Positions 1-64,000 of a stretch of 64,000 bases of DNA are shown in pieces. Below the pieces are notes generated by a model. It made no database searches, was not told where the DNA came from, and worked only from the letters and a program-made list of their open reading frames with translations. The position numbers and the translations under genes are program-made. This DNA comes from Polytrichum commune (lineage: Eukaryota > Streptophyta > Polytrichopsida > Polytrichales > Polytrichaceae): positions 49,533,169-49,597,168 of the forward strand of contig OX485806.1 in NCBI GenBank assembly GCA_950295325.1, given 5' to 3'. Positions within the stretch are counted from its first letter, which is position 1. Each line of letters starts with the position of its first letter.

Positions 1-380
1 AGGCAAACGATAGTAGTGATGCCACAGGGTCTCAAGAAAATGCCTACACCTGAAATGTGGCCCACAATTCAGAAGGGCGATTTTGGCTCATAGACGGCCA
101 GCACAGCGTGGAGGCATCCAAGAAAATCCAACTCATGAATGAGTGGGATGATCCGAACAATCAGAAGGAAAAACTGAAGGTTTGGAAGGCACTAGTGGTG
201 TGGTCTGACGACGAGACCAAGCTCAGCGACATCTCCCGGTACTTCAATATGGGAAATAAGAAGAGGGCCTACCAAGCTTCCTGGATAAGGAATATCATGG
301 CCTCGCGGGAGGTGTGGGAGTTCTATGGTAGGCCTCCCAAGGAGAGGGAGAATGCAAAGGACAAGAATCCCAAATGGGAG
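1..380 (+). CDS. ParB/DGQHR-like + DNA-MTase-like gene, copy 1, N-domain exon (5' end outside window)
   Basis: This exon holds the end of a ParB-like domain. Its key motif is WLIDGQHSVEASKKI, which resembles the DGxHR signature of the ParB/Srx and DGQHR (DndB-type) families. A helical stretch with FNMGNKKR and REVWEFYG follows. The exon ends at KWE with a good donor (GTGAGT at 381), phase 0. The first 84 bases read in frame 1, and the motif reads in frame 3. Comparison with copy 2 (minus strand, 55.2 kb) shows that one T is missing from the T run at 81-84, so this copy carries a single-base frameshift just before the Trp of the motif. The family assignment is an inference from the motif and from the homologous longer exon of copy 2. 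No catalytic role can be read from this part. Confidence 0.6.
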
Positions 381-389
381 GTGAGTATT

Positions 390-547
390 GTTTAGGTCGA
401 CCGACCCAAACTCCTGATGCAGCCTTGTTTATTTAGTTTGGGTCGACCGACCCAAACTCCTGATGCAGCTAGTTTATTTAGTTTGGGTCGACCGACCCAA
501 ACTCCTGATGCAGCTAATTTATTTAGTTTGGGTCGATCGACCCAAAC
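390..547. repeat. Four tandem copies of a 22-bp palindrome in intron 1
   Basis: Copies lie at 390-411, 436-457, 481-502 and 526-547, with a period of about 45 bp. Three have the centre CGACCG and the last has the perfect palindrome TTTGGGTCGATCGACCCAAA; the first copy has TTTAGG in its left arm. They fill most of the 256-bp intron between donor 381 and acceptor 637. The same palindrome recurs only around this gene family in the window. Confidence 0.95.
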
Positions 548-637
548 TGTTGTTGCAGATGTTGGTCATGATATGGGTTGGAAATCACATGTACATATCT
601 AACACGCATTCAAATGTTCTGTTTTGTGGACGTGCAG

Positions 638-1969
638 GATTTCAAATACCAAATGATCAACAAATTCTCCTCCATTGATAATTCGAGCCACAAGCAGAAT
701 AAATACAGCGACCTCAAGGGGGAGATTTACTTGATTATAGCATCTGACTCAGTTTGGAGGAAGTGGAAAACCGTGTTTGAAAAGCACGAGACGGGGGATT
801 TGATCGACCCCGACAATGGCATTTTCTTCAGCCAAACCTCGCGCTTCAAGCAGATGAAGCCTCTCGTGAGAGAGTTCTTTAGAACTCTTCAAGGGCTGTC
901 AGAGACGGAGGTGGAGAAGGCGGCATCTCACATCCTGCACGTGGCACCCACGGCGAAGAGGTGTTGGGTGCACCCAAAGATTGTCTTCCAAAAGCCCAAA
1001 TCCTTCGTTCCTTCATGCTACACCATGAAGGAATGGACGGATAACAGGAAAAAGAAGACGACTATCGTGCAGGAGCTGCATAAACTAGTGCCAGAGAGGA
1101 ATATTGTCGTGGACGGCGAGGTCCATGAGGCTAACTGGAGAGCATTCAAAGCTGAATATAAGTTCACCAGTGCCTCCATGGCGGCTCTAATAAGGGAAGC
1201 GGGGGACGACTTCTTGCGGGCCAAGATGGTGAAGGGTGGGAAGAACCGGGCGCTTCCGGATCACACAGCGCGTGCGTTCTCGAACTTCATCAAGGAGAAG
1301 AAGATTGTCCAGTTTGAAGGGGAAGCGTACTTCAACCTTGTCACCGCCGACCCGTTGAAAATTCAGGGCTGGCCAGGTCAAGACGCCAGAATGGCGATAA
1401 GAACGAAAGCAAGGGACCGCTTTCCTTTTGGGATGATTGATTTCAGGAATATTCCTGGAAGCTCATTTGAGGGCACGATGAGCACCCTCTTCTATGACCC
1501 CTTCCTATCTAAGTTCGTCGATTATGCAAGCCCTAAGTTCAGGGAGGTAGATATCTGGCTTTGGATAGTCGAGGATAGGAGGGCGGAGCAGGTGTACGAG
1601 CTTGTCCGGAAACTGCAGCCGGAGTATGCAGTCTCCAAGTCTCACTACATCGCCGCACCGGCGGAGGGAGCTTACATGACGTTGAGGGACAAGAAGACCA
1701 AGTTCGTCAACGTCTTGTGTTTGTACTTCGTGTACAAAGCGGAGTTGCTGAAGGTGCCGAACCACCCTATATCCCGGATGGACAAACTCTTCCAAGTTCC
1801 AGAAGGGTTGGGTGTCAACAAGTGCCTCTACGACGAGGCTAAATACGCGAACTATCCTTTAGATGAGCTGCGGATGGAATTTTACGTGAGAATGATGAGG
1901 ACGCTGACGAGGAGAGGGGATTGCATCTTCAACGTCTTCGGAGGCTCTAAACCTATCTATGCTGCCATG
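638..1969 (+). CDS. ParB/DNA-MTase-like gene, copy 1, methyltransferase-domain exon
   Basis: The exon is open for 1332 nt (444 codons), phase 0 at both ends, between acceptor GTGCAG (to 637) and donor GTAAGC (1970). It carries the permuted methyltransferase-like part. A degenerate motif IV candidate (FGMIDFRNIP, about 1425-1455) is followed by a hydrophobic strand (VDIWLWIVEDRR). Near the end lies a clear motif I region, GDCIFNVFGGSKPIYAA, followed by M. The next exon continues with MSGLSIYSYIED, so the intron falls inside motif I. This order (IV before I) is the beta-class arrangement known from N6A/N4C methyltransferases. The canonical DPPY is not present, so activity is doubtful. Copy 2 has the same exon with the same length. 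Confidence 0.65.
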
Positions 1970-1997
1970 GTAAGCGACTTTCTATAACTCGTGCGCA

Positions 1998-2163
1998 GTT
2001 TGGGTCGATCGACCCAAACTAGGCTCTGTGTTGGTTTGGGTCGATCGACCCAAACTAGGCTCTTTGTTGGTTTGGGTCGATCGACCCAAACTAGTCTCTT
2101 TGTTGGTTTGGGTCGATCGACCCAAACTAGGCTCTTTGTTGGTTTGGGTCGATCGACCCAAAC
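1998..2163. repeat. Five perfect TTTGGGTCGATCGACCCAAA palindromes in intron 2
   Basis: Five near-identical 36-bp units, each a perfect 22-bp palindrome plus a 14-bp spacer (such as TAGGCTCTTTGTTG), occupy most of the intron between donor 1970 and acceptor 2233. The centre is always CGATCG here, unlike intron 1, which suggests local homogenisation or recent amplification. Each unit could form a hairpin in the pre-mRNA. Confidence 0.97.
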
Positions 2164-2233
2164 TACACATTGTACTTGGTCTTGTTTATGTCCCTCGCCT
2201 AATTCTAATGTCTATATAACTTGGATTGTGTAG

Positions 2234-3730
2234 ATGTCGGGGCTGAGTATATACTCCTACATAGAGGATGGCGATCTGCCATTTTACAGGACGCAGAGAT
2301 CGTTGGCGAAGAAGATGGACATCCTCGATTGGATCCCGGGTAGCTACGTCGACGAGGTTGTTCAGGGGGGCGAAAACCCTCTTGATAGGGTGAGGCGGAT
2401 CAACCCGGAAGAAATGGCCATGAGGGCCACAACCCAAGAACCCGAACCTCTTGTCGGGTTGCATCCGGGCAATCCGTCCCGCACAGAAGGTGGCGATGTC
2501 GAGGAGGAGGAGGAAGAAGAGGAGCACGAGGAGGCGGAGAAGGAAGGCGACGTGGAGGAAGGGGCAACGGGCTTCACGCAAGAATCCGAAGCCCCTCAAC
2601 GGAAGAAGGCGATGCGGGCGGCAACCCCGCAGAGTAAGCTCGTGCCCGTCCTGACGGTGGACGATGCACGGGACATGTACTCCAGGGACGCGACCGCCAC
2701 GTTCAGGGAGAGGAGGAAGATGAAGGGGAAGAAGCTGTATGGCGACTACTCCGTGGAGGAGACCATTGCCATAAGCAGCGAGGACGACGATGACATTGAG
2801 CTCGCCAAACGGCTAAGATCAGATCCCCCGTCCCCAACAGCGTTCGCTGGCATGGTTAGGGTGAAGCCCGAGGTCCTGACTGTGGAGGAGGCGAACGAGA
2901 AGATGAGGAGGGACGAGGAGCAGCGAGTCCGCCTGCAGAAGGCTGCCGCGGAAGAACCCTCAATGCGGAACGAGGTAGCAGAGCTAAGGGCTCTCCTGTT
3001 GGAGCAGGAACGACAGAGGGCGATGGCCCAACCTCCGTCCCACGCCGAATTGATATCACAAGTGATACAAGGAATGTGGGCGCAAGGTTTGGTGGTGGCT
3101 CCCTCCAGCTCCTTCCCGCACTTGCCCCCCGGCTTCCCTCCGCAGAGCATCCCTCAGCAGCCTGTGCCGCAATCGTCTTTCAGCTTCCAGCACTTGATTC
3201 GGCCCCACCAAGTTCCGTACGCGCCGGTCCAGCAAGTGGATGACCCCAACATCTGGCGCGTCTCTGGAGCCTCCTCCCCTTTGGGCCCTCCACCAATTCG
3301 GCCCCCGATAGTCATAGCGCCCCCTCACCAATCGGACGACCCCAGGATGTTTGGGTCGACCGACCCAAACCCACCATCCACTGGAGTGTCCGAAGGGCCC
3401 TCTCCAGATGCAGGACAGTTTGGGTCGCCCGACCCAAACCCCGTTGCAGCGCAGTCCTCCCTTGACCAACATGGGTGTCAACTAGACACGGCCATGCTAG
3501 ATGTTGAAGGCTTGCAAGGGCCTGGTGATACCTCTACTCCTAACCAAATCGATGAACCCATGCATGATGCAAATGCGGAGATTGGTTTAGGACAAGGGCC
3601 TGATGCCGATCGTTTGCAGGAGAAGGTTCCTGACGTCGTCGGAGAAGGCGGTGGCGAGAGAGGCGGGGCAGCGGGGACGGTAGAGGCTTCCACATCGTCG
3701 AGACATGACCAGGGCGAGGTAATACACTGA
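2234..3730 (+). CDS. ParB/DNA-MTase-like gene, copy 1, C-terminal exon
   Basis: The exon starts after acceptor TGTGTAG. Its first residues (MSGLSIYSYIEDGD) complete the methyltransferase motif I region begun in the previous exon. Next come a conserved block (AKKMDILDWIPGSYVDE), a run of Glu codons, a basic/acidic region with a coiled-coil-like stretch (about 2870-3030), and a Pro/Gln-rich tail. Two copies of the palindrome (3349-3370 and 3418-3439) lie inside the reading frame and are translated as FGSTDPN and FGSPDPN. The frame stops at 3728-3730. A GTAATA donor at 3718, followed by another palindrome as in the other introns, suggests the true exon may end at 3717. Copy 2 shares this exon up to about base 3040. 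Confidence 0.6.
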   Translation: MSGLSIYSYIEDGDLPFYRTQRSLAKKMDILDWIPGSYVDEVVQGGENPLDRVRRINPEEMAMRATTQEPEPLVGLHPGNPSRTEGGDVEEEEEEEEHEEAEKEGDVEEGATGFTQESEAPQRKKAMRAATPQSKLVPVLTVDDARDMYSRDATATFRERRKMKGKKLYGDYSVEETIAISSEDDDDIELAKRLRSDPPSPTAFAGMVRVKPEVLTVEEANEKMRRDEEQRVRLQKAAAEEPSMRNEVAELRALLLEQERQRAMAQPPSHAELISQVIQGMWAQGLVVAPSSSFPHLPPGFPPQSIPQQPVPQSSFSFQHLIRPHQVPYAPVQQVDDPNIWRVSGASSPLGPPPIRPPIVIAPPHQSDDPRMFGSTDPNPPSTGVSEGPSPDAGQFGSPDPNPVAAQSSLDQHGCQLDTAMLDVEGLQGPGDTSTPNQIDEPMHDANAEIGLGQGPDADRLQEKVPDVVGEGGGERGGAAGTVEASTSSRHDQGEVIH

Positions 3731-3740
3731 GCCCTCCCCA

Positions 3741-3762
3741 GTTTGGGTCGACCGACCCAAAC
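3741..3762. repeat. Single intergenic/intronic copy of the 22-bp palindrome
   Basis: One copy with centre CGACCG lies 23 bp after a possible donor at 3718, the same relation seen in introns 1 and 2. The 227 bp from here to the gypsy element (3763-3989) are C-rich, with no recognisable gene apart from a possible acceptor TTGTAG followed by ATGTAG near 3945. Confidence 0.85.
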
Positions 3763-3989
3763 TTGCTGGGTCATTGTCTTGTTGGCGTGGTCGTGTCCCC
3801 CTTGCTAGGAGGAAATGCACACCCCCTGCCCCCCATGCTCTACACTTGCTCCCCCTCCCCCCAATGTGCCCCCCCGCGATCCCCTTCGTCTCACCTGCAC
3901 TCGACTATGCTCGACCTTGGCGGCGCGCAACCAATTTTGTAGATGTAGAATTAGGATAGTGTGAATGCCCTCGTTCACCGCGGTCCCCC

Positions 3990-6794
3990 TGTGAGGCCAA
4001 ACCCCCCACCCTTAAGCGTCCGTAGTCCGAGTAGTGGGTTTGGGCTCACATTCCTCCGCGGTATTGGATTTGGACTTGGATGAGTCCATAGTGCAAGGTT
4101 CACCCTTCAAGTGGTCTTGGATTTAACTAGAATTTCACTTTTAACAACTCAATGTACGATTTCAATACGTATGTGGAGAATGCACAAGTTAACTATGTTA
4201 TTTTAACCTCCTTATGCTCGGGTGCTATTTTGTCTTTGTTTGCTTCTAACGTCCATCCGGCTGCTTTAGCTACACAAGCCCTTAAGGATATCCCTCTCCT
4301 AAATGGAGTCCGTGCCGTTGACTCTATACTACCACTTGAACTATCACTTGTGTATTCCGTATCGCTACTATAAGAGGTCTCACTTGGTGTCTCCATACCG
4401 TACATAAGCCTTTAAGTATTAAGAAATACTTATGTGACTTATGTCAATCTCTCCCTCGCACCTTTGGTCTTTGCTTCCTTTGTCTTGCCATCGCGAGAGT
4501 GCTCCACATTCTCCATTAAGTTGTGCACGTGGTTTATTTTTAAAGAGAGGATGCAAGTGTAAAAAAAAACACTATTCTCTATAGTCAATCTCAAATACAT
4601 TTACTTGTGAAAGCCACACATAACACTAACTAGCATAATGTAACTAACTACTTGTCTATGAGCTAATTAGGTAGGCTATCTACTAAGCTCCTTCATGAAC
4701 CCATCTCTTTACTTTCTAATTACATAAACCTAGCTCCTTCATAAACCCAGCTCCTTCATAAACCCAGCTTCTTAGCTTCTAACTAAACAAACCCAGCTCC
4801 TTCATAAACCCAGCTCCTTCATGAACCCAGCTCCTTAGCTTCTAACTAAACAAACCCAGGTCCTTCTGTGAGGCCAAACCCCCCACCCTTAAGCGTCCGT
4901 AGTCCGAGTAGTGGGTTTGGGCTCACATTCCTCCGCGGTATTGGATTTGGACTTGGATGAGTCCATAGTACAAGGTTCACCCTTCAAGTGGTCTTGGATT
5001 TAACTTTGGTCTTTGCTTCCTTTGTCTTGCCATCGCGAGAGTGCTCCACATTCTCCATTAAGTTGTGCACGTGGTTTATTTTTAAAGAGAGGATGCAAGT
5101 GTTAAAAAAAAACACTATTCTCTATAGTCAATCTCAAATACATTTACTTGTGAAAGCCACACATAACACTAACTAGCATAATGTAACTAACTACTTGTCT
5201 ATGAGCTAATTAGGTAGGCTATCTACTAAGCTCCTTCATGAACCCATCTCTTTACTTTCTAATTACATAAACCTAGCTCCTTCATAAACCCAGCTCCTTC
5301 ATAAACCCAGCTTCTTAGCTTCTAACTAAACAAACCCAGCTCCTTCATAAACCCAACTCCTTCATGAACCCAGCTCCTTAGCTTCTAACTAAACAAACCC
5401 AGGTCCTTCATAAACCCAGCTCTTTACTTTCTAACTAAACAAACCCAGCTCCTTCATAAACCCAGCTCCTTACTTCTAACTAAATAAACCCAGCTCCTTA
5501 CTTCTAATTAAATAAACCCAGCTCCTTCATAAACCCAGCTCCTTAGCTGCGGCTACTTCTAACTAAGTTTCTCCACCCTCAACCACAAAAACCAGAAAAT
5601 GAACAAAAGAGAGCTTCTCCAAGGCCTCCCCCTAATTCACCTACCTAATTCCACTAATCCCACTAAGTCCCCTACCTAATTCCACATTTTTTCCCGAGCT
5701 CTAAGAGCTCAACTTCCTAGAGAAGAGAGGGAGAGAGAGAATTTCCTAACTTCACTAAGACTAACTAATCCACACAAGTATATTTTTGCACTCATCACAA
5801 CATCAAGTGCTCAACTCTTAAACATGGAACTTGCAACCACGTGTATTCAAAACATGAACTTTAAGTACCACAAATTGGAATCATGAATTAACTTTAAAAT
5901 CCTTCACGTCAACACTAATTCTACCAAGAGGTCAAGCCCTCTTCAAGGCTAACAAGCCTTGGCTCTCAAACTAAAAACTAAGCACACACATGTGCTCCAA
6001 TATGGCTTCCCACACCCACACTTATAACTCGTGGGGTGCCTTGGAGCACAAAGGAAAGAGAGGATGAGTGAGGGAAGAATGAGGGATTATATAGTAAGCT
6101 TGAGGGGGTGAGCACCCTCAAGGCTCACGATAAGCCCTTGAGATTTCCTCCTACTTAGTAGGCGCCAATCCTATCTTCTAAGCCTGCCTCCCTCAAATGA
6201 TCAACAAGGATCCTAATTCGAACATTTAACTAGCCTTGGCTTTCTACCTACCACACTTTACCAAACTTGGGATGCTTCAACCCAAACTTAGCCTCTTTCG
6301 CTTTCCGCCGCCATAACTTTCTCCCCTTACTTTCCCAAATCGTCGCTCGCCACTTAATTCAAACCACGATGCTTAACTCGTGATTTGATTGGTGCTTTGA
6401 GAATTTGCTTATCCTCCACCTTGCATTCTTCCTTGGGCCTTCCCCATTAAGTGGCCATGATGAGGTGGTCCACTTGTGCGCTCCATGTGATCCTCCATTC
6501 ATCCCAATTCGAATGCACTTGCCTCTTGAGTCACTTTGGTTGTCTCCATCCATTTGTACTAGCCTACTCACTAACTACTCAATCCAAGTTCTCCTTACCT
6601 ATCCTCATTCACTCAAATCCTTCCGAAGGTAAAAACACAATAACAACTCACATCCTAGCCTCTTACAACATGGTACTTCTAAGACTAACATTTCACTCTT
6701 TTTATATTTTTGTGAAGTAACATGCTACTTCAAAGTGCATCAACTAACGTTTCAAGGGTCTAAGACTAAATGTGGGCACCCTTTTGGGCTCACA
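3990..6794 (-). repeat. 3' LTR of gypsy element, with internal duplication
   Basis: The LTR is 2805 bp, longer than its partner. At 4867 the LTR start (TGTGAGGCCAAACC) appears a second time. Bases 4867-5409 duplicate the first part of the LTR but lack the segment corresponding to about 4125-4458. The LTR also contains a short tandem repeat of the type AACCCAGCTCCTTCATAA (about 4735-5545). A TATA-like ACTATATAATCC can be read on the minus strand near 6095-6105. Short ORFs in this LTR are repeated in the other LTR and are not considered genes. Confidence 0.93.
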
Positions 6795-6855
6795 TAATTG
6801 GCGACCATCGGGGGATGAATCCAAACATCTCTTGCTCCAAGGGTAAGTTGCCTAG

Positions 6856-9800
6856 TCAAGCTCGGTACTCCTTACATCTACTTCCCGATGTACGGGTAGG
6901 AAAGAGCTCACCATTCAACGTTTCCAATTGAATTGAATTATTAGGAAAGACCTCATAGACAAGGTAAGGTCCTAACCATACCGCATTGAATTTCGCCGGA
7001 AATTCAAGCTTTCGTGCGTCTTGAATCATGACCATCATTCCCGGTGTTAGGGCCCTTCTCTTATGTCGTTTGTCGAAAGTAATCTTTCTCCTTCTTTGGG
7101 TTGCCTCAATATGTTGAGCCGCCATTCTCCTCCCTTCGTCAAGTGCTTCCAAATCGGTTAGTCGATTTCGTAAGGATTGACTTTCGGTAAGTCTCGTACT
7201 CACGGCCACCCTAAGTGACTCGACTTCATATTCGATTGGTAGTGTCGCTTCAAGACCATAGACTAAGGAAAATGGTGTAGCACGCGTAGTTACCTTATAG
7301 GTTGTACGGTATGCCCAAAGTGCCGCCGTTAGTTTCGTATCCCAATCCCGCTTCGAGTCTATAACCGTCTTGCGTAGTATACTCACCAAAATTCCGTTAA
7401 CCCTTTCCGTTTGTCCATTGGTTTGTGGGTGGTAGGGAGTAGTCTTCCGGTGATCAATTTTAAATTTCTCTGTCATCTCTCGAATCAAGTCATTCAAAAA
7501 GTGAGTACCCCTATCGCTTACTAGGATCTTCGGCACCCCGAACCGCGAAATTATGTTTTCGTACATAAATGTTGCCGCGTGTTCCGCCGTGTCGGTCTTC
7601 ACCGCTTTGGCTTCCGCCCACTTGGTGAGGTACTCGGTTGCCACCACAATATATTTCATTCCTTTTGAAGATTGGGGATGGACCTCACCCACATAGTCCA
7701 TGCCCCATTTTTCGAAAGGAATTAAGGGTAATGATACATGTAAAGGCATCTCCATTCTAAGGTCGTTTCGGGCATACCGTTGGCAAGCGTCGCATTTCCT
7801 TACATAGTCATGGGCGTCCTTAAATAGTGTAGGCCAAAAGTAGCCCGCTCTAAGTATTTTTTGCCCGGTGAGTTGACCCGAGAAGTGACCGCCGCAAGCG
7901 CTATCGTGGCAAGCGATTAAAATCGCTTCAACCTCCGTTTTTGACACGCATCGTCGTAAAATACCATCGGACCCCCTTCTAAACAACCTATGGCCCACTA
8001 CAACAAATTGCCTACTATTTACCCTCACCTTCCTTCTCTCTTCTTTTGTCCACTCTTTGGGCAACTTGTGGGTTGTTAGAAATTCCACTATGCCCGCATA
8101 CCACTCCGGTGTAGAAGTGACCACAAAGAGGCTATCATCTACTAACATATCATTTACCGGATTTTTTCCTATCTCCTCCGACAACCTAGACAAGTGGTCC
8201 GCTTGTAAATGCATACGACCCGGTTTATATTCCACCGTGTAGTCGAATTCTTCTAATAACAAAACCCACCTAGCTAACCTACCACTTAACTCCGCCTTGT
8301 TAATTAGATACTTGATAGCCATGTGGTCAACAAAAAATACAACCGGGTTGCACATGAGGTAATGCCTAAACTTTTTAACGGAAAACACCATGGCTAGGCA
8401 CTCCCTCTCCGTTGTAGAGTAGTTTCTTTCGGCGGGGGTCAATTGCTTACTCGCATAAGCTATAGGTTGATCCTTCTCTTTTTCTCCCGTTGCTTGACAA
8501 AGCGCACTCCCTATTGCCACATTACTAGCATCACAATAGACGTGAAAAGGTTTACCCCAATTGGGTGGTATCAACGCCGGATAGGTGCTCAACCTATCCC
8601 GCAATTCCTCAAAGGCTTTTTGACAAGCATCCGTCCACTCGAATTTGACATCCTTTTTGAGCAAATGGGTAATGGGCACCGCTATCTTTGAAAAATTAGG
8701 AATAAGTTCCCGGTACCATCCCACATGTCCTAACAACTTAGAGATCCCCTTGGAATTGGTTGGAGTTGCCAAGTCGCTTATGGCCGCAATCTTATCCGGA
8801 TCGGGTTCTCTACCTTTCTCACTAACAACATAACCCAACAACACTCCCTTATTCACTCCCAAAAATGTCTTATCCGGGTTCAATGCTAACCTCATCTTCC
8901 TACACCTAACCAATGCCTCCCTAACACAATGTAGGTGATCATCCACATTACTTTGTGTGCTAAAATCGTCCACAAAGACGGTCATGGATTTGAACAACAA
9001 GTCGGTGAAGATATACATTACTAATCGTTGGAAAGTAGCCGGGGCATTACATAACCCAAATGGCATCACTACCCACACAAAAGTACCCCAAGGTGTAGTA
9101 AAAGCCGTTTTATGGATATCTTGGAGGGCTATGGAAATTTGATTATAACCCGCATACCCATCCATAAAGGTATATCGCGAATGACCTCCAACCTCCTCAA
9201 GCAACAAGGTGATAAAAGGTAAGGGGAAGTGATCCTTTTGTGTGCACGAATTCAATTTCCTATAGTCGACACAAACCCTTAATTTCCCATTTTTTTTCTT
9301 TACTAAGACCATAGGAGAAACCCAATCCGTGATTTCCACCGGCTTGATAAACCCGGCCTTCAATAACCTTTCCAATTCCGCTTTCACCAACAATTGCAAT
9401 TGAGGATTCATCCTCCTCTCCTTTTGTCTAATTGGCCTCGCCCCCGGAATTAAAGGAATCCGGTGCTCTACCATTTCCCTAGGAATTCCCTTAAGCTCAT
9501 CGTAGGACCATGCAAAAGTATCACTAAACTCATCCACCAAATTGCTATACTCCCTAACCTCTTTCTCCCCCAATTTGGAGCCCATCTTCATTTGTCGGGT
9601 TTTTCCATTCTTTAATTTCACATCCACGTACCGCCAATCCGCTTCCGACACATGTGTTTGTTCCTCTTTGTTCCGATACCAATCGGAAGGCACATTGGGG
9701 TAATCTTTCACATCTTGACCTACAACTATCCCCGTAGACGTGGTCTTGAAATGTAAAGGCTCCTCCAATTTCGATGACTCAATAATCACATCCTCCTCTT

Positions 9801-12800
9801 GAGTCCCATCTACATGAATTAAACTAACCTCACCCTCTTCCACGTCATCTACCCAAGGTGTTAACCCACCGCTAATCCACTCTTCCTCGGTGAGCACCTC
9901 ACATGGCTCCAACAATGAGCCCTCTCCTAAACTAACACTAGGAAATTCACTCCCTAAGCCTACTTGGTGAAATGTAACCATTACATCAACCTCGGACTCG
10001 GGGTACTCCCTTAGCCATTGGGCATAATCCCCATTATCCCCATAATTGTAAAAATTAGGACCTAGACTTCCCGAGCCCGAATCTATAACAACCCTTTGAC
10101 CTTCGGGATGGACGACTCCCACCAATGCCTTGCCAATCTCATTCTCGTTTAAGTCATCAATTTCCTTCTCCAATGGCAAATACATCTCCTTCTTCATCCA
10201 TCCTTCTAATGAACCAATGGACACTATGACCCTATTACCCTCCGGACCATAAGTGATGGATGGTTTAGGTCCACCCCAATTGACCATAGCATTCGCCATC
10301 CGCAACCAAGGCCTACCTAGCAAAATGGGGAAGGTGTCCTTGTTGGAGTGCATTTTAATGACATGGAAGGTGACCAAGTACTCCTCACCTCCCGTAGTCA
10401 TTCTACAATCCTTGATCATCCCCAAAGGCGTAGTCGAACTTTGATTTGCCATATTTATGACCAAAGGTGAAGGCCCCGTGAGTCCAAGTCCCAATTTTTT
10501 CATAGTATCCTCCGGTAGTATATTTAGACTACTCCCTCCGTCGACTAGCACATTAGGAACCACCTTATCTACTATAACAACTTCTATTTCTATAGCTTTC
10601 ACGTCTCTTCCACCTTGTGATTGGATCCTAGCGGCTATTTTAGCTTTCACCTTCCTCATCCTCTTGTGTACCGGCATTCCCTCCTTTAATGTTTTCCTTG
10701 CCGTGGGTGAAATTTCCAATAGTTGGCCGAAAGTAATATCCGCCTTGAGTGTACTAAGGTCCGCCCACAAGTCGTACCCGGTAGATCTTTCCACCTTAGA
10801 ATTACCCACTACGTCGAATTCATCTACGGGAACCCCCGGTCCTTCCCATTCACCCACATCGCTATTATCCAAGTCATGTACCGCATTAGTCCTCTCCCTA
10901 TCTTGTAAAATTATATTTTCCCTCTCCACATCCTTAGTAGCTCTTCTAGCTACCCTATCCAACTCGGAGAGATTAATCTCTTCATCCGAAGAGTAATTTC
11001 CTTGCTCTCCTATTCCTACCTCCAACGGGGCATCCCCTCTCCTAGCCCTAGTAGTTACCGCTAGTGCAGGTGCTTCTTCAACCACACCCTTACCCTTCAC
11101 TAACTCATATGTAATAGCATTGGTGTGAGGAGGCCATTGACTTTGCTCCTCTCCAATTCTCGTTGGGAGAGGAAGCATGTCATCACATGTGGCCTCCAAC
11201 ACTCCATCCATGAACCTAACATCTTGGGAGTTAGATGGTCCCGGATCCGTTGGAGGCGCTTGTCTCCCGTTACTACCATTAGGTGGAACTCCTTGTCTAT
11301 TTTGTATTGGAATGTAACCGGTTGTAGTTTGCAAGCCCGCCGGTGGATGAAACGTTTGCCTAGCATTACTATGGTCATAGTATAAGTTAGGTGGCCTAAG
11401 TTCATTGGCCGGTACTCCTTGTGGCCTAGCACCTCGCATATTATCCCTTGCTTGTTGTTGTGGATTAGCCACCGGGTAAGGGACATTAATTATTTTGTCC
11501 GGTTGGCGACACGTATCCGAGGGATGACTTCCTCCACAATTGCTACAATTAAACTCTTGACCTTCGGACCAACATTGTCCTTGAGCGTGCCACCTTCCAC
11601 AAAAGGGATGAAATTCCTTCTTCTCTAAATTTTGGCCACCTTGCCCTCTAGGTTGTGGTCCTCTATTGCTTCCATTTCCATAGTGAGGTGGCGCTTGACC
11701 TCGTTGATTTTGTTGAGGTGGGTTACCGTTTCCTCTTTGGTCACGGTTTTGTCCACTTCTACAAAATTGACGCGTGTGGCCCGGTTGGCCACATTGGACA
11801 CACCATAATCCGGAAGAATGCCTACCCGACTCAACCGGGGGTGGAGGCCCCGGTTGTTGACTCCGGATCATTAATGACATTTGATCCGTGAGGCTTTGCA
11901 TTTGTTTTATCATAGCCTCTTGGAATCCTAGTTGGCTAGCACCTAGTCTTCTCTCAACCTCCTCCAAGTGTGGATCCGTTCTAGGGGCCGGTAGTGCCAA
12001 AAGAGGTGCCGGTTCCCTAACCGCTAAAGGTCGGGGACCGGTGTCCACAATGGCATATGGAATTTGGTTCTCATACTTAGCGGGTTCTACCGCTACCACC
12101 CTAGGGCGTATGGGGATGAATTGTGGGATCAATTCATCCTCCCTTCTCCATAGCCTTTCGTGATCTTTATCCAAGTTTTCAATATCTCTAGCCGCACGCT
12201 TGGCATCCGCCAAGGTCAAGGGATTCCTTTCTAGAACACCCCTAATAGTTCCGGACTTAAAAAACCCTTGAATGAAAAATTGCTTTAGCGTGTCGTCGTT
12301 GAGCATGGTACCCACAAATCTAGTGCACACTAAATCAAACCTCCTAATGTAAGCCGAAATTTCTTCCTCCCTTCCTTGCTTCAATGACGACAATACCCTT
12401 AATGCAGTACTTTGACCCACTTCCGGCCTAAATTCGTTAAGAAACTCCCTTTGTAATTGTTCCCATCCCCTAAAATGTCCCTCGGCATGATCCCGATACC
12501 ATTCATAGGCTTCCCCCTCTAGAGTGGTAGGAAACCACACTAACCAATAACCCGGGTCGGTTATGAGGAAGCTAGCCAACCGTTCGATATACCGTTCCAT
12601 GTGCCGAGAGGGGTCCTCATCCTTGGTCCCATAAAATTTAGGGAGATGAGATGGCATATCCATCGCCGCTAAATTTTGTGGAACCACAATTGGTAGGCCT
12701 CTTGGCCTAACCAATGGGTCTATTGGAGGTATAGGAGGTATGGGCGGAATTGGGGGTATGGGTGGTGGATCCATCCCCCGTTCCTCGGCCATGGTGACCG

Positions 12801-13095
12801 GTGAACTATTCAACAATCCCCTATCAACTTCTACCGGGAATTCTTCTCTAAGTGTGTAATTTTCCGAAGAAGTCTCACCACTCAATTTGGAGGGAGTGAT
12901 CTCCTCTTCAAGTTGAGCTCCGAGTTCTAAGGTGTCTAGAATTGACCTAGTCCTAGGTTCGACGTTCAAACAACTCTCTATTCTAACATTATCTTGTTCT
13001 AATCTATCACTGATTTTAGAGGACCGCCTCTTTCGAGTAGATTTCTCTAGTCCTACTATCAAACTTGGTTTTTGTGAGCGAGTCCTACCTTGCAT
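6856..13095 (-). CDS. Gypsy gag-pol polyprotein, intact
   Basis: This is one frame of 2079 codons. Approximate residue positions are: gag/retrotransposon domain 145-320; zinc knuckle CVQCGQPGHTRQFC about 428; aspartic protease LVDGGSSLNILP about 850; reverse transcriptase about 1270-1440 with the active-site motif VFVDDFS about 1377; RNase H (HVYCDAS) about 1520; integrase zinc-binding His/Cys region about 1730-1760; and integrase core with MDYVGE, SDRGTHF and PYHPQTNGQTERVN to about 1895. The FVDDFS form and the single fused gag-pol frame suit the non-chromovirus Tat/Athila side of plant Ty3/gypsy elements. No chromodomain is visible at the C terminus. The frame is open from an ATG, has no stop and ends 61 bp from the 3' LTR, so it may still be functional. 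Reverse transcription and integration are the roles expected from the family. Confidence 0.95.
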   Translation of the reverse strand: MQGRTRSQKPSLIVGLEKSTRKRRSSKISDRLEQDNVRIESCLNVEPRTRSILDTLELGAQLEEEITPSKLSGETSSENYTLREEFPVEVDRGLLNSSPVTMAEERGMDPPPIPPIPPIPPIPPIDPLVRPRGLPIVVPQNLAAMDMPSHLPKFYGTKDEDPSRHMERYIERLASFLITDPGYWLVWFPTTLEGEAYEWYRDHAEGHFRGWEQLQREFLNEFRPEVGQSTALRVLSSLKQGREEEISAYIRRFDLVCTRFVGTMLNDDTLKQFFIQGFFKSGTIRGVLERNPLTLADAKRAARDIENLDKDHERLWRREDELIPQFIPIRPRVVAVEPAKYENQIPYAIVDTGPRPLAVREPAPLLALPAPRTDPHLEEVERRLGASQLGFQEAMIKQMQSLTDQMSLMIRSQQPGPPPPVESGRHSSGLWCVQCGQPGHTRQFCRSGQNRDQRGNGNPPQQNQRGQAPPHYGNGSNRGPQPRGQGGQNLEKKEFHPFCGRWHAQGQCWSEGQEFNCSNCGGSHPSDTCRQPDKIINVPYPVANPQQQARDNMRGARPQGVPANELRPPNLYYDHSNARQTFHPPAGLQTTTGYIPIQNRQGVPPNGSNGRQAPPTDPGPSNSQDVRFMDGVLEATCDDMLPLPTRIGEEQSQWPPHTNAITYELVKGKGVVEEAPALAVTTRARRGDAPLEVGIGEQGNYSSDEEINLSELDRVARRATKDVERENIILQDRERTNAVHDLDNSDVGEWEGPGVPVDEFDVVGNSKVERSTGYDLWADLSTLKADITFGQLLEISPTARKTLKEGMPVHKRMRKVKAKIAARIQSQGGRDVKAIEIEVVIVDKVVPNVLVDGGSSLNILPEDTMKKLGLGLTGPSPLVINMANQSSTTPLGMIKDCRMTTGGEEYLVTFHVIKMHSNKDTFPILLGRPWLRMANAMVNWGGPKPSITYGPEGNRVIVSIGSLEGWMKKEMYLPLEKEIDDLNENEIGKALVGVVHPEGQRVVIDSGSGSLGPNFYNYGDNGDYAQWLREYPESEVDVMVTFHQVGLGSEFPSVSLGEGSLLEPCEVLTEEEWISGGLTPWVDDVEEGEVSLIHVDGTQEEDVIIESSKLEEPLHFKTTSTGIVVGQDVKDYPNVPSDWYRNKEEQTHVSEADWRYVDVKLKNGKTRQMKMGSKLGEKEVREYSNLVDEFSDTFAWSYDELKGIPREMVEHRIPLIPGARPIRQKERRMNPQLQLLVKAELERLLKAGFIKPVEITDWVSPMVLVKKKNGKLRVCVDYRKLNSCTQKDHFPLPFITLLLEEVGGHSRYTFMDGYAGYNQISIALQDIHKTAFTTPWGTFVWVVMPFGLCNAPATFQRLVMYIFTDLLFKSMTVFVDDFSTQSNVDDHLHCVREALVRCRKMRLALNPDKTFLGVNKGVLLGYVVSEKGREPDPDKIAAISDLATPTNSKGISKLLGHVGWYRELIPNFSKIAVPITHLLKKDVKFEWTDACQKAFEELRDRLSTYPALIPPNWGKPFHVYCDASNVAIGSALCQATGEKEKDQPIAYASKQLTPAERNYSTTERECLAMVFSVKKFRHYLMCNPVVFFVDHMAIKYLINKAELSGRLARWVLLLEEFDYTVEYKPGRMHLQADHLSRLSEEIGKNPVNDMLVDDSLFVVTSTPEWYAGIVEFLTTHKLPKEWTKEERRKVRVNSRQFVVVGHRLFRRGSDGILRRCVSKTEVEAILIACHDSACGGHFSGQLTGQKILRAGYFWPTLFKDAHDYVRKCDACQRYARNDLRMEMPLHVSLPLIPFEKWGMDYVGEVHPQSSKGMKYIVVATEYLTKWAEAKAVKTDTAEHAATFMYENIISRFGVPKILVSDRGTHFLNDLIREMTEKFKIDHRKTTPYHPQTNGQTERVNGILVSILRKTVIDSKRDWDTKLTAALWAYRTTYKVTTRATPFSLVYGLEATLPIEYEVESLRVAVSTRLTESQSLRNRLTDLEALDEGRRMAAQHIEATQRRRKITFDKRHKRRALTPGMMVMIQDARKLEFPAKFNAVWLGPYLVYEVFPNNSIQLETLNGELFPTRTSGSRCKEYRA

Positions 13096-13982
13096 TCCAT
13101 AAGAATCGATCGACCCTCACTTGACCACACATAATCCTAGCAATTTCCCTCTTAATATTTTCACTTGTCTTGGTGTGGTTATAATTTTTTTAGGAGGTGA
13201 GGAAAAGAACCTGCAAGCCCACTTAGGTGAAAGAATCCCAATAGGGGATAGGCATGTTCATGTTAATTTTTTGGTTAAGTCGGAGCATCACCTCCGCACC
13301 TTCCCGCAAATTAACACTCACCACAATACCGATTGTGAGGGGGTGACCTTCCGAGTAGATTATGTTAAAAGTCGAGGCTTCACCCTTCAACTTCTCACAC
13401 CATCCACAATTCGGGAATTACCCTCTACAACGGATAACAACAATCACGAGTACAAAAGGCATTCCTTAATTAGTTAATGAGTTCACTTTGAAGAAATAAA
13501 CATACCTTGAGCAATCGCATCCCCCTGTGAGTTAGCACTCCCCTCAATCGTGACTCAATGTAACAACACCATAAACTTTGTGAAATATTAATTTAATCTA
13601 GAGCATGAAATGACAACTCCCAAAACTTTGAGACTCACCCCGAGGTGAGTGTCAAAGTTCAATGTCCTAAGGTGAATTTACCCTCTAATGTTTTAATGAG
13701 CTACTCGGTTATAGGTTCCTTTTAAGTTCTTAGCAAATCCCCAAAAAGGTTGAGGACGTACCTTCGCCGCGCTCCTTCCTCAAAAATGAATTTGCGTAAT
13801 TGACAATGCAATTCATTCCAAGGAATAGTTGAAATACAATGAATTCAAATGTAACCCAAAGAGAGAATACTTACCGAGTTTCGGGTGCTCCTTCCCTTCT
13901 CTCAAGTTTGTGTCTCCAATTTTTCCTAGTTGCCTCCAAGTCTCCTAGTCGCCTCCAAGTCTTGTAACTACCTTCCGCTTCG

Positions 13983-14000
13983 CTCCCGGCGGACGCACCA
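13983..14000 (-). other. Candidate tRNA primer-binding site of gypsy element
   Basis: On the minus strand, directly after the 5' LTR and a 4-base spacer (TAAT), the sequence reads TGGTGCGTCCGCCGGGAG. It begins with TGG as expected for a site complementary to a tRNA 3' CCA end. The tRNA was not identified. The leader from 13096 to 13982 has no other recognisable feature. Confidence 0.6.
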
Positions 14001-14004
14001 ATTA

Positions 14005-16152
14005 TGTGAGGCCAAACCCCCCACCCTTAAGCGTCCGTAGTCCGAGTAGTGGGTTTGGGCTCACATTCCTCCACGGTATTGGATTTGGACTTGGATGAGT
14101 CCATAGTGCAAGGTTCACCCTTCAAGTGGTCTTGGATTTAACTAGAATTTCACTTTTAACAACTCAATGTACGATTTCAATACGTATGTGGAGAATGCAC
14201 AAGTTAACTATGTTATTTTAACCTCCTTATGCTCGGGTGCTATTTTGTCTTTGTTTGCTTCTAACGTCCATCCGGCTGCTTTAGCTACACAAGCCCTTAA
14301 GGATATCCCTCTCCTAAATGGAGTCCGTGCCGTTGACTCTATACTACCACTTGAACTATCACTTGTGTATTCCGTATCGCTACTATAAGAGGTCTCACTT
14401 GGTGTCTCCATACCGTACATAAGCCTTTAAGTATTAAGAAATACTTATGTGACTTATGTTAATCTCTCCCTCGCACCTTTGGTCTTTGCTTCCTTTGTCT
14501 TGCCATCGCGAGAGTGCTCCACATTCTCCATTAAGTTGTGCACGTGGTTTATTTTTAAAGAGAGGATGCAAGTGTAAAAAAAAACACTATTCTCTATAGT
14601 CAATCTCAAATACATTTACTTGTGAAAGCCACACATAACACTAACTAGCATAATGTAACTAACTACTTGTCTATGAGCTAATTAGGTAGGCTATCTACTA
14701 AGCTCCTTCATGAACCCATCTCTTTACTTTCTAATTACATAAACCTAGCTCCTTCATAAACCCAGCTTCTTAGCTTCTAACTAAACAAACCCAGCTCCTT
14801 CATAAACCCAGCTCCTTCATGAACCCAGCTCCTTAGCTTCTAACTAAACAAACCCAGGTCCTTCATAAAACCAGCTCTTTACTTTCTAACTAAACAAACC
14901 CAGCTCCTTCATAAACCCAGCTCCTTCATAAACCCACAACTTTGTAGTTGTAATCCCCAACTACCTCACTAATTATTCAAGCCCTTAACTAATCTTCCTA
15001 CCTAATTTCCCTAATTCTACTAACAACCCCTTTCTAATCACACAATTCTTCTCTAATCCTAAGATCCTAAAATCCTAGAGAGGAGAGGGGGAGAGAGAAT
15101 TTCCTAACTTCACTAAGACTAACTAATCCACACAAGTATATTTTTGCACTCATCACAACATCAAGTGCTCAACTCTTAAACATGGAACTTGCAACCACGT
15201 GTATTCAAAACATGAACTTTAAGTACCACAAATTGGAATCATGAATTAACTTTAAAATCCTTCACGTCAACACTAATTCTACCAAGAGGTCAAGCCCTCT
15301 TCAAGGCTAACAAGCCTTGGCTCTCAAACTAAAAACTAAGCACACACATGTGCTCCAATATGGCTTCCCACACCCACACTTATAACTCGTGGGGTGCCTT
15401 GGAGCACAAAGGAAAGAGAGGATGAGTGAGGGAAGAATGAGGGATTATATAGTAAGCTTGAGGGGGTGAGCACCCTCAAGGCTCACGATAAGCCCTTGAG
15501 ATTTCCTCCTACTTAGTAGGCGCCAATCCTATCTTCTAAGCCTGCCTCCCTCAAATGATCAACAAGGATCCTAATTCGAACATTTAACTAGCCTTGGCTT
15601 TCTACCTACCACACTTTACCAAACTTGGGATGCTTCAACCCAAACTTAGCCTCTTTCGCTTTCCGCCGCCATAACTTTCTCCCCTTACTTTCCCAAATCG
15701 TCGCTCGCCACTTAATTCAAACCACGATGCTTAACTCGTGATTTGATTGGTGCTTTGAGAATTTGCTTATCCTCCACCTTGCATTCTTCCTTGGGCCTTC
15801 CCCATTAAGTGGCCATGATGAGGTGGTCCACTTGTGCGCTCCATGTGATCCTCCATTCATCCCAATTCGAATGCACTTGCCTCTTGAGTCACTTTGGTTG
15901 TCTCCATCCATTTGTACTAGCCTACTCACTAACTACTCAATCCAAGTTCTCCTTACCTATCCTCATTCACTCAAATCCTTCCGAAGGTAAAAACACAATA
16001 ACAACTCACATCCTAGCCTCTTACAACATGGTACTTCTAAGACTAACATTTCACTCTTTTTATATTTTTGTGAAGTAACATGCTACTTCAAAGTGCATCA
16101 ACTAACGTTTCAAGGGTCTAAGACTAAATGTGGGCACCCTTTTGGGCTCACA
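14005..16152 (-). repeat. 5' LTR of gypsy element
   Basis: This 2148-bp LTR begins TGTGAG and ends CTCACA on the plus strand. It is nearly identical to the other LTR, with scattered single differences (for example CCACGG against CCGCGG near the start). It lacks the internal duplication and differs in the low-complexity middle around 14930-15065. Confidence 0.95.
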
Positions 16153-16424
16153 CCCCCCCCCCAATCAAATTGTACATAGAGATTTGTAAAAATAAAATTA
16201 TTATTTTTGGCGCCCATATGTTTGCATCCGTGTCCCAATGTATGTTGTTCCCCTTGTATGTTTTTGTTGCCACCAATGGTCCAATTCTTCTTGTGTTTGC
16301 ACAAAATTTCCGTTCTGCTTGAGATGGACATAGCATAACATAGTCCTCGTCCGCCTTCTCTCGCTCGTCGCCGCAGGGTTCGGAGCATAGCGTCGCAGCT
16401 CCCCACCGATCCTCTCCGAGGACT

Positions 16425-17189
16425 GTGGAGGACAGCGCGGTGGTCCCCCCGATTTTGCCCTCGCCACCTTCGCCTCCCAAGACCCGGTTCCTGGTGCTAG
16501 ACCTCAACGGGGTCCTTGTCCAGTGCGTGCATTGTCCGAGGGTCCCCACGGTGCCTTTCTGCAAGCCCGAGGACGCCAACTACGATGGTCCCCCCGCGTA
16601 CATCAAAAGCAAGTTAGTGTACCTCCGCCCGTGGCTTCGGCGCTTCCTGCAGGTCGCCCTATCCAAATGGTGGGTGATCGTGTGGAGCTCCATGAAGTCC
16701 GAGAACACCCAGGCCGTCGTGGAGTTCATCTTCAAGGGACTCCAACCCCCGTGCTTGGTCCTAAGACAGGACTCTTGTAGAACGTTATACACCCCCGAGG
16801 GCAGGGTTGTGAAAAAGCCCAACAACCCCGCCGTAAACCAATTTCTTAAGGTCTTGAAGCCAGTCGTATGGGACCAGCGTCCGACCATGGTCGGCTGTCC
16901 CTACGACGTTCGCCCCACCCGTGACAACACGTTGATGGTGGACGACAGCGCTTCCAAAAACATTTTGAACCCGACCTCGAACTTCATAGTTTGCCCCACG
17001 TGGACGGTCGAGAAGGTCCGAGACCGCTTTTTGTTAGACCTACTTAAGTACATTCAAACGCTCGTGGGGAGCGGACTACCCGTGCCCCGGTTCCTTAGTT
17101 GTAATCCGATAGGCGAAATATACATGGATCCGAAGGACTATATGTACAGAGAGTTGTACGCTCACGCGAAATATAATAAACTCATTTGA
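16425..17189 (+). CDS. FCP1/NIF-like (HAD) phosphatase-type domain, exon 1
   Basis: The frame encodes a HAD-superfamily domain of the FCP1/NLI-interacting-factor type. Motif I reads LVLDLNGVLV, with Asn in place of the second Asp of DxDx(T/V). LVYLRPWLRRFLQ follows, then motif II in VIVWSSMKSEN, and motif IV LMVDDSASKN. Members with the full motif dephosphorylate phospho-Ser/Thr, classically the RNA polymerase II CTD. The Asp-to-Asn change in motif I, seen in some plant relatives, makes catalysis uncertain. The frame opens with GTG and the first internal ATG is far inside the domain, so an upstream exon or a missing start is likely. The stop is at 17187-17189. Two further coding blocks follow on the same strand. 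Confidence 0.7.
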   Translation: MEDSAVVPPILPSPPSPPKTRFLVLDLNGVLVQCVHCPRVPTVPFCKPEDANYDGPPAYIKSKLVYLRPWLRRFLQVALSKWWVIVWSSMKSENTQAVVEFIFKGLQPPCLVLRQDSCRTLYTPEGRVVKKPNNPAVNQFLKVLKPVVWDQRPTMVGCPYDVRPTRDNTLMVDDSASKNILNPTSNFIVCPTWTVEKVRDRFLLDLLKYIQTLVGSGLPVPRFLSCNPIGEIYMDPKDYMYRELYAHAKYNKLI

Positions 17190-17308
17190 GATACTACATG
17201 GTGTGCCATTGTGTGTGATATATTATGCCTCAATTGTATATCGATTTTTACATGCTCCCCCCTCCCCCCCTCCCCTTGGGTTTTGTTTTGTTTCCTTTTT
17301 TGCGCCAG

Positions 17309-17662
17309 CGTTTGGAGCCCTCGATTGAGATCGTCAGCGAATCAAACTTGGGGAGCTTCTTCTACGAGACCGTCTACGATGCCGCGTCCACCATCGACTA
17401 CTCCAAGGAGCCTATCGACGCCGGCGTCGTCGATAGCCCCCCACCCAAGCAAATCTTCCGGCCATCTCCGTCCCCGTCGCCGCTCAAGGGCATAAATCGC
17501 AAATGCGTCCGGACGTCCCCGTCTCGGCCCGGCGGCAGTAGTACACCTCAACGGCGGCTGCGGATGGACGCTCGGCCTACGAAGAGTGGCACCCTTCCTA
17601 TTCCTTTGCGGGACGCATTGCCCCTCCTCGCCGACTCCGACGGGAACGCCCCCGGTGACAAG
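17309..17662 (+). CDS. Probable second exon of FCP1-like gene (Pro/Ser-rich)
   Basis: The block opens after a pyrimidine-rich tract and acceptor GCCAG (to 17308) and reads RLEPSIEIVSESNLGSFFYE, then a Pro/Ser-rich segment. It ends in GDK with donor GTGAAC at 17663. It joins the next block in phase 0. No phase-compatible donor was found at the end of the preceding domain, so the junction to it is not resolved, and this could be the start of a separate gene. Confidence 0.45.
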
Positions 17663-17793
17663 GTGAACCCCCCCCCCCCCAAACATGGTTAACCGCGCAT
17701 TACAATCATCCGGCACTTAAAAAATGAACGTGTGACACGTTTGGGTCTTCCTCCCTAAACTAACACGTGTGTTCTTGCATTGACGCGTTGCAG

Positions 17794-18075
17794 GTTGCTC
17801 CCACCCGTAAACCTATGCGGGCTAGTGCGTTCGTCGAGTTGGAGCGTTTCTACTCCATGACCAGAAATGCAAGACAGTCCACTTCATCGTATTCGAATTC
17901 TTCGTCGTATAATTCGGGCGGCCGACGGAATCCAAAATGTGTTTTTGATGGCGGTCACCCCAAGAATGGCTATAGTCGTGGGGCGGAGATTTTCAGGAAT
18001 GTTGAAGCAATGCGAGCAAAAAAAACCGCAGCAAAAGAAAAAGAGGCAAAAGAAAAAAAAAGCAAAAGAAAATGA
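17794..18075 (+). CDS. Probable last exon of FCP1-like gene, Lys/Glu-rich tail
   Basis: The block starts after acceptor GTTGCAG with VAPTRKPMRASAFVELERF, continues with a Ser/Tyr/Asn-rich segment, and ends in a repetitive AKEKEAKEKKSKRK tail before a TGA. The tail resembles a nuclear or RNA-binding basic tail, but this is only composition. Repeated GCAAAAGAAAAAG units suggest replication slippage. Confidence 0.45.
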   Translation, partial: VAPTRKPMRASAFVELERFYSMTRNARQSTSSYSNSSSYNSGGRRNPKCVFDGGHPKNGYSRGAEIFRNVEAMRAKKTAAKEKEAKEKKSKRK

Positions 18076-18250
18076 AGCAAAAGAAAAAGAGGTAGTCTCC
18101 GAGGCTAGATAGGCCATAGTAGGAGTAGGGTTGTGGGCCATAGGCAAGAACATTTTGGGTCGCACTATCCAATGGATGTGTGGTGTTAGCATGCTATGCA
18201 TTTTACATGCCACACTTTGTATGTTTTTTTTGCAATAATATAAGTGTCAC

Positions 18251-18500
18251 ATGATTTCCCCTTCCATATGGTCTAAGGTTTGGATTGCCCTACCTAAACC
18301 ATCACAAATATGAGTTTGGAATATTTTGTATGTTATATTATATTGGTTCACATATTTCCCCTTCAATATGATCTATGGTTTGGATTGCCCTACCTAAACC
18401 ATATTCATACAAGTTTTTGTGCGATAATATGAATGTTTTAAGATTTCCCCTTCAACTTGGCCTAAGGTTTGGATTGCCCACCCTAAACAATCCCAAATAT
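18251..18500 (+). repeat. Three tandem units with inverted GGTTTGG/CCTAAACC arms
   Basis: Three diverged units of about 90-110 bp each contain ATTTCCCCTTC, then AAGGTTTGGATTGCCC and CCTAAACCAT, so every unit can fold into a short hairpin (GGTTTgG with CcTAAACC). They lie downstream of the FCP1-like gene. The rest of 18076-18640 shows no gene. Confidence 0.8.
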
Positions 18501-18647
18501 GAGTTATTAATGGGGATCTTGTTCTAAACACCCGCTTCAAAGTGTTCGCATCTTACAACTTTCTCCAATATGTGTTCCATTTATCCTTGTTCTTATTTTT
18601 GTGAATGTCTCAAAATGCCCAAAAAGTCTCAATTTAACGAATATAGT

Positions 18648-20297
18648 GTTTAGAGCTCTGGCTTGCATTCTGGCACTACCGTTATCGCCAATGGGGAGGC
18701 TTCATGACCAGGGTATGTTTTCCCAAAACATTTCATTCTTTTCACATTATCATAATCTAAAACAACTCTTTAATCTCTAACTACTTCCACTATGTACTCA
18801 CAGAAATTTTCAGAAGAAGAACTAGCAGAAATGCCTTCATGTAATTTCGCCGAAACAATACACAACAAGTGGCTTCAAGCGTCTGGAAACAACGGCGGCG
18901 ACCTCTATGTGGCTACAGTGGACGACTTCGTTCGAGGCTTCTTACATGTTGTCAATTACTACCAATTCCTGAACGGTGACATCGGCGGAACAAGCCCTAC
19001 AAAGAAAGAGCTCAAATTAAGGATGGCAGAACGCAAGGCGAAACAAACATGTAATCCCTTAGTGCTTGAAGACCCCATGCTGGACATACCTGGAGCATAA
19101 GAGTTTTGTACCCGTGAGCCTCGCATGGCTGGAGAAGAGGTATTCGGGTCCACGAAGCGGAAAGCAGATCTATCCCTTGGAGCTGAAGAGGAGTCTCATC
19201 GGCCTGACAAGGTAAACTTCTCACATCCAAGAGGTTCAAGACGTGCTATGAGGTCTCGTCCTGTGCAGATGCCCATCATTATAGAAGAAGATACTGAAGA
19301 TGATACGCACGTCCAAGAAGATCACCCCCCTGTACCTGAGCCTGAGAGCATCCCTCCGTCCCCATCGAACGAAGGAGGGATCCGTCATGTCAATGCTGTT
19401 GAAGAGACAAAGGTTAACGTCAAGGAGTGGCACATATCAAGACTTCCCAAAACCTCGGCGAAGTGCTGTTGGGCCCAGAGAGCTATCACGAAGAAGAAGT
19501 GTGCCGAGAGAATTGTGAGGGGCACCAATTCGACCACCGCGCCTACCTACACCGGAGTTTGGACTAATATATGCAGGAATGTTTCAGAGAGGACAAAATT
19601 CTTCTTATGCTCCGACGACATTGACAGGTGCGTGAAGGGCACAAGGCGCAAATGGGTTGCTAAGCACTCTGTAGACCATGAAATGCCCCTGATTCCAAAC
19701 GTTTGGCCGGTGAAGCTAGGCACAAACCTCAAGCTCATTGAAATTCTTGCCCTTGAAGCGGCTGGATTCCAACTCCCGCATAAGAAATCGGTCTTTCCAA
19801 GACGCCTCTTCTATTCTGCTCCGCCGCCTGCAAATCTCAGCGCGGTGCCCGTTCCTGCAGAAGCAAACCGCAACCCTGGCAAGAGAGACGGCAAGATGGT
19901 CAAACGCACTGCCACTCGCCCAAATCCAGCGCAGCGACTCTCCATGGCCTCCTCCGACTCCCTCAAAGCTTGCCTCCGTTCCATCACTATGATACCTCAT
20001 CCAGGCCATGGTTGCATCATCGGATTGGATTCAGGTGTTCTTCCTGCCATCACATAGTACCAGGTCACCATCAGCTCTTTCATGGGTTGCACTTGCCCTG
20101 CATTCAGGGAGACGATGACTAAGTTCCGAGGGAGGACCCAATTCTCTTATTGCAAGCATGTATACTTCATCCTTTTGAAGGTTTGCCACCGTGATCCAGA
20201 GGCCGACCTTTTCATTCACGCACCTACCTTTAGCTTCAACGAGGTCAAGCTAGTCTTAGAAAGCGGACTCTTGACTCATTCTTTGGCTAAAAAGTAG
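18648..20297 (+). pseudogene. MULE transposase, 5'-truncated and broken copy (SWIM C-terminus)
   Basis: The segment is homologous to the C-terminal half of the transposase at 49561-53233. It keeps the tail of an exon (18648-18712), a GT...AG intron at 18713-18803 in the same place as its homologue, and the last exon (18804-20297). Recognisable pieces are EMPSCNFAETIHNKWLQASG, a Cys-containing block (CCWAQRAITKKKCAERI), and a SWIM-type zinc finger CTC...YCKH at the end (about 20085-20165). SWIM fingers are typical of MULE transposases and their domesticated relatives. In-frame stops occur after DIPGA (TAA, about 19098) and after LPAIT (TAG, about 20055). The catalytic N-terminal half is absent, so the copy is dead. 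Confidence 0.8.
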
Positions 20298-20692
20298 GAG
20301 GCAATCTACAAACAACCTGGACTCTTGTCAATGGACGGTGGCCACTCAAAATTCCCTCGTCATTACATGAATTGAGTCAGCAATATAAGATTCATATTGT
20401 CTTTTTCAATATAAAAGGTCTTGTCATTCACATTGATTGCATTGTGTATCTATTTCTTTAACCACTAATATCTTGCCACCTAGCACAAGTACACTATGCA
20501 CGACTACTTCGTAAGCACCCACCAATGCACTATTGGTACTAACTATGTATCGCTTTATAATTGCCAATCAATGGTTGTTCACTTGGTTTCATTGATTGAA
20601 TTAAATGCGTTTTGGTTTGCCCCTTGCCATTTCGGCATAACTACGAACCTCCGGCTCCACTACAAGACAAACTACATTCACGTCCAAACTAC

Positions 20693-21245
20693 ATTCACGG
20701 ATCCGAGAGGGTCCTTCTCTAGTCCATACCCAACTAATTCACCATCAAAACCGAATCAGTCCAAACAAGTTGACCCAACTACACATACTAAGTACATAGC
20801 CTTGAAGTCAAAATCTGGTCTTAATGCCCTCCAAGTAAAGACCCTCTTGGATCCGAGAGGGTCCTTCTCTAGTCCATATCCAACTAATTCACCATCAAAA
20901 CCGAAGCAGTCCAAACAAGTTCAACCCAACTACACATACAAAGTGCCTAGCCTTGATATTAGAATGTGGTCCTCAAGCCCTCAAGTGAATACCCTCTTGG
21001 ATCCGAGAGGGTCCTTCTCTAGTCCATATCCAACTAATTCACCATCAAAACCGACCTAGTCCAAACAAGTTGACCCAACTACACATACTAAGTACCTAGC
21101 CTTGAAGTCAAAATTTGGTCCTAATGCCCTCCAAGTAAAGACCCTCTCGGATCCGAGAGGGTCCTTCTCTAGTCCTTTCCCAACTATTTCACCATCACCT
21201 CCACCACCCTCTCGGATCAGAGAGGGTCCCTACCAAGAAGCCCCT
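20693..21245. repeat. Tandem array, unit about 150 bp with GGATCCGAGAGGGTCC
   Basis: Units begin at about 20698, 20848, 20999 and 21149, with a shorter one at 21212. Each has GGATCCGAGAGGGTCCTTCTCT followed, in all but the last, by an AGTCCAT..CCAACTA block and CATCAAAACCGA. Palindrome arms grow along the array: the last units have the complete CTCTCGGATC(C/A)GAGAG. Bases 20298-20690, between the MULE remnant and this array, show no gene. A translated frame across the array is a by-product of the repeat. Confidence 0.9.
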
Positions 21246-21429
21246 AGAAACTTCATACCATCATAATTTTCTCATACATTCTCCGATTTTAACAAATGAC
21301 CACTCCATCTTCATCTACACTTCTTGTAGATGCTAATGGATTACTCACTTGCCACATTCAGGCAAGTATTGAGGAAGTTATGCCTATTCAAAGCTAGGTC
21401 CCAAAGCAAAATCTGATGTGGGGATCCTA

Positions 21430-22512
21430 CACCTCCACCACCCTCTCGGATCCGAGAGGGTGTGTATGTGACATATCATGTACACAAATATATACTCTCC
21501 CATATCATATACCCACATAAATACCTTGCACATATAGCAAACGTAGGTCCCAAAGCAAAATCTGATGTGGGGATCCTACCCCTCCACCACCCTCTCGGAT
21601 CCGAGAGGGTGTGTATGTGACATATCATGTACACAAATATATACTCTCCCATATCATATACCCACATAAATACCTCGCACATATAGAAAACGTAGTGCCC
21701 AAAGCAAAATCTGATGTGGGGATCCTACCCCTCCACCACCCTCTCAGATCCGAGAGGGTGTCTATGTGACATATCATATATACAAACATATACTCTTACA
21801 TATCATATACCCAAAGAAATACCTCCCACATCCTTCAAACCTAGATCCCAAAGCAAAATATGATGTGGGGATCCCATCCCTTCACCACCCTCTCGGATCC
21901 GAGAGGGTGTCTATGTGACATATCATATACACAAACATATACTCTCACATATCATATACCCAAAGAAATACCTCACACATCCTTCAAACCTAGATCCCAA
22001 AGCAAAATATGATGTGGGGATCCCACCCTTCCACCACCCTCTCGGATCCGAGAGGATGTCTATGTGACATATCATATATACAAACATATACTCTCACATA
22101 TCATATACCCAAAGAAATACCTCACACATCCTTCAAACCTAGATCCCAAAGCAAAATATGATGTGGGGATCCCACTCCTCCACCACCCTCTCGGATCCGA
22201 GAGGATGTCTATGTGACATATCATATACACAAACATATACTCTCACATATCATATATCCAAAGAAATACCTCACACATCCTTCAAACCTAAATCCCAAAG
22301 CAAAATATGATGTGGGGATCCCACTCCTCCATCATCCTCTCGGATCCGAGAGGATGTCTATGTGACATATCATATACACAAACATGTACTCTCACATATC
22401 ATATACCCAAAGAAATACCTCACACATCCTTCAAACCTAGATCCCAAAGCAAAATATGATGTGGGGATCCCACCCCTCCACCATCCTCTCGGATCCGAGA
22501 GGGTGTCTATGT
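21430..22512. repeat. Tandem array of about 147-bp units with CCCTCTCGGATCCGAGAGGG
   Basis: Eight units have the 20-bp palindrome near 21441, 21590, 21738, 21889, 22036, 22183, 22331 and 22483. Between palindromes are a GTGACATATCATATACAC segment, ATATCATATACCCAAAGAAATACCTC and GCAAAATATGATGTGGGGATCC. Later units carry small changes in the palindrome, such as GAGAGGAT. The array ends about 45 bp before the first recognisable codons of the ParB-MTase-like gene X1. Confidence 0.95.
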
Positions 22513-23824
22513 GATATATCATATACACATACATATATTCTCCCATACATATACTCAAGAACGATGTGTCCCAACTCGCTATTCATTTTATAACTGATGG
22601 CTACATGGAGGGGAATGGTTTCTTTTATGTGGCACTGGAGGACAACCATGGGCACACCAATGACGTGACCCCGAGTGTGATGGCAAAGTGGTCTACGGAG
22701 TAGAAGGTGGTGAATGAAGAATTCGAGAAGACACTTTTGCAGATAATAGAGTTATCTTTTAATTCAACTGGAGTTTTAGTAGGGAGTTGGTTGTTTCGCA
22801 TGCATAACTTTCCATGTTCGGTAAGTTGCGGGTGCATGCTTAAAGTCAATGTGGAGGTTTAAACGAAGGACCTTCCATATTAGTTCATTGGGCACCAAAT
22901 TCATCCGGTGGAGTTAAAGGATAATTCTAATGACTTGAAGGTTTTTTCGAATAAGATGTTCATGGTTTGGGATGGGAACCATCATTTGCAGGCATGGTTG
23001 CCAATCATTGAGCAGTTTCATATTCATGATGTCAATTGGCATTTCTGTGTTGAGGGTGTAATCCTTGACCCAAGGGGAGACGTACCATCTGTGATAGCCG
23101 ATCTGCATGAAGTGAATTGGTAAGATCCTCATCATTGCCAGGAATGTTTGAAGTACTCATGCATCTTTCTAATGACCATTATGGTTTTGCAGGAAGCATC
23201 AGAAATCTCACGTCACCACGAACCTAATACTGTGGGAGCCCAATATTCTACGAAAATACGGAAATACGGATCCATTTTCTATATTTTACCCTGTTCATAT
23301 AGGGATAATAGGGTCTTTTAGGTTAAAATTAAATATACTAGGAAATAAGGCGTTCTAAATCCGCCTCGCACGATAAAAATGACAAAAAAAATATTATTAC
23401 CGGTCCGGCAAATTGGACTAGGGGGGACCGTTTGATCAATGGTCCAGACCGCTGGTCCGGACCTAGTAACGGTTACGCCAAGATTAACCAACGGTTACAA
23501 CAGACTAATGACGGTTGGGGGAAAACCGTCGGAAAACGGTTGGCAACCATTTTTTGTTAAACACTAACGGTAACAGGGGGAAGGATATTTAAGGGTCCCT
23601 TCCTTCTCCTCCCCACTTTTTGCAAGAAGAAAAAAATTGTTGAGAGAACGAGTGGTGAGGCTGTTTTTTTTTCCGAGCCGCCAGCAGTTGGATTGCTGGG
23701 ACTCTGTAATTTCCAGTCACCGGTAGTTGGCTTGCCGGGACTCCGTAGCAGTTGAGCGGAAGAGAGGGAATCCGGAGGGGAGAGAATTTCCGTGGTTGAG
23801 ACCAAAGTTGGGAGAAGTAGGAAA

Positions 23825-25861
23825 ATGCCGGAAGCACGGGAAGAGGATCGGAGGGAACCCATCCCGGTTCTGCTCAAAGCCCTCATCCCTGCAATTCCGA
23901 GGGAGGACGGGGAGCTGCAAGAGCTAGTGGAGGATCTCCGGGTTATGGGTTGCGCGGGGTTGCTCGCCAAACCCTGGAACCTCCGAGTGGAAGATACCCT
24001 CCGGGAGTTTAAGTTCGAGAGAGGTAATCAGTAGCTAGGGACCAAGAAAAGGGATCCGGATAGTTGGACTCCGGATGTTTGGAATAGGGTCTACGGGTTT
24101 CCGAGGGGAATTGCAGAGGGATGGGCTGGCCGTTGCGATGGCCTGTTCGCCGGAAAGTTTAGAGGGGACGCGGACCTGAAGGACGGCTTCCACCCCGGGA
24201 ACTACCGGAACCTTAGAGAGCGGAGAGTATTAGAGTTCCTCCTGCCCATCCTTAACCCGGACAAGCCTAAGCGGATTAGCCTTACCATGGCTAACACCCT
24301 GTTCGGTGCTATGTCCGGAGTCCGGCCCGTGAATTGGGGGCTGATAATTCAAGAAATAGTAGGGCGGGCCCTCCCCCATATAGGTCGGAAACCCTCCTTC
24401 CTCTCCCCCTTCATTCTGCACCTCTATCAGCACTTTGACTGCATCACGGCCGAGGAGGAGGACCTGCTGACGATCGCAGTGGATGAGGTCACCTACAAGC
24501 TCCATCCGGAAGCCGGAGACCTCGAGACGGAAACTTCCAGCGACCCCATCATTCCGGAAGCACCTCCTTCTTCACCCGGAAGCCCGCCGCCGACCCTCCA
24601 GAGGCCAATCTCTCCTCCCCCTCATCATCATCCGGAACCTGGACCCAGCCGGGAGACCACTTGGCAGAATGTGGATCTCTCCGCTTAGGACTTTCCAGAA
24701 AATTCCTTCAAGCGGGTCCAGAAGGGGTTGGAGGATCTGCAGAACCAGTACTACCGGCTGGAACACATCGTCCGCGGAGCGAACCAGGCCCTGGACGACT
24801 GCGGACCCGGAAATATTCTCCAGGAGTTGGCAAAGAGGGCGGACAGGAAGGAGCTCAAGCAAGCCAAGACGGAGAATGCTCACCTCACCGCGCACATAGC
24901 GGCCATGACTCATGAGCTGAGTCAGAAGAGCGAGGAGATCCGGAAGTACCACGCGGAGCAGACAATGGTCTTTAGTCGGATCCGGGAGCTGGTGGGGCAT
25001 CCGGCAGAGATGGTCAACAAGGCGCATCTCTACGACCGGATGATGGAGTCCGGAGAACCCGTTTCCGCTAGGCTGACCCTCCCCATCCTTGTGAAATACT
25101 CACGGACGATGAAGGATCTCCTGGCGGAAATCCAGAAGGTGGTTCCGCCAAGCGGAACACCCCGGCGGGTACTCTATCCGGGTCCACTTGGGTCACCAAC
25201 CGGAACCCTCTACGAGGTGGTTGGTGAAGTCGCCCTGGTCCAGAATCCGCCAACGTATGCAGGACCCAGCCAGCAGGGAGGCGGTTCGTGGCCTGCTAGT
25301 TCCGGAAGAGCTCCGGAAAGGATCCGCTCTCCCTAGGTGAGGCGGAAGAGCACCGGGTCTGTTAGATCCGGACGAGGCCAGTCCCCTGTCCCGCGGACCT
25401 CGGATCGATCCCGGACTCCGGATAGAACTAGGACGCCGATAAGGCACCAGATTTCGGATCGAGAGGCAACTCCGAGTAGGGGTAAGGCCCCTATGACCCA
25501 AGCCTCGCCGTCGTCTCCTCTGGACTGCCAAATGGTTAGCCCATTCCCTCTGCCACCCTCAAAGGCGGCTTCCAATAGGGATCCACGGACTGCCTCGATC
25601 TCGGGCGGACAGAATCCGGAACAGCGCACTAGAAGCAATCCTTCCCCGATCCGGAGCGTCCGGAAGGGAAGTACAGTTTCCGGAACACCGCGGACCGAAG
25701 GAGCAGCGGACTCGGAGGATGAGATCACCCCTTCTCCGAACATGAGGAGGATGCTTACACGGCTACAGAAGGCCTCGCCGGGAGGGGGCTCATCCGCCGT
25801 TAGTGGACTCGGCAGCCATTCGAAAGAGGGAGAAGCTCAGAAGAAACACCGCTCTTCTTAG
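23825..25861 (+). pseudogene. Plant-mobile-domain-like ORF of the retroelement, three in-frame TAG codons
   Basis: A single frame of 2037 nt runs from ATG 23825 to 25861 with no frameshift but three stops, all TAG, at 24032, 24686 and 25334. The N-terminal part (WNRVYGFPRGIAEGWAGRC; ISLTMANTLFGAMSGVRP; GRKPSFLSPFILHLYQHFD) resembles the putative plant transposon/gypsy-type accessory domain found in plant LTR elements, assigned from memory of the pattern. A Pro/Ser linker, a coiled-coil region (about 24728-24990) and an Arg/Ser/Pro-rich tail follow. It has no zinc knuckle or polymerase motif. Function is unknown; capsid-like or accessory roles are possible. Confidence 0.6.
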
Positions 25862-26289
25862 CTTAGGATGGTAGTTAGATTAGTTAGGCATAATAGAGGT
25901 AGGAAGATAGGACTTAGGAGTTTTTGAAGATGAGGAATAAAATTCTCCCTTGGGTTTTGTCAGCAGAAAATCCGGATCTTGATCCGGGAAATCCGGGAGG
26001 TCGGAAGCAGTTAGGGTTTTCTTAGCGGCGGCCGCATGGGCCGCCGCCCTCAGGTTAGGGATTTTGGGCCTCTACTTAAGGCTGAATAAGGAGTTGGGGA
26101 AGGGCTCCTTCTCCATTGTTGTATTTTGATTGCTCCTACTCTAATAAATTCTTTTGATCTCTCACTCCTTGACTGTCCTTGCTTGATTTTGCGTACGAAT
26201 GATTCTGAGATTATTAGCGGAGGAGAGAGAGCATGAGGGGATAGGAGTTCTGGATAGGGCATAGGAGAGGAGACCCGGATCAGAACTAG

Positions 26290-26790
26290 TTATTGCCTTG
26301 CGGATCCTCTCTGTGTGTAGTGGGAGGGAAACCTCACTATTCCGGATGGTTGAATAACGTCTAGGTGGGATAGCCGCTGGGAGGATTGGGTGAGATCCGG
26401 AAGGGATACGGACTTACGCCAATCTGATCTTCTGAAGAGGTCCCACCGCCCTTAGACGGACCAATCCGGAAAGTGGTACGGATCGCCGAGTTAGCTCAGA
26501 TTGAGTAGAGATCAAGGTAGTGGTAGCCGGATCGATCCGTCGGAAGGAGGCGGGAAGGACCGGAACAGTTAGGATTCCGGGTCGGAGGCCATCTCCGGAG
26601 AGTAGTGGGGAGGAGACCTCATTGTTCCGGATGTCTGGGTGACGTCTAGGTGAGATAGCCGTGGGGAGGACTGGGTAAAGATCCGGAAGGGATCCGGACT
26701 TGCGCCAATCTGATCTTCTGAAGAGGTCTCACCGCTTGTGAACAGGACAATCCGGAAAGTGGTACGGATCACCCACTTATCCCGTCGAGT
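26290..26790 (+). repeat. Two tandem diverged units of about 290 bp inside the retroelement
   Basis: The segments around 26310-26490 and 26600-26775 share GTAGTGGG(A/G)GG, GACGTCTAGGTG-type blocks, GCCAATCTGATCTTCTGAAG and CAATCCGGAAAGTGGTACGG with scattered differences. They lie downstream of the ORF. The remaining 25862-26289 and 26791-27224 hold no recognisable gene. Confidence 0.8.
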
Positions 26791-29037
26791 TAGATCTCCG
26801 GGTGGAATCTGGAATACTCCGATTGTTGTAGCCCTAAGACATAACCCGGATCTCCCTGTGTGACCTGCCAAAACGGATTTGGCCAATCCGGATTGGTTGT
26901 GAGGGAATATCCGGATCTTAACCTTATAAGGGATGCCTTCACCGGAAGAAACCACCTATTCTAGATGGTAGAACGTAGAGGGATAAATCTGGATCATAAG
27001 GGTGAGTAAGTATTATAATTAGGACCTAGAGATACAATCCGGAAAGACAAATTCCGGGGGTTTCCAGAAATTTGGCTAAGGAGTGGAAAATAAGTGAGTA
27101 CAGGGAGTTCCCAACCTCCTACACTTCACAGAATCCCTGGACGATACTAGGGTCATCCGGACAAAACCGGATTAGGCACTTAAAAACGCCAATCCGGATA
27201 TTTTGGTGTTCATGTGTTCCCACAAGTACACAGGTTGTTTCACATCCAGAATATTGCCCCACAGCCATTGGCCTACTTTGAGGGTTTGGTATCTCCAACT
27301 GTTTTGGAGGCTGCAAGGAAGAAGCAGGCTGGAAAAAATCGGACATGGTTCACCCTCACCGTTGAGGGTCTCAATGCGGTTCTTTACCAGGTAATGTAAA
27401 TTTCAAATGTTGTCGTGTCATTAAATTTTTAGATAAAGAATTCTTGGAGCTCATTGAATTAATTGTTGGAATTATAGCAAGAGATTGCAGAAATTACACA
27501 TGCTGCTGAAGACAATTACAAGATGAAGAACCCAGATTTGAGAAATTGGACAGATCGTAATGCAGAGGAATGGGTTAGGAAGGTTGTGAAGAAGGTCGAG
27601 GATAAGCTTGTTGCGGATCCCAGGCTAACTCCTGGTTTTCTAGAGGAAGTAAAGGCTCACTATGAGAAGTTCGATGAACCTGAAATGCTCCAGGAGAAAC
27701 TGTATATGCTAGCCACTTCTGCGATGCCTCCAATGATGATGGTGAAGTGGCTCCAGAGGTGGAACTCGTCTCCAGCAATTCGGGATGTGCATCGCTTTCC
27801 CAAGGCTAACTTCGCCGACACCAAATTTCGAGAATGGCTGAATCGGGCAACATGATGGGCTCAGGTTAGTATTGATCTTAAAATTTATGATGCCATTTGA
27901 CTGTGCTGTAGGGCACTGCCGTTAATGGGACTGCTGAGGGCGGGGGTTGGGTAGAGAAGGTTAATGGGCTAGAATGGTCGGGTGAGAGGGTAGAGCGAGA
28001 TGTGGAAGAGGAGAGCAAAAGCCCCACTAAGGCAGTGCATCGAGGGTGCTGATGAGAGAGTGAGTTGTGGAAAGGGTGGCAAACTATAAGAGAAAATCTA
28101 TTTTTTAAACATTGTATGGTGTGCATGGCCTCAGCAGACGATTTCTGACGTCTCTTCTGAGTTCAGACGAGTTCCGCAATGGAAGTTGACGAGCTCTTCT
28201 CGGGTGTTCTCACAGACCTGGGGGAGAATATTAACTACAATCCCAATGGCGAAGATCCTATCTTGACTATCTTCGATTACGTGGAGGCCATGAGGTGTCA
28301 GCTCTGGGAGATTGCCTTTTTCATAGAGTTGGGTGGAGAAAACGGCGCTCACAAGAACAACCCCCCGGAAAAGCAACCATCTTCGTTCAAGCTATCCGCA
28401 GGGTCCTTTACAGGTACTTTAGATACGTTCTCCTGCCCATGAAGGCCATCTCAAAGGTACCAGTTTTTTTCCCAAACTACCTGGATATCGAAAGTCCTGA
28501 TTCCATGTTCACTCATGCAATTATAAAAGCATGGGATCCAATTCACTTTCAACAGTATGGGTGGTATTTGAACTGTCCTGTGAAGATGCCTCCTCCCTTT
28601 GACATCGCACTGAGGGACTCCATCCAACCTCTACTACCAAAGATACCTTCTCCCGCTGTGTTAGTTCTAACATCAGAGTCTCCCACACCCCCCTAGGGTG
28701 GCTCCTCCAGAAGCAATACCGCTACTAAAGGGAGTAAGCCACGGGGATCCAAGCGGAAGGCTGATGAGTTGGTTGAGGAGCCAATGGACAAAGATATTCT
28801 TGCAATTGGTAGTGACATCGGTGACCCAGCTGCTGAACTTGCAGATCCTTTCAGCTCCCATCCTCCACGGGCACCTGCTTAGAAACGTATTCACCTGGGA
28901 GCTGCTGGTCAAGCCAAACCCATCAGATTCGTCCCACCTGCGGTGAAGGCAATGTCCTCATCCCAGGCATGCACCTCCTCCTCTGCTTCTCCTCGGGTTT
29001 TGATACTGAATGACTCGTTGCACATGATGTTGGATTA

Positions 29038-29237
29038 TGTGAGCCATATTTGGTGCCCACATGTGCTCTTAACCTTTACAATCCCTTTGTGGTTGAATAA
29101 AGAGTTTTGGTTTTCATAGTTCAATTAAAGAATTATTGAGGGTGCCAATTCCATGGGGATAAGGGCAACTGAAATGTATGTGAGCTTCAGGCACTCCCCC
29201 GGACCACGACGCTTAAGGGTGAGTGTTTTGGCTGACA
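29038..29237 (+). mobile_element. 200-bp solo mini-LTR in an X1 exon
   Basis: The segment begins TGTGAGCC and ends GGCTGACA, flanked by GATTA (29033-29037) and AATTA (29238-29242). Both ends match the reverse complement of the gypsy LTR ends: TTTGGTGCCCACATG at the start and ACGCTTAAGGGTGAG near the end. The middle is only about 100 bp. Removing it with one duplication restores an open reading frame through MLDYKAKHSKF to the donor at 29304. It represents a very short LTR (TRIM-like) or a deletion product of a longer LTR. Confidence 0.75.
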
Positions 29238-29721
29238 AATTATAAGGCGAAGCACAGCAAATTCCCTTCAACGTACGATGACATGGTTGTTCTTCTAAGT
29301 GAGGTACATATCCAGCTTAATTCCCATTCAATTCAGCTAGCTTGCCCCTATTGACCAATTCATTCTCTACTAAACGCTCTGGTTTTTTTGAAAAAAAGGT
29401 TGGAGCATCCAGGGAATTCTTCTTGTCAGGCAAGGTGTTGCACAAGGGTGCAGTGGACCTCATTATTGCAGAGTATCCTTATAAATGAAAATTTGAGGAT
29501 AATATTATGACATCAAAAAATAGAATAGTAAACAAATGCTCCTGTAAGTTGTGAACCCTTTGAGTGGTCCACCACTCCGCGGGATCACTTTTAGTTAGAA
29601 TGTTAGCATTAAAAATTAGAATTGATAGGGAATTTAGGGAAAATTAGTTCATTTAGCATTTAGCCTATAAGAAGGAAGGTCAAAATGAAACTTAGTAGTG
29701 CTAGAAGATAGCAAAGTAAAA

Positions 29722-29822
29722 AAAATATGCTAGCTAGTAAAAACAACTAGCTAAGCAAATATTAGTAGATGCTAGCTATTAAGCAAATGTTAGTAGATGC
29801 TAGCTAAGCAAGTGTTAGTTTA
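29722..29822. repeat. Short GCTAGCTA/AAGCAAATATTAGTAGAT tandem repeat
   Basis: About three diverged units of AGCAA(A/G)TGTTAGTAGATGCTAGCTA in AT-rich DNA. The surrounding 29490-30300 carries no gene. It may be an LTR-like or intronic insertion after the truncated X1 exon, but its ends could not be fixed. Confidence 0.6.
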
Positions 29823-30317
29823 TTAGTTAATGTGAGGCACACAAGACTATTGGAGGTATTTTGCGTAAGAAGACAAAATCGGCTTGAAGACTTTTGAAGA
29901 CAAATAGGAAGAGAGCAAGGGGGCTACTTGCCCACTTGCCCCCTTGCCAACTCGATGGCGGAAAAATTAGAAAGATTTCTAAGGTTTCCCGTCGGAACCA
30001 CCTCGGCGAGAGGGTGGCAACCTCAACCGGGAAAACCCCCGAGCCAAAATTTCGGGAAAAGGTTTGAAAAATGGAGCCGGTGGAGGAGGGGTCCAACCCT
30101 TTTGTGAGAGGGTTTAAAAACCCCTCCTTCCACCTTGTAGCACTCTCTCTTCCTCTAATGTTTGGGCGAAGCCCTGCGTCAATGTAGTTAGGAAAAAATC
30201 CTTTAGCATGCATTCTCAATGGCCTAAAAGAAAGGCTTGAGAACCTCCTCTACTCTCTCTCCTAGTTAGAATGTGTTTTTATTAACACACCAACAAAATT
30301 ATTCCTTCTTTTGTAGA

Positions 30318-30420
30318 GGTAGGTTGGATGGTAGAGTTTTGAGTGGAGGCATTGTAGACCTCATCTGCCAATGCCCTGAAGGCTTAGTTCAGAAGCTAGA
30401 ACAAGATATTTATCATTGTT
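30318..30420 (+). pseudogene. Possible second copy of the X-family motif IV exon
   Basis: After a TTTTGTAGAGGTAG acceptor-like sequence, a frame reads GRVLSGGIVDLICQCPEGL. This resembles GKVLHKGAVDLIIAEYPYK of X1 at 29399-29488, including similar nucleotides (GTAGACCTCAT against GTGGACCTCAT). It runs on for about 35 codons before a stop. It could be the start of another ParB-MTase-like gene fragment. The evidence is one short block. Confidence 0.35.
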
Positions 30421-30561
30421 CTCTTAGAGAGATTTCCTATAGCTATCCATAGCCGTTTCCCATTTGTGATTTGGTTAAGATGACAATTAGTTATGGATTT
30501 TCAAAGATGGAGTAGAAAAATTGGGTGGTCTTGTGGGTAGCGGCTGCTAGATCAGACCGGG

Positions 30562-32079
30562 TTGGAGAATTTGCTCTTTTCTTTCACCAGCAAGGCCCTA
30601 CAAGGATTAATGAGCCGCATGAATGATGAGTTCTGCAAAGTACAAAGGGAGGCCAGCTTACAGGAAAGCTTGGGAAGGCCTACTGATCCTTGTACAGACG
30701 TGTTGCTCAAGTTCCAAGAAGTGCAACTTAAGCACTTAAAACAAGAGCTAAGCAATTTAGACAGCCTCAATGACCTCAACATTGAAGCTATCTTCTATTT
30801 GGAAGAAAAATTAGCCGCATTGGAACAAAAATTATATCTGACTACGGAGGAAGTGCTATCTCTCACAGCACAGAAGGGAGAAGCCCTTGGAAGATTACAG
30901 GGACTTCAAGACAAGATGGACACTCAAACACAACAAATGGCCAGCAAGGATCAAGAGATTTGTGATTTGGGCAACCACATCACTGATGTGGAAGGCATAC
31001 TGCAAAGATTGGATAGGATGGTTGCCAACCAGAAGGAGACAATTCTGAGGCTTGAATCTCAGATTGCCACAAGCCAGCAGGAGATTGCCGATCTTACCTC
31101 CGAGAATCGGAAATCGGCAGCAGAAATTGCAACAGCGCCGAAAAAAACAGGACCACACCGAGCTCGGAGCGTCTCGGACAAAGACCCTCAACCAGCGCAT
31201 CCCATCATGAGCAGGGAGAAGCATACCTTAGCGGCTGGCATAGCAAATCGGTTGCTAAATGAACTCCGAAGAGAGCTTACACACACCCAGGAGGAGAAGG
31301 CCGATCTGCTCAAGACAATTATAGCTGACAACAAGGAGTTCGCACCAGGCAGCCTCCCTCAGTCAGCCAAATGGACCGGAACAGAGTTTTGCTCCCACAT
31401 GCTGCAGCACATTGCACCCTTAAACTCCATTATGCAGTACCACAGGGTCTGTGGAGGATTACACTTGCTATTTAGCAACCTCCCAGTCCTCAAAACAGGG
31501 TGCCATCAGGAATTCTCCCAGATTGAGGCAATGTGGAATCAGGCAGATGCAGCGGCCAAGGACACATTGGCTTTCATGTGGTGTCTTAATGAGCTGAAAT
31601 TGCCTATAGGTGTGATGGAGACAATCTCAGGCTCACCACCTTTTTACATCAAAAGATATGTGCTTAGATGCCTCAAATGGTTGAGCCAACATTGCACAAT
31701 GACCCCGGCACCTCGAGAACTTTTCCCAGCCCTCAGATCCTACTCGCATGGCCAGTATTATTCAGTGAGGGATTACCAGCAAAGCAAATTAACATGTTTC
31801 GACCAAGCTCTGGCCACCCTAGCCACGGCAGATACCGCAATTTGTTATGAAGCTGTTCAACATTATCAGGTCCTTGCGAACCAACACCCAGACGTTACAC
31901 TACAGCCCACTGTGAGCCAGATCAAGAGCTTTGTAACCAAAACCCTGGAAGAGCAAAACATCACCCTCACCAGCAGACGATTTGGGACCATCAACAACAG
32001 CACTTTGCTTCTCCTCTCCAAGGATCAGATGACAGAGCACAGGTCAGAGAAAGAAAGCATAGGGACATGCTTTCTCTAA
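30562..32079 (+). CDS. Coiled-coil gag-like ORF of an LTR retroelement
   Basis: An open frame of 505 codons (the listed start is TTG; the first ATG is about 16 codons inside). Residues about 40-215 are heptad-rich and Gln/Glu/Leu-rich, a likely long coiled coil. After a Lys/Pro-rich hinge (about 200-225), the C-terminal half is globular (CSHMLQHIAPLNSIMQYH; CGGLHLLFSNLP; MWCLNELKLPIGVMETISG). There are no reverse transcriptase, protease or zinc-knuckle motifs. The stop is followed within a few bases by a purine tract and TGTAGAGACACC, so the frame sits where the last gene of an LTR element would be. No family is recognised with certainty; gag-like or accessory protein is an inference from position. 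Confidence 0.5.
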   Translation: MENLLFSFTSKALQGLMSRMNDEFCKVQREASLQESLGRPTDPCTDVLLKFQEVQLKHLKQELSNLDSLNDLNIEAIFYLEEKLAALEQKLYLTTEEVLSLTAQKGEALGRLQGLQDKMDTQTQQMASKDQEICDLGNHITDVEGILQRLDRMVANQKETILRLESQIATSQQEIADLTSENRKSAAEIATAPKKTGPHRARSVSDKDPQPAHPIMSREKHTLAAGIANRLLNELRRELTHTQEEKADLLKTIIADNKEFAPGSLPQSAKWTGTEFCSHMLQHIAPLNSIMQYHRVCGGLHLLFSNLPVLKTGCHQEFSQIEAMWNQADAAAKDTLAFMWCLNELKLPIGVMETISGSPPFYIKRYVLRCLKWLSQHCTMTPAPRELFPALRSYSHGQYYSVRDYQQSKLTCFDQALATLATADTAICYEAVQHYQVLANQHPDVTLQPTVSQIKSFVTKTLEEQNITLTSRRFGTINNSTLLLLSKDQMTEHRSEKESIGTCFL

Positions 32080-32110
32080 GGGGGGGAAGCAAAATGTAGA
32101 GACACCAGCG
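32078..32110 (+). other. Polypurine tract and start of 3' LTR
   Basis: AAGGGGGGGAAG (32078-32089) is followed by CAAAA and TGTAGAGACACC (from 32095), the usual polypurine-tract/LTR junction of plant LTR retrotransposons. The matching 5' LTR start was not found upstream, so the element appears truncated. The right end of this LTR could not be fixed. Confidence 0.6.
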
Positions 32111-32712
32111 CTCTCAGAGAATCAGCAAAGAGTGCAGTGGATGGTGAGAGTGCCGAAGACTTTTGGCGGGAGCGAGCACAGGTGGAGCTCCAAACAGCGC
32201 AGCGAAGGCAAGGCCGTCTCGAGACCTCGAGCGGCGGGTGAGAACAGGGCCATTTTGGAGTTCAAGGCAACAAGTGAGAACGCAGGGCGGGACCCAGTCC
32301 CCGAGAGTAAAGAGGGACCGGTTAGGTCACAGGCACCGGTAGAAGCTAACTGGTCAGGGCACAAGTGAACTGGTTGCGGGTATCGGGAGATGAACCAGTT
32401 GGATATTAGTAAGAAGGGGACCCTTTTACATGGCCGAAGAAGGGCCTGAACAGAATGGGAACAGGGCCAGTTGGAGAAGCGAAGGGGCACGAGCCTATCT
32501 CCGTTTTAGGGTACATGTTAAATAGAATTAGGATGGATGATATTCCAACTAAGGTGATAGGAAAAGTTATGTAGGTAGGAAGTACATTTCAAACTATTTA
32601 AATTTAATCTCTATGAGTTAAAGACTTTTAATCATGCTATTATTAGATACAGTGCTAAATTTAGCCAAGCTAACATTTACAAAAATCCTAGGAAAATGTA
32701 GATTTGTGAGAC

Positions 32713-32720
32713 TATATAAG
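32713..32720 (+). promoter_or_regulatory. TATA-box-like sequence in putative 3' LTR
   Basis: TATATAAG occurs in ACTATATAAGGAGGCC about 620 bp after the putative LTR start, a position suitable for a U3 promoter. It is supported by motif and context only. Confidence 0.3.
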
Positions 32721-32812
32721 GAGGCCACTTGAGGGCCCTAATACACTTCATTCTATTCCGAAATTTTCACATGAGTGTCCGGACCCCGGGCTTTGCCGAG
32801 ACGTGAGGAATC

Positions 32813-32998
32813 CAAAGGCACCCATGGTGCATTGGAATTACCTATAGGCACCCGAGGTGCTTTGGCAATTCCAATTGGACTTTTAGGCACCCGAGGTGCG
32901 TTAGGAAATTCATAGGCGCCCGAGGCGCATTAGGAATTCCATAGGCACCCACGGTGCATTGGAATTACATATAGGCACCCGCGGTGCCTTAGTAATTC
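32813..32998. repeat. Minisatellite with GGCACCC-NN-GGTGC hairpin arms
   Basis: Six diverged units of about 30-40 bp each contain AGGCACCCGAGGTGC or a close variant (CATGGTGC, CACGGTGC, CGCGGTGC, GGCGCCCGAGGCGC) followed by TTAGGAATTCCAA-type sequence. In the GGCGCCCGAGGCGC unit both arms changed together, keeping part of the pairing. Confidence 0.85.
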
Positions 32999-34431
32999 CA
33001 ATTGGATTGGCGGAGCGAACTTGGTACGTTGGAAGATTTTTTACCCGCGGCGCATTCGCGAGAGCAAGACATTCACCACGGTTAGCGGAGCGAGCTCACA
33101 AAGTGTTATCACGCAACGTGCAAGGAGTTGAAGACTTAGTAAATAAATCAAAATTTTGGAGGAGGCCGCATAACGGAGAAATTTGGAGTATGCGGGATTT
33201 TCAAAAGACCTTAGGAAGTGAACACCATATTCACCTAAGAAAACAATTAAGAAATTTATCTTATATGAAATATGATTGGAAATGATTGAGAATGAATGTA
33301 GCAACACTTGAGCTTAAAAAGGATACTACATACCTAAACATTATTCGTACTTGGCAAGTTGTTACGATGAGGAAATGTACGCTAGGCAAATCAAAACACT
33401 TAGGCAATGCTCAAAATAGGAAAGGGATTTGATACCTCAAGCCGAAATTGACACCTCAGCAAATCCACTCATTATTACCTCACACACTCTCGGTCGTGAG
33501 TTACCTTGATTAGTTTGTTTGATAGGACTTGGAAAATCTAATCGAATAGGTCGGCAAGCAAAGGAATTGATCTAGGGAAGGTTAAGTGTTGGCCTCGTCA
33601 TCAAACCACCTATCATAACACTTAGGGATTTTGGCGGCCTAAGGGAATATTCTGGGAATATTGCCGGCCTTAGCCAAAGATTTAGAATGTTCTAAGGAGT
33701 AGCAATTATGTGCTAAGCCTTAGAGGTTCGGCTCGAGAGCATACACTGATGACTAAGGGAATGTAAAGAGATTTTGATTACGTCTAAGTAATTCCCGTGA
33801 GCTAGGTCGTCTTAACTTAGCGAGGGAGTATGCTTGCCGTGTGAAAGTATTAGGCAATGGATTTGAAAATTTGAACCAAATAAAGGATAATGCTTTGGAA
33901 CTTGAACGAATGAATGAGGATTCTTATTTAGGATTACAAATCAATATGAAATAAATTCAAACCATTGTCGGAAGGAGATTTTAGATGGTTTCAAATTAGG
34001 AGAGTTATAAACTTGAAATATGTTTTAGATGAATTCAACCATGAAAGATATTGTATGAGGGTGTTTCTCTCGGGGAAACACTTAACCTTGACATTACACG
34101 TTTGAGAAATATTAACTTAAGTTCTAAGGCACTAACTCATTAAGAATTCATTAGAGAGTTATCGAGAAATATTGAATATGCGTTCAAGTATTTTCTTGAT
34201 AAAGACATTTCGGGGAACATAAACTTGTGATCTTAGATCAACTACTCCTGGAGAATTTATAAGAACATTGGAACTATATGTTACGGGATTGAGACACAGA
34301 AGAATGCAAACACCTTCAAGAGACTTAGAGAGAAGATCTAATTTTGGTGGGAGTAACTTCCATGTAAACCGGTTCAGCAGCGGGTTACACCGTCTGAGGC
34401 TGGAAGGTTGAAGGTGGCCTCCACAGCTGGA
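32999..34431. other. Non-coding AT-rich stretch, no gene recognised
   Basis: There are several short frames but none with recognisable motifs or splice context. It may be the remainder of the LTR that starts at 32095, ending where homology to ParB-MTase-like copy 2 begins at 34432. Confidence 0.5.
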
Positions 34432-36430
34432 CGGAGGTTGGGCCATCGCCCTTTACCGCTCCTACTTCAACAGGAAAGCCCTCAACTCCGCGACTTCGTT
34501 GCGGACCGAGGGTTCCTCGGCGGCAACCCTCTGCAATCGGACATGCTGCTCCTCGTCCCTTAGCATTTTGGCGTTTGCCTCCTCCACGCTGAGGACCTCC
34601 GGTTTCACCCTCACCATCCCGGCAAACGCTGTGGGGGAGGGAGGATCCGACCTGAACCTCTTGGCCAGCTCCATGTCGTCCTCGTCCTCGGAGCTTATGG
34701 CTATCGTCTCCTCCACCACATAGTCCCCGTACAACTTCTTGCCCTTCAGCCTTCGCTGCTCCCTGAAGGTGGCCGTCGCGTCCCTGGAGTACATGTCCCT
34801 CGCGTCATCCACAGTCAGCATGGGCACCAACTTGCTCTACGGCGTGGCATCCCGCATGGCCTTCTTCCGCTAAGGGGCTTCGGATTCTTGAGTGAATCAT
34901 GTTGCCCCTTCCTCCACCTCCTTTTCCATTTTTTCTGCTTCCTCCTCCTCTTCTTCTTCCATCTCCTCCCCAACTTCGCCACCTGCTGTCACGGACGAAT
35001 TGCTCGGATGCAACTCAATGAGAGGTTCTGGCAATTGAACGGGGCCCTGCATGGCGAATTCACCTGGGTTGATTCGCCTCGCCATATCCAACGGATTCTC
35101 GCCCCCCTCGACGATCTCTTCGATGTAGGATCCGGGTATCCAGTCGAGGATGTCCATTCTCTTGGCCAGAGTCTTTTGGGTCCTGTAGAATTGAACATCG
35201 GCATCCTCCACATAGGAGTAGATGTTCAACCCAGACATCTGCACAATCCAAATCAATAGCATTAGTATCACCAATGAAATAATAATAAAAAATGACACCC
35301 AAAATAAAATAAGAATAGTTAGTTTGGTCGAGCGACCCAAACCAAGCATGTCGCTATTTTGGGTCGCTTGACCCAAACCGTCCATATAGTTCCTTCAGGT
35401 TTTTTGCTTACCATGGCTACGAAAACCGGTTTGGAGCCCTCAAGACATTGAAGATGCAGTCCCCTCTTTTCGTGAGGGTCCTCATCATCCGCAGGTAGAA
35501 CTCCATGCGCAGCTCATCCGCGGGGTAGTTGGCGTACTTCGCCTCGTTGTACAAGCTCCTGCTGGAGCCCAACCCTTCTTGGACTTGGAAGAGTTTTTTC
35601 ATCCTAGCTATGGGATGGTTTGGCACCTTAAGCAGCTCAGCTTTGTACTACAAAGTACAAGCACAGCACGTTGACGATCTTCGTCTTCTTGTCTTTCAGC
35701 GTGTTGTACGCCCCCTCCGCCGGTGCAGCAACGTAGTGAGATTTTGAGATGGCGTACTCTGGCTGCAATTTCCGCACGATCTCGTACACATGCTCCGCCC
35801 TCCTGTCCTCGACAATCCACAACCAAACGTCGACCTCCCTGAATTTGGGGCTAGTGTAGTCCACGAACTTGGTGAACAACGGCTCGTAAAGCGGGGTGCT
35901 CATTGTCCCCTCGAATGAGGCTCCAGGGATGTTCCTGAAGTCTATCATTGCGAAGGGGAAGCGGTCCCCAGCTTTAGTCATGATCGCCTTCCTGGCATCA
36001 GTGCCCAACCAGCCATGGATCTTGAGAGGGTCGAGGGTGACCAAGTTGAAATGCGCGTCGCCCTCAAAATTGACAATCTTCTTCTCCTTTATGAAGTTGG
36101 AGAAGGCATGCGCGGAGTGTTTGGGAAGCGTCCGGTTCCTCCCCCCCTTCACAAGCTTGGACCTCAGGAAGTCGTCTCCCGCCTCCCTCATGAGTGCCGC
36201 CATGGACGCACTAGTGAACTTGTAGTCAGCTTTGAATGCCCTCCAGTGCACCTTGTCAACCTCTCCATCCACTATGAGCTTCTTCTCGGGCACCAACTTG
36301 TGAAGCTCCTGAACGATGGTCGTCTTCTTCTTCCTGTTCTCCGTCCATTCCTTCATGGTGTAACATGCAGGGACGAAGATTTTGGGCTTGATGAAGATGA
36401 TCTTTGGGTGGACCCAGCATTTCTTCGCCG
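34432..36430 (-). pseudogene. ParB/DNA-MTase-like gene copy 2, C-terminal half (split by giant MULE)
   Basis: Exon 2 (left part) is 36430-35412 and exon 3 is 35238-34432. Both align with copy 1, with the same splice sites (CCATG/GTAAGC donor and TGTGCAG/ATG acceptor). Exon 2 has a one-base insertion near 35655 (GTAGTAC against GTGTAC) and a one-base deletion in motif I near 35439 (TTG against TTCGG), so the methyltransferase frame is broken twice. Exon 3 ends its homology after CCAACCTCCGTCC and has two stops where copy 1 has Gln codons. The 5' half of the gene lies at 54478-56253. The exon was interrupted exactly at the 11-bp sequence TTTCTTCGCCG by the giant element between the halves. Confidence 0.85.
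35322..35378. repeat. Two palindrome copies in intron 2 of copy 2
   Basis: Copies at 35322-35342 (TTTGGTCGAGCGACCCAAAC, one G lost) and about 35357-35377 (TTTGGGTCGCTTGACCCAAA) lie in the 173-bp intron. This is the same intron that holds five copies in copy 1, so the palindromes predate the duplication or home to the same place. Confidence 0.85.
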
Positions 36431-36500
36431 GGAAACTTAGTAGTGTGAGCGGAGAGCGGAGAGCGGAGAGCGGACATTGGAGAGCGGAAAATTTAGATTT
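36431..36500 (+). repeat. Left terminal inverted repeat of giant MULE
   Basis: Begins GGAAACTTAGTAGTGTGAGC and continues with (GGAGAGC)n units and GCGGAAAATTTAG. The right end, read on the minus strand, has the same order with gaps. Confidence 0.8.
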
Positions 36501-36865
36501 TGTTGGGTAATTTTAGGAGAAGCAGTGCCTATTTCCGTGGAATTAGAGATAGTTTGAATTCAATTTGTTGGAAAGACACCCCATTCCCGTGGACATAATA
36601 TCCCAGAGTTGTTCGAGAAACCAACGGATCCTATAGGCGTGGAAGATTGCATTTGTTATCAAACATCTAACAGGCTAGGTTTCAAATGTTTCATATTAAA
36701 TTAGGGCTGACGTCACCAATTGAAATCAAAATAACATACACAAAATATTTTACTGGCCGACAAAATGTAGGTAAAGTTAGGTGCCAACCTCAAGACTTAC
36801 AAAAATGTATATGATATATATGAAGTTCAAGTAGCTATATACAGATTACTCTACTTTATTTCCAT

Positions 36866-37366
36866 CTACACCCTATCGGCTAGGCATGTCCAATATGGAT
36901 AAAATGATTCAAAGATCATGCCATAGATCTCCACCGCACACCAGCAGCTCTCCAATTCATCCCTTAGCTTAGCCAATGAACGCAATGACAAATCCCCCAA
37001 GTCCGACATAAGAATCCTCCTGGGAATTTTTGAGGTGACGTGCCGGCTGTGTGAGAACCACATCAAGTTCATTTGAAATTGATGTATAAGGTTATGTTCA
37101 CGTATCAAAGACACCCTCGGGACACCGTTGGGACCCATGGCGTATTCATATTGAGCCAAACGAAGAGCATTGTACTCGGCACTTTTATCCACAATCGTTT
37201 TTCATGCTTTGCAACATAGCCTCAAATCATGGATTAGCGACAAACGACGTTGGGTGTCCAAAACCGTCTCCCGGCCCGTATCCACATTTGCCGCACCCAC
37301 CAAAAGGTTGGGAACTAAGACTGACAATTGTACATCTAGGTCCAGATACAATACGAGTGGGTCCAT
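36866..37366 (-). pseudogene. F-box-like small protein gene in giant MULE, one internal TGA
   Basis: From ATG at 37366 the minus strand reads MDPLVLYLDLDVQ..., then LSLIHDLRLCCKA-stop-KTIVDKSAEYNALRLAQYEY, and ends at 36866 (about 166 codons). The block RLCCKA(x)K.IVD resembles the end of an F-box (vCraWr.lvd), with the TGA standing where Trp is expected. The remainder (PNGVPRVSLIREHNL; RILMSDLGDLSLRSLAKLRDELESCWC) is not recognised. F-box proteins are substrate adaptors of SCF ubiquitin ligases, so this role is a tentative inference from one short motif. Confidence 0.4.
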
Positions 37367-37479
37367 AATGTGGAATTCGCGCGATCTTCCACAACTTGAT
37401 GAGTTACAAAATAAAGTCGGCCAATATCAAAACTTAAAAACAAACATTCAGGATTTGTGAAATCTAGGCAAGAATGTAA

Positions 37480-37930
37480 CCTCAAAACCAATACTCTAGA
37501 ATTCTGAAATGAGGCCAAGATTTTAACCTTTACACAAGGACTCAAGCAATCTGAAATGTGGCAATGACATAGACCTCAATTCATACACTCTAGAATTCTA
37601 AAATGTGGCCTAGAATGTAACCTCAATTCAGATACTCTAGAATTCTGAAATGTGGCCTAGAATGCAACCTCAATTCATACACTCTAGAATTCTGAAATCT
37701 GGCATAGAATGTAACCTCAATTCATACACTCTAGAATTCTGAAATGTGGCCTAGAATGCTACCTCAATTCATACACTCCAGAATTATGAAATCTGGCCTT
37801 GAATGCTACATCAATTCATACACTCCAGAATTATGAAATCTGGCCTAGAATGCAACCTCAATTCATACACTCTAGAATTCTGAAATCTGGCCAAGTGAGT
37901 AGCCTTAACACAAGGATTCAAGCAATCTAA
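37480..37930. repeat. Minisatellite, about 58-bp unit with CTCTAGAATTCTGAAA
   Basis: About eight units have the form CTCAATTCATACACTCTAGAATTCTGAAATGTGGCCTAGAATG with point changes. The core TCTAGAATTCTA/GA is nearly palindromic around GAATTC. It lies between the F-box-like ORF and X2 in the giant MULE. Bases 37931-39169 contain no recognisable gene. Confidence 0.9.
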
Positions 37931-39169
37931 AATGTGGCAGATTCAAAAAGATTCAAAAATTCAGAGATTTGGCAGAGAGACACACCTGAACTCAAGAATG
38001 CAACCTTTGTCAAATGTGGCTGAAAGAGGCCAAACCAAAACTTCCATTTGTTATATAGCATTTGGGATAGGAAGTCGTCCAATGTGAAAAGGGTGCACGT
38101 GGAGGCAAACATCATGGGCTAAATATTTGATTGGATTGCCCTAACGTAATGGGGTGAATCTTGCCTTGAGTGGGGGATGCAATCTTCATAAGTATGACTA
38201 TAATGCCACATGCAAAATCTGGTGCAATGACCACAACCTTTGTGCTAAAACTTAACACAAAAATTAATCCATTCAAACCATGCAAAGTCACTCACAACCT
38301 TAGGTACTCTCAAGTACTACTAAACTAGGCAACCTCCAAAGTATATTCAAACCGTCCACCCGAACCTTTAAAGAGAAATCAAATCAAACACCAACCTAAC
38401 ATGAATAAGGGATTGAATGAGGTGTGCAAAAGGCACATGGAAATTCAACAAATGAAATTATACATCTTTTTAGCAAAAACAATACATATGGGATGGAGGT
38501 CCGAAATCTGGTCCTACATTCTTCAAGTAGGCCTAACAGAAAATCAAAAGACCCTGTAATTCCGAATATTCAAAACCGTTGATTGATTTGTTTTTACCAT
38601 GTGTGAATAATTGCATGAATAGAAATCCATTGAAATAGCATTTGATTGAGGGCTTGGTCACATATGGATACACACTACACTTAAAAATCCGTGACCACAC
38701 TACATAATTTTGGAGGTGTCTTGGGATGGTCTTTGGACACATTCTCGTGGGCTCTCAGAATTCGTGGTTTAGGCTCTTGGGTCGTGTGTGAAGTAGCCCT
38801 TAAATGCACTTAAGTGTTCTTAAATAATTTAGTCCAAAGTGATACATTGCCCCAAATAGCTAGGGTACTCCATACAAGTATTCTTAGAAAGTATTCTAAA
38901 CATAACATGTGAATCAAAGTTGAGGATGGGGTTCACACATATAGTCTCTCGGAACCGACAAAGTAGTTGAACCTATCAACCAACTAGTTGACCATATGTA
39001 CAAAATTAAAACAATCCTTCAAACTTCAAGAGCAATTGAAAATAAACAACATAAAATGAAGAAGGAGTTGAATGTGGTTTGCAAAAGGCACAAGGAAATT
39101 CAACAAATGAACTTATAAAAAACTCAAACATAGACAATATATAGGAGGTTCCAAACGCGAGAGGCTTAG

Positions 39170-42100
39170 TCAAGAACTTGGACTACCATGTCTATCACTA
39201 TCCTCGCCATGCTCGACCTCTATGTCTAGGAAATCCAAAACTAGTTTGTTGAACGGTCTGATGGGACTAGGAGGTGGAGATGGAGCTTCCGCTATGAGAT
39301 TGGCAAGCTCAGCAACATACCAAGGGAGCTCGAACGTCTTGGAAGGACTCGAACACATGCCTCGACGAAGGTCGGCGTTCTCCACTGGCACTCTGAACCC
39401 CAAAGACAAAAGATTAGAAACAAAATGACACAGGAAGATGGGAAAATAACATGAAGGTAAAAATGTGAAAACATATAGAGCAAACTTACGCACAAAGAAA
39501 ACCGAACGCGCGTTTGGTCATCTTCTGAGGCGGATCAAAAATAGAGGTAGACGGTGGGGCAACTGAGCGAGATGTACGAGCAGGCTGGGGACCAGGAGTG
39601 CATTGAAAATGATGGGGTCACTCTTTAGTGCCACAATATGCCGCTCAAGGGAGCAACATGCTGCAATCGAACCACCTAAAGCAAAGAAAGGTAAAATGTT
39701 AGTATGGAAAGTAGTGAAGCAAAAATAATGGAAAATTCAAAGTAAGGGTGATGCCGAAAAAGAAGGCGTACCTACACCACACTGCCAGTCCATAACAACA
39801 TCATTCTTGTCGGTGAGAGTAGCGAGAAGGATAGAGAAGAAAACATGATGTTTTTCACGAGCACCTCTCCAAGGTATCCCATCAGAGCGCATCGCCTGGC
39901 TCTTCTCATCGGTGAAGGCATTCAACCATCCATCTTGCTGGAGGTTGTAACCATACTCTTGAACAGCCTCCTCCCGCACTTTAAGAACGGAGTTAACTCG
40001 AACAAGAACCTTGATGCTGAATTTCCGAGTCTAAAAAAAATCAAACAAATTTCATTAGACTCCGGAGAAATGAAATAAAACAAAATACACAATCGTATGA
40101 AGAGCCATAGAGTTGTTTACCCCTCCAGAGGGGACCATAGGGAATTGGAGGTCCAAATCATTCATACTAAACCAATCTTCAGCGACGTAGAAATCGTAAG
40201 TGTGTGCCCAATCAAAAATAATCTTAGAAACAGAGGAGCTTGCACAATGTGCAAGGACGAGGACACCATGATCATAGAGGTTAGATTTCGCAAATGCAAA
40301 AAGACACTCATAGTATGATTCATGGAGCTTGTTCCAAGTAGGAACATTGGTGGAGATGTTTGGCACAGACAAATTCTCTAGAATGTCAGCGAAGAACATA
40401 TCGAGGCCCTTGTGAGTTGTAGTCGAGGTGTTCACAAGGGAACGACCTGCCCCAACCTGCAATAAAAACTTCATGAGAAAAATAAAACAAAGAAAAAATA
40501 AAGCAAATCAAAAGGAAAGAAACAAAAAAAATGACGAAGGGAAAGACATAAACCTTGGCAATAAACTCCTGTATCCGGGTATAAGCTGGGAGGGGACCTC
40601 CTGCAAGCTCCGAATCGAGGGCACATTTTTTATGAGGGCAAGTGTGGTAGGCAACTCCGAAGAAGTGGCACTCGTATCCAAGAGGGCGGCCTTCCTCTTG
40701 CGAGGCAAGGAGAGAAGAGAAGTGCCATTGTGAGAAGGAGCAGCAATAGTTTGTGGACGAAACGCTGAGGGAGTACCAGAGGGGGCAGCCGATGAAGCAA
40801 CGGAGGGAGTGATGGAAGGACTCCGTAGTACGGTGGGTGGCTGAACGGGGGTCTTTGAAGCAGACTGAGTGACAACTTGGGAAGAGGCCTGAGTGGCGGT
40901 ATTCTTTCCTCTGCCCTTTCCCTTTGGTGCCTTGGGCAGAGGAGGAGGAAACTCAACGATGTCGGGCTCCTCAAATGGAACAATGTTCTCATCGGGAGCA
41001 CTACTAACTAGGCTGGCAAAAAGAGGTTTCTCCTCACCAGGCACAAATCCTCCAGAACAATCCAAGTACCATCCCCCAGCCTGCAAGTGTGAATGAGGAA
41101 ACATGTTTGTCTGCGTGGTCGTGTACACACAAAGGCTAGAAATGATGTTTACCCAATCGGAGAGGTAGATGGGCAAGGAAGATGATGCCAATGCATTCTT
41201 GGCAACCAACTCTCTCATGATATACCTACAAAAAAAAAGTTAACAATGAGAAAGAGCAGGATATGGAGTGAAAAAATGTAAAAAATGAAGAAAGAAAATG
41301 GAGGATAAGTGCATTACCGATAGGCGACGCGCTTGATAGCGAGAGCACCCTCCTCGAAATCCAAGAGGTTATCACCTTTGGCAAAGGGAATGTCAGGATT
41401 AACGCCGAGGTAAGGCTTGAAGGCTTTGTCCCAAAGGAGAATCCTCCAGTGATCAACATATTCACGAGGGCGTAAGATAGTCTCTGATGCGTCCCAATCG
41501 ATATCGATGGTGAGGTCGTCCTGAAAGGAATCAATCTGGACGGCGACTTCTTTCTCCAACTGAAATAAGGGAGAGAGAGAGTGAAATTAGATATGAAACA
41601 AGAGGAAAGAAAAAAAAATCAAAAAGCCAAGGAATGGATATACATGAGTCCAGAATGATACCTTGTGAAGCCAGTCGTCCAAAGTCTTCTCCCTCATAGG
41701 CTTGTCGACGGGGAACTTGTTCTCCGACCTCTCACGAATTGAGGCGTTTCACTAATGAAGCCACTTGGCTTTTAATGCAGCTTCAACCGGACATGTGACA
41801 ATTTTCTGCAACTTTTCAATTGTCATATCAGTCGAGGCAAACTCGTTAAAATGCCTGTCGATCTGCGCACGTCCAAAGAAATGAATTAAGTTCAGGAAGG
41901 TACATAAATGAATGGGTTATTCATATGAAGGAAACCATGAACAAATCCGTGAAGAAGGGATACCTCGTGAAAGAATTCCTCCCCATTGTCAGGGTGTGCG
42001 ATTGAGATGTACTTTTCAAATGTGCGTGTCCGAATGCTCTTGATCGTCCTCTCTTGGGCCTTGGTCATGACATTCTAAATTTCTGTAGCAGTTCTCTCGG

Positions 42101-43413
42101 CAACCTGAGTGGTTTCACGGTAATGCCTCACCGCAAGGTCAGCTTGAGCCGAAATCTCTCTCTGCGAAAATTGACATTGTCAGCAAATACAATCGGCATG
42201 AAATGCAGGCCGGGAAATAGAGAAGGCAGAATGCAAAACCATACCTTGTAAAGGAATTTGACGAAGACATCCGCGGTGAGAGTGTACCAAGTAGGACGAC
42301 TCTCCTTAATCTTCTCGCATGCTTTGTAGTCAGCAAGAGATATGAGATCCTTGAACGTCGATAATTCCAACCTCCCAAACGTATGAATTCGAAGGAGCTT
42401 GGCATGAATGTTTGCCTTCACATAATCATGCTCGGTAGACCTGAGAGGGAAAAAGAATATGAGGATCGACCAAGGAAATGAACGGATAAAATCAACAAAA
42501 AAAAGACTATGCTTACCAATTAATGTCGCTCATTGCGTTGAGGAGGACACCAGTGCAACCCCTAGGGTCGACCACAATACAATCCACCAACACATGCCAA
42601 CTCTTGTCGTCGGCGTGGTTGTTGTTGATGTGCCTCCACCATGTTGTAAGTCGATGGTTTCCTTCCCACACGAAGAACATCTTGCCACAGAAATGTGCAA
42701 GATCCGGATCCTCCTTCAGCTTGACATCGAACTCCGCGGAGGCCTCTTGCCAGAAAGGACTCCATGAGGCCATAATGGCAAGGAAAACCGGGAGGTCTAC
42801 CGGAATGTCATTGAAAACCGAAACGTACATTACCCGATCTCCCTCTCGGTATCCCATAACAAACTCACATTCCAAACGCTAGACCTCTACCTCGCTGATT
42901 GGACGGACAAGAGGGAGGGCTCGCAAGCGGCACAAAGGAATGGAGAAGCGGGACTTACTAGTGGGCTTAATACGGAGGCGTCGAATAACGCCGTTGGGAT
43001 CCTCCTTTTGTGATTTGCGGAGCTCAAACTCACATACAATAGGATCCGTGTCGGCAACAGCAACGACGTTATCATGGCCAATAGACATCACCTCTCCTTG
43101 CATTTGGCTTTGGGAATTGGCACTCTTAACTTGGGCGGCCTCAACCTCGACCACGGGGGCAGCAATAACAACGTCCTCTGCAGATTGATGTTGCCCCTCC
43201 GCAACCTCAAAAGATTGAGAATCCTAAGAAAATGAAACCATATGAGAACTTCCCAACGAACAATCAAATGACGAATATCCCAAACAGCTATCAAAATTAC
43301 CAATATCCCAGTAGCTATCAAAAAAATAACTCCCAAATTAGTTTGAACACAAAGTAATACTGTTATCTATAAGGAGGAAAAAGAGAACCAACCACATTCA
43401 AAGCCGCCATCAT
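39170..43413 (-). CDS. X2: ParB-like + beta-class DNA-MTase-like gene carried by giant MULE (damaged)
   Basis: Minus-strand exons from 5' to 3': 43413-43393 (MMAALNV, weak donor), 43223-42517, 42440-42245, 42161-41964, 41862-41662, 41559-41318, 41225-41153, 41080-40554, 40456-40121, 40030-39772, 39675-39490, 39392-39170. All internal junctions are GT...AG, and phases agree except after the 41080-40554 exon. The first long exon has a ParB-like core (IPLCRLRALPL; KMFFVWEGNHRLTTWW). The C-terminal part is methyltransferase-like: LDMFFADILENL at motif IV, NLYDHGVLVLAHCAS, WFSMND, then motif I across an intron, NDVVMDWQCGVGGSIAACC. The DPPY motif is not conserved. Lesions are TAG near 42880 and 42076, TAG-TGA near 41750, and apparent one-base shifts in the linker (about 40640) and after motif I. 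It may be a decayed or domesticated protein. Confidence 0.7.
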
Positions 43414-43629
43414 GATGAGATAAAAGTGTGAAAGAGGTCCTCGAGAATGTAAACAAAAGAAATGCCTGATAGAAAAGCAAGGCCGAGCCAAGTCATGTAG
43501 GGTCTCAAAGAGAAGGTCGCCTTTATTACCTCAAACATATGCACCAAGCAAGACATGACAAGGCCGAGAGTGAAGTCAACCACAAACATACATTTAAAAG
43601 AGGCCTCCCACCCTGGCTCATACAAAACA

Positions 43630-46600
43630 AGAAATGCCGAGAGAATGTGAGCCTCGGATCCGAGGCCTTTACAGTAGCTCTAGCTCTCAACTTAACAAAA
43701 CTTAAAATCCCGAGAGCAAACTGATGAAGCATAACCACATGATTTTTGAAACACCTACTTCTAAAATTAAGCAAACATGATTTTACAAGCACCAACCCAG
43801 CCACAAATAAGAGAGACCTTGGATCCGAGGCCTCTGCAACATAAGCTTCAATTTATGAAATTAAGCAACAATGAAATCAAGAGAGCAAACTGATGAGGCA
43901 TAACAACATCATTTTTAAAGCACCTACTTCTGAACTTAACAAAACCTGAAATGCCGAGAACAAACTGATGAGGCATAACCACCTGATTTTTCAAATCCCT
44001 ACTTCTGAAATTAAGCAAACATGATTTTACAAGCACCTACCCTGCCACAAAAAAAGGCCTCGAATCCGAGGCCTCTGCAACATAAGCTTCAACTTTTGAA
44101 ATTAAGCAACCATGAAATCCCGAGAGCAAACTGATGAGGCATAACCACAAGATTTTTCAAACACCTACTTCTGAAATTAAGCAAACTTGAATCCCGATAG
44201 CAAACTGATGTGGCATAACAACATAATTTCTGAAATCCCTACTTCTGAAATTATGCAAACTTGAATTCACAACCACCTACCAGACACCAAAAAGGAGGCC
44301 TCGGATCCGAGGCCTGTCCACCCTTAGCTTCAACTTCTGAGCTTAACAAATATTGAAATGCCGAGAGCAAACTGATGAGGCATAACAACCTGGTTTTTAA
44401 AGCACCCAATTTTGAAATTAAGCAAACATGATTTTACAATCACCAACCCAGCCACAAATAAGAGAGGCCTCGGATCTGAGGCCTCTCCACCCTTAGCTTC
44501 AACTTCTAAAGTGAACAAAAATTGAAATGCCGAAAGCAAACTGATGAGGCATAACCACATTATTTTTCAAATCCCTACTTCTGAAATTAAGCAAACTTGA
44601 ATGTCGAGAGTAAACTAATGAGGCATAACAACCTCATTTTTCAAGCACATACTTCTGAACTTAACATTACTTGATATGCCGAGAGAAAACAGATGAGGCA
44701 TAACCACACAATTTTTCAAGCACATAATTATGAAATTAAGCAAACATGATTTTACAAGCACCAACCCTGCCACAAAAAAAAAGGCCTCGGATCCGAGGCC
44801 TCTCCAACATAAGCTTCAACTTTTGAAATTAAGCAAATATGAAATCAAGAGAGCAAACTGATGAGGCATAACCACATGATTTTTCAAATCCCTACTTCTG
44901 AAATTAAGCAAAACTTGAATGTCGAGAGCAAACTGATGAGACATAACCTCCAGATGTTTCAATCACCTACTTCTGAAATTAAGCAAACATGATTTTGCAA
45001 GCATCTACCCTGGCACAAAAAAAAGGCCTCGGATCCGAGGCCTCTCCAACATAAGCTTCAACTTTTGAAATTTAGCAAACTTGAATCCCGAGAGCAAACT
45101 GATGAGGCATAACAACATGATTTTTCAAATCCCTACTTCTGAAATTAAGCAAAACTTGAATGTCGAGAGCAAACTGATGAGACATAACCTCCAGATGTAT
45201 CAATCACCTACTTCTGAAATTAAGCAAACATGATTTTGCAAGCATCTACCCTGGCACAAAAAAAAGGCCTCGGATCCGAGGCCTCTCCAACATAAGCTTC
45301 AACTTTTGAAATTAAGCAAATATGAAATCAAGAGAGCAAACTGATGAGGCATAACCACATGATTTTTCAAATCCCTACTTCTGAAATTAAGCAAAACTTG
45401 AATGTCGAGAGCAAACTGATGAGACATAACCTTCAGATGTTTCAATCACCTACTTCTGAAATTAAGCAAACATGATTTTACAAGCATCTACCCTGGCACA
45501 AAAAAACAGGCCTCGGATCCAAGGCCTCTCCACCCTTAGCTTCAACTTCTGAAATTAAGCAAATATAAAATCAAGAGAACAAACGGATGAGGCATAACCA
45601 CATGATTTTTCAAATCCCTACCTCTGAAATTAAGCAAACATGATTTTACAAGCACCTACCCTGCCACAAAAAAAAGGCCTCGGATCCGAGGCCTCTGCAA
45701 CATAAGCTTCAACTTCTGGAATTTAGCAAACTTGAAATCAAGAGAGCAAACTGATGAGGCATAACCACATGATTTTTCAAGCACCTAATTATAAAATTAA
45801 GCAAACATGATTTTACAAGCACCTACACTGCCACAAAAAAAAGGCCTCCGATCCGAGGCCTCTGCAACATAAGCTTCAACTTCTGAAATTAAGCAACAAT
45901 GAAATCAAGAGAGAAAACTGATGAGGCATAACCACACGATTTTTCAAGCACCTAATTCTGAAATTAAGCAAACATGATTTTACAAGCACCTACCCTGCCA
46001 CAAAAAATGAGGCCTCGGATCCGAGGCCTCTCCAACATAAGCTTCAACTTCTGAAATTAAGCAAATATGAAATCAAGAGAGCAAACTGATGAGGCATAAC
46101 AACATCATTTTTAAAACACCTACTTCTGAACTTCAGCAAACATGATTTTACAAGCACCTACTCAACCACAAAAAAAAAGGCCTCGGATCCGAGGCCCACC
46201 TACCCTTAGCTTCAGCTTCTGAACTTAAGAAAACTTGAAATGCTTAAAGCAATATGATGTCTTAATGGCCTACTTCTGAACTTAAAATTACTTGAAATGC
46301 CGATATCAAACTCATGAGGCATAACCTCCTGATTTCTTAATGGCGTACTTCTGAACTTAAGCAAACATGATTTTACAAGCACTAACCCTGCCACAAAAAA
46401 AGAGGCCTCGGATCCGAGGCCTCTGCATCCCTAGCTTCAACTTCTGAACTCAACAAAACTTGAAATGCCAAGAGTAAACTGGTGAGGCATAACAACCTGG
46501 TTTTCAAGCACCTACTTCTGAAATTAAGCAAAACTTGAATGCCGAGAGCAAATTGATGAGGCATAACAACATCATTTTTAAAACACCTACTTCTGAACTT

Positions 46601-48800
46601 CAGCAAACATGATTTTACAAGCACCTACTCAGCCACAAAAAAAAAGGCCTCGGATCCGAGGCCCACCTACCCTTAGCTTCAGCTTCTGAACTTAACAAAA
46701 CTTGAAATGTCTAAAGCAATCTGATGTCTTAATGGCCTACTTCTGAACTTAAAATTACTTAACATGTTGATATCAAACTCATGAGGCATAACCTCCTTAT
46801 TTCTTAATGGCCTACTTCTGAACTTAAGCAAACATGATTTTACAAGCACCTACCCTGCCACAAAAAAAGAGGCCTCGGATCCGAGGCCTCTGCATCCCTA
46901 GCTTCAACTTCTGAACTCAACAAAACTTGAAATGCCGAGAGTAAACTGGTGAGGCATAACAACCTGATTTTTCAATCCCCTACTTCTAAAATTAAGCAAA
47001 ACTTGAATGTCGAGAGCAAACTGATGAGGCATAACAACATCATTTTTAAAACACCTACTTCTGAACTTAACAAAACTTGAAATGCCGAGAGAAAACTGAC
47101 AAGGCATAACCACATTATTTTTCAAGCACCTCATTCTGAAATTAAGCAAAAATGATTTTACAAGCACCTACCCTGCCACAAAAATAGAGGCCTCGGATCC
47201 GAGGCCTCTCCAACATAAGCTTCAACTTCTAAAATTGAGCAAACAAGAAATCAAGAGAGCGAACTGATGAGGCATAACAACATCATTTTTCAAATCCCTA
47301 CTTCTGAAATTAAGCAAAACATGATTTTACAAGCACGTACACAAACACAAAAAAAGGGCCTCGGATCCGAGGCCTATCCACCCTTAGCTTCAGCTTTTGA
47401 ACTTAAGAAAACTTGAAATGCCTAAAGCAATCTGATGTCTTAATGGCCTACTTCTGAACTTTAAATTACTTGAAATGCCGATATCAAATTCATAAGGCAT
47501 AACCTCCTGATTTCTTAATGGCCTATTGCTGAACTTAAGCAAACATTATTTTACAAGCACCTACCCTCCCACAAAAATAGAGGCCTCGGATCCGAGGCCT
47601 CTGCATCCCTAGCTTCCACTTTTGAACTCAACAAAACTTGAAATGCCGAGAGTAAACTAGTGAGGCATAACAACCTGGTTTTCAATAACCACACCTACTT
47701 ATGAAATTAAGCAATATTGAATCCCGAGAGAAAACTGATGAGACATAACCTCCAGATGTTTCAATCGCCTACTTATGAAATTAAGCAAACATGATTTTAC
47801 AAGCACCTACCCTGCCACAGAAAAAGAGGCCTCGGATCCGAGGCCTCTCCAACAAAACCTTCAACTTCTGAAATTAAGCAAACATGAGGCATAACCACAT
47901 GATTTTTCAATCCCCTACTTCTGAAATTAGGCAAAACTTGAATGCCTAGAGCAAACTGATGGGGCATAACAACATCAGTTTTAAAACACCTACTTCTGAA
48001 CTTAACAAAACTTGAAATGCCGGGAGCAAACTGACGAGGCATAACCACATTATTTTTCAAGCACCTAATTCTGAAATTAAGCAAACATGATTTTACAAGC
48101 AACTACCCTACCACAAAAATAGAGGCCTCGGATCCGAGGCCTCTCCAACATAAGCTTCAACTTTTGAAATTGAGTAAACTGATGAGGCATAACAACATCA
48201 TTTTTAAAACACCTACTTCTGAACTTAACAAAACTTGAAATGCCTTAAGCAAACTGATGAGGCATAAACTTCTAATGTCTTAATGGCCTACTTTTGAACT
48301 TAATATTACTTGAAATGCCTAAAGCAAACTGATGAGGCATAACCTCCTCATTTTTCAAACATCTACTTCTGAACTTAAGCAAACATGATTTTACCAACAC
48401 ATACCCAGCCACAAAATAGGAGGCCTCTCAATCCTTAGCTTCATCTTTTGTGCTTAACAAAACTTGAAAGGCTTAAAGCAAACTGATGTGGCATAACAAC
48501 CTGATTTCTTAATGGCCCCTACTTCTGATGTTAAGCAAACAAGAAATGCCTAAAACAAACTGATGAGGCTTAACCTCCTGGTTTCTGGTTGGCCTACTTC
48601 TGAACTTAACATTACTTGAAATGCCTAAAGCAAACTGATGAGGCATAACAACTTGATTTTTCAGGCACCTACTTCTGAAGTTAAGCAAACAAGACATGTC
48701 GAGAGCAAACTGATGTGGTATAACCTCCTGATGTCTAAATGTCCTATTTCTGAACTTAACAAAATTTGAAATACCTAAAACAAACTGATGAGGCATAACG
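43630..48800. repeat. 5-kb satellite with about 21 GGCCTCGGATCCGAGGCC palindromes, upstream of X2
   Basis: Palindromes occur near 43651, 43816, 44055, 44295, 44465, 44785, 45025, 45265, 45510, 45675, 45841, 46011, 46178, 46403, 46645, 46868, 47187, 47357, 47580, 47826 and 48121, at spacings of roughly 160-320 bp. Between them are about 80-bp subunits with ACTTCTGAAATTAAGCAAAC, ATGATTTTACAAGCACCTACC and GAGAGCAAACTGATGAGGCA. Most copies of the palindrome are perfect although the DNA between them is diverged. Translated frames across the array are repeat artefacts. The array ends about 220 bp upstream of the X2 start. Confidence 0.95.
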
Positions 48801-49560
48801 CCTTCTCAGTTTGTTGTGCTACCTCCACGTTGTCTTCTTCTTCGTATCTATTTCCACTCTCTCCACTCACCCCATCATCCTATATTTAAGACATAACAAT
48901 GTTTAGGGCAATGGTGACAAACCATAATATTTAAGAGATAGTATTTTCACAATTCAATATGTTCCTCCATTTTAATTGTGTGCTCAGACAACTGAATATA
49001 TGGAGAACCCGAATAATACGTACAACACTTGTAGAGTTCGTCTCCTCGCGTGATTCCTCTTGGATGCTGACATTTCCCAACTCCTCCACTTCTGCCATTG
49101 TCTGTGTTTTTCTTCCGTCCGCCTTTTCTACAATCGGTGATAGAAGGAAAGGCCGTATCTCACAGTTTTGCCTTCACAAAAGTTTAGGATGCCTCAAATC
49201 CTCGGGCGTTCCACGGCCCTTGATTGGTGCATTCGTTGACTGTGTCTTTTGTGTCCTCACTGTCTTCCTCTTCTTGTCTGTGTATTGTGTAGATGATCGC
49301 CTCCTCTTCTTCTTCTTTGATGGTTCCGCTGTCGGAGGTTGTGAATTTCCTATTTCCTTCATGTGTTCAGGCCTCCAGCAATTCAGACCCAATCGCTATA
49401 TTTCCTTTCCACAACCTCACCACATCAAACTCACACATTGGAAAGTGAGTGAGCTTGCATTCTTCTCAATTTATAATTCATGTTTAGGGTTTTCCTCTTT
49501 CTGACAGACGATCCGCGTTTTCCATTTTTGGCATCCTTCATCTGTTCACTGTATATCTCT
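48801..49560. other. Region upstream of transposase, no confident gene
   Basis: This stretch between the satellite and the transposase start should hold the transposase promoter. A Lys/Arg-rich minus-strand frame (49174-49392) and an overlapping plus frame have no recognisable motif and are not called. Confidence 0.4.
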
Positions 49561-52500
49561 ATGGCTTCCTCGTCTTCTGTGCCTTGTTTGTCAGAGATGA
49601 CGGAGCTCTGTGCCAATGGCTTCGGAGTGCCCATCCTCTTTCCTATAGATGCAGACGGATTTGCACATGTCTCTTCCCTCCACCTTAGCATCAGGTTCTC
49701 CTTGCAGGATGGTTCAATCTGGGTCGAACGCGAGATTTATGATCCCCTTACCTCTCTGTTGTCCGTGACCATGCGTGAGAATCGCATTCTTGCCGACAAC
49801 GGATCATTTGTGTGGAAACTTGCCGCAGGTAATTACAGAGTCTACGGACTCCCCGAATCTCGGCCACACGTTTCCACCGAGATCCGTACCCCACTTTATT
49901 CTTCCGCTTCCACGTTCAACACCCCTCCCGCCGTTTGTGTCAAGATTGAACCTGGTATTCATACTGTAATACATCTTTCTGATTCATCTGATGGTGATGA
50001 CCCCGTTCATTCCACTCTTAATGTCGTGCCATCTTCATCCTCCTTTGGTCCCCCCTCTGTGTCCCCCCCCCCTTTGCACCTTGATCCGATGTGTCATCTT
50101 CCCCCATCCCCTCCCAAACACACCCCTTCCATTCTTCAATGTCTTCGTTCTGTTGCTTCCATGCCCGGTAAGAAAAACATCCTTAAGAAGCTTGATTATG
50201 ACACCTTGCGAACCGAAGAGGTGAATTTTCTCCCCCCTTGATTTGATGGTGATCTTATGTTTGTCCTTCCCCCAGTCGGTGTCTCTTCCTCTCATAAGAA
50301 GGCCCAATCTATGGACGGCATGGACAAACGCTACGACGGCCATGTTTGGACTAAGACCCAGACCACCAATATCACCAATGACATGGGCCTTGCTTTTCGC
50401 TCCTCCATTTGCGTTGGCCACCTCCAGTGCCAAAATCCTCAGTGCGATTACCTACAACGTGCTCATCGGACTTCCCCGGTCAATGATACTGATTTCGACG
50501 GATTCACCAAGGAGCCATTCCCCGTTGGTGGACCCTTGCCTTTGGGATCCACTCTAGTGTGCCGGATATGTAAGAAGCCTCCCAAATGCATTGCACCATG
50601 TCCTGCCAAAATCTTCTACGTCCATGGCAAAGGCACCACTCAGCGTGCCTGTATTCATCTGGGCAACCATCATCATCCCGTCAAGGTTGGCAACTGCAGA
50701 GATAGCCGCAAGCGCATCGACGCCCTCATCGAGGAGCACGTCGAGCGAACGCCCCAAGCCACTCATAGCTAAATCGTCCTCGAAGCCAGCAAAGACCTTG
50801 TGGGTGAGTTCCTCCAACGCAATGATAGTGATCCTCATCACCTTCTCTCGTTGGAAGAACTTGAACCAGTTTTTGATCGTTGCAAGGAGTTGAATTCCCC
50901 CCACCTCCGTAACAAGGTTACCAATTTCAAATACTTACGTAGGTTAGGGGTTATGGATGGAATTGCCAAACTTCGAGGTGTCAGCAACTGGGCCTATGTC
51001 CAGCGTAATCAATTCCCGGGCCAGGGTGACGAGAAGGACAAAGTTTTCGTTTTCAAGATGTCCGAGGTCGGCCGTGGTAGTGGGGTCAACTTGGTTAAGC
51101 GTATGCAACCTGGTGGGGATCTCGAGCATGCTTGGATGATGTCTGACCATGTCAAACGCATCGCCAAGTGGACCACCATGGCTTGCCACATATACGACGG
51201 TACCTACCAGCGCATCATGACCATCGCTTGCTGCGACTTCCAATCCGAGGACAGGATGCTCAAGTTTTTTTTTGGCAGAACCTCATCCAAGTCATGGCCC
51301 GGCACGGTGTCCCACATCCAAACTTCATTGGCTTCATGGCAGACAGTGCCCAAGCCAATTGGAACGCTGTGCGAATTGTGTATGGTTCAGGAGATCCTAA
51401 AGTTCCAATGAAAGGCCGTGAGCGCACTTGTTATTTTCATTGGAAACAATCGCTCGAGAAACATACGAAATCATATATAAAACATGAGTTACAAGACCAA
51501 CATAGACACCTTTGCCTTCAATATCGGAATGCGTCGTCTATAGAAGAGGCCGAGACTAGGTACCTAGCTATCAAGGCTTGGTGGTCTTCATCGAATTGTA
51601 CAAGTGAAGACGGTCTCAAGCACCTTCAACTATGGCTTGCTTTTTGGCACTTCCGCTACCTTCAATGGGGTGGTTTCATGGAACTGGTACATCTCCCTTA
51701 TGATTCCTTATTGTTTTTTCTTTTCATTATTTTCATCTGTCTGTGCTCGCTCTAATACTTCATTTTTTCAATCAGGAAAAGGTATTGACCCCAGACCAGT
51801 TGGCCGAGATGCCATCGTGCAATCTTGCGGAGTCCGTCCACAACAAGTGGCTTCAAGCCTCCGGCAACAAGGGTGGAGACCTATACGTTGCTACCGTGGA
51901 CGACTACATTCGCGCCTTCTTACAAGTTGTTGCATACTTCCAATTCCTTAAAGGTGGAATTGGCGGTGATGGTCCAAGCAAAGAAGAACTGAAGCTCAGG
52001 GGAGCTCAACGTCGAGCTCAGCATACTGGCAACCCCACAGTGTTGCAGAAGGTGTTGCTTGACATGCCTGGTGGGGAAAATTTTTGCACTCGCGATCCAC
52101 ACCTTCAGGGCGCCGAGGTGTTTGGATCGCAGAAGCGAAGACCGGACACTCCAATTGGCGATGATGGCGAGACCCACCGCTCGGATACCGTCAACTTCTC
52201 TCGCCCTCCCCCCGCGAAGCGCGTCACTCGATCTCAACCAGTACCACTACCTACTATCATTGAGGAGTTTTCCCCGTGTATAGAAGAGGTTCAAGTTCCT
52301 TCTCCAGCAGGAATTGGTTTTTATCGTGTCACCGCCGTTCAAGAAACCAAAGTAGATGTCTCTCTTTGGCATATTGCCCGCATACCCCATACCTCTGGAA
52401 AGTCTTGTTGGGCTAATCATGCTGGCACGAAGAAGAAGTGCACCGCAAGAATTATCACCAATAATAAAAGCGTCCCTGCACCGACCTACACCGGTATGTG

Positions 52501-53233
52501 GCATCATTACACACTCCAAGACGAGAAGCGAATGGAATTCGTGTTTTGTCCAGATGACATCGAGCGTTGTATAAAAGGCCCTCGTCGGAAATGGGTCATG
52601 CCGTTCTCTGCTGATGATCAGAAACCTCCTGTTCCCCCAATATGGCCCGTCAAGATTGGGACCAACCTCACCCGTTCGGAGATCTTCGCGCTTGAGAACG
52701 CAGGTTTTCAACTCCCACCAAAGGAGCGCATCACACCAACTCGACTCTTCACTAACTCTGCTCCCCCACTGGATATGTCTGGAATCCGTATTCTAGACAA
52801 CCCAGACTTCATCCCTCCGACAAGATTATCCAAGGTTGTTCGACGATCCAGCAACGCACCTTCGGCAAAGCAGAGGCAGATGGTTGCTTCTGCTGAAGCT
52901 ATGCATGATACTGTTCTGAAGTTAGCAATGATCCTTCAACCGGGATTTGGTTGCATTATCACTCTGCAGTCCAAGGCAGAACCGCAACCCCCCATCTACC
53001 AAGTGACAGTCAGTTATCTTCCAGAGTGCAATTGTCCATACTTTCTGGATATGATTTCCAAGTTCGGCCGCAAACGAAATTCCTATATGAATTGTAAGCA
53101 TCTCTATTACATCTTCATCAAGGTTTCTAATTTGGATGCGGAGGTGAATTTGTTCATTCACGCCCCGACCTTCAGCTTCAATGAAGTCAAACTCATCCTC
53201 GAAGGGGGTTTTTTGACACATTCTACTTCTTAG
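49561..53233 (+). CDS. MULE transposase with SWIM zinc finger (giant MULE), two lesions
   Basis: Exons are about 49561-50220, 50276-51686 and 51776-53233, with GT...AG introns at 50221 and 51687. The first intron is out of phase by one base as modelled, so its acceptor or the frame is uncertain. In order: Ser/Pro-rich N-terminus (start MASSSSV); a Cys block CVGHLQCQNPQCDY...CRICKKPPKCIAPC; a DDE-type core (TIACCDFQSEDRMLKFF; GFMADSAQANWNAVR; RTCYFHWKQSLEKH) as in MULE transposases; EMPSCNLAESVHNKWLQASG; a second Cys block (KSCWANHAGTKKKCTARI); and a SWIM finger CNCPYF...NCKH at about 53030-53100. Cut-and-paste transposition is expected from the family. A TAA at 50770 and a frameshift at a T9 run (about 51265) interrupt the frame, so this copy is probably inactive, although a poly-T length error is possible. 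Confidence 0.8.
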
Positions 53234-54399
53234 AATTCATCTCAGCCTACCAATACATTGTGGACATCATGTGAACTCATAATTCTTTGTTCTAATAAAT
53301 AAAATCCCATGGATTGTTTTTATTCCTTTCAAGATGTTTTATTACAATACGGAATTGTGTCAAGCATGCATACTATGCCTATCAACTATACTTCCGTGTT
53401 TTCATCCTCCTACATGCTTCGGACTTCTTTTCGTCGTCCCTTCTTGATGGAGGTGGACCCGGTCGAGGCAAATCAACGTACGAAACCATTTTATCCCTCA
53501 TTTGATCCTTCAATGGACGACGATGCGGCGATAATCCTCTCATCCTATCGCGAAACGACAAAGACCTCAAACATTCGCCTACCATCTTGACTTCCTGCTC
53601 GGTGTCGATTGCCTTGTCTTCATTCAAATCAGCCGAATCATTTGCTTCACTATTCATGCACCTTGTTTCGTCCTTCTCCTGCACATCACCTTGTCTTTTA
53701 TCATTTTTTACATATCATTTCTGCTCCTCCTGCATCCTCCACCTCCAAGCTTGTGTGGACTGTGAAAATGGAGTCAGCTCGTAGTCATCACTATATCGAT
53801 TTGCAGCACCTATGTCATGTTTCGGCGATGAATTAAAAGGAACATGCGGATCTCCTAGACTTCTAATCTCCTTCTCCCATCCTAGGCCATCAAACATGTC
53901 TCTCTCCTCTCCCATTATGTGCATATGTCTTTACATCCGTATTGGATGCAAGTATAACTTATGTCCTCATTTATATACTGTTGAAGATAAGCTCTTCGAC
54001 CACAAACAATAATTGTTGTAGTCCAAGCTCTAGAGTTGACTCCCACATAGGACAAAGACAAAAGTGTTGGAATAAAATTGAAGTAACTTGATCGCCCTTT
54101 GTATTTTGATTGACTCATTCTTCAATTATACCAACCTCCATATAATTATTTTCATTCGTTCTTTCTTGGTTCATCATTGGTTTTATCATATATTTTTCTG
54201 TTTTATCTTAATTTTATCTCTTCCCGATTTCCAAATGTAATGAGACCCTTTCAAATTCAGGGCCTTTTGATTTAATTTTGGACCTATATATTCCACGGAA
54301 ATAGGTCATAATTTTATACTAGTTTAAGGAGAATCTAGAATATACTGAGAATATTTGAGACTTTTAAAATATTTCTAAATTTGGTTTGAGAAGTTTACT
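53234..54399. other. 3' flank of transposase, no confident gene
   Basis: Minus-strand frames at 53382-53684 and 53715-53924 have plausible residue composition (acidic, then Arg-rich) but no recognisable motif. The stretch up to the right terminal repeat is otherwise AT-rich and without a gene. Confidence 0.35.
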
Positions 54400-54466
54400 A
54401 AATTTAATTCATTTCCGCTCTCTGCTCTCCACATCTCCGCTCTACGCTCACATAGCTGTGTCATCC
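54400..54466 (-). repeat. Right terminal inverted repeat of giant MULE
   Basis: Read inward on the minus strand it begins GGATGACACAGCTATGTGAG, then CGTAGAGCGGAGATGTGGAG, GCAGAGAGCGGAAATG and AATTAAATTTAG. It matches the left terminus imperfectly. Confidence 0.8.
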
Positions 54467-54477
54467 TTTCTTCGCCG

Positions 54478-56253
54478 TCGGCTGCACGTGAAAGATGTGG
54501 GACGCCGTTTTTCCCATCTCTGTCTCCGAAAGCCCTTGAAGAGCTCTGAAGATTTCCCTCACCAGAGGCTTCATTTGCTTGAAGCGCGCAGTCTGGTTGA
54601 AGAGCATGCCGGTGTCGGGGTCGATGAGATCCCCCGTCTCGTGTTTTGCGAAAACACTTTTCCATCTTTCCCACACAGAGTCGAACGCTATGATCAAATA
54701 TATTTCTCTTCTTAGCTCGTTGTACTTCTTCTGCTTGTGGCTAGCGTTGTCAATCAAGGAGAATTTGTTGATCATCTGGTATTTGAAGTCCTGCATATGA
54801 AGTCAACAACACACGTTAGAAAACTGCCAATGCAACAGCAGTTTGGGTCGATCGACCCAAACTATAAACCTGACGAGGACAATTAAACAATGCACGAGTT
54901 TGGGTTGATTGACCCAAACATACTCTCCTCCCATTTGGGGTTCTTGTCTTTAGCATTCTCCCTTTCCTTGGGAAGCCTGCCGTAAAACTCCCACACCTCC
55001 CTCGAGGCCATGATGTTCCGAATCCACGATGCCTGGTAGACCCTCTTCTTGTTCCCCATGTTGAAGAGGCGTGAGATGTTGGTGAATACGGTCTCGTTGC
55101 CAGACCAAACCACCAATGTTTTTCACACCTTTAGCTTCTCCTTTTTTTTATGGGGGTCGTCCCACTCAGTCATCAGCTGGATTTTTTTAGAGGCCTCTAC
55201 ACTGTGCTGGCCGTCAATCAGCTAGAAGTCTCCTTTGCATATTTTTGGCCACATATTAGGCGTTGGCATTCTCTTCAGCCTTTGGGGCATTACCACAATT
55301 GTCTGCCTGTCGTTCTTGAACTGCCCGCCCAAGATCTGAGCGACCATCCAGTCGACGTAGGCGTCCTCCTTGGCTCGGACACACTTCTCTGGTGGCGCAA
55401 GTTGGCACTGTGCAATGTTCACCTCGAACTTGAAGTCCCTGCCCATGAAGAAGTAGTGCAGACATTTCGTCTTAAAGTTATCATTGATTTTCTGTATCTT
55501 GCCTGCATCCACCTCTTGGCCAGGTTTCAGCATCCGCAGCTCCGGGGAAACTGGCTCGGTGGTCATCACTAATGATTCTCTTCTCCTCTTCGACGGGGTC
55601 GTCTGCCGGCTTGCGGACGGTGTTGGAGTCTCACTGTCAGCCGGCGTTCCTATAGTGCTCGTCCGTCTGGAGTCTGCAGGGACCGGACGCGGCTTCCTCA
55701 CAGTTTGGGATCTGCGCGACCCTGCGCCTTCTTCCGTCGTTGCCTTACGCCTCACAGGCTGCTGCGTTTTGGGTTTGCTTTGCAGCACCTTGTTGAGGAC
55801 CGTGATAGCCTGTTTCCATTTTGTAAACCTGCTAGCAACCTTCGTGTTGGTTACATTGCCATCTCTGAATATGGCCTCCGGTTTTATTGTTTCAGGTTCC
55901 ACGTAGGTATCCTTGGCGTAGAGGGGGTCGAAGGCCTCGGAGAATTGGTGCATGAACATGTGGACGTTCTGCACGGCGGAGTTCTCAAGAATTACGTCCA
56001 TGTGATCCCCGAGGGCTTGGACGGACGCAACCTCCCATCCTGTCAACGTTGTCCAAGTGTGTTGCTCATGGGTCCCCACTTTTACCACGAACAACAGCTT
56101 GAACTGGGAGCCCTTCACAACCTAAACGGACCACGCAAGAACGAGCCCATCCTTGGGCACGTATGAGTTGTCTTGGGGAGTTTCATACTCCTGCCATAGT
56201 TTGTCTGGCGCAAGCATAAACCACCTTTGTCCAGGTCTCTTCTTGGGGGCCAT
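54478..56253 (-). pseudogene. ParB/DNA-MTase-like gene copy 2, N-terminal half
   Basis: Exon 1 runs from 56253 (after acceptor TTATAG; reads MAPKKRPGQRW) to 54928, 442 codons; exon 2 (right part) is 54790-54478. In order: a conserved N-terminal block (WFMLAPDKLWQEYETPQD), a region with VQALGDHMDVILENS, a basic Ser/Thr/Pro linker, then the ParB-like part: FEVNIAQCQLAPPEKCVRAKEDAYVDWMVAQI, IVVMPQRL and LIDGQHSVEASKK. Three in-frame stops are present: TAG near 56119, TAG at 55224-55222 where Trp precedes LIDGQ, and TGA near 55119 where copy 1 has Trp. The donor after KWE is GA instead of GT (54927-54926). The C-terminal half continues at 36430 on the far side of the giant MULE. Confidence 0.8.
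54841..54919. repeat. Two palindrome copies in intron 1 of copy 2
   Basis: A perfect TTTGGGTCGATCGACCCAAA copy (54841-54862) and a variant with TTGATTGA centre (54898-54919) lie in the 137-bp intron, in the same intron as the four-copy array of copy 1. Confidence 0.9.
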
Positions 56254-56280
56254 CTATAAGTCCAAAAATTGAAACTATTA

Positions 56281-56393
56281 GTTTCGGTCGATCGACCCAA
56301 AGTATTTGACAATGCATTTAACATTTGGTGAAATGGGACAAATGTATTTTGTTGACCATCATCAATTCCAGGTTTGGGTCGATAGACCGAAAC
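56281..56393. repeat. Palindrome variants upstream of copy 2 exon 1
   Basis: Two imperfect copies (56281-56302 with TTTCGG/CCAAAG arms; 56372-56393 with centre CGATAG) lie upstream of the first recognised exon, probably in another intron because the exon follows an acceptor-like TTATAG. Confidence 0.75.
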
Positions 56394-56634
56394 CTTGAAC
56401 ACTTGTTGGCTCGTGTTCCTTATGTGCTGAAATAGACATATGATGGTTCTTTGTTAGAGAATTTGGTTGTATTGGTATAGTATATCTGTGTATACATGAG
56501 TCCATCAATTTCAATTATGGGCATCATTAAATATAAATTTTTGTTTGGGGAAATGAGGACCACTCCTTCTGTTTGGATTCTTTTAATGTGGGCATCATTT
56601 GGTTTGAGTTCAGGGTTTCATCAACATGCTTTAT

Positions 56635-56803
56635 TTGGGTTGAGCGACCCAAATATTTAATTATTTTTAAAGTTGATTTTAAGTGTTTTATTAGATTTTA
56701 AATTGGGGTTTGGGTCGAGCGACCCAAACATTTATTTAATTTTCAAGCTGATTTTAAGTGTTTCATTGGATTTTAAATTGGGGTTTGGGTCGTCTCCCAA
56801 AAC
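56635..56803. repeat. About 74-bp tandem units with palindrome variants
   Basis: Three diverged units contain (T)TTGGG(T)TGAGCGACCCAAA, TTTGGGTCGAGCGACCCAAAC and TTTGGGTCGTCTCCCAAA plus ATTTTAAGTGTTT(C/T)ATT(A/G)GATTTTAAATTGGGG. The following 56804-57682 holds no recognisable gene; a purine-rich plus-strand stretch (57270-57540) is low complexity. Confidence 0.8.
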
Positions 56804-57682
56804 TACTCAGTTTCCAGAGGCATGTTTAATGTTTAGAGATCATATACAATGCATTGTATATGAAACAGGACCCTAAAGGAACTGAAGCAAATTGTATACA
56901 GTAAAATAATATACCTTGTGTTTGAAACTCTTGCAAGTTGCTCTTACAATCTGATTCTTAGAACCAGAACCCAGAAACTCTATGATATCACTAAAATTCA
57001 ACACTCAAAAACACCTCAAAAACATTATGAATCTCACAAGCACTCTGAAACCCTCTCACAAACACACTGTTTCTTGCAAGCCTAGGCCTAATTTGAAAGA
57101 AATCTACCTCTCTATCACACCCAAATGTGCTCACTTCTAATAACAACCTCAAATCACTCCACAACAACAACAACAATCTGATGTCACTCACTGCATCCAC
57201 TCTATAACAAGAAAAACGCTCAACTAATCCGCTCTGAACTCACTCAATGCGTGCACTCTGGACCAAGAAGAGAGAGTAAGAATATAATCCGAGAAGAGGA
57301 GGAGAAGCACCAAAGAGGTGGAGAAGAAGAATGAGAAGAAAGAAGTGAAGAAAAAAACAAAGAGGAAAGCGGCGCTTCGCGGGAAGCGGCGCGTCCAAGC
57401 GAAAAGAGAGGAGCACACAAGAAGCGCTTGGCGCGGAGCTATGGAAAACGGCGGCGGCATTTTCAAGAGGGGCGCTTCACACGGAGGGAGAGGAAAACGA
57501 GAAAGAGATAAAGAGGAGGGGAGAGAAGGAGAGAGCCGAAGGGGTTGCCATTCTTACAATCCGGGCCATGCGATCGCTCGGGCCCATCAACGGCCCAGAA
57601 ACCTCGCAGTCCAAAACCCTGCCAGGTGTCCAAACCTCCTTGGTGGAGGTGGTTCCCGCGAGGCTTCTAGTGTTGACACATG

Positions 57683-59472
57683 TGTCAGCCCTAAACCCCC
57701 ACCTTTCATTGCGTCCTAGTCCAGGTAGGAGGTTAAGGCTCACATGTCTTCCTATGAGTCTCTAACTTTTAGGCTCCATCCCTTCCACCACTCCAAGATG
57801 GTTGTTCAAACACTCAACTCTTTATTAGAGGTCACAAGGTAATCAACATTTAGAAATGCTCCACACCTTGTGGTCCTACACACACCAACATGAACGACAC
57901 ACTAGTTTAGCTCCTACTCCTAATTCTAGGGTTAAGGAATATGTCATAATTAACTATGTCTAATCTAAATCCTACTAGTTGGAACCTCTTCCCTTATAAT
58001 CCAGAGTTTCCTTTATTCCCTAATTCCTACCAAGTACCGGCAGTCCCGGTCAGCCTTCCTCCCGTGACCTCCCAGTCCAGTAGCCACCAGCTTCTATAAC
58101 TGATCAGCTTTAAGCCCAGCAGCTAGGCCCTTCCTCCTGGTTTATACCCGGCCAATACCCCGACTAGGTTGAAGCTCGGACTTACACCTTCTGAGGTAGT
58201 TGATACCCGGAGGCTTCTTCTGAACTAGAGCCAGTGCAGTTCCAGGTCTTGGCTAGTGCATGCACGGCTGAACCTCCCTTGACATCTGGTCGAGTCATCC
58301 CCGAAGGGGAAGAGGCCAGCAGGTAACTCCTAAACTCCTCAAAACTCCAGAGCAGCATCACTTCCTTCCAACACTGGTTCAAATCACACTCTGACCACTC
58401 CAGCTGCCATGCTCCCATTCCGATCTAGCACCTCCACAATATTGTCTTTCACCTTAGATCTTACTCACATCACCTTGAGCCTGAGGTGGCCACTGAGGCC
58501 TCTCTGAAGCTCCACCCTTCGATCAATTTTTGGCAACTATCTGCTGTCGCCCAATGTGTGGCTTCGGCCTTGATTTTGGCAGTGCTTCCACGCCTTCCCA
58601 GTTGCAACCAAACCAGAGTTCCCCCTTCACTGATTTCAATCTTAAATCACTAATCCCTCTCAACGAGTAATTTTCCACACACTCACAAAGAATCCCACTA
58701 ACTCACCAACACTCACAGCCAATGTGTTGAGCTGATATGTGTTGCCTTGGATGGCACTGAATGCCAATCAAACCTTCCACCTCACGAATTGAAATCCTCG
58801 TCATCGACCATTAGGACCTTGTCTCCTGACTTCCTCACTTCCACGGCTTCGGCACCAATGCAGGCTCCCCGATGCGCACACCTCCACTGGCCTTGCAATG
58901 GTTGCTGGTTATAATCTCCACTGGTCTCTCCGTTCCTCCTTCCTCTCACATCAACTAACAATTGTATGGGGAGCCAGCTTCTTTCCTTCCACACCCAGAC
59001 AGATTCGCGGTTGCTCCAGGGCTCCGCCCTCGGCAACTCCCCTGTTCCCCCTGGCTTCGAAGAAGAAGTTTTTCTCGCCGCCAGCAACCTCATAACTGCC
59101 AACTGCCTTGCTCCCGAAAATTGTTAGGGGTACTGTACCCCCTTCCCACAATTAACACTACCTACCCCTTATTCAGACACTTCCGCTGCCTATATCAATC
59201 ACTTCCAACCCAGCCGTGAGGCTTAAGGTTTTGGATTCAAAGAGTTAATAAGACCCCAAAATAAACTTAAAATTCACCTACTAGTTGATTTCCCAAAATC
59301 CTCTTTAACCATAACACAATGTTCCTAGATCTAAAGTCTAAGTGCCAATGTCAAAACAAAGCTTCGAGAGCACACCTTTTATATTTTATATTTTATAATA
59401 AAAGCACCAATACTAACTACTGTGTGATCATTAATCCTAAGACACATATGAGCATCTCATTTTGGGCTCATA
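57683..59472 (+). mobile_element. Old LTR-like segment related to the gypsy LTR ends
   Basis: The start (TGTCAGCCCTAAACCCCCAC, then GCGTCCTAGTCCAGGTAGGAGG and GGCTCACAT) aligns with the first 70 bases of the gypsy LTR. The end near 59455-59472 (ATTTTGGGCTCATA) resembles the LTR terminus TTTTGGGCTCACA. No convincing target duplication was found, and the boundaries are approximate. The interior contains no gene. Confidence 0.45.
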
Positions 59473-60135
59473 ACCTTCCACCCTAGGGACATTGCCTTCA
59501 GGGTTGTCTTTGCCCCTAGGGGCGGGACATAGGAGGGCCGGCGCATCTTTTGGCCGCCCGGCCTCCTGCCCACCGGAGCCCGCCCCGGCCTTCTAACCCG
59601 GTATTCATTACCGGCAATTCAAAAACATTCAAAAAGCTACATAGACTAAGGTGTTGCACAAAATTAACATCATCACCAACTCTGATTTTAATGGTGTTGA
59701 ATTGAATGATCGCCCATTGGAATTGATAACATCGTAGAATGTAGCCATTATTTGTTTTAGTATTTCAATAATGTAGTCATATGGAATCATATGAGAGTGT
59801 TACAAAAACTAAGAAGAGTAATTCATAATTATATTACAATCTTCAAAGGCAATTACATGGTGCAATAATATAAATAAGGTAACCGTTCACATGGTTAAGG
59901 GTATTGGGTTATGTATTCTAATTTCTATGATGGTTGTTGGTAGAGGACAAGGCTCTAGTCTACAATGGATACCCTAACAAGTAGCATTAGAGTGAACATT
60001 AACATATGTACTTAGAGGCTGAAATTTGAAGTACATGGGAGAAACAAAATGATAACAAATGTATCTACTGCAACCCCATGGACTTCGAATATCATATGAA
60101 GCCATTTAAACATTCAATTTGATGTTCGATGATGC

Positions 60136-60161
60136 TTAAACCCTAAACCCTAAACCCTAAA
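60136..60161. repeat. Interstitial plant-type telomeric repeat (CCCTAAA)3
   Basis: Three to four units of CCCTAAA in tandem match the Arabidopsis-type TTTAGGG repeat read on the other strand. It is short and internal, so it is not a chromosome end. The flanks from 59473 to 60950 hold no recognisable gene. Confidence 0.9.
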
Positions 60162-60965
60162 CACCACAAACCATAAATGAATGGCACACACGTCAAATGA
60201 CAGGGCCTTGGTGCTTGTAGTTTTCAATACAAATGTATATTGTCATCACAACATCCTAATTCACGAATGTGAAATATGGTTGTGTGGTTTTTTACAAATG
60301 AGCGCACTAAAGGAAAGAAATGATATTGTGCTCACAATTAGGTGATACAATATTAAGCTATAACCTTGTCACCTGGCAAGAAGAGCATAAGGACTAGATT
60401 ATAATTTATAGGATTTTGTTCATGTTAATATGTTATTTGGAATAGTTAAATATTATATATTATTTTAAGGTATATTTCATGTTGTGAATGATATGAGGAC
60501 ATACCTTTTGAACTTTGCATGTTTTGCTCACACACATTGGTAGAGTCCAAGGGACTTCATGATAGGTTCAAACATCCTTGAAAGAATGAACTCACAAATG
60601 TCATTTGTGGTTTATGGTTCCATTAATGACTTCCACATACGTAGGTTAATGTCACACTTGCATGCTTGAGGATGGAGCAATGTTGTGTGCACACATTACA
60701 AACAACATATGTCCTTTTAATTAGCGCAAATTGAAAGTTGGCCAAATTATTCAACTTTGTCATGGCATCAATTCATTGTTTTCAAAATATAAATCCTCAT
60801 GTGAGGGTCTAAATAATTGCATTAACTATTATATTTAGTGACTTCTAGTATATGAAGTTTTATAATACTGGCACATCTTTTGTCAATATATTGTTTGAAT
60901 TATACCATAATGTTTGACTCCAAGTAGAGTAAAATCCCTTAGATATAATCTTACATATTGTCATA

Positions 60966-61150
60966 GGGATATTGGTAATTAGTGTATGCATACATATTTA
61001 GTGTATCAAACTCTATATATCCTATTTAGTTATACCTAGTCAATGAAAGTGTTGTAGTGTCACTACAATGAATATGATAATTACACTAAATATGATAGCT
61101 AGTGTTTGATACACTTAATAGGAACGCATACACTTCCTATTACTAACCTT
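60966..61150. repeat. Fold-back (MITE-like) inverted repeat
   Basis: The left arm (about 60968-61030; TAGTGTATG...TTTAGTGTATCAAACTC) pairs with the right arm (about 61085-61150; GTGTTTGATACACTTAAT...GCATACACT) in reverse complement with several mismatches. The loop contains a second palindrome TTGTAGTGTCACTACAA. The length and AT-richness fit a MITE. No clear target duplication was seen. Bases 61151-61736 hold no recognised gene. Confidence 0.6.
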
Positions 61151-61736
61151 ATGAAACTAAGTAACATTAAATGTAAACTCAAACACTAAATATCAACTAT
61201 GGTGATATCTGGAAGTTACATTTACGGACTTAGTATTAGTAAGGATGTGAAAAAAAATACAACAATGATAAAAGGAGAAAAGAGATGGCAATAGGGAAGG
61301 TGGTGGTGCATTCATGTATAACACTAATTATGACAGAGTTGAAAATTAGTCTTGACCAAGATAGGGTGGTAACAACTTCAAATATATGTCAATTATTCAT
61401 TTGATGGTTGGGGCAACGAAAAGCCAAGCTAAATATGCATTGTTTATTATTGACAAGAAGGGGGAAATTGAGTATGAAGGTTTGAACTCACGTCCAAAGG
61501 AGACCAAGCAGGTAGTATAAAGGGCCAAACCCCCCCAAATGCTGGTTCTTTTTTTCATCTCCCAATCCTGAGATTGCTGCAAGCTCTCTCAGTTGGAGCT
61601 CTAATACATGGTTTGTGTACGCTTCCATTCACAAGCAACTAATTACAGCAAGCATCTACGAGTTCAATTGTCCCAAATATGTTATATTTAGATTATCAGA
61701 GAACCACCCCGAATAAATAGGCGGATTTTGCAGGGG

Positions 61737-62115
61737 ATTTGGGTCGGTCGACCCAAACATATCCCCACAGTGTGGGAGGGCTCTGGATGATCCATAAACC
61801 CATCTTGCGCCACCAAGGTTTGGGTCGGTCGACCCAAACCCATCCCCATAGTGTGCGTGCTCTTTGTGATGAGCCTAAACTCATCCAGTGCCACCAAGGT
61901 TTGGGTCGGTCAACCCAAACCCATCCCCACAGTGTGGATGGGCTCTGGATGACAATGATTAAATCCTGCCACAAGGTTTAGTTCGCTGGACTCAAACCCG
62001 TCCCCACAGTGTGGGTGTTTTCTGTGATGAGCCTAAACCCATCTTGTGCCAACAAGGTTTGGGTCGGTCGACCCAATGTCATCACCACGGTGTGGATGGG
62101 CTCTAGATGGCAGTG
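61737..62115. repeat. Five about 80-bp units, each with two palindromes
   Basis: Each unit has TTTGGGTCGGTCGACCCAAA (or a close variant; one unit has only GTTTAGTTCGCTGGACTC) followed by CCCATCCCCACAGTGTGGATGGGCTCTGGATGA-like sequence. CCCCACAGTGTGGG is a second inverted repeat. The first palindrome belongs to the family otherwise restricted to ParB-MTase-like copies 1 and 2. Confidence 0.9.
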
Positions 62116-62280
62116 TGTCCACTGGACAACCCAAACCTTTATAAATTCAATGGCATAGCATTCATATGAACATGTATGAGCACTGAGTATTTGCAATTTT
62201 GATTATACGAGATGGTTTTTGTATTCTTCGATTGGAACCTACAATTTTGTGATTTTTTTTACAAGGTTCAATGTTCATGT

Positions 62281-62639
62281 GTGTAGGCACAATGGATGGG
62301 TTTAGTGAAAGAGGGGATTGGTCATCTGAAGACATGGCCACTTGGCCATCTGCATCTGAGGATGATATGGACATTGTCGGGGAGGCTTCTATGGATGGCA
62401 GTGTGAATGAAGATCATTTGGATGTACCTTCGACATCCGTACCGCAATGTCCCATTGTTGAATGTACGGGACTTTCAAGGGTTTCATGGGTGAATTTGGA
62501 GGTGGTACTTCTTATGACAGTGGAGTTGTTGTGGCCGAGGGTATTTGTCGTAACATCCATCCACAAGATTGCATTGATGAAAACCCGTTTGGCACCGAGG
62601 ACGTTGGGGTTGTCATATTGGAGTCGCTCCTTCATTCCG
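62281..62639 (+). pseudogene. Acidic ORF interrupted by a solo LTR, family unknown
   Basis: After an acceptor-like GTGTGTAG (about 62286) a frame reads MDGFSERGDWSSEDMATWPSASEDDMD and continues to about 62460. The +1/-1 neighbouring frame then carries GGGTSYDSGVVVAEGICRN and ENPFGTEDVGVVILESLLHS up to the LTR, suggesting one frameshift near 62460. After the LTR, at 63931, the frame continues (about GTGGATCCCACTCAT) to a possible donor near 63971. No family was recognised. The palindromic minisatellite just upstream suggests an exon of a gene like ParB-MTase-like copies 1 and 2, but no shared motif proves it. Confidence 0.45.
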
Positions 62640-63925
62640 TGTGAGCCCAAATTGGTGCACACATGTTCAGTTGATCCTGCAAAGTCGTTTTGATTTGATT
62701 TTGAAATTCTTTTAGTTACTTGAAAACTTAAAAATAGTGCAAGGATGGGTTTTGGTTTGGAGTTGAGTTTTACTTCGAGTTTAAGTGTTTTGATAGGTTG
62801 GGTGTGAGTGTGTTTAATGAGGGAGAATGAAAGTGTGGAGTGGGACTTGTCGTGAGGTGAGAGCGGGGTTAAATGTTTAGATTAGGCTAGGGTATGTTAG
62901 AATTAGAGTGAAGTGATGTCCAAATAGGGCTCGCTCGGTGTTCATTATGGGACAAGGTCACTGTGACCTAGTTTTAACCGGGTCCAGGGGTACCCAAAAG
63001 GTTTCAGTGGCCGCTGCCGGGTCTCTTCTACACAATGCCGCAACCAGGAGGGTTGTGGCAACCGGAACACACAAGGGAATCCTGTTGACCGGCTTGTAGG
63101 CACCTCCGCAAGGAGGAGAAGGGGAAGCAGCCAAGAAACGAGGAGGTTTATGGCAAGGAGGCGAGCAATGCTGGGGAGTTGGGACCTGAATGAAGCCACA
63201 TCGATGCTCCAGTGGATGGGGAGGGTAGAAGATTGACTGTGAGTGAGGGGAGGTGGCTGGAATCGCCACCTCTCGGTTGAAGCTCATAATTCTAGCTGCC
63301 TGACTCGAATTCGGAGTCAGAATTGATCGCAAGAACAATAAAATCACCACTGGAATTCAACTGTGTGGCTCAGAGAGGGAGATCCAGCTCCGTAACGTGG
63401 ACAGTTAACTACCTGCCGGCAGACAGCCCGGTGACGGGCGTTGACGGGCCGGGCTTGATGCAAACAGCCCAGATTCTACGAATACTGTGGACTACTGAAG
63501 CCGGGTACCGAGGCTCATAAAGAGCAGAAGGGGAAGGCCCATGGGCCAATTGGGTTGTGTATGGGATTAGGCAAGGATAAGTGGGATTAGGCTTAGTTAG
63601 ACGGTAGTTAGTAAGGGTTTAGGACCGGTCCTTAATGGGGCCGTGGTTCTTGACTCTGATATGTGGCATAAATGGTTGCAAAACATTGAGTCTAAGCTAG
63701 GTGTGATAGGGTAGTGAGTGGGTTAGTGGGTAAGGAGATGTGGATGGGAAGAGAAAAACATTTCTTAATGCTTGTACTTTGTGCTAAGAAATGGAAGGGA
63801 TGATTTGGTGGGATATCTCGTGAACTTCACACATGTCAAGGGTTTAGTGGACAGTTAGCAGTGAATGTGGGCTCTAAGCTTCCACCCAGATTACGATGCT
63901 TAAGGGTGGGGGTGTAGGCCTCACA
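62640..63925 (+). mobile_element. Solo LTR (1286 bp) with 5-bp target duplication TTCCG
   Basis: It begins TGTGAGCCCAAATTGGTGCACACATG and ends GCTTAAGGGTGGGGG...GGCCTCACA, flanked by TTCCG at 62635-62639 and 63926-63930. Both ends match, in reverse complement, the ends of the gypsy LTR at 3990-6794, while the interior differs. No internal region or second LTR is present, as expected after LTR-LTR recombination. It interrupts the acidic ORF. Confidence 0.9.
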
Positions 63926-64000
63926 TTCCGAGGTGGATCCCACTCATAGGTTCTCCCTATGCAGGTGGCCATTGAGGAATGTCACGATTAATAGAGTTAG

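Follow-up and report, generated by a model that had tools for sequence, protein, structure and literature searches.

The window analysed here (64,000 nucleotides, C4:49533169-49597168) contains an 18,037-bp giant MULE, E1, at positions 36430..54466. Its termini form imperfect inverted repeats (left, 36430..36499, plus strand; right, 54397..54466, minus strand), which over ~70 bp are identical in 49 of 72 columns in inverted orientation, a score reached by none of 1000 shuffles and none of 1000 random 70-mers from the window. The string TTTCTTCGCCG has just two occurrences in the window, both strands considered, at 36420-36430 and 54467-54477. An earlier sequence-only reading had interpreted this exact repeat as an 11-bp target duplication; the duplication itself stood, but its length did not. 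A G precedes GGAAACT in all 26 distinct left ends from the fetched loci, and the base 3' of 24 right ends is variable (G in eight, A in six, T in five and C in five), which assigns the G at 36430 to the element; agreement at the 11th base is limited to three of the seven left/right pairs described below. The target duplication is thus 10 bp long (TTTCTTCGCC, 36420..36429 and 54467..54476). Both this length and that of the inverted repeats fall inside the ranges described for MULEs (8-11 bp and 14-500 bp, respectively; PMC6446971).

E1 comprises an accessory gene (39298-43235), a tandem array (43685-48799) and a transposase gene (49561-53233). Closer to the left end lie a minus-strand ORF (36869..37201), related by sequence comparison to a 169-aa ORF of two sister copies, E2 and D, and a 47-bp minisatellite in nine copies (37471..37892). 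The E2 version of this ORF matches the Pfam F-box at E 0.071, under the cut-off, and the segment bearing it is common to E1, E2, D and, in part, E3, being absent from copies E and F. The ends of the elements carry a separate repeat of GAGAGCGG type. Elsewhere in the window there are a gypsy LTR retrotransposon (~3990-16340) with an uninterrupted 2086-aa ORF (6856-13116, minus strand), an ORF with a NIF-type phosphatase domain (16344-17189, plus strand; PF03031, E 1.4e-13) and a second, decayed transposase C-terminal half (18807-20282, plus strand) with ~50% protein identity to that of E1.

E1 splits a minus-strand exon of one of two gene copies arranged as an inverted repeat. The 5' part of this copy-2 exon (54477..54790) was delimited from the inverted repeat with copy 1 and from exon start and length, and the 3' part (35412..36429) from the inverted repeat, the duplication and exon length; the paralogous exon of copy 1 (638..1969, plus strand; 1332 nt, AG/GT-bounded) served as empty-site reference. 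In silico removal of E1 and one duplication yielded an AG/GT-bounded exon of 1332 nt, equal in length to that of copy 1, as the sequence-only reading had proposed. Its further claim of matching residues through the junction was borne out by an unbroken alignment of ~79% identity between copy 1 and rejoined copy 2. The rejoined reading frame of copy 2 is nevertheless disrupted, being shifted, with stops, at approximately copy-1 positions 1731-1938 and then restored, so that equal exon lengths mask compensating indels. Independently of the MULE insertion, the copy-2 exon is broken by indels and stops. At the level of sequence, these comparisons support insertion of E1 into an exon that rejoins exactly, the empty site being known from a ~79% identical paralogue.

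The MULE family in the genome

We searched the genome (407.8 Mb, 64 contigs) with both ends of E1. Listed matches to the left 200 bp numbered 41, at 88-100% identity (40 of 331 candidates scored), and 31 of them begin at the first base of the query; those to the right 200 bp numbered 42, at 78-100% (40 of 344 candidates scored). Scripted extraction of ends with the terminal motif from the fetched loci yielded 26 distinct left and 24 distinct right ends. Among their 624 combinations, requiring the 10 bases outside the left end (beyond the G) to equal the 10 outside the right end selected seven pairs, each within one contig and in one orientation, with 0.0006 expected; identical flanks are here the selection criterion. 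Partners were lacking for 19 of the 26 left ends, a count of little weight given that 40 of 331 left and 40 of 344 right candidates were scored. Pairing of C4:48531770 or 48565108 with 48605299, and of C1:39855394 with 39915956, was rejected, as their flanks differ. Besides E1 (18.0 kb), the pairs delimit E2 (C4:9.238 Mb, 21.8 kb), E3 (C4:42.845 Mb, 32.1 kb, including a nested gypsy element of ~11 kb), D (C1:36.99 Mb, 25.9 kb, including two insertions of ~0.97 kb), E (C1:24.6 Mb, 25.3 kb), F (C5:50.4 Mb, 19.5 kb) and a 56.9-kb member known from its ends alone (C7:10.78-10.83 Mb). A 2086-aa ORF very similar to that of the window's retrotransposon is nested in E3. The two insertions in D (20435-21408 and 22099-23073), within one transposase gene, apparently stem from one small element; in D the palindrome core TGTCCCGGGACA is also present three times.

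All six sequenced copies display the same order, that is, left end, accessory gene (minus strand), central tandem array of ~3.5-11 kb, transposase (plus strand) and right end, with both genes oppositely transcribed. The identification of E1 as a giant MULE with imperfect inverted ends, a target duplication and a SWIM-bearing transposase inside was upheld, along with the anticipated occurrence of other elements with its ends. Conversely, the "several unrelated genes" attributed to it proved, for the main left-hand ones, to be pieces of one accessory gene present in all six sequenced members, and the "5-kb satellite", viewed as cargo, is an array found at that position in every one of them, its 22-bp dyad being shared or related.

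Transposase and accessory gene

Transposase exon 1 of E1 (49561..51686, plus strand) is broken by two in-frame stops (50239-50241 and 50770-50772) and by a frameshift at about 51.15-51.4 kb; its counterpart in E2 is uninterrupted, the E2 transposase having 1189 aa encoded in two exons. An intron at 51687-51775, deduced from the sequence and from E2, would separate it from exon 2 (51776..53233, plus strand), which carries the presumed catalytic E and a SWIM motif. The SWIM zinc finger follows the pattern CxCx(n)CxH. D, D and E are conserved in the aligned relatives, and all four SWIM residues are kept in 23 of 23 or 24 of them. The fold was modelled for a 34% identical relative (1050 residues, pTM 0.38), with pLDDT of 70-97 by blocks at residues 401-600 and under 50 in the segment holding the E; the model placed ISCth4 at ranks 1-3 (PDB 6xgx, 6xg8 and 6xgw). 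Hermes, integrases, RAG1 and the P element followed in the VIA-align list, which names no eukaryotic MULE chain. The family's eukaryotic transposase resembles bacterial ISCth4, an IS256-type transposase, in the fold of its catalytic part, its best match, and differs in having WRKY/GCM-like and SWIM parts, neither of which is known from the ISCth4 protein. Residues and model together identify a DDE transposase with a predicted RNase H fold of IS256/Mutator type. With E allowed up to 1, the 1189-aa protein of E2 matched no Pfam family, MULE and SWIM models included, nor did a PDB sequence profile give any hit; relatives of the transposase core were absent from the viral contigs searched, and a 209-aa piece had no match in the phages searched.

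The accessory gene of E1 (39298..43235, minus strand) was reconstructed as ~8-10 coding pieces, broken, from tblastn among the elements, dN and dS, and stops; its pieces keep the same order in E1, E2, E3, D, E and F. One exon (42516..43235, minus strand), in E1 interrupted by stops, has a ParB/sulfiredoxin fold, as shown by the predicted structure of relative P0182 (AlphaFold model and VIA-align list). Its F version retrieved 183 relatives, and a profile of 60 relatives matches the E1 exon at E 6.5e-70 and 1.5e-24. The exon is present in E1, E3, D and F, uninterrupted in F and E3, and was not found in E2 and E. In this exon, E1 is 61-65% identical to E3 and F, which share 81%, and the D pieces are 79-92% identical to E3/F and 46-70% to E1. 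Exons f and g (39740..40507, minus strand) are methyltransferase-like by faint matches of the sister copies to NCBIfam CcrM (E 6.6e-4, F only), a PDB profile of DpnA (E 0.025) and Pfam PF01555 (E 0.2, F only), which weakly support a C-terminal part related to N4/N6 amino-methyltransferases, with an altered catalytic motif.

Both genes differ in their divergence among the six copies. Transposase dS ranges from 0.01 to 0.20 in all pairs, and accessory exons e-g compared between {E2, D, E3} and {E1, E, F} yielded dS above 1 or undefined and dN of 0.25-0.41. Exon a of E1 is saturated with respect to F and exons e-g are not, which makes the accessory gene a mosaic in its own right. In BLAST comparisons, homology of the transposase block starts 5-11 bp before the transposase start in E1-E2, E1-E and E2-E, and ~0.5-0.65 kb before it in E3 versus E2, D or E. 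From these sequence patterns, within the limits of six copies and nested insertions, we infer that the transposase half was probably exchanged or converted repeatedly among old accessory/array lineages.

Dyads of the arrays

In E2, E3, D, E and F, the most frequent array 12-mers are parts of a single 22-bp near-palindrome, ACCCTCTCGG-(T/A)T-CCGAGAGGGT, with 10-bp arms and a 2-bp centre. Counts of this common dyad, at up to four mismatches, are 63 for E2, 49 for E3, 54 for D, 122 for E, 63 for F and zero for E1, which has a variant, GAGGCCTCGG-NT-CCGAGGCCTC, in 21 copies (up to four mismatches; 43648..48143, in and just before the array) without copies in the other five. Three Markov controls contained no or one dyad each. 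The arrays fall into three types lacking array-level BLAST similarity (E2/D, E3 and E/F) and containing the same 22-bp dyad, which lies not only within the central array but also to its left, among or beyond the accessory-gene pieces. The dyad core was recovered among perfect palindromes of at least 16 bp in E1 and E3, not in E2, D, E and F, where k-mer counts revealed a near-palindromic form centred on GGTTCC. E1 combines the variant dyad with the most divergent ParB-like exon.

Three kinds of dyad coexist in the window. At a diverged locus (20691-23120, plus strand), 13 common dyads directly precede ParB-like pieces (E 9.3e-7 and 4.9e-20) only 29-39% identical to those of the MULE copies, which speaks against a simple protein-dyad code; together with an exon-e-like piece (28235-28693, plus strand; E 1e-4), this locus may be what is left of an older, second accessory module. 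The third dyad, also of 22 bp, is GTTTGGGTCG-NN-CGACCCAAAC; it has 24 sites (up to three mismatches) around and within both copies of the interrupted gene (390-3762, 35321-35378, 54841-56729 and 61737-62078) and none in the six sequenced MULEs. The interrupted gene may itself be part of another large element. The dyad around it raised the suspicion that it is a ParB-methyltransferase relative from another giant element, which stays unproven, with pairwise scores no better than those of shuffled sequences (151 and 67 of 300 shuffles scored as well) and an hhalign probability of 0.3.

Possible role of the accessory protein

We consider it fairly probable that E1 is an inactivated member of a giant, two-gene MULE family whose accessory protein reads the dyads, either against silencing or as a mark of self. 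Since both its genes are broken, E1 would depend on proteins from sister copies for any movement. The transposase would cut both ends and insert with a 10-bp stagger, a cut-and-paste mode that follows from the anatomy of the element. The accessory protein, probably as a dimer, would bind the 22-bp dyads surrounding the promoter region and keep the element unsilenced or mark it as self, resembling VANC, the anti-silencing proteins described for VANDAL elements (PMC5735166, PMC10398659). This dyad-directed role is proposed by analogy with VANC and with an algal ParB-methyltransferase proposal (PMC12477816). In a stricter version, possible though doubtful, the ParB-fold, methyltransferase-derived protein would read the family-specific dyads that surround its own promoter in tens, load or spread along the DNA of the element, and block silencing by the host; families of one genome would each have their own dyad, of which the window holds three kinds, and each would rescue only itself.

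The arrays could instead be transposase-binding or promoter-regulating sites, with the accessory gene acting elsewhere. In all six copies the array precedes the transposase start, which fits this explanation, as do the arrays that E2 and E retain without a ParB-like exon. However, the dyads extend left of the central array, among or beyond the accessory-gene pieces, the common dyad is absent from the outermost 2.5 kb on the left and the last 5 kb on the right of the five copies having it, and the ends bear the different, GAGAGCGG-type repeat; we therefore judge such a function of the arrays unlikely.

Palindromes can promote slippage, and the arrays might be selfish satellites in passive expansion, with dyads arising by accident of replication slippage at hairpins. 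Along with this general propensity, the 24 third-dyad sites around the interrupted gene and its paralogue would be in keeping with a satellite origin, but retention of the same 22-bp dyad by three BLAST-dissimilar array types, and of 13 common dyads beside the distant ParB-like pieces of the diverged locus, makes it quite improbable. A composite in which a short MULE took up unrelated genes of the host along with a satellite, in the manner of Pack-MULEs, would account for the weakly F-box-like ORF and its patchy distribution among the copies; yet accessory gene and array hold the same position in six of six copies, and the accessory gene exhibits deep synonymous divergence under constraint. 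Indeed, the main content is family-wide rather than made of copy-specific host fragments, as in Pack-MULEs, and we give such a composite origin hardly any credence.

The favoured reading, a two-gene family with a dyad-reading protein, finds partial counterparts in known systems. VANDAL elements of Arabidopsis are likewise described as MULEs with an extra gene beside the transposase and a short motif tandemly arrayed within introns and ahead of genes, the arrays varying between related copies (PMC5735166, PMC10398659). The family-specific motif in tandem arrays is VANDAL-like in kind and different in sequence, the dyad spanning 22 bp versus 9 bp for the VANDAL motif, and the duplication 10 bp versus 9 bp (PMC6446971); the accessory gene of the present elements has a ParB-like exon. 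Sola1-1_Ec32 of Ectocarpus (21.5 kb) is also a giant DNA transposon, with an opposite-strand gene for ParB-like and N4/N6 methyltransferase domains, the latter weakly supported in these MULEs, but it belongs to superfamily Sola-1, the methyltransferase-like motif of these MULEs is altered, and dyad arrays, present here, go unmentioned in the available text (PMC12477816). The domain pairing that would exist here in a eukaryotic transposon is described for phage proteins with a ParB-CTPase fold fused to an N6_N4 methyltransferase (PMC12704722). Abermu MULEs of barley carry an opposite-strand gene too, the reverse-strand ORFR, which differs between distant species; at 8,176 bp, "large" for their authors, they are less than half the size of the present elements, with a 9-bp duplication and TIRs of 138-145 bp versus 10 bp and ~70 bp here (PMC9168764).

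According to a 2019 review, barriers may hold eukaryotic transposons lean, the largest of the original Pack-MULEs being 7 kb (PMC6431247), and an arthropod survey reports 1.4-10 kb (PMC13359780); giant DNA transposons of other kinds, such as KDZ, EnSpm, Sola-1 and Polintons, are already known (PMC6431247, PMC12477816). In the open literature, with most subscription journals outside it, we found no MULEs this large, no ParB-type accessory gene in a MULE and no paper with both "ParB" and "Mutator-like". The family described here includes elements of 18-26 kb that lack large nested insertions, one of 32 kb with a nested retrotransposon and one of 57 kb. The existence of MULEs of 18-26 kb, at least one with an uninterrupted transposase, indicates that the size limit is not intrinsic. 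The accessory gene would connect VANDAL anti-silencing with the ParB-methyltransferase transposons of algae, and one protein and one 22-bp site constitute a concrete, testable pair.
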